The notes below the pieces were generated by a model. That model searched no databases, was not told where the DNA came from, and saw only the letters and a list, made by a program, of their open reading frames with translations. Below, piece by piece: positions 1-32,166 of a stretch of 32,166 bases of DNA; the stretch's first letter is position 1, and each line of letters starts with the position of its first letter. Source of the stretch: a virus; the IMG/VR virus record IMGVR_UViG_3300035670_000865, positions 1 to 32,166 of that record; one strand, 5' to 3'. Both the position numbers and the translations under genes were made by a program.

Positions 1-3000
1 CTCCGCGAACAATTACGGAGTTAAATTCAGCATTTCCATCACACCCAATTTTCCATCCACGCAATCCAGATGCGTAATCACAAGTATAAACACAACCTGC
101 ATTATGGATTGTTATATTGTTGGAATAAAAACATGTAGAATTGAAATTCCATCCGGCAATTATTGCACACGATTCGGAAATTTCAAAAAGTCTATTTGTA
201 CCACAAAATGCTGCAACACCTCTTCTTCCAGTCCAACCAGAACCAGGATCATAAATTTGTCCAAGTGTTGCAAAACTACACCATCCTCCATTGTAACAAC
301 CAGTGTAAATTGAACCGCATTGGGATGTTAAATAAATATTGTAATTTCCAGAAACGCTGTATAATTCATTGGCAGAAATACACCACCCACCAATAAAACC
401 AGAACAAGATGTAATAGATCCAGTAAAACATCCATCTGTTGCACAAATCGTTCCAATAACAGTTAATGTGCTTCCATTCCACGACAATGCAGGAGCGGAA
501 CTTCCACCCATCGCAAAGCATCCTGCGGCAAGATCAAAACAAGAACCTGCACTTGTTCCCCAATTTGCAGATTGGATTACTCCACCAACAATGTATCCAT
601 TGTTTGTCCAAAGACCATACCCACAATAACCAGAAATACCATCAAGATTTCCAAGACGAACTTGTTTTGTAGTTCCTGCCCAAGGTGTCGTTCCATTTGT
701 AAAAACTTCAACGAATGGATAACAATCATTATCTGAAACTTCCACACAACACCAACCAGCAATCGTATAAATGTCAACAGCACCAGTACAAGCCCCACAT
801 GTCGAAACCCACGGGGAAGCAACGGCAATTCTTGTAGCATCTCCAGTCATAGCTACGCGATTTCCAAAGCGTAAACAGAGTGCAGAATCACATGCACAAA
901 CATCTGGAGTGTAACGACAATACCATGCAGAACAATCAGCACACCAATCAAATATATTTATTCGACCACGGCACGTATCTTGTAATACCGCAGATAAAAC
1001 CATCGTATTTCCACTATAATCGGTACTAAGCCAGTTATAACCATAATTACCAGCAGCATTACAATAAGAAAATGCCGAATTAGCTCGTTCTGAATATGTT
1101 CCACCTGAACGATCAAACGTATAAATTCTACCCATGTCGGTATATGTCCCATCCCAAGCTGCGGCATCAACCAACATAATAGAACCATCACAATTTAATG
1201 CCAGACCATTCCCGAACAAATCTCCAGACCCTCTATCTGCTGGAACAACTCTTTGAACACAAACCCAACAATTTGTAGCACATCTTTGATAAATAAAAAC
1301 CTCTCCCCATGATTGAGCACAACCATGAGAAATGGCAATTACTTCGGAATCAGCAGAAATTGCTACTTGTAATCCAAACATCCAATAAGAAGTTCTTCCC
1401 GATAATGCCGAAAGACATTGTTGTAATAAATGCCAGCAACTATTTATCGTATCCCAACAATAAATGTTTACTTCGCCAGCATCGTCATGAAAAAGAATAT
1501 CATTTCCGCTATATGCAACAACCATAATAGAACCATCATCATTTAAACTAACACTTTGTCCAAATTCGGGACTTATTCCATAAGTATCACATCCCAACAT
1601 TAAACATGAATGCAAACACCATGCAGAAACACCACAACATTCATAGACATGGACTTTGCCATAACAAGCACAGGCACATCCCGCCCATCTTGGGGAGCCT
1701 ACTGCAAGAAATCGACCATCCCCACTAAATGCAAGGCCACGCCCGTAGCATTGACAAATACAAACATCGGCACTAGGAGGCAATAAACGACATTCATAAC
1801 TGGGACTACCATATAAACAAAATACACAACAAAATTCGCCAGAATTACCAGCCCCAACAATCCTAACACCTCCTCCTGTATTTAACGGACCATAATTAAC
1901 AATAGTACTTCCAGCAGGGATAACGATTCCACAACAACCACATTGTAGACACAAATGATACAAATAATAACTTGTACAATCACTTGCGCTCAAAACAGTA
2001 CTCCATACATCCTTTACAGAAGAACCAATATAACCCTTAAATCGCAGAACATCCCCTACAGCAAAAACTGGCGTATTTAATCCAGATATCAAATCTGTAC
2101 AAATATCATAAGTGGCGGCTGTCGTTGCTGGAAATTGAAGCGTAGCTGCTGAATTGACGGTTAATTGACCTCCAACAGCATTCAAAGAGTTTCCTTCGAA
2201 ATTTGCTGATCTCAATGTACCTCGAATCAATGCCTTTGAAAATTCTGCACAGCCGTTACAATCAATTTGCCAACCACAAGCCCCAGAAGAATAATTTCCT
2301 GTTCTGATATTTCCTGTGCTATCTAAAATGATATTTGCTGAACACAAACAATCTGTTCCAATCGTCCAGCCGCCAATGAATCCACACGCAGCACACATCG
2401 TTCCAATAATGGTTACATTTCCACTTGCATCGATATCTACTGTTTTTGTTGCACCGTTCCATGCTTGAATGCCATTGGCATTAAACAAAACACCAGATAC
2501 GGCACCATTACCAACATCACAACAAGTTCTGAAATCTTTTGCAATAATTTGATTTGTTGTGATATGGTCCGAATAAATATTGCAAGCATAGATGTCATCA
2601 CAAGAAACTTTCAATGGAGTAGCACCGGCACTCCATGTGCTTTGCGCGGAGCAGTTTCCAGTTAAATCGACAGCAATCGCGGAATAACAAATACATCCAT
2701 AATTAAGCGCAGAAAGCTGATCGGTAACGAGTGTTGTATTGTAACATCCAACAAGTTCTTGGGCACAACCATCACAAGAACGATAAACCATAAAATGAGA
2801 GAAATCACCAGGAACACCACCAGAAATTCCTATTTGTATGGAAATACCACGTAATGTTGGCGAAATGGCATCGATGGAAGGAGTTCCAGGAGCAATAGTA
2901 TCTCCGCTTATTTCCAAATATGTTTCAGCCCCAGGCTGTCCATAATAATGACAATCTCCAGCAGAAACCGTAAGAGGAGAATAGACGCCATAAGGTGAAA

Positions 3001-4891
3001 TAGTTGTTGCACGAAAGTTGTAACAACCTGTAGGAAATCCTTTCCAGATTTCATCAAGGATGTCTCCTTGTGTTGAACCAAAATATTTCAAACATGTATC
3101 AGGTTGTCCTGATTCTTTAATATACAACGCAATCTGGTCGGCATTATATGTCGGTTTTGTAAATTCGGCATGAATTTTTACCTGAGTTGTACCATCGGCC
3201 ATCAACTCTGGATTGACACAAAGACAAGTCAAAACTGGTTTTTCTGGGATAGCATAAGCGGAATATTCATTTGGTTCTGGATCAGAAATAGTTCCAGGAT
3301 CGGAAAATGTATAAACTGAAGAATCATATTCTTTCAATTTTAATTGAGTTCGATCCTCGCCTTTTTTAATTTCAATTACTCGAAATTGTTTCAAAGACCA
3401 GCCAAGTTTTGGAGATGTAACCGTTACAAGACTTCCACCATCAAGAGTATCAGGAACTTCAACCTCTGTGATAATTTCAACAGTTTTTAATTGTTTAATT
3501 CCCTTTTTAAAATAATATTGTGCAAGTTTATGGGCACTTGTATCATCTCTCGAAAAAGAAAGCTCCAGGGTTCCAGTATTCCATTTCCCTATCCTTGTGG
3601 CATGGGTCGAATCGGCAAGATTCGTATCTCCAACAGGAGATTCTTCGTTGATCGAGGGTCGCTTATCCCATCTCCCATTGGTGTAATTCTTTTGATAGAA
3701 CAAGCGCAATCTATTGATCTGTGCGTCTATCGAAGGCTCTTGCCATGGATAGACGATGCAATCGTACCCGGATTCTCCAGTCTCATCAAAATTTGCCTCA
3801 ACTGCTCCCGCGACTGTATCGATTTTTAAATAAATCTTCCCAGAGTCTTCATAAACTGCTCCTTTCATGTGCAAAAGAAGCTCATCCAACCAAGCCCCAA
3901 ATTCCATTTTTCGATCAACAACACCGTCAATAACAATTCCCTGTGATGCCATTTCCGTAATTGCTGTGGAAAATTCTATATCACTTGCAGAAATTCCAAG
4001 ACCATAACCTTCATATCCGGTTGATGGTTTTGTGAAGAAATTGTAAAGCACTTGTGCTGGATTTCGCTCAGATGCAGTATCGGTAGCGTTGGCCAGACCT
4101 TCAATCTCAACATAAACTCTTGGAACAGATCCATCGCTCATGACTGGATCAATAGGATCTCCTGTTGCTTCATCATAAAATTGAATGTAACAAAAACCAT
4201 CCCAAGATGATGTTATGGAATCAACAACTTCTGGAGATCCAACAGACCCAGTTCCTCTAAAAATTCTCACTTTAATGTTTGATTTGTCTGGAGCAGGTTG
4301 ATAACCATTTTGACCTGTATCCACATCATACATTATAACTTTTTCAAAATAAACTTTTTTAATTCGATAAATTGGTCCAGAACATACCATGAATTCTGAG
4401 TTGACTTTATCAACCCACATTACAGGAACTTTATCGACATTTCCAATGACTATAGGAATTGCATTCCAATTTTCATTGATGCCATCTTCCCCATAGTAAT
4501 CGTATGCAATTTGGGCATCCGGCCAAGGTTCCGAAAGCCATTCATATCCCTTCTCACGAATTGTTAGATCAATTTCTTCCCCAAATGAATTGACTTGTGT
4601 TACTTTTCCTACAAATTTTTTAGTGCTATTTGCACCATCATCAAAATACAGAGTGAATGTTTGGTTCAAAAATCCATAAGAATCTTGCACAGTATTAAAT
4701 GCTTGATCCCTATTGTCGATTCTAATTTGGAATGTTCTTTGTCTATTTCCAGTTTTATCGCTAAATTCAAAGTATCTAGCGATATCAAATCCATTAACTA
4801 CTCTAGGCTCCCAAATTTGATTATTATAATCAAGAACTTCCGAAGCCATGTAATAGGTTACTGCATTGATTGTTGTCTCAATTCTGAGCAT
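1..4891 (-). CDS. Giant tail-tip / receptor-binding protein (J-like), C-terminus beyond left edge
   Basis: The frame is open without a stop from the ATG at 4891 to the window edge (1630 codons); I translated it codon by codon. The start follows a GGGGGAG ribosome-binding site, 11 bases after the preceding gene's stop. Residues ~1-550 look like a phage tail-tip attachment domain (central tail hub, J-like). Residues ~555-760 resemble two fibronectin-III-like domains. Residues ~780-960 and ~1470-1630 carry repeated GFIGGW / GW-x-I-x-C-(D/N)-G-x-AEF modules known to me from tail fibres. Residues ~1000-1395 form a beta-propeller-like FG-GAP repeat block. Cysteine content jumps from 3 in the first ~550 residues to about 80 in the next ~1080. 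Its position last in the tail cluster, after the tape measure and a distal-tail-like protein, fits a host-recognition protein. The exact receptor is unknown. Confidence 0.88.
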   Translation of the reverse strand, partial: MLRIETTINAVTYYMASEVLDYNNQIWEPRVVNGFDIARYFEFSDKTGNRQRTFQIRIDNRDQAFNTVQDSYGFLNQTFTLYFDDGANSTKKFVGKVTQVNSFGEEIDLTIREKGYEWLSEPWPDAQIAYDYYGEDGINENWNAIPIVIGNVDKVPVMWVDKVNSEFMVCSGPIYRIKKVYFEKVIMYDVDTGQNGYQPAPDKSNIKVRIFRGTGSVGSPEVVDSITSSWDGFCYIQFYDEATGDPIDPVMSDGSVPRVYVEIEGLANATDTASERNPAQVLYNFFTKPSTGYEGYGLGISASDIEFSTAITEMASQGIVIDGVVDRKMEFGAWLDELLLHMKGAVYEDSGKIYLKIDTVAGAVEANFDETGESGYDCIVYPWQEPSIDAQINRLRLFYQKNYTNGRWDKRPSINEESPVGDTNLADSTHATRIGKWNTGTLELSFSRDDTSAHKLAQYYFKKGIKQLKTVEIITEVEVPDTLDGGSLVTVTSPKLGWSLKQFRVIEIKKGEDRTQLKLKEYDSSVYTFSDPGTISDPEPNEYSAYAIPEKPVLTCLCVNPELMADGTTQVKIHAEFTKPTYNADQIALYIKESGQPDTCLKYFGSTQGDILDEIWKGFPTGCYNFRATTISPYGVYSPLTVSAGDCHYYGQPGAETYLEISGDTIAPGTPSIDAISPTLRGISIQIGISGGVPGDFSHFMVYRSCDGCAQELVGCYNTTLVTDQLSALNYGCICYSAIAVDLTGNCSAQSTWSAGATPLKVSCDDIYACNIYSDHITTNQIIAKDFRTCCDVGNGAVSGVLFNANGIQAWNGATKTVDIDASGNVTIIGTMCAACGFIGGWTIGTDCLCSANIILDSTGNIRTGNYSSGACGWQIDCNGCAEFSKALIRGTLRSANFEGNSLNAVGGQLTVNSAATLQFPATTAATYDICTDLISGLNTPVFAVGDVLRFKGYIGSSVKDVWSTVLSASDCTSYYLYHLCLQCGCCGIVIPAGSTIVNYGPLNTGGGVRIVGAGNSGEFCCVFCLYGSPSYECRLLPPSADVCICQCYGRGLAFSGDGRFLAVGSPRWAGCACACYGKVHVYECCGVSAWCLHSCLMLGCDTYGISPEFGQSVSLNDDGSIMVVAYSGNDILFHDDAGEVNIYCWDTINSCWHLLQQCLSALSGRTSYWMFGLQVAISADSEVIAISHGCAQSWGEVFIYQRCATNCWVCVQRVVPADRGSGDLFGNGLALNCDGSIMLVDAAAWDGTYTDMGRIYTFDRSGGTYSERANSAFSYCNAAGNYGYNWLSTDYSGNTMVLSAVLQDTCRGRINIFDWCADCSAWYCRYTPDVCACDSALCLRFGNRVAMTGDATRIAVASPWVSTCGACTGAVDIYTIAGWCCVEVSDNDCYPFVEVFTNGTTPWAGTTKQVRLGNLDGISGYCGYGLWTNNGYIVGGVIQSANWGTSAGSCFDLAAGCFAMGGSSAPALSWNGSTLTVIGTICATDGCFTGSITSCSGFIGGWCISANELYSVSGNYNIYLTSQCGSIYTGCYNGGWCSFATLGQIYDPGSGWTGRRGVAAFCGTNRLFEISESCAIIAGWNFNSTCFYSNNITIHNAGCVYTCDYASGLRGWKIGCDGNAEFNSVIVRG
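2..2400 (-). repeat. Duplicated GFIGGW / GW-x-I...AEF modules flanking the propeller
   Basis: The tail-tip protein has GFIGGWTIG at residues ~837-845 and GFIGGWCIS at ~1498-1506, with a weaker copy (IIAGWNF) near 1577. The partner motif occurs as GWQIDCNGCAEFSKALIRG near residue 875 and GWKIGCDGNAEFNSVIVRG at 1612-1630, at the window edge. The same module type is therefore on both sides of the propeller block, which looks like an insertion between duplicated fibre modules. Confidence 0.6.
725..1900 (-). repeat. Beta-propeller-like (FG-GAP) protein repeats inside the tail-tip gene
   Basis: Six units are recognisable, starting near residues 1051, 1110, 1172, 1226, ~1284 and 1342 of the tail-tip protein, a spacing of about 54-62 residues. 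Each has an opening strand like FG-x-x-(V/L)-A-(L/I)-(S/N)-x-D-G, then a hydrophobic strand, and closes with G-x-(V/I)-x-(I/V/T)-(Y/F), for example GKVHVY, GEVNIY, GEVFIY, GRINIF and GAVDIY. A weaker unit before residue 1051 (VRIVGAGNSGEF) could supply a seventh blade. The pattern matches FG-GAP/integrin-like propellers in general form. The blade count is inferred. Many loops carry Cys pairs (CACAC, CC, CADC). Confidence 0.65.
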
Positions 4892-4902
4892 TTTACTCCC
4901 CC

Positions 4903-5661
4903 TTAAACAACTTCTTCAAGCTCAAAATTACAATCAATAAGATCTGCCATCTGATATGTTCGTTCATATTCTTTCACGGCACGAACTAAATAACATTTTG
5001 TTTTATCGTTTTCGAAGTCTTGGTAGATCACAAAAGGACTATATGTTTGAGATATCTTATTATACTCTGTAGTTGACAATTTATCAAACGATCCAGAAAA
5101 ACTCCGCCTTGATCGACCCTTTTTGTAAGTAGAGATATATCCTGATTCAAATTCCAAAATACTCATCTTTGGAAGCACGGAAACCTTGTATCCACTCTTT
5201 GGTGAAGAAATTTCAACATAATTTCCAACAAGAATATTTCCCACCTTAAAATAAGTGGCTTCGAAAAGAGGGGTTTGGGCTGGGATTATCAATTTAAGAT
5301 ATCTATAGGTCTTTCCTGTTAAATCAATCCATCTATGCATGTAATTCTCATCAGCAATCTCGTCTTTTGTTAGACCAGTTATTGCTTCGACTGTAGAATA
5401 GTCTGGATCTGCCGTTGCCTTGTACTTCAATGTCATAGCAGCAAAGTTAAATCGATTTATGAAAAAGGAGTTATATGTTTTATCCGATCCGAAATCATAA
5501 ATGATTTCAGCTTCAGTAATTGTATTATTTGTCTTGTATGATTTCACAGGCTGAATGTATTTCAAATTAGTCAAAGGAAACCCGCTCATCGCAGTAGTTC
5601 CTGTGATCATAACAGAGGAATCAGAAGAACTTGCAGGAATGTATGAGTATAGAACTTTCAT
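4903..5661 (-). CDS. Distal-tail-like / minor tail protein
   Basis: This 252-residue protein lies between the tape measure and the tail-tip gene, the slot used by distal tail or lambda M/L-type proteins. It starts with ATG preceded by a GAGG ribosome-binding site that overlaps the end of the tape-measure gene; only three bases separate the two. Residues ~40-150 contain a segment resembling a discoidin-like beta-sandwich (YDFGSDKTYNSFFINRFNF, then a WIDLTG...YRYLKLII strand pair). The C-terminal half (GRSRRSFSGSFDKLS...) resembles a tail-ring domain. There is no signal peptide or membrane segment. Assignment rests mainly on position and beta-rich character. It could join the tail tube to the tail-tip protein. 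Sequence-level family membership is uncertain. Confidence 0.6.
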   Translation of the reverse strand: MKVLYSYIPASSSDSSVMITGTTAMSGFPLTNLKYIQPVKSYKTNNTITEAEIIYDFGSDKTYNSFFINRFNFAAMTLKYKATADPDYSTVEAITGLTKDEIADENYMHRWIDLTGKTYRYLKLIIPAQTPLFEATYFKVGNILVGNYVEISSPKSGYKVSVLPKMSILEFESGYISTYKKGRSRRSFSGSFDKLSTTEYNKISQTYSPFVIYQDFENDKTKCYLVRAVKEYERTYQMADLIDCNFELEEVV

Positions 5662-5664
5662 GGC

Positions 5665-8600
5665 TTACCTCGTTGTTCCAAAGATTTTTCTTTTAAGTTC
5701 TTCCAGCATTTCCCTTGCAGCAGGATCTCCGGTCTTAATTCTTGCAATCAAATCTTCATAAAGTTTTTCAGTATCTCTTGTTTTCCCAGCATCAATAAAT
5801 ACAACATCTCCCTTGAGGGATCTCTTTTCTTCCGCAACACGCAATCTCAAAGTTTCTTCAATTTTTCCAAGAGCTTCTTCCAATTTTTTCGAAGACTCTT
5901 CCGCCTTTTGCTTCAAATGTTCTGCTCTTTCTGTCATGAGTGCAAAAAGTTCTTCATGTGCAGTATAAAAATCTTCTTCGCCTTCTTTTGAAGTTTTAAT
6001 TCTTTCCAAAATTGTTTCTTTTTGGAAATTAAACCACACTTCCCATGGATCTTCTCCAGACATCATTTCATCAAGGAACCCTCCAGAAATTCTTGACAGG
6101 TCATTCATAACCTGAAGATTTTTCATTTCTTCTGCAAGACCTGGAATTCCAAAATCAATCCCAACATCCGGCTTTAGTGTTGCAAGAGCATCGCGCACAT
6201 CATAAATGATTCCCTGCACATCTCCCTGTGATTCAAACCCTTTGAAAAGATCAAATAGGTTTGCTGCAACATCAGCTTCCATTACTTGTTGTTTGATGTA
6301 ATAAAACTTTTCTTGCAATGCTTCAAGTGGAGATGCCCAATTTATGGAAGATGCAAGATCGTTAATTGAACTGATACCAATTCTTGTCCAATCATTTATC
6401 TGATTGGCCCAATTTGATACCATTTGATTTTCTCGTTCACCAATATCTAACCCAGCATTCTTCAATGAATCTTGAGTATCCTTGTCAATTCCAGGAGAAA
6501 GCCAAGCGTCGGCCAGGGCTTGTCTATCGGTTTTAAATTGATTGATCTGTCTTAGTTCAATTTCACGATCAGACTGGATTGGATTCATTCTATTGTAAAT
6601 CCAATCGGCTTGACGTTGATTGAAATCTGCCGTCTTTTTATTATCGGTATATGCATTGACCATTTGTGCAGCACCTTCAAAATCTTCACCAAGAAGCAAA
6701 GATTGAAGTTTTGTAAAATCAAATCCACCACCACCCTGAGCCATAAGATTCTTGACATTTCCAATCAATGAAATAACGCTATCAACAGCTTCATTTCTAA
6801 GATCAGCAATGCTGTTTTGAAGTTCTAAAGATTGTTGTCGTTCCAAACCTGCGACATTTAACTGTTCTTTTGCTACATCCATAGTGCTAATAAGAAGATC
6901 AAGATTATTCATGTAAACTTCGGTTTGTGATGAAGAAATTGAAGAAATTTTATCGCGAATCATCATAAGAGAATTTGCATTGGATGCTTCCAAAAGGAGC
7001 ATGGCGATTTGTTCTTGAACTTCTTCCAAAAGATCTTCTGAAGTCGTCTGAATTGCAGTAAAAAACGCATTTCCAAATAGCGCATTGAACAGGCCCAACT
7101 TATCTAATTTCAATCCGGCAAGCATAGCATTTACATCTGGAAATAACTCATCCATAACGCTTACATCTTGACTAATAATTTTTTGATATTGAGCATTGGT
7201 GATGCTTACACCATTCAATCCTCCAATTGTTTTTGTCCCAATTGGATTGCTTGATGTAGTTGTATAATAATCATTTGTTCCACCATTCAGAGGATTCCCA
7301 CGAATTGTCGAAGTGTTATATGGATAAACTGGTAAAGTTGTCGATTGGAGATTCATCAAATACCCGTCGGTCCTCATTACATTCGAATCGCCAGACTTGA
7401 TTGCAGACATTTGTTTGTAAAGAGAATTTAATCTATCAAAATATCCAGAATTTCCACGAGTAGTCATATATTGTGCTGGTTGATTATATGCATAAGAAGG
7501 ACGAGGAATTTCAAGAGTCTGATATGTATTCAAGTACCTATTCCCAAGAAGTGATTGAATTCCAGAAAGTTTTTCCACACTTATTTCTTTTGAAACATTT
7601 TTCAATACAACAGTAAGTGCCTTTTGACGATCAAGAATATCAATCCAAGCGTTATACCATTCAAGTGTATTTCTGTCGAATTTTTCAGCGGCTTTGATGG
7701 CATATTGAATATCGATTTTTTCAATTTCAAGATCGGATGCCCCTCTTGCCAGAGCTTCAAATTTATCTCTAGCATGATCAGTTTCTACATATAGTTCCTT
7801 AATTGCATCTTTCATCAATTCTACTTGATTTCCAGCTTCATAGTATTTATCTCTAAATTCGTCTCGTTTTTCAAATGCGCCATTTTCTGTAGAATCTTTC
7901 CAACGAATGTATTCATTCGCCAAAGCATGATATGCAGTTTCTGCATATCCGAGTTCTTTTTCTGCGGCAGCGAGAGAGTTCTTAACCTTCAGTCTTTCCA
8001 ATTCCAATACATTTTTGTAATGACTTTGTGCTGCACGTTCAATTTTTTCATAATACGAATAAACTGTTGCATAAAAATTTGCAGTATCATAATGTCCGGT
8101 TTTTGTCTTTTTAGAGAAAATTCCATCGCCGGATTTAGTTTCCCAATATGCCGGTGCTGCAAACTGATGTGAAATCAAGTCCCTTTGCATTCCAGATGCG
8201 TAATATTTTTCTGCATCTGTGAACTTTCTTGCAGCACGTTGATTATATTCGTCAATTTTATCAGCATAGGCGGCTTTTGCTTCTCCAGTATGATCAACCC
8301 GACTACCAGAAAACAAACCTCCTGTTGAGAACAAGCGGTTTCCGACTGTTACAGCACCAAGAGCCAGAAGAGGGTGGGTCTGTGCCCATTTTGCAACACC
8401 ACCAAGAAGCCCTGTTCCAGAAGACGCAGATTTTGCAAGAGTTGCACCGGCAGCACCATTGATAATTCCACCAATTCCTCCCCCTCCACTTGCCGTGATG
8501 AGTCCACCCATTCCACCACTTACTTTTGAGACAACACCACCAAGTCCTCCACCTGCTGCTATGTCAGTAATTGTGCTGATGATCCCACCAGGGGAGCTTT

Positions 8601-11600
8601 TATTGTTTCCACCACTACCACCACCAAACAGATTCCCAAACAGATTGGTCAAAAGTCCGCCGGAACCTCCACCACCTCCAAACAGATTGGATAGGTTGAA
8701 TCCACCATTTTGATTGAAACTAATTCCAAAAACCAAATTGATTGCAGACATTGCCATGATTTTTGCAAGAACTCTGAGCAATGTGTCTTTAATTACATCT
8801 GCAACATTTTTGAACATGTCGCCAATATTGCGAATGCTTCCCTTCATTGTATTGAAAAAGCTATCCTCAAAGGCGGAGTTCAAATCTGTTGCAAGAGTTG
8901 CTCCAGTTTCATACATCAATTCAGACCAGTTCTTGAATTCAGAAAGTGTTGAAGCAATCCCTGTGTTAAATGATTCTTTCGCCCCTCTTGGAGAATTTTC
9001 AAGATTTGTTTGATACTTTGTGAAAGCAAGGTTTCGAACTTCACGGTTTCCATTTGCCATAATTCCAGGCATTATTTTCACAAGATCGTCCATTCTTGTG
9101 AAGTTCATTGAATCAATAATTTTCTTCTGCCTTTCCATATTGTCTACATACGTTTCATATTCAATATTCAAATCATGTAGACGATTAGTTTCATCAGCAA
9201 GAGCTTTAACTCTATCAGACCTAAAAATATTTGTTTTTTTACCTAATTCGTATGCTTCTTCTAGTGTCATTAACTGATTCTGCATCAAGTTATCGATATA
9301 TTTAACATCAGCTTGGAAGTTTTCAAGTTCTTGCATATTTTTAAAACTTCCAAATGCTGTCATATATGCGCTAGCTTGTTGAAATGATTTTGTCATTAAA
9401 GATTTACTAACCGAACCTGTTTTAATTTGAGATTCTGTCATATTGTAAAATGAAAGATCTTCTTCAGTAATTTGAGAACGAAATAAAGCATTGGCGGCTT
9501 TCATATTGTTTTCAATAGCCTTTGGAATAATGTACTCCGCAATCATCCCAAAAATGTTTCCAAATATTTTTTCGAATTTCTTTGTCATTGGTTCTATGTT
9601 CAAAAATCCAAATTGTTTTTCTTTAAGAATTGGAGCTTTGATAAACATATAATCAAAAATAGGTGTTATGATTTTATTCATCATATTTGTAACAGAACTT
9701 CGAAGTTGGTTTTCTTTTTTAATACCAAATTTTCCCTGATTTGATTCGTCTTGAAAATTTTTCATCACTTCTTCATATTTTGTATCTCTAAGTAATGAAA
9801 TATCTTGAAATGAAGATGCCAGTGTGTCAAAAAACTTAATTGTACCATCACGCATTGCGGTCATCCTATCTGAAATTAAATCAACGACGATTTTAGGTTG
9901 TTCTGGAGACTTTTCTGGAGTTCTTCCAACAACCTTTTTAAAAGCAGCATAAATACCATTGTCCCATTTTTGAACCATATTTTCTGCAATTTCTCCAAGA
10001 AGTTCTATATGTAAATGTTTGGCAGTTGCATCCTTATTTGTATAAACTTCTTCTCCCATTGATTTCAAAAGAGCTTCATCCCAAAAGTTTTCTCCAGGTT
10101 TTTGTTCAAACAAAACTTTGGATGCTCCAATATCTTTCAAATTTTTTGCCATTTGAATAAATTGGACAGTATTTGCTACTTCCTTTGTTAATCCACCGAT
10201 ATCAAATGCTTCTCCAGTGTAGTGTTTTGATTTATCATTATCCCCTCTAAAAACAGATGAAATGCTCAATTGATCTCCAAAAGTTTGTTTCATTGTTTCA
10301 TGAATATAATACATTTTTTGCATATTAGCATCAGACATAGTTCCTTTTGTCAATGGTCGATACATTTCATTTATTTTATTTTTATCATAATTTTTCTGCA
10401 ATTTTGCGAAATTGCTTTGAAGAGTTTCTGCTTCATAATTTCCTTTTTGGAATGAATCAAAAATTTTCTTGAAAACTTCTGGAACTTTCGCTCCAGTTGC
10501 AATCATTCCTTCGATTTTTTCAGCAAGTCCTTCAAAAGTACCTTCAATATTCTTTGTGGCAAGATCAGCATTATCCATGTGCTCTCCATAGATAATATTC
10601 ATGATCCCACCATTACTTTTCATAAAATCATAGAAATTAAGAACGTTTTCTCTAAATTCGAGAAAATCTTTATTAACAGAATTGAATCCAAACTCTGTTG
10701 CTTGGCCTTTCAAATCTGGACTTGAAAGAGATTCTACCATATATTTTAAAGTATTCCAATTTTCTCTCTTTCCTTGAATTGCATAAGCAAGAGATTCTGG
10801 AGTAGTTGCACCAAATGGATTCCTACTGGAATCTTTTCCAGCACTTTTCAAAAATTTTCCACCAACATCTGAAAGTTGGCTTTGTAGTTTTTTTCCAACA
10901 TCACTCCCATAAAGATAATCCGCTGCAAGTTTCATATTTTTTCTAATAGATTCATAAGTGACAGCAACCACTCCTGCAACTGCTCCGATTGCTGCTGTGA
11001 ATGTGAATAATGTTTTTCCAATTGTAGTTGACAAGGCCACCATGGTTCCAAGGAATAAATTTGTCAAAGAAAGTATTAGATTTTCTACAGTTCTTTTGAT
11101 ATCCCCAGCAATGTCTTTGATTCCTTTGACAATATCAGTTCCTCCAAAAAACCAATAATAAAACAAGCCCTTTCCAACTGTTACATTATCGATTTTCTCT
11201 GTAAAATCTCCAAAAATTCCAGACAAATCCTGGATCAATGGTTTAATCATGGCCCCAGCTTTTTGGAAATCTGTTACAATGCTTCCAATAAGTTCTTTTA
11301 CATAAGAAAAAATATCTTCTATAACTTTGCCACCCTTTCGAAATCCATCAAAAATCCGATCTTGAAGATCTCTATCTTTCACAATTTCCTTAATAACCCT
11401 GTAGATATATGCCATTTTTGATGAAATCTTCTCAAGAGCATTTGGTAAATCATTGAACATTTGACTATCGCCAAATGCTCTTTCGATCAAGGATTGAAAC
11501 TCAGTTGCAATTTCTTTTATCGAATTGTAAATATCAATGAAATCATCTGAAATCTTTTTGACAAATGGAGCAAAACTATCACTATTTGTGAATTCCATGA

Positions 11601-13983
11601 TTGCATCTTGAATTTTAATAAGATCATTCATGAAATAATCATAAAACCCAGCCTTACCAATTGCAGCCTGAGTTTTTGTCATTTCACCTTGAATTTTTGA
11701 CAAAACAGAACCAAATTGCCTAGATGCCATTTTCAGAGTTTTCTCATCATACATTGAAGTGATATACCGCTCCAACGCTGGAAGCATTTGTTCTGGGTCA
11801 TTTTTCACTTCCCGGAGAGGCTTCCCATCTGCCGTCATGATGAGGTTGACGGGGATTTCAAACCGTCGTTTCAGGGAGAGAAGATCTCCCGACATCGCTT
11901 CGCGGAGAGAGAAGATGGCACCAGAGATACCCCATTCAGGTTCGATCTGTGAAAGACCAAGGGCTATGTTCCAAGTGGACTTCAAGACATCCTCGGTCCT
12001 GGAAGCATCCATAAGCATCTCTCTGATCGGTCCAATAAGAGCAAACGCCTTTGTTGCTTCATAGACCTTATCATAGGCAACAGGAAGATCCTTGGCGATC
12101 TTGAAGGACTTTTCCATGATTTCATTGACGCCAGTCTGGGTTTTCACCATGCCCATCAATCCGATTTCATAACTTCGGATTTTATCTGTGGAAATGATAA
12201 CTCCAGTTGCAAGATTTTTGAACATGGCAGACATTGCCGCAAATGCAGCAACAGCAGTAGCAGCAACAGTTCCCAAAACTTTCAAAATAGTTTTAAGTCC
12301 ACTTACAACATTTCCAGCAACTTTTAGCAAAAGTTTAAATGCATCAATTGGCACCAATATTGCATTTTTGAGAGCAATAAGACCTTGCATTGCTCCCTTT
12401 GACATTTGTTTAACACCATTACCGAATGCTTCAAGATCAGGTCGGATAATATTGAATGCATTTCTTACATGTTGTAATGCTTGTCTTAGTGGTTGAAACC
12501 CAGGAAATGCTGCACCACCCATTCCCAAAAATCCACTTCTGGAACTTCCGGTTTGGTATTTTTGCATTTGTTCCAATGCTTTTTTAAGTTCATCGAACGC
12601 CTGACCATAAGCACCTTTTTTTACAGGGCTTGCTTCTTCTTTTGCTCCACCTTTCAACAAAGCCCTTTCGTCTTTTATCATCCTTTTTAACAAATCTTGT
12701 CTTCTTTTTCTCTCAGAAATAATTTCATCAGTCATCTTTGACTCAATCTTCGAAAGTTGTGCAATACGAGATTCAGCGTCTTTCATTGCAAGATTTTCTT
12801 CTTGAACTTTTGCAGCCTGAGCTTCCCGTGCTGCTCTATTTGCAGCATCTTGGGCATCAAGAGTTTGTTTCCACCATGCGGCATAACTATTTCTTCTTCT
12901 TTCCCGAAGCGCATCCATTTCTGCTGAAATTCTTTTTTCATTATCAACTTCTGATTTCTTTTGTGCTTCAAGAAGTCTTTGAAATTCTTGTTCGTATTTT
13001 ACTTCTTTTGCAGCATTAACATTCATCATTGTAAGTCGATCTTGAAACATTTTTTCTTCTGCAAGTTTTCCCCATTGCAGAATCATAAGCCTCTTCATTT
13101 GACCTTCTTGGACAACTCTTGCAATTCTTTCATTATCTTTTGCCAATAAAGCCGCTTCATTCATCAAATTCTGCTTTTTAAGCTCTTTCTCTGCCAATAT
13201 TCCAGCAAGAACTACTTTTAATCTAAAGGCACTTCCTTCTTTAATTCTTGATGCAATATCGGTATTTTGTTTCGCAAGATCTTTCATTTCTTGCGCGAAC
13301 ATTGCAGCACGCTCTGCCCTAAGTTTTGCAGCATATTCTTTTCGAATCTTAGAATCTTCTTGTATAAACAAGCCCTTAACGGCCTTTCCACCCTCTCCCA
13401 TTCCTCTATAACTTTGGGACATCAATCTTTGCAATTGTCTTTCTTTTTCCGCAATAGTTTTATATTTAGATAGTGATCGTTCCCACTCTTTTATTTGCAT
13501 TTCCCTATATTTTCTAAACGAAGCAATTTGCTGTCTGGCCTGTTGTTCATTTACAGCACCTTGGCCAAATAACGCGGCAATCCCAGCCGTTCCAGTTTTA
13601 GATGTAGCTTTTTTGACTTGTTTATTCGCTTTATCCAAAGCCTTTACGACTGTTTCAACCAATGTCTTAACAGCGGAAACGTCCATGTTTGCCGAACTAA
13701 TAACAGTTTTCGTTGTGCCTTTCATCGATTGGATAAAAGATTGTCCAAGTTTCTTGAATTCATTGTCAAAATATTTTTTGAAGGAGGTTTGCTTGCCAGA
13801 ACCGAAGAATGCTTTTTTCAAAGCACTATCAAAGTCTATATTCAAGTTTGAAACAGACTTTTTAAATCCATCCAAACTCTTTTTAATATCATTGAGTTTA
13901 TTTACAAACGCTTCAAATGAAGGCTTATCTACCTTCGCCTCAACGACATGTGTTTGCTTTGTTGTTTGACTTCCCCGTGGCAT
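5665..13983 (-). CDS. Tape measure protein with embedded M15-type peptidase domain
   Basis: This 2772-residue protein sets tail length and is expected inside the tail tube. I chose the ATG at 13983, with GGAGGG seven bases upstream, over the in-frame GTG at 14025, which has no such site. Residues ~1-500 are charged, alanine-rich coiled coil. Hydrophobic stretches lie near 561-590 and 974-1011, as expected for a protein that enters the membrane. Residues ~1205-1335 hold a peptidase-like signature: S1243-x-x-R1246, H1254-x2-G-x-A-x-D1261, and H1323-L-H1325. Residues ~1700-1870 include a conserved tape-measure C-terminal segment (FKNVADVIKDTLLRVLAKI) followed by a glycine-rich linker. More helical and coiled-coil sequence follows to the end. 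It sits directly after the G/GT chaperones, as in lambda-like phages. At roughly 1.5 angstroms per residue the tail would be about 0.4 micrometres long. Confidence 0.93.
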   Translation of the reverse strand: MPRGSQTTKQTHVVEAKVDKPSFEAFVNKLNDIKKSLDGFKKSVSNLNIDFDSALKKAFFGSGKQTSFKKYFDNEFKKLGQSFIQSMKGTTKTVISSANMDVSAVKTLVETVVKALDKANKQVKKATSKTGTAGIAALFGQGAVNEQQARQQIASFRKYREMQIKEWERSLSKYKTIAEKERQLQRLMSQSYRGMGEGGKAVKGLFIQEDSKIRKEYAAKLRAERAAMFAQEMKDLAKQNTDIASRIKEGSAFRLKVVLAGILAEKELKKQNLMNEAALLAKDNERIARVVQEGQMKRLMILQWGKLAEEKMFQDRLTMMNVNAAKEVKYEQEFQRLLEAQKKSEVDNEKRISAEMDALRERRRNSYAAWWKQTLDAQDAANRAAREAQAAKVQEENLAMKDAESRIAQLSKIESKMTDEIISERKRRQDLLKRMIKDERALLKGGAKEEASPVKKGAYGQAFDELKKALEQMQKYQTGSSRSGFLGMGGAAFPGFQPLRQALQHVRNAFNIIRPDLEAFGNGVKQMSKGAMQGLIALKNAILVPIDAFKLLLKVAGNVVSGLKTILKVLGTVAATAVAAFAAMSAMFKNLATGVIISTDKIRSYEIGLMGMVKTQTGVNEIMEKSFKIAKDLPVAYDKVYEATKAFALIGPIREMLMDASRTEDVLKSTWNIALGLSQIEPEWGISGAIFSLREAMSGDLLSLKRRFEIPVNLIMTADGKPLREVKNDPEQMLPALERYITSMYDEKTLKMASRQFGSVLSKIQGEMTKTQAAIGKAGFYDYFMNDLIKIQDAIMEFTNSDSFAPFVKKISDDFIDIYNSIKEIATEFQSLIERAFGDSQMFNDLPNALEKISSKMAYIYRVIKEIVKDRDLQDRIFDGFRKGGKVIEDIFSYVKELIGSIVTDFQKAGAMIKPLIQDLSGIFGDFTEKIDNVTVGKGLFYYWFFGGTDIVKGIKDIAGDIKRTVENLILSLTNLFLGTMVALSTTIGKTLFTFTAAIGAVAGVVAVTYESIRKNMKLAADYLYGSDVGKKLQSQLSDVGGKFLKSAGKDSSRNPFGATTPESLAYAIQGKRENWNTLKYMVESLSSPDLKGQATEFGFNSVNKDFLEFRENVLNFYDFMKSNGGIMNIIYGEHMDNADLATKNIEGTFEGLAEKIEGMIATGAKVPEVFKKIFDSFQKGNYEAETLQSNFAKLQKNYDKNKINEMYRPLTKGTMSDANMQKMYYIHETMKQTFGDQLSISSVFRGDNDKSKHYTGEAFDIGGLTKEVANTVQFIQMAKNLKDIGASKVLFEQKPGENFWDEALLKSMGEEVYTNKDATAKHLHIELLGEIAENMVQKWDNGIYAAFKKVVGRTPEKSPEQPKIVVDLISDRMTAMRDGTIKFFDTLASSFQDISLLRDTKYEEVMKNFQDESNQGKFGIKKENQLRSSVTNMMNKIITPIFDYMFIKAPILKEKQFGFLNIEPMTKKFEKIFGNIFGMIAEYIIPKAIENNMKAANALFRSQITEEDLSFYNMTESQIKTGSVSKSLMTKSFQQASAYMTAFGSFKNMQELENFQADVKYIDNLMQNQLMTLEEAYELGKKTNIFRSDRVKALADETNRLHDLNIEYETYVDNMERQKKIIDSMNFTRMDDLVKIMPGIMANGNREVRNLAFTKYQTNLENSPRGAKESFNTGIASTLSEFKNWSELMYETGATLATDLNSAFEDSFFNTMKGSIRNIGDMFKNVADVIKDTLLRVLAKIMAMSAINLVFGISFNQNGGFNLSNLFGGGGGSGGLLTNLFGNLFGGGSGGNNKSSPGGIISTITDIAAGGGLGGVVSKVSGGMGGLITASGGGGIGGIINGAAGATLAKSASSGTGLLGGVAKWAQTHPLLALGAVTVGNRLFSTGGLFSGSRVDHTGEAKAAYADKIDEYNQRAARKFTDAEKYYASGMQRDLISHQFAAPAYWETKSGDGIFSKKTKTGHYDTANFYATVYSYYEKIERAAQSHYKNVLELERLKVKNSLAAAEKELGYAETAYHALANEYIRWKDSTENGAFEKRDEFRDKYYEAGNQVELMKDAIKELYVETDHARDKFEALARGASDLEIEKIDIQYAIKAAEKFDRNTLEWYNAWIDILDRQKALTVVLKNVSKEISVEKLSGIQSLLGNRYLNTYQTLEIPRPSYAYNQPAQYMTTRGNSGYFDRLNSLYKQMSAIKSGDSNVMRTDGYLMNLQSTTLPVYPYNTSTIRGNPLNGGTNDYYTTTSSNPIGTKTIGGLNGVSITNAQYQKIISQDVSVMDELFPDVNAMLAGLKLDKLGLFNALFGNAFFTAIQTTSEDLLEEVQEQIAMLLLEASNANSLMMIRDKISSISSSQTEVYMNNLDLLISTMDVAKEQLNVAGLERQQSLELQNSIADLRNEAVDSVISLIGNVKNLMAQGGGGFDFTKLQSLLLGEDFEGAAQMVNAYTDNKKTADFNQRQADWIYNRMNPIQSDREIELRQINQFKTDRQALADAWLSPGIDKDTQDSLKNAGLDIGERENQMVSNWANQINDWTRIGISSINDLASSINWASPLEALQEKFYYIKQQVMEADVAANLFDLFKGFESQGDVQGIIYDVRDALATLKPDVGIDFGIPGLAEEMKNLQVMNDLSRISGGFLDEMMSGEDPWEVWFNFQKETILERIKTSKEGEEDFYTAHEELFALMTERAEHLKQKAEESSKKLEEALGKIEETLRLRVAEEKRSLKGDVVFIDAGKTRDTEKLYEDLIARIKTGDPAAREMLEELKRKIFGTTR
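9978..10371 (-). other. M15/VanY-like zinc peptidase domain within the tape measure protein
   Basis: The translated region contains SVFR, then HYTGEAFDIGG seven residues later, and KHLHIE about 60 residues beyond. This order and spacing match the S-x-x-R ... H-x(2)-G-x-A-x-D ... H-x-H zinc ligand pattern of M15-type D,D-carboxypeptidases and L,D-endopeptidases. By family knowledge such domains cleave peptidoglycan peptides, and in a tape measure they would help the DNA channel cross the cell wall. The three zinc ligands (H1254, D1261, H1325) are present. Substrate is inferred. Confidence 0.75.
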
Positions 13984-14004
13984 ACATTTCCCTCCAAAAG
14001 AAAA

Positions 14005-14027
14005 AGGTGGAACTAACCGTTCCACCT
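14005..14027 (-). terminator. Intrinsic terminator directly in front of the tape-measure ribosome-binding site
   Basis: A perfect 9-bp inverted repeat (AGGTGGAAC / GTTCCACCT) with a 5-base loop is followed on the minus strand by TTTTTCTTTT, then GGAGGG and the tape-measure ATG. The stem overlaps the TAG stop of the T extension (14026-14028). It should partly limit transcription from the tail tube and chaperone genes into the 8.3-kb tape-measure gene. Confidence 0.7.
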
Positions 14028-14415
14028 ACTTTCTGGATTTTTTGATTTCGTGTTTAGATCTAATTAACTCGTCGCGTTTTAGGCGCAATCTTACTGAATC
14101 AATTGCTTGAATCTTTTCAAAAAGTTCCAGCCGCTCATTTGGATCGTAGATGGAATAAATTCCAAATATGAAGTCAATAGCTTCAAATTTAATCCCCAAA
14201 CAATCACCCATTCCCGCCACCACAACTTGTCCAGAACATTTTTGGTAAATTTCCCAGGCAAATGTGTTTGAAAACCATAGGTCTGGTCTTCCAGAAATGC
14301 ATTCATCGTCTGTAATGCATGGTGGTGGACAGTTACGGATTTTTTCAAAATGAGCAGTACAATCTGAACAAGAACCCCTGTGCGGAGCGAAATACCACTC
14401 CGCGAAATCAATTAG
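14026..14415 (-). CDS. Tail assembly chaperone T domain, expressed as -1 frameshift fusion GT
   Basis: This frame has no good start of its own. It is entered by a -1 slip at the end of the upstream chaperone gene and adds 129 residues, giving a fusion of about 275 residues. The segment begins LIDFAEWYFAPHRG, includes Cys pairs (CSDC, CPPPC) that resemble a small metal-binding knuckle, and then DLWFSNTFAWEIYQKC and a helical region ending in a basic tail (HEIKKSRK). This is the general layout of phage T-type extensions, with W-x-I/L-Y followed by a conserved helix. In lambda, GT binds the tape measure and recruits tail tube protein. A GTG-initiated fragment from 14223 and an out-of-frame 106-residue reading at 14091-14411 are less likely alternatives. 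Confidence 0.82.
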   Translation of the reverse strand, partial: LIDFAEWYFAPHRGSCSDCTAHFEKIRNCPPPCITDDECISGRPDLWFSNTFAWEIYQKCSGQVVVAGMGDCLGIKFEAIDFIFGIYSIYDPNERLELFEKIQAIDSVRLRLKRDELIRSKHEIKKSRK

Positions 14416-14421
14416 TTTTTT
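14382..14421 (-). promoter_or_regulatory. Programmed -1 ribosomal frameshift site (slippery heptamer plus hairpin)
   Basis: The chaperone gene ends GTA AAA AAC TAA, which forms the heptamer A_AAA_AAC (14415-14421) in the zero frame, directly before the stop. A -1 slip there reads AAA AAA CTA and enters the open T frame. Eleven bases after the heptamer a perfect 6-bp stem GCGGAG / CTCCGC (14398-14403 with 14382-14387) closes a 10-base loop. All three expected parts are present. Efficiency cannot be read from sequence. Confidence 0.85.
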
Positions 14422-14852
14422 ACTTCGGCATCCTTCTTCTTTTCCTGGAAGTTTGCAGCATCCCGAACTGTGTCGAGAATCCAGGTGTCCAAGCCGTAGG
14501 CTTCCTCAAGAAGGGTTGCAAGGTTTTCCTGATTGAAAGGAAGAACTGCATCAATGTTTTCAATCTTTGCGACATCGATTGTCATGATGGAAGAAAGCCA
14601 CTTGTAGGTGACGCCAGTCCAACCCTTGACGCACTTTTCACAGATTTCCCGCCGCATGGCGATTGCATCGAGTTCTTCTTCCCTTACATGGGTTTTCGGA
14701 TTGAAGGTGGTTTTTGTATGTCGTCCGACAAGTTTCTGAAGTTCTGGTTTTGACAGGAAAAGCATATCAAATGATACGCCCCAATCCTTGTCATAGGTTA
14801 CTGGAACGGGCTTTTTCTCTTCTGATTTTACAAGCAGTTCACGCAGATTCAT
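14412..14852 (-). CDS. Tail assembly chaperone G
   Basis: This 146-residue protein starts at the ATG at 14852, which has AAGGAG seven bases upstream. An ATG-less extension to 14909 would run through a hairpin and is rejected. It is a soluble, charged protein lacking membrane segments. It sits between the tail tube and the tape measure, the position of gpG in lambda-type tails. Residues ~60-110 contain EELDAIAMRREICEKCV and a WLSSIMTID segment, and the C-terminus is lysine-rich (EKKKDAEVKN). It would coat the tape measure during tail assembly and dissociate before completion. Its last codons form the slippery site that makes the longer GT form. Codons are richer in G+C than most of the window, as for the tail tube and capsid. 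Confidence 0.8.
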   Translation of the reverse strand: MNLRELLVKSEEKKPVPVTYDKDWGVSFDMLFLSKPELQKLVGRHTKTTFNPKTHVREEELDAIAMRREICEKCVKGWTGVTYKWLSSIMTIDVAKIENIDAVLPFNQENLATLLEEAYGLDTWILDTVRDAANFQEKKKDAEVKN

Positions 14853-14872
14853 GTATAGCTCCTTCGGAAATA

Positions 14873-14913
14873 GGATGTGTGGTATCACCATGTTAAAGTA
14901 ATACCACACATCC
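14873..14913. repeat. Perfect 13-bp inverted repeat between tail tube and chaperone genes
   Basis: GGATGTGTGGTAT and ATACCACACATCC pair perfectly around a 15-base loop. On the minus strand the stem lies 16 bases after the tail-tube stop and ends 9 bases before the chaperone's AAGGAG. It has no U-tract on the minus side. On the plus side a T5 run follows four bases later. It may protect the tail-tube mRNA 3' end, act as a processing site, or attenuate transcription. Confidence 0.7.
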
Positions 14914-14929
14914 GAGACTTTTTCAAGAC

Positions 14930-15919
14930 CTATTCGACATCACACGCAGGAACGCTTGCAACAGAGTTCACGAAGGTCACGATGACATCTGTTCCAGCGG
15001 ACACATCATATTTTGCCGAAAAGTTCAAGTTCATATTGACACCCTGCGGGGAATTGATTGCAGGAGATTCACCACCAAGTTTGACACTTGGGAATTGGAA
15101 AGTCAAAGACTCTGTTCCATTGCTGAAGACAAACTTGATAGAAACGATAGTTCCAGCAAGGAACAAATCGTAATAAGTATTGTCTTCAAAGAACATCGAA
15201 AAGTCACCAGAACATTCTCGACGCCCATACTCAGCACTTGCACGGAAAGCAGAACCAAGAACATATCCATCGGTTTCGATGTTGTTGGTGATGTTGATCG
15301 AACCAGAAACCACATTCCCGATTGCAACAAAGTTGTCAGAACCGCCATCAACGTCTGCATAAAGCGTGCATTGATAGCCAGTATAACCATCTTTTGTTGC
15401 TTCGGTTGCCGGGGGACTTGACAATGTTTCGGTCTGGTTGAGAGTTTCCTGTTTTCCGATAACATCAAACGTAACATCATGGAAACCTTCCTGGATGATG
15501 TTGATGTTCATCGAATTGACACGAACACCAGAATAGAGGAAGTACTGATTGATTCCGGTGAAAGATTTTTCAAAGGCAAAGCCCTGTGCGGTATCCGCTT
15601 CGCCATTCATGACATGGGTATAAGGACCGGAACCCGTTGTAACGGTAGTGCCTTTTCCAAGAAGGTGTCGAATAAGCATTTCAAGACCTTCTGGAATAAG
15701 ATCTGTAACAATGCTTCCCTGGACAGCTTTGTTCCCGTCAGCAAGACCAATAACTGCTCTCTGAGCGTTAATTGTGTCAGACTGAAACAGGTTTTTTGTG
15801 CTACCAAGGTTGCAAGACCTGAAGTTCAATCCCCAGATTTTGGTGGGTGTTGGCGCAACGCCCCACGTCGATTCTTGGGCAAACTTCAAAGATGATTTTG
15901 AACCCGTTGCTCTGGTCAT
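14930..15919 (-). CDS. Major tail tube protein
   Basis: This 329-residue protein starts with MTRATGSKSSLKFAQESTWG, the typical opening of phage tail tube proteins (K-x-x-x-x-x-E-x-T-(W/F)-G). The ATG is preceded by AAAAAGGAGC. The sequence is beta-rich with alternating GSGPYTHVM, INQYFLYSGVRVNSMNI and FSMFFEDNTYYDLF segments, as expected for a hexamer-forming tube fold, with an extra domain in the middle (residues ~165-215). It lies between the tail terminator and the G/GT chaperones, exactly where lambda-like phages place it. Codon use is richer in G+C than neighbours, fitting high expression. It forms the tube of the tail. No sheath gene follows it, which argues for a siphovirus-type tail. 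Confidence 0.85.
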   Translation of the reverse strand: MTRATGSKSSLKFAQESTWGVAPTPTKIWGLNFRSCNLGSTKNLFQSDTINAQRAVIGLADGNKAVQGSIVTDLIPEGLEMLIRHLLGKGTTVTTGSGPYTHVMNGEADTAQGFAFEKSFTGINQYFLYSGVRVNSMNINIIQEGFHDVTFDVIGKQETLNQTETLSSPPATEATKDGYTGYQCTLYADVDGGSDNFVAIGNVVSGSINITNNIETDGYVLGSAFRASAEYGRRECSGDFSMFFEDNTYYDLFLAGTIVSIKFVFSNGTESLTFQFPSVKLGGESPAINSPQGVNMNLNFSAKYDVSAGTDVIVTFVNSVASVPACDVE

Positions 15920-15935
15920 CTTAGTTGCTCCTTTT

Positions 15936-16412
15936 TCAGAGATTTGTTCCTGAGAACGTGTATTGAATTTCGAAAGTTGCTACAAACCCACCGTAGGGAT
16001 AAATCAACTTCGGCACAGTTGAGATTCCCCTTGGCATAAGATAAGCGCAAGTACCTCCAAGTGTCTCATCAGTTATCATAGCTATAACAACATCTCTTTG
16101 CAAGCTATTCATAAGACTATCCAAATTTGTATCTTCAGATGTAGCTTTTACAAAACAAGCGATATGAATAAAAACAGTAGCTTCAAAATTCGCACTTGGT
16201 AAAGGATGGAAATCTTCTCCTTCATTATTTATAATAATCCACGGCATAGGTTTATTAGTAATATCATCTGGAGAAATATTGATATATTGGCGATCAATGT
16301 ATCCAACGGTGTTTTCATAAACAATAGTTGGATCGATTCCGCATGGGTTGCCTTCGATGATGTTTGCCATAGCGTTTTCTACGGCGTTCATGATGAGTTC
16401 TTTTTTACTCAT
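15936..16412 (-). CDS. Tail terminator-like protein
   Basis: This 158-residue protein lies between the neck/tail-completion gene and the tail tube. It begins with a helix (MSKKELIMNAVENAMANIIE), followed by beta strands with PWIIINNEGEDF, ATVFIHIACFVKA and FVATFEIQYTFSG. This alpha/beta pattern, ending in a strand that reads as a self-association edge, is that of lambda gpU-type tail terminators. It would cap the tail tube and prepare it for head joining. The start has a TGAGGA ribosome-binding site that overlaps the region just after the upstream stop. Assignment comes from order, size and secondary-structure pattern, not from a diagnostic motif. Confidence 0.7.
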   Translation of the reverse strand: MSKKELIMNAVENAMANIIEGNPCGIDPTIVYENTVGYIDRQYINISPDDITNKPMPWIIINNEGEDFHPLPSANFEATVFIHIACFVKATSEDTNLDSLMNSLQRDVVIAMITDETLGGTCAYLMPRGISTVPKLIYPYGGFVATFEIQYTFSGTNL

Positions 16413-16422
16413 TTGACATTCC

Positions 16423-16980
16423 TCAAATCATTCTGATTCTGTCTTGAATTATATCAAGCCATTCAACCAAACTTGCACGCATTTCTTCCCTAAATGGATG
16501 GCTGCGCATTCCAGGAATCCGTACCCATCTTCTCAAATATTTCACACCACCAATGACAAATTTTAATCGTTTTTTACTTTTTGGAGTAATTGTATAAGGT
16601 TCTCTACCAAATTCCAACAAATCTATCAATTGAGTTCCTGTAATTTGAGACAATCCAGGATATCCAGCCCCAGATGCATCAAAGTACTCATCAGCATCAT
16701 CTTCCCATTCATGTTCGGATGTGAGGATTTTATGACCATCGTAGGAATCAGTTCGAACGCGAAATCCTTCCAACAAGTCTATGCTTCTTGGAGTTCTTCG
16801 CCATCCAGCTTCATCCATTGCTCTCTTTGCTGCGGCTTTGATTTTTTGATTTGCACGATAGCCAGTTGCCCTATTGATTATCTTGATGGCTTCTTTTTGA
16901 ATGCGCTTGGCATACGTGATGATTTTTTCAATATCATCCGGCGAACCTCTTGAAAATTTTATTTCAAAAATGAAATTCAT
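16423..16980 (-). CDS. Neck / tail-completion protein (HK97 gp10-like)
   Basis: This 185-residue basic protein starts at an ATG that shares a base with the preceding stop (TAATG), implying translational coupling. It has an N-terminal helix rich in Lys/Arg (IEKIITYAKRIQKEAIKIINR), a middle beta region (LLEFGREPYTITPKSKKRLKFVIGG), and IPGMRSHPFREEMRASL near the C-terminus. The last motif resembles the (R/P)-x-H-P-F-x-x-x-A element near the end of HK97 gp10-like proteins, which join tail to head. Its place between a connector-like protein and the tail terminator fits. The family call is from memory of the motif and gene order. Confidence 0.65.
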   Translation of the reverse strand: MNFIFEIKFSRGSPDDIEKIITYAKRIQKEAIKIINRATGYRANQKIKAAAKRAMDEAGWRRTPRSIDLLEGFRVRTDSYDGHKILTSEHEWEDDADEYFDASGAGYPGLSQITGTQLIDLLEFGREPYTITPKSKKRLKFVIGGVKYLRRWVRIPGMRSHPFREEMRASLVEWLDIIQDRIRMI

Positions 16981-17675
16981 TATTGCCTCATTTTCATAGC
17001 TTTGATTTCGATACTTTTTTGAATATCTTTCAATTCTTTTCTTCGCAAATCATAGTTTTGTTCGGCGGCTGATTTATCCTTTTCAATATTTCCACGCCTA
17101 TCAAAATTGAAAACATGACCACCATCAACACTGGTCTGTCTTCGATATTCCTTCTGTGCCAAAAAGTAGAAAATCAAATCAAGAATGTCATCTTCAAAAA
17201 TATCTGGAACTTCTGCAAGTGTTCGATATCGTTCATATTCATAATAAACTTTATCTCCAGAAGTTGTAGGAGTTGGGATCAAGTCAAACTTATTGTGTGC
17301 AATAATTTCAGCATCTTTTGGTGCCAGTCTTCGAAGAGTTTCCAATCGATAAACTTTTTCAAATTCTCTCGATGGTTGAAAAGTTGAAATCTTGCTAATC
17401 TCATTGGTTTTCACATCTGGATCATTGAACAAAGAATTAAGAGAATCATCATGTGTGTAATAGACATGTTTCAACTTCAAAAGATTATCCTCGGTAATTG
17501 TATATCGAGTCTGATTTGCAACAGTTTCGATATAGTCAATTTCACATTCTGGATAAAATTCTGAAAGTTTTTTAACGGCTTTGTTGATAAAAATCATCAA
17601 AGGATCATCTGGATAGTTTGAAGTTGTCAATCCGTAAAGATCTCGGAGGATGGTTAGGATATCAGCGGAATCCAT
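16980..17675 (-). CDS. Head-tail connector / adaptor-like protein
   Basis: This 231-residue protein starts at ATG with GTGAGGAAT upstream, 7 bases after the methyltransferase stop. It begins with a helical segment (MDSADILTILRDLYG...MIFINKAVKKLSEFYP), then beta strands, then a long helical end including DDILDLIFYFLAQKEYRRQ and a charged tail. This helix-strand-helix layout resembles adaptor proteins bound under the portal. It is followed directly by the gp10-like gene, so it is likely the first component of the neck. No catalytic motif is seen. A different head-completion role is possible. Confidence 0.55.
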   Translation of the reverse strand: MDSADILTILRDLYGLTTSNYPDDPLMIFINKAVKKLSEFYPECEIDYIETVANQTRYTITEDNLLKLKHVYYTHDDSLNSLFNDPDVKTNEISKISTFQPSREFEKVYRLETLRRLAPKDAEIIAHNKFDLIPTPTTSGDKVYYEYERYRTLAEVPDIFEDDILDLIFYFLAQKEYRRQTSVDGGHVFNFDRRGNIEKDKSAAEQNYDLRRKELKDIQKSIEIKAMKMRQ

Positions 17676-17682
17676 ATATTCC

Positions 17683-18531
17683 TCACTTTCTTACTTGATA
17701 AGCCACAAATGGCCATTGATATTTTCGCATGAAGTTCCAGCCAGGAACTTCGACCGAAATCATTCTACGATAAAATGTCTTGTAAATGTCTTCCATTCCA
17801 AGCTCTTTTGCAATCTCGTCAAAAAATTCCTTAGTATAAAGATAATTCATGTCATCAACTTTTTGAACATTATCGCCTTTGTTAAAAATAATCAAAACAA
17901 AAGATCCATTCTTTGAAACCCTTTTAATTTCTTCAAATGTGCTTTTAATCAAATCAGGGGCAACATGGTTGATGGACATCATGGAATGAACCAAGTGAAA
18001 AGTATCACTTGGGATGTCTTTCATATCGTGCATGGAGTTTTGAACGTATTTCACACATTTGAAAAGATTTTTTTCAATTGCATAAAAACTTATATCAACT
18101 CCAGTAACAAATGCTCCTCTTTCGGAAAAACATGCAGGAATTGCACCAAAGGCGCAACCAAGATCCAGCACGTTCTTTCTATAAAGGTGGATGATATTGT
18201 TGATAAATGCAGCATACATTTTCTGCCATAGTCCGATTTTTGTGAGGTCTGTTCCACTTCTTGCTATTTTTTCAAAATACTCTTCTTCAAAACAAAATTG
18301 TTCATTGATTTGTTTTTCAACAGAAGGGGAAACAGAAACTTTTGCTATCTCCTTTTCCACTTTAACTTCTACATTTGATTTCTTCGGTTTTACTTCTGGA
18401 ACTTTCACATCTTCAAGGGTGATATTTATTTCAATATCGTCATCTTTTTTGTCAGAAAGTCCTTCCATTTGCTTCTGAATTTTTTCAAGTTCTTCAGCAA
18501 CACTTTTTTTCTTTGACGTTTTCTTAGCCAT
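17683..18531 (-). CDS. SAM-dependent methyltransferase with charged N-terminal extension
   Basis: This 282-residue protein has a class I methyltransferase core from about residue 90: NVLDLGCAFGAIPACF is the SAM-binding motif I (D-L-G-C-x-x-G), VTGVDIS is motif II with the acidic residue, and FHLVHSMMSINHV plus the IKRVSKNGSFVLIIF strand are later motifs. Residues 1-85 are lysine/glutamate-rich and probably disordered or coiled-coil, which is unusual for this family. It starts two bases after the GT9 stop, with GGAGCTTAACC upstream. It forms a cassette with the two GT9 genes between capsid and connector genes. Its substrate is unknown. Methylation of a sugar or a virion protein is possible. 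Confidence 0.85.
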   Translation of the reverse strand: MAKKTSKKKSVAEELEKIQKQMEGLSDKKDDDIEINITLEDVKVPEVKPKKSNVEVKVEKEIAKVSVSPSVEKQINEQFCFEEEYFEKIARSGTDLTKIGLWQKMYAAFINNIIHLYRKNVLDLGCAFGAIPACFSERGAFVTGVDISFYAIEKNLFKCVKYVQNSMHDMKDIPSDTFHLVHSMMSINHVAPDLIKSTFEEIKRVSKNGSFVLIIFNKGDNVQKVDDMNYLYTKEFFDEIAKELGMEDIYKTFYRRMISVEVPGWNFMRKYQWPFVAYQVRK

Positions 18532-18533
18532 GG

Positions 18534-19574
18534 TTAAGCTCCTAGAATTTCTTCAATTTTTTCAAGAATTTTGGATTCCAATAAATCTCTATCGAATTTA
18601 TTCATGCAATTGATCGACCCCTGACATCGAACCATTGTTTCAAAGCAGGATGCACACCCAATCATATCAGATAGATCAATTGATTTCGCTTTTTGTGGAT
18701 ATTGTGGATGAAGGGACACCCTTTCGGCTTCCCTGGTCGGTCCCAATATCGTAACAACAGGACAATTGGCCACATGTGCCATCCAAAGCACCCCGGAGTC
18801 CATTGTGATACAACAATCCAATTTTGTCATCATGAAAATACATTGTTGAACAGAAAACTTTCCACAAAGATTCAAAATATTCTTTCCTTCAAATCCTTTA
18901 TCCCTTTCATAATCTATCAAAACCACTTTATATTTTTCTGCAATTTTATTGGCAATTCTTTTGATAAAATCATAAGGTAGGGTTTTCATTTTTCCAGAAC
19001 CACGAATTTGAAGACCAATAAGTTTTTGTCCATTGACCATATCTGGAACTCCAATTTCTTTAATTGGATTTAGCCTCCAATCAAGAATTTCATTTTCTTC
19101 TCTTTCTATTCCAAAGTTTTTTAGAAAAATATCGACACGATGTAAATGATTTTCCTCATTTTGAACACTATGATCTCTTTCTAGGGTGCTGTCAAGATTT
19201 ACAATCAAACCAAACCGATTATCTGCCCAAATGACTTCTTCTTTTTCAATAAAAATAAAATCTTTAAATAAAAAATTTAATGGCCTAACAAATCTTTCCG
19301 ATGTCATGACAAAGATTTTTTTTGTTTTATATCTTTGTCTAAATAGGCGCATTGCGGCAACCAATTGTATCAAATCCCCTAATGCGAATGCACGTAGAAA
19401 TGTAATTGTATCGGCTTTTTGCAAAATCTCTGGAGTAAATAATTCAAATGGTTTCCAATTTGTAATCTTGTAATTATTTGCCTCAAATACCATACCTGGA
19501 TATATGGTTGTTGGTATTGCAAAAGTTTCAACGTCGAGAATCTGAGGGCATTTTGTTTTATTATAATAAAGCAT
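18534..19574 (-). CDS. GT9-family glycosyltransferase (heptosyltransferase-like)
   Basis: This 346-residue protein has both halves of a GT-B fold. The N-terminal acceptor half starts with FLRAFALGDLIQLVAAMRLFR near residue 60, matching the R-x-x-x-GD-L-x-x-x-x-x-x-R-x-(F/L)-R motif of ADP-heptose LPS heptosyltransferases. The donor-binding half contains IGLQIRGSG, the DCCITMDSGVLWMAHV motif and CPVVTILGPT, all typical of family GT9. Residues 1-55 are an extension before the fold. Cysteines near the end (GCASCFETMVRCQGSINC) may bind metal or form disulfides. It overlaps the short GT9 gene by 14 bases. The acceptor could be host lipopolysaccharide or a virion glycan. Sequence cannot decide. Confidence 0.85.
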   Translation of the reverse strand: MLYYNKTKCPQILDVETFAIPTTIYPGMVFEANNYKITNWKPFELFTPEILQKADTITFLRAFALGDLIQLVAAMRLFRQRYKTKKIFVMTSERFVRPLNFLFKDFIFIEKEEVIWADNRFGLIVNLDSTLERDHSVQNEENHLHRVDIFLKNFGIEREENEILDWRLNPIKEIGVPDMVNGQKLIGLQIRGSGKMKTLPYDFIKRIANKIAEKYKVVLIDYERDKGFEGKNILNLCGKFSVQQCIFMMTKLDCCITMDSGVLWMAHVANCPVVTILGPTREAERVSLHPQYPQKAKSIDLSDMIGCASCFETMVRCQGSINCMNKFDRDLLESKILEKIEEILGA

Positions 19575-20133
19575 TTAAAACACTCTCCACATGTTCTTTA
19601 TCTTTATCAGATATTGTGAATTCAAAATCGTATTTGTCCAATGTGATCTGGAAAAATTCTTCGTAAATTTTAATCCTATGCATCATTCTTTGATGATTTG
19701 TTAGACTATGATCCTTTTCAAGAACTCCATCAAGATAATACACTTTATTGAATTTTTCTTTTCTTAATTGTGAATTTTCAATAACTCCATCAAATACCTG
19801 GGTCTTCTTCATAATCTTAACATATTGTGGGTTGGTAATCAAAAAATATTTATTCTGCGTTGTTCTTTTGAGATAGCGAACAACTGGTAAAAGCATCAAT
19901 AAATCTCCAAAAGCTCCAAATCTTTTTAATCCTATTTTCATATTCGAATTATTAAATGTTTCCTTATCAAAAACAACATCTTCAGTTGACATGAAACATG
20001 GATCTTTTAAAAGCATCTTTCCAATTTCATCTGGAACTTCTTTCCAAACATTTCTCTTAAAATGACTAATATAGTTTTTCTGAAGAATTTTTATTTGAAT
20101 TTCTTCCATGTGGTCTGTATATTTTACCAGCAT
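19561..20133 (-). CDS. Short GT9-like protein: N-terminal half only, with a capsid-adjacent-type N-terminus
   Basis: This 190-residue protein aligns with the first half of the neighbouring GT9 gene: IGLKRFGAFGDLLMLLPVVRYLKR against FLRAFALGDLIQLVAAMRLFR, and YYLDGVLEKDHS against VNLDSTLERDHS. The C-terminal donor-binding half is missing, so catalysis alone is unlikely. Residues ~1-50 end in VWKEVPDEIGKMLLKDPCF. This resembles small proteins I know from phage genomes encoded next to capsid genes (V-P-D-E-(I/L)-x-x-x-LL). The start has GGGGAGG upstream, right after the capsid terminator. It may be a remnant, a regulatory partner of the full GT9, or a virion-linked protein. The reading frame itself is intact. 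Confidence 0.7.
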   Translation of the reverse strand: MLVKYTDHMEEIQIKILQKNYISHFKRNVWKEVPDEIGKMLLKDPCFMSTEDVVFDKETFNNSNMKIGLKRFGAFGDLLMLLPVVRYLKRTTQNKYFLITNPQYVKIMKKTQVFDGVIENSQLRKEKFNKVYYLDGVLEKDHSLTNHQRMMHRIKIYEEFFQITLDKYDFEFTISDKDKEHVESVLNALL

Positions 20134-20151
20134 AAATCCTCCCCAAAAGAA

Positions 20152-20181
20152 AATGTCGGTAGGATTGCTCCTACCGACATT
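20152..20181 (-). terminator. Intrinsic terminator after the capsid gene, in front of the GT9 ribosome-binding site
   Basis: A perfect 13-bp stem (AATGTCGGTAGGA / TCCTACCGACATT) with a 4-base loop is followed on the minus strand by TTCTTTT, then GGGGAGG and the next ATG. It should stop most capsid transcription and let a fraction through to the glycosyltransferase and neck genes. The intervening bases up to the capsid stop (20182-20240) hold nothing else I recognise. Confidence 0.85.
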
Positions 20182-20240
20182 GTAGATCTTCTAATTGATG
20201 ATGTCTATGGTTTTCACCATATTCCATCAATTTTCATTAC

Positions 20241-21410
20241 TTAGCTCCCTGTAACCGTAATCGTTCCCAAAAGATCCCCGACAGTGACCTTCATAGCAGC
20301 ACGCGAGAGGATTGCCCGAGTCTTCACGAAGGTATCGGGGTCCTGGAAAGTGTCGGAGAAATAGGAGAGGATGTAAGGCGCGAACACAAACGCGGTATCC
20401 ATCCAGTTCCCGGGGTTGTTGTATCCCATGAGGATTGTGCCGGAAAGGAAGGGATCAACATAAACACGCCAGCGAGAATTCAGAGTTCCCATGAAGTAGC
20501 GACCACCAGTAGCAATCACCTTTTCGTCAAAGGAAACTGAATCGGCACGGAAGCCGCTCATCTTGTCAACAAACGCAGCCTGATCAGCAGGAAGAACGAT
20601 GAAGTTCGTTCTGCGATACCGCTTCTTGAAGATGGCGTTGTCAACGTCGATGAACTTTTCATACAGCGTTTCCATCCAATACTTCCGGTCTTCATAGGTC
20701 AGACCAGCGGGAACGGTCATGTCGAAAGTTGCAGAACCACCAGTTGCTCCATCGATCATCGCCTGAAGAATGGTGCGGTCCCACTCCCGGACGATTTCCG
20801 AAGCGAGGGCAAGAGAAAGTTCGCTTTCGGCATTCAAACCATGGTAAGCATAGAGATCCTGCTCAGATTCCACGGTCCACTTGCTTTTCAGCTTCTTTTC
20901 GGTTGCACTCACATCCTCCGACGTGATAACGAGCTTGATTTCCTTGATGGCGGTTGGGGAGCTTTCATTGTACTCAACGTTATCACCATAGGTGCGCTTG
21001 GAGTGAATGGAAGTACTCAGGGAAGTGCCATCATCAGCACCAGTACCACGCTGAATGTCGTGGTAGAAAACCTTCGCGGCTGGCTGGGAGATCGGCTGAA
21101 TGGAAATGAGTTCCCGTGTCATCATGTTGGGATACACTTTCCGAATCAAGGGAAGTTCTGCCGTAACCATCGTGGCGATTGCCGCATTCTTGGTCATGGT
21201 TTCTTCCAAAGATTTCCCTTCCAGATTTCGGGGATCAATGCGGTGAATCTGTGCGCGATTCTGCACAAGGTTGTCAAGCAGAATCATGAGCTTATTCTGC
21301 TCGTATTCTGCCATTTTTGCATTGCCTGAATGATGCCCAACGCCTTCAAGCAGATGCCCGTAACGGTTTACAAGTTCTTCATTTCTTTCGAGGAAAGAAG
21401 CAGAAATCAT
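20241..21410 (-). CDS. Major capsid protein (T4 gp23-like, HK97 fold)
   Basis: This 389-residue protein resembles T4 gp23 in its conserved start of the mature region: AAIATMVTAELPLIRKVYPNMMTRELISIQPISQPAAKVFYHD, compared with the gp23 stretch around 'IPNLIAFDICGVQPM'. It contains no cysteine. Residues 1-70 (helical and charged) probably form a delta-like propeptide. L68-E69-E70 fits the (L/I)-x-E cleavage rule of gp21-type proteases, near residue 65 as in T4 gp23. The gene is richer in G+C and in preferred codons than its neighbours, fitting high expression. AAAAAGGAGA precedes the ATG, and a strong terminator follows. It is the shell-forming subunit. Confidence 0.92.
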   Translation of the reverse strand: MISASFLERNEELVNRYGHLLEGVGHHSGNAKMAEYEQNKLMILLDNLVQNRAQIHRIDPRNLEGKSLEETMTKNAAIATMVTAELPLIRKVYPNMMTRELISIQPISQPAAKVFYHDIQRGTGADDGTSLSTSIHSKRTYGDNVEYNESSPTAIKEIKLVITSEDVSATEKKLKSKWTVESEQDLYAYHGLNAESELSLALASEIVREWDRTILQAMIDGATGGSATFDMTVPAGLTYEDRKYWMETLYEKFIDVDNAIFKKRYRRTNFIVLPADQAAFVDKMSGFRADSVSFDEKVIATGGRYFMGTLNSRWRVYVDPFLSGTILMGYNNPGNWMDTAFVFAPYILSYFSDTFQDPDTFVKTRAILSRAAMKVTVGDLLGTITVTGS

Positions 21411-21441
21411 GGCGTTTCTCCTTTTTCAATTTCTGATCGGT

Positions 21442-22119
21442 TTACTTACCGAATTTTTTGAGATATTCTTCTTCAGTCCATCTGGCCATTCCAGAACGGA
21501 CACGCTGCACATTCTTGAAGTTGAAGTCTGCTTTCTGGTCCTCGTTGAGTTTCGAAGCAGGTTTTTCGGTTGCTTTGTCTTCAACTTTCGACTTGAGAGG
21601 AGCAGGTTCATCCATTTCCTTCTTGAAGGCTTCCATAAGTGCAAACTTTTCGTCAAACACTTTCTGGACTTCTTCAGAAGTCATGCAAGGATCGAAACAA
21701 CCTTCAAAGGCTTTCAGGGTAAAGAAATCAGGATTCTTTGCCTTGAGATTTTCGATCAGATTGTCCCTGGCGGATTTCACTTTTTCTTCCTCAGATGCAG
21801 AAATCTGTTCAGAAAGTTTCTGATTTTCGGTTGAAAGAGTTTCAATCTTTTCATTCAGGGTGGAAATTTCACTGTCCTTCTTCTCGATGATTTCAGATTC
21901 GGGAATCTCGACAAATGCTTCCGGCAGAATTGCCTTGATGCCTTCAACAAGTTTTCCGATGTTTTCTTTGCCGACATTTACCGAAACATTGGCTTCTTCG
22001 AGTGAAGTTTTGAGCGAAGCGACTTCGGATTCCAAAGCTGAAATCTTCTTGTTTGTTTCTTCTTCATGGGCATTGATGATTTCAGGGAATGCTTGACGAA
22101 GATCTTCAAACGTCTTCAT
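21442..22119 (-). CDS. Scaffold protein from an in-frame internal start of the protease gene
   Basis: The ATG at 22119 (residue 187 of the protease) begins MKTFEDLRQAF. It is preceded by AAAAGGAGACAAAAC, as good a ribosome-binding site as any start in the window, and gives a 225-residue, helical, acidic protein that ends at the same stop. Lambda makes Nu3 from inside its C protease gene in the same way. Here the enzyme half is a different family (S77). The existence of the internal start is seen; its use is inferred. Confidence 0.7.
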   Translation of the reverse strand: MKTFEDLRQAFPEIINAHEEETNKKISALESEVASLKTSLEEANVSVNVGKENIGKLVEGIKAILPEAFVEIPESEIIEKKDSEISTLNEKIETLSTENQKLSEQISASEEEKVKSARDNLIENLKAKNPDFFTLKAFEGCFDPCMTSEEVQKVFDEKFALMEAFKKEMDEPAPLKSKVEDKATEKPASKLNEDQKADFNFKNVQRVRSGMARWTEEEYLKKFGK

Positions 22120-22677
22120 GTTTTGTCTCCTTTTCTGAGATTCAATTTGCATTGCCAATTCAGTTTCCAAAACTGAGGGATCTTCGACAAAATCGAAACT
22201 TTCAAGCTCGAAATCATCTTGGATGACAGAATATGTTCCGTCAAAACCTTCCCATTCCTGGTCTTCTTTTGACGAACCATATCCACGAGTTGATGTTCCA
22301 ACTTTGCCTCCGACATCGACAATCGCTTTCAGATCCTTTCCACATTGAGTGTCCATGATCTGTGCCCGATAACGAGCATAATTGTCGTCCAGAACGTCGG
22401 TTACCTCAAGAACGAGTGCTGCCGAGCGAGAAAGGGATGGTCCTTCGAACATACCAGGGTGATCGAGCATCATCCTGACCCTTCCATCTTTCACTCGTTC
22501 TCTTAGTTTGCCGATTGCTCGATTAAGAGTTTCCTTGGGGTAAATGCGCTTGTTTCGGTTCGGAGAATTGGCTTTCGCAAAAGTGCCGGAAATAATGTAT
22601 TTCTTTTCGCCACTTTCCGAAAGTTGTTCCTCGATCTTAACGTCCGAAAGATTGATTTCTTGTAGGAGCTTTGACAT
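21442..22677 (-). CDS. Prohead protease (S77, T4 gp21-like) fused to scaffold
   Basis: Residues 1-180 of this 411-residue protein form a gp21-type serine protease. NKRIYPKETL near residue 42 is the typical N-x-(R)-x-YP motif, H73 lies in MMLDHPG, and S129 lies in VGTSTRGYG, the catalytic serine motif. Residues ~187-411 are charged, helical and glutamate-rich, with a coiled-coil region (KKISALESEVASLKTSLEE...), typical of a scaffold core protein. The scaffold half also has its own start. The ATG at 22677 has GGAGGA upstream and lies downstream of a near-consensus promoter. The protease would cleave the scaffold and the capsid propeptide during head maturation. Confidence 0.88.
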   Translation of the reverse strand: MSKLLQEINLSDVKIEEQLSESGEKKYIISGTFAKANSPNRNKRIYPKETLNRAIGKLRERVKDGRVRMMLDHPGMFEGPSLSRSAALVLEVTDVLDDNYARYRAQIMDTQCGKDLKAIVDVGGKVGTSTRGYGSSKEDQEWEGFDGTYSVIQDDFELESFDFVEDPSVLETELAMQIESQKRRQNMKTFEDLRQAFPEIINAHEEETNKKISALESEVASLKTSLEEANVSVNVGKENIGKLVEGIKAILPEAFVEIPESEIIEKKDSEISTLNEKIETLSTENQKLSEQISASEEEKVKSARDNLIENLKAKNPDFFTLKAFEGCFDPCMTSEEVQKVFDEKFALMEAFKKEMDEPAPLKSKVEDKATEKPASKLNEDQKADFNFKNVQRVRSGMARWTEEEYLKKFGK

Positions 22678-22700
22678 CGTTTTCCTCCGAATCTGTTTAT

Positions 22701-22729
22701 ATCATAGGACAACCAATTTCGGTTGTCAA
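22701..22729 (-). promoter_or_regulatory. Sigma70-type promoter for protease/scaffold/capsid genes, with internal palindrome
   Basis: On the minus strand TTGACA (22724-22729), a 17-base spacer and TATGAT (22701-22706) are one mismatch from consensus in total. Transcription would begin near 22694, about 17 bases before the protease ATG. The perfect palindrome GACAACC-N6-GGTTGTC (22708-22727) fills the spacer and overlaps the -35, as expected for a repressor site. The -35 also contains the TGA stop of the small upstream gene. Confidence 0.75.
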
Positions 22730-22869
22730 ACCATGACTTTTGTTAGTGCATAATAAAAGGGGTAAATAATATTTTTTTCGGATGCTTCTTTATAAAATTT
22801 AAAAAAATCGAAAATTTGCCCTTTTTTTAATCCAAATGCTTTTAACTTCTTTTCGATATCGTTCATCAT
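22726..22869 (-). CDS. Small 47-residue protein of unknown function
   Basis: An ATG at 22869 overlaps the stop of the preceding gene in the sequence ATGATGA, and GAGG lies seven bases upstream. The frame runs 47 codons (MMNDIEKKLKAFG...LTKVMV) to a TGA at 22726-22728. It is a lysine- and aromatic-rich protein with no recognised domain. The tight stop/start overlap and ribosome-binding site support translation, coupled to the upstream gene. Without a family match the function is open. It may be a minor head component or simply a short coupled reading frame. Confidence 0.55.
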   Translation of the reverse strand: MMNDIEKKLKAFGLKKGQIFDFFKFYKEASEKNIIYPFYYALTKVMV

Positions 22870-23267
22870 CTGTACCTCAAAATGCCCTTTCTTTTGCTCT
22901 TGGACAGATTTTGTGCAGCCCCACCAACATGTCCTCGTCTGGATCGATATGAATATACATTGTGATTTTTCAAGTTCACATGCATTTGAATAACATCACC
23001 ATTCTTTTTATGTATATCAATAACTGCGGCAGCCCACGATTTTGGTTTCATATTTATCGACGTTGCTTCATACCGCAAGGCCACCTTTTTTAGAAACCTT
23101 TTGGATTTTTTAACAAATCTGGCATAGGCTTGTTTTGTTCTTCTTCCAAAGTTTGAAAACTTTTTCGGTGGATAAATGTAAATATAGTTTCCTGGAGTTC
23201 CAAGTCTTTGAACATAGGAGGCCCCAAAAACTTTTTGTCCGATCTTGTATTCTAAAATTTGCTCCAT
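22866..23267 (-). CDS. Basic hypothetical head-module protein
   Basis: This 133-residue protein starts at an ATG sharing its first base with the upstream stop (TAATG). It is strongly basic (GRRTKQAYARFVKKSKRFLKKVALRY; C-terminus SKSKRKGILRYR), with an N-terminal beta segment (YKIGQKVFGASYVQRLG...YIYIYPPKK) and a VIDIHKKNGDVIQMHVNLKNH strand pair. No family is recognised. Its position between the MuF-like gene and the protease suggests a minor capsid or DNA-binding head protein. That is inference from context and charge. Confidence 0.6.
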   Translation of the reverse strand: MEQILEYKIGQKVFGASYVQRLGTPGNYIYIYPPKKFSNFGRRTKQAYARFVKKSKRFLKKVALRYEATSINMKPKSWAAAVIDIHKKNGDVIQMHVNLKNHNVYSYRSRRGHVGGAAQNLSKSKRKGILRYR

Positions 23268-24382
23268 TATTTCTCTCCAAAGATTATAGAGTTTTCTGGA
23301 GAAATATTCATACTAGTTCCATCAAGCATTTTTACAACAACATTCATAGGATAAACCTTTTCAACTTTTCCATAAATCTGTCGATCTCCAATGAATGCTG
23401 AAACGAAATCGTTTTGTTTCAGATCTGAAATTTTTTCAATCATAGAAAAATTAGGATTTTTCAAGAATGACTTCAACTCAAAAACAGGAGTTTTAACAGG
23501 CAGCAATAAATTGATAGCAAAATTTCCACGAGAAATAAATCCACGCATTTCTCCTGAAAATGCCTTTGCCGAATCCATGAACTTTTTGTCTTTTGTTGCT
23601 TCGAACATAAGACGATTGTAGTAATAAGAATTTCTCATACTTACAATCGTCAAATATTCTTCTTCACTTGGCACGTTTCCACTTTTCTTCGAATTTGAAG
23701 TTATGAACTTCAAATAATCACTTTTTTGACTCTGGCCATTGATAACAAAATTCAAAGAACAGCGGCAGTTGGAGAGGCAGGTAGTTGCTCCTGATTTTGG
23801 AACACCTGGGAGGGTCCTTTTTGTGTAAGGATTGCCAGCGACATTCAGCAGACAATCAATACAATGCTTATCTGTTGTTCCAAGCGTCCAGATGATCAAG
23901 ACATCCTCTGGGAGGTAGAGGAGATTCCCAAAAGTGAACATACTATCCAGGCTATCGGAATACATTCTCAAACGTCTTTGATATGGCATCCTTCCAGAAC
24001 CATTAACTATGTCTTTTGCAAAGTTTGCCATAAACCCCATTTCTTTAGTTGTTTGTTGGACAATAAATCTTCTTTCGTCATCGGAAATTCCAGCAATTCC
24101 TGTGTCGAACATTTTTCCGAATGTGAATGCATCTGTGAAATGGGTTTTTATTGCATCTCTTTGAGCCTGAAGATAGTCATCTTTTGTCATTTTACCTGCG
24201 CGTAATGCTGCCATATTTTTGCTCAAAGAATTGTAATATTGGCTCTTTGATTTTTGATATGCTTTAAGAATGTCGGATCTACGTTTTTGTGGAAGTTTTG
24301 AAAACGTAGGGACACCTTTATTCTTTTTCAATAGATTTTTTGAAAACTTTTCAACAACTTCCACAAGTTGTTCGATGTTCAT
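23267..24382 (-). CDS. MuF-like minor head protein
   Basis: This 371-residue protein directly follows the portal gene (TAATG overlap). Residues 1-140 are helical and charged. Residues ~170-215 carry a cysteine cluster, WTLGTTDKHCIDCLLNVAGNPY followed by TTCLSNCRCSL, which is typical of phage head morphogenesis (MuF/SPP1 gp7-like) proteins with the pattern D-x-x-(H)-C-x-x-C...C-x-C. The C-terminal part (VKTPVFELKSFLK...) is beta-rich with no clear enzymatic motif. The role in such families is to bind the portal and help DNA packaging or ejection. Family membership is inferred from motif and position. Confidence 0.75.
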   Translation of the reverse strand: MNIEQLVEVVEKFSKNLLKKNKGVPTFSKLPQKRRSDILKAYQKSKSQYYNSLSKNMAALRAGKMTKDDYLQAQRDAIKTHFTDAFTFGKMFDTGIAGISDDERRFIVQQTTKEMGFMANFAKDIVNGSGRMPYQRRLRMYSDSLDSMFTFGNLLYLPEDVLIIWTLGTTDKHCIDCLLNVAGNPYTKRTLPGVPKSGATTCLSNCRCSLNFVINGQSQKSDYLKFITSNSKKSGNVPSEEEYLTIVSMRNSYYYNRLMFEATKDKKFMDSAKAFSGEMRGFISRGNFAINLLLPVKTPVFELKSFLKNPNFSMIEKISDLKQNDFVSAFIGDRQIYGKVEKVYPMNVVVKMLDGTSMNISPENSIIFGEK

Positions 24383-26040
24383 TAGAAGTCTCCAATTTTC
24401 GTATTTGTAAGTCTGACAAGATCATACAAAGTGTTTTTCAATTCTCTATTTTTTCCAACAATCTCCATAAACTTTTCGAACTTTTCGAACTGCTTTTCTG
24501 GAAGTTTTTTCTTGAAGTATTGAAGAATTTCCGACTTCGTTCTCTTTCTAGGTTGAGGCATTGGTTCTTCTTCATCATCAACATCAAATTCATCGGTATT
24601 CACACCAGTCAAATCTTCCGCATTTGCCAAGTTTGCATCGAATTCTGCGGCAAACTCTTCTTCTTCTGCATCCAACCTTTCAATAAGTTCTTCCATTTCG
24701 TCTTCAGACATTCCAAGAATGTTCATGTAAATGTATTTGTCATCGATGATAGCCATTTCGTTTGACATGATCGATGCAACTTGGAGTTTCAAAAGCTCAA
24801 TTTTCCATTTTCTTTCTTCATCAATTGTGTTGAGTGTTGGCCATTCAATGAAAAGATCAAAATTACCATTAACGCCTTCAATGGTGAGCATGTTTCTGTA
24901 AACGCGAACAATCTCAGGTTCCATAATGGTCTGACATCTTCGAATCATTCGAAGAAAAGAAATATATTGGATGTCGGAAGTTGATTTTGAATTGATATCA
25001 TCTTCTTTCCCAATCAATAGTTTTGGAACACCAGTTGAATAAATCAACTTGTTCTGGAAATATTCGATGTCTTCGATGTTTTTTCCGCTTTGTGCATTGT
25101 TTGACAAAGGAATGACACTTGCATTCGACCCCTGTCTTGTTGGAACAAGAATATCCTCAACAACTGAAAGAGGGTTGTATTGCCAAGACATCTTGCCGGT
25201 TGCAGGATCGATGTATTTCCTTCGCATCAGACGCTTTTTGTAGTGATCAAGGTACGTCAGAGCTTCATCGCCTGTGAGTTCTCCGACATCCACAACAACA
25301 GCGTAATTCTGATTTGCTCTGGAAATGCGTGAGATCATCACACCCTCTTCCATAAGCCGAACTTGCCGATAAATAAGGCGAGATTTTTCAATTTTTGAAA
25401 CACCTTTGCCACATTCCGCCGATCTTGCCCGGTCAATGTTGATTGAAAGATGCATCACATCTTCAGCATTTAATGCAGCCTCTTCTTCGCCCATATCGTT
25501 CACTTGGCGAATCATTGGTTGTCTTTGTTTCAAACCACTTTTCATATTTACAGAAATGGAATCAATTGGAATGTTTCGAAAACCAAGAACTTTATTTCTA
25601 ATTTTATTTACAACAATTTCTTCAACATTGTCACCATATTTCAGAGCTTCCCGAGCCAGTGACCAAAACTCTTGCTGAAATGAAATCCTGCTATCAATTT
25701 CATCAATCTTTGCTTGAACATCTTTATCATGGGATTTAACTTTAAAAACTCTTGAACGGTTGACGTTATCTGGATACACAATAAAGTCAGCAGTAACATC
25801 CAATGAAGCTGTGATTTCTGGAACTTCATTGTCCATTTCTCTGTAATCTTTGTATTTTTCTCGATCTTCGGCTTGCCTTCTGAGTTCTTTATCGAGAATT
25901 CCTCGCCATGTGTGGTAATAAACACTACTCAATCTTTCGTCGTCGTCGTCATTTGAAGTTTTCGACTTAGGAGGCGCAGGGTCTTCCTTTGTCCCCATTC
26001 CAATAACTGTTTTCAATTTATTCCAAGCTGATTCAAACAT
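24382..26040 (-). CDS. Portal protein (T4 gp20-like)
   Basis: This 552-residue protein starts at the ATG at 26040 with GGAGG upstream. The ATG at 26067 would overlap the terminase end and lacks such a site. The stretch DILVPTRQGSNASVIPLSNNAQSGKNIEDIEYFQNKLIYSTGVPKLLIG matches the T4 gp20 pattern of P-x-R-x-G, then PL-x-x...G-x-N-I-x-D-I-x-YF. A long helical stem, residues ~400-450 (EERKWKIELLKLQVASIMSNEMAI), follows. The C-terminal region is acidic then basic (VDDEEEPMPQPRKRTK). It forms the twelve-subunit portal at one vertex and is the docking site for terminase. Confidence 0.92.
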   Translation of the reverse strand: MFESAWNKLKTVIGMGTKEDPAPPKSKTSNDDDDERLSSVYYHTWRGILDKELRRQAEDREKYKDYREMDNEVPEITASLDVTADFIVYPDNVNRSRVFKVKSHDKDVQAKIDEIDSRISFQQEFWSLAREALKYGDNVEEIVVNKIRNKVLGFRNIPIDSISVNMKSGLKQRQPMIRQVNDMGEEEAALNAEDVMHLSINIDRARSAECGKGVSKIEKSRLIYRQVRLMEEGVMISRISRANQNYAVVVDVGELTGDEALTYLDHYKKRLMRRKYIDPATGKMSWQYNPLSVVEDILVPTRQGSNASVIPLSNNAQSGKNIEDIEYFQNKLIYSTGVPKLLIGKEDDINSKSTSDIQYISFLRMIRRCQTIMEPEIVRVYRNMLTIEGVNGNFDLFIEWPTLNTIDEERKWKIELLKLQVASIMSNEMAIIDDKYIYMNILGMSEDEMEELIERLDAEEEEFAAEFDANLANAEDLTGVNTDEFDVDDEEEPMPQPRKRTKSEILQYFKKKLPEKQFEKFEKFMEIVGKNRELKNTLYDLVRLTNTKIGDF

Positions 26041-26051
26041 GGTGCCTCCTG

Positions 26052-28022
26052 TTATTTCTTCGCCCATTTTTCGAATTCATTGATGATTTTTTGATACTCA
26101 TCGCCTTCAAATTCTACCATATCATTTCCTTGGTTCTTTGCCAATGAGGAAATTGGAAGTAGTGATAGATCGTTGAAGGATGGTCTAACATGAATATTAT
26201 ACACTAATGATGCAACTGCATCAGCAACGTCTTTACTTCCTGTAGGGGGATGGTCTACTTTATCCAATTGATAATTTCTTTCCAATTCATTTAGTTCTTT
26301 TTCTAAAAATTCATGATAAACACAATTTACTCGATTTTCATAAATTGCCGATCTGAAAGTCTCATAAGGTTCTGTCGTTCGATCCAAAGACACATAATCA
26401 AAATTGATTCCATTTCTTTTCAATATTTGTTGCATGTCGGCACTTTGAAATCCATCTCCAGATGAGTATCTGACACGATATCCTTTTCTTTTTAACTGAA
26501 AAATCAACCATCTAACCCTTGCCAATTCCACTTCTCCGAATTCCTTTTCTGGAACTACTCTCAAAACCATTTCGATTTTAATTTTTGGCATTTTTTGTTT
26601 AATGATTTTTAATTTTTGTTCTTCTTCGTCAAAGTATTCCTTTTCAATGTAACAATAGTCTTCGATATATGCCATAGCGAAACCCAAAGCATCCTTTTTC
26701 AAGCCAATGTCAATTGCAACGTATCTCGGTCTTTCTGGGTATTCTGTGCAGGATTTTGTGATCTTTTCAAGAAGTAAGTATTCTGATTTTGGAGAAAGAG
26801 TTGCTGTATCCAAAGAAAATATTCGACTGTCGTTTTCAGAAAACATATTCTTAATGGCTTCTTTATTTCCAATAAAGGGGGAAATATTATGAACGCCAAT
26901 TCCAGCAATGTCTCTCAAAGAGTTATCAATATCTTTTTTAAACTTGTCAATAAAATCCATAGGGACTTTAATAACTTCGCCAACAATATCTGTTTCAAAT
27001 CCATCCAAAATCCTACTTCTGCGATTGATCCCACCAACCTCTACCATAAATTCTTCTTCAGAATATTTCTCTCGATTTACTTTCCAGACATTGTAATCCA
27101 TGACAAATGTCGTCTTTTTTGCACCCTGGGCTTCGGAGTCCAATGCCGCCTTGATCCGTTGGGCAGTAAAGTCATTTGGGAAAATTTTTGAAGATCCAAT
27201 ATACAAAAGTCCAGGCTTTACTCCCTTTTTCAGAAATCGGGATTCCTGTCGTCTTAAAAGACTATAGTAAAGCGTAAGAGCTTCATCAAAAACTCCACGA
27301 CTCTCATTTGCTCTCTTTGAATTTGTTACTTTCTTGAAAAAGTTTGCTTCATCGAGAGATGCGGAAAAGATGTTCAATCCAATGGCCGATGATTGTGCAG
27401 ATGTTCCATTGAAAAACTCTATATTTCTTGGAAAAATAAGAGAGTCTGCTGATCTCTTTTTATCATACATAAAATTTTCTTGAAAGTATTCGATCTTATC
27501 TACCATATCTTTTACCGCAGAGTAAATGTTTTTCTTTGCTTGTTTTTCAGTAATAGAAATAACCATGACTGAAATTTTGGAAGCTGGTGATAATGAAAAG
27601 TATCTTTGTGGATTTTTTAAACAAGACAATATGTAAATATGCCAAAGTAATCCCAATTCCATCATAAATGACTTCCCCCAGCCAATACCTCCAGTCAAAA
27701 TTACTTCCCTGATTTCTGAGTTCAAATCATGGATTTCTGCAAATGCATCTTCCAAAATTGGATAAATCGTTTCACAAACACCTTCTCCAGTATTTGGATT
27801 TATACCACAGTAATATGGATCTTTCAAAAATTCTCTTGGTGTCACCGGCTTGTAACGCCAAGGATTGGAAGCCTCTGCTATTTCTTCAATACTCTGCTCA
27901 AGCAAATCTGCTAAAAGCCTTTCTTTTCCTTTATATCTTTTTAACAATTCTTCAATAACGACAGGATCTTTAATAGAATTTAAAAGAACTTCTTTAATAT
28001 CTTCATAATCATTTTGATACAT
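26052..28022 (-). CDS. terL: Terminase large subunit
   Basis: This 656-residue packaging motor has a Walker A motif TGGIGWGKS at residues ~110-118, a Walker B-like LDEAN at 223-227, and the coupling motif IGSSKIF near 276. The RNaseH-like nuclease domain follows: D438 in YVAIDIG, D523 in SSGDGFQ, and KDVADA at ~598-602, giving three acidic metal ligands. Residues 1-100 are a helical head. The ATG at 28022 has AAAGGAGA ten bases upstream, and it is the first gene of the leftward operon. No small terminase is next to it; a rightward operon starts on the other side. It translocates DNA into the prohead and cuts the concatemer. Confidence 0.95.
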   Translation of the reverse strand: MYQNDYEDIKEVLLNSIKDPVVIEELLKRYKGKERLLADLLEQSIEEIAEASNPWRYKPVTPREFLKDPYYCGINPNTGEGVCETIYPILEDAFAEIHDLNSEIREVILTGGIGWGKSFMMELGLLWHIYILSCLKNPQRYFSLSPASKISVMVISITEKQAKKNIYSAVKDMVDKIEYFQENFMYDKKRSADSLIFPRNIEFFNGTSAQSSAIGLNIFSASLDEANFFKKVTNSKRANESRGVFDEALTLYYSLLRRQESRFLKKGVKPGLLYIGSSKIFPNDFTAQRIKAALDSEAQGAKKTTFVMDYNVWKVNREKYSEEEFMVEVGGINRRSRILDGFETDIVGEVIKVPMDFIDKFKKDIDNSLRDIAGIGVHNISPFIGNKEAIKNMFSENDSRIFSLDTATLSPKSEYLLLEKITKSCTEYPERPRYVAIDIGLKKDALGFAMAYIEDYCYIEKEYFDEEEQKLKIIKQKMPKIKIEMVLRVVPEKEFGEVELARVRWLIFQLKRKGYRVRYSSGDGFQSADMQQILKRNGINFDYVSLDRTTEPYETFRSAIYENRVNCVYHEFLEKELNELERNYQLDKVDHPPTGSKDVADAVASLVYNIHVRPSFNDLSLLPISSLAKNQGNDMVEFEGDEYQKIINEFEKWAKK

Positions 28023-28044
28023 AAAAAATAGTCTCCTTTATTGC

Positions 28045-28082
28045 TTGACAAGAGAGAGGAAAATGTGTATCATTCTCTCTCT
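28045..28082 (+). promoter_or_regulatory. Rightward sigma70-type promoter with overlapping inverted repeat
   Basis: TTGACA (28045-28050), a 17-base spacer and TATCAT (28068-28073) form a near-consensus promoter reading into the nucleotide-metabolism operon, with a start near 28080. An 8-bp inverted repeat, AGAGAGAG (28051-28058) and CTCTCTCT (28075-28082), flanks the -10. It could be an operator for a repressor. The operon's first gene has its ribosome-binding site at 28120-28124. Confidence 0.75.
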
Positions 28083-28085
28083 ATG

Positions 28086-28114
28086 ATTCTATTTCATTTA
28101 ATAGTTAAATGCAA
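28086..28114 (-). promoter_or_regulatory. Possible leftward late promoter with palindromic spacer
   Basis: On the minus strand TTGCAT (28109-28114) and TAGAAT (28086-28091) are spaced by 17 bases. The -10 is good, the -35 poor. The perfect palindrome ATTTAA-TAG-TTAAAT (28096-28110) lies in the spacer and may bind a regulator. Late phage promoters often need an activator, so a weak -35 is not decisive. This is a guess from position and pattern. Confidence 0.35.
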
Positions 28115-28129
28115 CATTCGGAGGAAAGT

Positions 28130-28543
28130 ATGTCAGACAAACCAATTTTAGATTCTGGTAAGCGACATGATTTTCAAACAGGGAGTCAACGAGATATTCA
28201 ACCAGGAAAGGGTCGGCCTGATTTGTTGCCTTTCATGGCGATTATGCGTGTGTCCAAAATTTATGAAGGTGGTGCCATCAAGTATTCCGAAAGGAATTGG
28301 GAGCTTGGTCAACCATTGTCTCAATATTTAACTTCTGGGTTGCGACATTTGTTCAAATGGATTATGAATTGGCAGGACGAAGATCATCTTGCTCAAGCCC
28401 TTTGGAATTTCATGTGTCTGGTTGAAACTCAAATGAGAATCGAAATTGGGATGCTTCCAGAAGAATTGAATGATATTCCTTCTGGCTTTTTCAAAAAGTT
28501 TCCAAATATGGCAGACTTGATGGAAAGATGGTTTAAAAAATAA
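28130..28543 (+). CDS. dATP/dGTP diphosphohydrolase-like protein (dGTP_diPhyd_N / DUF5664)
   Basis: This 137-residue protein starts at the ATG at 28130, with GGAGG five bases upstream; an earlier in-frame ATG at 28109 has no site. Residues ~20-105 match the family pattern KGRPDLLPFMAIMRVSKIYEGGAIKY, then RNWELGQPLSQYLTSGLRHLFKWI, then EDHLAQALWNFMCLVET, with the conserved E-x-G-A-x-K-Y, R-H-L and D-H-L-A-x-A-x-W-N residues of an all-alpha NTP pyrophosphohydrolase-like fold. Members hydrolyse dATP/dGTP to monophosphates and PPi. Together with ThyX, the HD protein and NrdD/NrdG it adjusts the nucleotide pool. Its activity here is inferred from the family. Confidence 0.82.
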   Translation: MSDKPILDSGKRHDFQTGSQRDIQPGKGRPDLLPFMAIMRVSKIYEGGAIKYSERNWELGQPLSQYLTSGLRHLFKWIMNWQDEDHLAQALWNFMCLVETQMRIEIGMLPEELNDIPSGFFKKFPNMADLMERWFKK

Positions 28544-28544
28544 T

Positions 28545-29171
28545 ATGCCTAAAATCATAGATCAGCAAATTGAAGTTCATTTGGATAAAGATCCTGTCGA
28601 TATTTTGAAAAAATTAGAAAAAATAGCAAGAACCTGTTATAAGTCAGAAGATCGAATAACTGATGATAGCTATTTTTACATGATGAAGATGCTTTTGACA
28701 AAAAAGCATCTTTCCATTTTAGAACACGAATCAATCACAGTTAGATATATTACAAATCGAGCAGTTACACACGAATTAGTTCGACACAGATTAGCATCGT
28801 TTGCTCAAGAATCACAAAGATATGTAAATTATTCAATAAAAAATGACGGACACATTTCATTCATCAAACCATTTTTTATTGAAGAACCAGATAGTGAAGC
28901 TGGGAAGATCTGGATTGAGTCAATTAAAAATGCTGAAAATGCATATAAAAAACTCATTGAAATTGGTTGTTCCCCACAAGAAGCCCGAGACATTTTGCCA
29001 AATTGTGCTAAAACTGAGATTGTTATAACTGCCAATTTGAGAGAATGGCGTTATATTTTAGATCTCAGAAGCCAAGATGGAGTTTATCCACCTCTCAGGG
29101 ATTTGATGAAGAAGACTATAGAAATCTTCAAAGAAAATATCCCAATCATATTTGACGACATAGGAGAATGA
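28545..29171 (+). CDS. thyX: Flavin-dependent thymidylate synthase
   Basis: The 208-residue protein carries the ThyX signature RHRLASFAQES (R80-H81-R82-x7-S90) followed by RY at 92-93, and ILPNCAKTEIVITANLREWRYILDLR toward the C-terminus, which is the usual flavin/substrate-binding helix. ThyX makes dTMP from dUMP with FAD, methylenetetrahydrofolate and NADPH. It begins one base after the stop of the previous gene, and no strong ribosome-binding site is visible, so translation is likely coupled. Its length is usual for the family. ThyX suits an anaerobic or folate-limited host and is common in phages. Confidence 0.96.
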   Translation: MPKIIDQQIEVHLDKDPVDILKKLEKIARTCYKSEDRITDDSYFYMMKMLLTKKHLSILEHESITVRYITNRAVTHELVRHRLASFAQESQRYVNYSIKNDGHISFIKPFFIEEPDSEAGKIWIESIKNAENAYKKLIEIGCSPQEARDILPNCAKTEIVITANLREWRYILDLRSQDGVYPPLRDLMKKTIEIFKENIPIIFDDIGE

Positions 29172-29172
29172 A

Positions 29173-29712
29173 ATGAATTACGAACAATTGCTACCAATCA
29201 TTAAGAACATTGGAAATGAAAGTATCAGAAATTTTACAATAGCTTGCCTTCAGGATGCTCCAAAAGAACTCGAAACAATTCCGGCATCTGTTAGTGGAAA
29301 ATTCCATCCTCCGAAAGCCTGTGAAGAAGGTGGTTTGATTTGGCATATTAAACGAACTTGCTATTTTGCAAATATGTTTTTCAATTCATTCAAATGGAAG
29401 AGTGAAAATATTAAAGGGGACATAGTTTTGTCTGCTTTACTTTTGCATGATATTTGTAAAAAAGGTGCTTATGGAAATTATTGGGAATATGTTGATCATC
29501 CAACAAATGCCGCAAAGTTCATTGAGAAGCATAAAAACATGCTTCCAGAAAAGATTTTCAAAATTATTCAAAACTGTGTGATGTTCCACATGGGTCCATT
29601 TGGTCCAAAAAAGATCAATAAAGAAATGGAAGAATACAAATTTCTTGAATTGATTGTATATCAATGTGACTATCTTGCTTCACAACAATCGATAAAAATA
29701 GAGGGAGAATAA
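29173..29712 (+). CDS. HD-domain phosphohydrolase, nucleotide-related
   Basis: This 179-residue protein has the pieces of an HD metal site: H58 in GGLIWHIKRT, H92-D93 in LLLHDICKK, H109 in YVDHPTNAAKF, H139 in VMFHMGPFG, and D166 in YQCDYLAS. It lacks nuclease motifs. It starts 2 bases after thyX with GGAG a few bases upstream. By its neighbours (ThyX, NrdD, dATP/dGTP diphosphohydrolase-like protein) it is likely a (d)NTP or (d)NMP phosphohydrolase. Other HD functions, including signalling-nucleotide turnover, cannot be excluded. Confidence 0.75.
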   Translation: MNYEQLLPIIKNIGNESIRNFTIACLQDAPKELETIPASVSGKFHPPKACEEGGLIWHIKRTCYFANMFFNSFKWKSENIKGDIVLSALLLHDICKKGAYGNYWEYVDHPTNAAKFIEKHKNMLPEKIFKIIQNCVMFHMGPFGPKKINKEMEEYKFLELIVYQCDYLASQQSIKIEGE

Positions 29713-31581
29713 ATGTTCACAAAAATCGATAAAAACCAACTCAATGAAAAAATCCAATTCATTGATAGGTTTATGGGTTCTTCGACCCCAGCCGATGGTT
29801 CGTCTGTTGACGCAAATGCCAATGTTTCATCAAAAAACATTGCAACTATGCACGCCGAAGTTAATAAGGACATCAATGTTCAAATAAATAGAGAACTCAA
29901 TAAAAGGTATCTTGAAAAAATTTTTCACCCATACGTGGCCATTGAATATATTCGACAAATCAATAGTCATGAAATTTATGTTCACGATGAGTCAAATATC
30001 TGCCTTCCATACTGTGTGGCCATTTCGCTTTATCCATTTCTACAAAATGGACTAACTGGACTTGGAGGAGAAAGCAAAGCACCAAAGCACTTGGCATCTT
30101 TCTGTGGATCTTTTGTCAATCTTATTTTTGCTCTTTCTAGCCAGTTTGCAGGGGCGGTAGCCGTAGCCGAGTTTCTAATGGCATTTGATTACTTTGCAAA
30201 AAAAGAACACGGAGAAAATTACCTTGAAACTCATTCAAAAGTAATCGACAATCACCTCCAACATATCATTTATGCTTTGAATCAACCTGCGGCTGCAAGA
30301 AACTATCAATCAGTTTTCTTCAACATTAGCATTTTTGACAAATACTTTTTCAATGGACTTTTTGAGCATTTTGTTTTCCCAGACGGCACAAGGCCAGATT
30401 ACGAATCCTTATCCAAACTTCAGAAATATTTTATGAAATGGTTTTCAAAAGAAAGAGAAAAGGCAATCCTCACATTCCCCGTGGTCACGGCAGCAATGCT
30501 TGTTGATAAAGAGAAGCCACTTGATGAAGATTTCGGGGACTTTGTTTGTGGGGAATTGGCCGAGGGCAATTCCTTCTTTGTTTACACAAGCGATTCGGTC
30601 GATTCCCTGTCTTCGTGTTGCCGTCTTCGAAATGCCGTGGAGAATGCCAATGAGTTTTCTTACACACTTGGAGCGGTTGGTGTGATGACCGGATCTGTTC
30701 ACGTTATCACGATGAATATGAACAGATTTATCCAAAATGCTTACTTCACATTTAGGAAAAATCCAGAAGTTTCAGATAATTCTAGGAAATCTCCAGAATT
30801 TATCCATTATCTCCACTGTTTATTAAATAAAGAAATAAAAAAAATCCACATGTATCATGCCGCTTTCCGGGAGATATTAAAAGATTACAAAGAAAAGGGA
30901 CTTCTTCCAGTTTATGATCAAATGTTCATAACTATGGACAAGCAATATTCCACAATTGGTATAAATGGGATTGTGGAAGGTGCTGAGTTCTTAGGATATG
31001 AAATCTCAAACAACGAAGAATATATAGATTTTTTGGCCAATTTGTTGAAAGTTTTTTCTGAAACCAACAAAGAAGGTAGTGAAAAGTATGGATTTAAATT
31101 CAATACAGAATTGGTTCCAGCCGAAAATCTTGGTGTAAAAAATGCAAAATGGGACCATGAAGACGATTTCCATGTTAAGCGAGATTGTTTTAATTCTTAT
31201 TTTTACCTTGTTGAAGATGAAACCTTGAACATTTTTGACAAGTTTCAACTCCATGGTCGCAAAGTTGTTACATATCTCGATGGTGGTTCTGCTGCACATA
31301 TCAATCTTCAAGAATATCCATCCAAAGACCAATGTTTTAAAATTCTATGTGCTGCAATTAAAGTTGGATGTAACTACTTCACATTCAATGTAAAGGCCAC
31401 TTTTTGCAATGATTGTGAATACATTAACAAAAACACCACTTTAACATGTTCCAAATGTGGCTCAAATAAAATCGACTATGCTACAAGAATTATCGGTTAT
31501 CTTAAACTGATTAAATATTTTTCACAACCAAGGCGAATCGAAGAAAGTAAAAGATATCACCATGGTAAAGAAAAAATTTAA
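29713..31581 (+). CDS. nrdD: Anaerobic ribonucleoside-triphosphate reductase, large subunit
   Basis: The 622-residue protein starts at the ATG directly after the previous stop, with AGGGAGA upstream. It lacks an N-terminal ATP-cone, as the N-terminus goes straight into the catalytic barrel. HDESNICLPYC near residue 91 and SSCCRLRN near residue 300 match the substrate-binding and thiyl-radical regions. Zn ligands are C565-x2-C568 and C579-x2-C582. TRIIGYLKL near the end holds G595, the predicted glycyl radical, in the R-x-x-G-Y motif. It reduces ribonucleotides to deoxynucleotides without oxygen. Loss of the ATP-cone suggests it escapes dATP feedback, which would help a phage. Confidence 0.95.
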   Translation: MFTKIDKNQLNEKIQFIDRFMGSSTPADGSSVDANANVSSKNIATMHAEVNKDINVQINRELNKRYLEKIFHPYVAIEYIRQINSHEIYVHDESNICLPYCVAISLYPFLQNGLTGLGGESKAPKHLASFCGSFVNLIFALSSQFAGAVAVAEFLMAFDYFAKKEHGENYLETHSKVIDNHLQHIIYALNQPAAARNYQSVFFNISIFDKYFFNGLFEHFVFPDGTRPDYESLSKLQKYFMKWFSKEREKAILTFPVVTAAMLVDKEKPLDEDFGDFVCGELAEGNSFFVYTSDSVDSLSSCCRLRNAVENANEFSYTLGAVGVMTGSVHVITMNMNRFIQNAYFTFRKNPEVSDNSRKSPEFIHYLHCLLNKEIKKIHMYHAAFREILKDYKEKGLLPVYDQMFITMDKQYSTIGINGIVEGAEFLGYEISNNEEYIDFLANLLKVFSETNKEGSEKYGFKFNTELVPAENLGVKNAKWDHEDDFHVKRDCFNSYFYLVEDETLNIFDKFQLHGRKVVTYLDGGSAAHINLQEYPSKDQCFKILCAAIKVGCNYFTFNVKATFCNDCEYINKNTTLTCSKCGSNKIDYATRIIGYLKLIKYFSQPRRIEESKRYHHGKEKI

Positions 31582-32026
31582 ATTCACAAAATATCAAATA
31601 GTATTTCAAGAACATCCGTGGCATGTGTCATTATTGTTCGAAATCTCCAACTGTCCTCACAAATGCGAAGGTTGTCATTCACCAGAATTACAAAACGATA
31701 TTGGATTTGATCTCACAGAAGATATCTTTTTAAAAATTTTATCAAAATATGAAACTCTATTTGATAATGTCATATTTTTTGGAGGAGAGAACTTTAAAGA
31801 AGAATTGATAAATCTTTTAAAAATTTGTAAGAGAAAAGGAATAAATACAACACTGTGGACAGGATCATCAAATGTCGATGATGACATTCTAAGATATTTA
31901 GATTATCTTAAAACTGGAGAGTACCGAGAAGATCTTGGGCCAATAGGTACTTCTAATACAAATCAGAAGTATTTTCGAATATCAGATGGAATGGAAATAA
32001 AAATAAAGGAGAATTCCCGTGTTTGA
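31562..32026 (+). CDS. nrdG: Anaerobic ribonucleotide reductase activating enzyme
   Basis: The 154-residue radical-SAM protein has the cluster-binding C31-x3-C35-x2-C38 in SNCPHKCEGCHS, and a GGE motif in IFFGGENFKEEL. Its size is that of an NrdG. It uses SAM and a [4Fe-4S] cluster to create the glycyl radical on NrdD. The gene overlaps nrdD by 20 bases, and the two are surely co-translated. Its end overlaps the start of the next gene, too. Confidence 0.94.
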   Translation: MVKKKFKFTKYQIVFQEHPWHVSLLFEISNCPHKCEGCHSPELQNDIGFDLTEDIFLKILSKYETLFDNVIFFGGENFKEELINLLKICKRKGINTTLWTGSSNVDDDILRYLDYLKTGEYREDLGPIGTSNTNQKYFRISDGMEIKIKENSRV

Positions 32027-32166
32027 AAAAGCAATTGAACTGAAAATTAAACTTCTTACAAAAACTGCACAAATTCATCCTCCTCAAAAAGAAGGAGATG
32101 CTGGTTTTGATGTAGCTTCGGACATGGATAATTTTGTCTTGAATCCTGGAGATACAAAAATTGTCC
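32019..32166 (+). CDS. dut: dUTP diphosphatase, N-terminal part, truncated by window edge
   Basis: A GTG at 32019 preceded by AAGGAGAA opens a frame of 49 codons to the right edge (FEKAIELKIKLLTKTA..., then GDAGFDVAS). The GDAG-(F/Y)-D motif is conserved motif 1 of trimeric dUTPases, followed by the FVLNPGDTKIV segment expected at this point. It overlaps the nrdG stop by 8 bases. It would hydrolyse dUTP to dUMP, the substrate of the upstream ThyX. The rest of the gene is outside the window. Confidence 0.85.
   Translation, partial: MFEKAIELKIKLLTKTAQIHPPQKEGDAGFDVASDMDNFVLNPGDTKIV

Follow-up and report, generated by a model that had tools for sequence, protein, structure and literature searches.

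Phage virion proteins are usually poor in cysteine. The locus described herein raises the question of why a phage tail-tip protein carries hardly any cysteine in its N-terminal third and a very high number in the remainder, and what these residues could do in a tail fiber. The stretch of DNA analyzed, referred to as the window, is an entire metagenome-derived IMG/VR record of 32,166 bp.

Cysteine content and domain layout of the tail-tip protein

The tail-tip open reading frame is located at 2..4891 on the minus strand. Its translation has 1630 amino acids and is open at the contig end. Residues 1-550 contain 3 cysteines (0.5%), and residues 551-1630 contain 80 (7.4%). The remaining proteins of the window have 74 cysteines among 8817 residues (0.84%), and the cysteine share of the fiber part is about 9 times that of the other proteins of this phage (binomial p = 6.6e-48 against the 0.84% background). 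The maximum-likelihood change point for cysteine density was found at residue 555, around nucleotide 3227. The sequence-only reading of this DNA had claimed that the enrichment is confined to the distal two-thirds of the protein and starts where the hub ends, and both claims are borne out by these numbers.

The fiber cysteines are encoded by 73 TGT and 7 TGC codons. TGT occurs 73 times in frame versus 11 and 32 times in the other two phases. This in-frame excess indicates that the enrichment acts at the protein level and not on DNA composition. Together with the 0.84% in the other window proteins, it agrees with the earlier statement that no genome-wide bias is involved. One cysteine is found in the 2786-residue tape measure protein and none among the 389 residues of the major capsid protein. 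The features of the tip protein and of its neighboring genes are as follows.

2..706, minus strand: distal tip module, residues 1396-1630, running off the contig end; 16 cysteines (6.8%)
707..1831, minus strand: FG-GAP repeat region, a probable beta-propeller, residues 1021-1395; 36 cysteines (9.6%); identified by PF14312 and by tblastn to LR797314.1
1832..2407, minus strand: stalk/PF09327-like tip module and the next domain, residues 829-1020; 13 cysteines (6.8%); Pfam score 21 bits, cut-off 22
2408..3241, minus strand: FnIII-like domains and linker, residues 551-828; 15 cysteines (5.4%); fold name proposed from the sequence and a weak model
3242..4891, minus strand: putative tail-tip hub, residues 1-550; 3 cysteines (0.5%); from translation, 55-56% identical to the related records L002 and L005
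4903..5661, minus strand: 252-aa tail gene upstream of the tip; 2 cysteines; 51-53% identical in relatives
5665..14025, minus strand: tape measure protein, 2786 aa; 1 cysteine

The best explanation for this layout is a siphophage J-like tail tip composed of a hub, FnIII-like domains and PF09327-type tip modules, with the distal part forming an extracellular fiber. The N-terminal hub role of residues 1-550 is a presumed one. The gene order of tape measure, a gene of about 250 aa and tip is common to the window, L004 and L005. PF09327 (curated cut-off 22 bits) scored 21 in the window, 17.3 in G003, 24.7 in L056, 47.1 in Vibrio phage SBP1 and 59.1 in L064; these relatives are introduced below. 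The highest cysteine density of the tip protein is in the FG-GAP region (36/375), which passes the PF14312 curated cut-off with 33.3 bits versus 23 over residues 1209-1259. On sequence comparison, L056, L063 and L070 have an uninterrupted domain at this point, into which the region appears to have been inserted in the window. A weak match to an M15 peptidase, under the curated cut-off, was located within the tape measure at residues 1215-1293.

Structure prediction was also applied. The AlphaFold model of residues 541-1017, built with five sequences, had a mean pLDDT of 46.5, with the first FnIII-like domain alone at about 70-80. The FG-GAP region modeled alone had a mean pLDDT of 35.3, and both models were of poor quality. 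A sequence search of the PDB returned a weak match to the J-like tail tip 23gd (E 0.014), and the same search with the propeller region returned nothing convincing.

Other genes of the window were identified as well. A T4-type portal (PF07230) and a phrog_138 major head protein, at 24382-26067 and 20241-21410 on the minus strand, accompany the long tape measure; a contractile sheath had no match among the window genes searched. On the plus strand, 28109-32026 holds a nucleotide-metabolism cluster with a dATP/dGTP diphosphohydrolase N-terminal domain, ThyX, an HD domain, class III NrdD and a radical-SAM/4Fe-4S protein, which is probably the NrdD activase. The cluster suggests an anaerobic host.

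Cysteine-rich fibers in relatives and in cultured Vibrio phages

The hub retrieved IMG/VR records 3300000227_000026 (L002/L004) and 3300028388_005416 (L005), as well as DYJV01000028.1 (L056), a contig of MAG SulCav_AS07-7. A tip-module pattern search brought L063 (G003 as a complete record of about 120 kb), L064, L065, L068 (the genome of SBP1) and L070. As the pattern demanded one cysteine, these records say nothing on how frequent the trait is. L056 and the Vibrio phages K479 and K482 were retrieved without any cysteine requirement, the latter two by homology of their tail proteins to SBP1 gp062. Viral contigs were also scanned with the whole protein and with the portal, and no relative was confirmed. 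A pattern demanding both cysteines of GWQIDCNGCAEF gave 0 matches, the pattern CGxIGGW brought mostly glutamine-amidotransferase-like ORFs and chance matches, and the distal fiber of L056 had no match to phages by tblastn.

A cysteine-rich distal fiber is present in the window and in the three hub homologues with sequenced distal fibers, L056, L063/G003 and L070. The L056 tip has 1990 residues, and its distal part reaches 10 cysteines per 50 residues. The G003 tip is full-length with 1957 residues and 70 cysteines; the FnIII-like domains proper contain none of these, and many lie further on. In L070 the hub is present, the FnIII-like domains have 0 cysteines, and residues 900-1300 have about 4%. 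The stretch matching window residues 551-828 contains 0 cysteines in L005, L056 and L070, 3 near its end in G003 and 15 in the window; the enrichment of this stretch is nearly private to the window. The tape measures have 1 cysteine in 2558 residues in L056, 1 in 2517 in G003 and 0 in 3028 in L070, next to 1 in 2786 in the window.

The same trait was found in cultured phages. Gp062 of Vibrio phage SBP1 (MK301608, Schitoviridae) has 41 cysteines in 925 residues. The tail proteins of K479 and K482 have 39 in 1643 and 41 in 1756, respectively, nearly all within the first 950 residues. Among the other SBP1 virion proteins, the capsid has 1 cysteine, the tape measure 0 and the portal 1; the virion RNA polymerase (L099:28420-39066) has 0 in 3548 residues, like the near-cysteine-free tape measures. 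In eleven tail proteins taken for comparison from further cultured phages, most of them containing the same module, cysteine makes up 0.35-0.54%, and the two protein sets are clearly apart in cysteine content. The contrast drawn earlier between GWxIDADGNAEF and GWQIDCNGCAEF was verified, as cultured phages have GWAIDADGDAEF, GWAIDVNGNAEF and similar sequences. Assembly error, which had been named as a possible source of the enrichment, does not explain it: the homologues L056, L063/G003 and L070 and the tail proteins of SBP1, K479 and K482 are also enriched. These data confirm that the cysteine enrichment is real, recurring and at the protein level.

Further observations were made on these relatives. 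In SBP1, a second tail fiber, gp067 (L081:16250-18790), has 14 of its 15 cysteines in residues 401-800. The C-terminus of the G003 protein resembled a tail-fiber chaperone domain; no Pfam match was obtained, and this assignment was dropped. The L056 phage contig (coverage 351) is binned in a Candidatus Methylomirabilis MAG, a binning that tells little of its host. At L056:15503-15970, covering tip residues 1835-1990, the GVYG unit is repeated in tandem seventeen times, with the constant codons identical in DNA. In the variable codons of the units, bases 1 and 2 change and the third is kept (ACT/TGT/TAT/CAT/ATT; GGC/TGC/AAC/GAC/TCC). By its codon pattern, this array looks like diversification aimed at certain codons.

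Cysteine placement and candidate explanations

The cysteines had been described as grouped in CC, CxC and CxxC motifs. The count does not support this description: no significant excess over random placement was found (CC 5 versus 5.8 expected, CxC 9 versus 5.9, CxxC 9 versus 5.8), and the spacings are at chance frequency for the same cysteine density. Metal-site motifs and CxxCH, the spacing of heme arrays, are absent from the fiber. Hydrophobic-phase analysis of the residues flanking cysteine gave no clear signal, and inspection of the FG-GAP blades by eye gave no consistent hairpin register of cysteine pairs.

On comparison of alignment columns, the window and L056 share 8 cysteine columns versus 0.9 expected (p 2e-7), the window and G003 share 9 versus 1.1, L056 and G003 share 13 versus 2.1, and SBP1 and K479 share 12 versus 1.0 (p 3e-13). 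Column sharing between divergent relatives is 6-13 times above chance, for part of which common descent accounts. K479 and K482 share 38 of 42 columns. Across divergent pairs, the cysteine Dice value was 0.26-0.59 versus an identity of 0.44-0.60, which places cysteine near the average residue and well below Trp or Gly; in SBP1-K479, cysteine is slightly above average (0.59 versus 0.52). Sharing above chance together with average conservation indicates that cysteine density is kept better than cysteine position.

The favored explanation, to which we give an even chance, is that the distal fiber is cross-linked by many redundant disulfides. Cysteines have been loaded into the fiber, where they mostly substitute for Ser, Thr, Asn and Ala, residues that are small or polar, and the fiber would fold in the host cytoplasm in the reduced state. 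After release, many cysteines would pair within and between fiber chains; the pairing, the multi-chain state and the timing of oxidation are postulates of this model, as is the stiffening that the redundant cross-links would bring. Redundancy would let single cysteines appear and vanish at constant total density and would thereby account for their drift in position. Threaded or ejected proteins, such as the tape measure and the SBP1 virion RNA polymerase, are almost cysteine-free, and the need for threading or ejection would explain their lack of cysteine.

The location, density and recurrence of the cysteines, their shared columns and their near-absence from threaded proteins are direct observations. 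The restriction to the distal fiber, the recurrence in Vibrio podophages, the shared columns, the in-frame-only enrichment and the precedent of Agrobacterium phage Milano count for cross-linking. The lack of a spacing motif counts against it, as does the only average conservation, which is unlike that of typical structural disulfides. Glutaredoxin or thioredoxin family members had no match in the phage records searched, which also counts against it. In addition, a class III ribonucleotide reductase, an oxygen-sensitive enzyme, is present in the window phage and in G003. Their hosts therefore probably live anaerobically, a condition that is poorly suited to disulfide formation, and this is a further point against cross-linking.

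The main rival, which we regard as a tentative alternative, is a thiol- or metal-binding adhesion surface; it accommodates the random spacing, the average conservation of cysteine and the class III reductase better. Unpaired or metal-bound external cysteines would bind to a host surface that is thiophilic or carries metal, or would react with thiols on that surface, and bulk thiol density would be selected. Positional turnover at the average rate with density kept is as expected here, and the probably anaerobic hosts of two members would leave thiols reduced. In window residues 551-828, cysteines occupy positions that are Ser, Thr, Asn, Ala, Lys, Arg or Gly in relatives, and small or polar residues tend to be replaced more than hydrophobic ones (hydrophobic fraction 0.14 versus 0.33, permutation p 0.06, not significant). 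However, the absence of CxxCH and of metal-site motifs counts against such a surface, the exposure of the cysteines is read from sequence, and column sharing above chance means that position matters somewhat.

The cysteines may also have no dedicated function. In a fast-evolving fiber, cysteine could be tolerated in place of Ser, Thr or Ala and accumulate through drift or through modules acquired from a donor that is itself enriched. Fibers swap modules and the internal copies of L056 are nearly identical; these points, with the average conservation and the random spacing, count for this reading. Nevertheless, drift should not repeatedly yield 7-10% cysteine in siphophage and podophage fibers when the comparison proteins stay at 0.35-0.54%, nor is the gain of 15 cysteines in residues 551-828 of the window, against 0 to 3 in relatives, expected from it. 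This reading is considered unlikely. Equally doubtful is the broader proposal that different phage groups, namely siphophages whose hosts are probably anaerobic and Vibrio podophages, independently evolved or exchanged thiol-loaded distal fibers in which cysteine density, and not fixed pairing, is selected. Such a fiber would be a redox-responsive or thiol-reactive adhesion surface, an attachment mode that is not known to have been described in tailed phages.

Targeted hypermutation by a diversity-generating retroelement or a similar system, making cysteine codons, is very improbable. The GVYG array of L056, with its 17 copies variable at codon bases 1 and 2 and nearly constant elsewhere, is what such a system could leave. 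However, the cysteines extend over about 1000 codons and the adenines of the constant repeat codons are invariant. A reverse transcriptase was found in 0 of 7 records, including the complete SBP1 genome, several of the records being fragments. An artefact of assembly, frame or codon reassignment is the least credible of all: although the window is a single metagenome-derived record whose end cuts the gene, the frame is open over 1630 codons, the trait is present in independent records and in deposited genomes of cultured Vibrio phages, and TGT/TGC is rare in all other window virion genes, contrary to reassignment.

Comparison with known systems

In the open-access literature searched, there was no description of cysteine-enriched distal tail fibers and no report on the cysteines of the SBP1, K479 and K482 tail proteins. 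The cysteine-loaded distal tail fiber is apparently undescribed as a trait, though sequences with it have been deposited. The earlier claim of a pattern new to phage tail tips thus stands with respect to the literature searched; it is weakened by the SBP1 sequence (MK301608) already on deposit and by the known disulfide-linked virions of Milano. To our knowledge, Milano and its kin are the one well-studied exception to the cysteine poverty of virions, and their cysteines are spread over the whole particle.

That a fiber has 5-10% cysteine at shifting positions, that this recurs in different phage groups and that the tape measure lacks it all point to selection acting on receptor-facing chemistry. 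If cross-linking is true, it would be a cheap way of stiffening a fiber outside the cell. If thiol or metal chemistry is true, it would be a new way of host attachment. SBP1 is cultured and its complete genome is deposited, so the question is open to bench testing.

J-like tail tips with PF09327 (Phage_Tail_Tip) resemble the window protein in domain order and module sequence, and the eleven comparison tail proteins differ from it by their 0.35-0.54% cysteine. Likewise, the FG-GAP protein LR797314.1 UFOVP1367_22 is 27.7% identical over window residues 1151-1375 and has 1 cysteine in 474 aa, versus 36 in 375 in the FG-GAP region of the window. SBP1 gp062 and the K479 and K482 proteins are similar to the window protein in being fiber-like tail proteins with local cysteine enrichment, and SBP1 carries a module common with the window (GWAIDCSGNAEF) in an otherwise low-cysteine virion. 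They differ in their N4-like podophage framework, in an overall cysteine content of 2.3-4.4% and in lacking the window-type hub.

The virions of Agrobacterium phages Milano, 7-7-1 and OLIVR4 are disulfide-linked (PMC10491603, PMC10811340, PMC12796354). Milano structural proteins have 2.4% cysteine, most virion cysteines are disulfide-bonded, and DTT removes the robustness of the particle (PMC10491603, PMC10811340). The Milano disulfides are intra- and inter-subunit, including those of the tail spike and the short tail fiber, and the cysteines are conserved among relatives (PMC10491603, PMC10811340, PMC12796354). Like the Milano group, the window has a fiber that is unusually cysteine-rich for a phage virion protein. 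In Milano, a myophage, cysteines occur across capsid, neck, sheath, baseplate and fibers, whereas in the window the 5-10% is limited to the distal fiber, where pairing is a proposal. The elevation in capsid and tail that characterizes Milano is not seen in the window, with 0 cysteines in the major capsid protein and 1 in the 2786 residues of the tape measure, while the window fiber is two to four times denser in cysteine than the Milano structural proteins.
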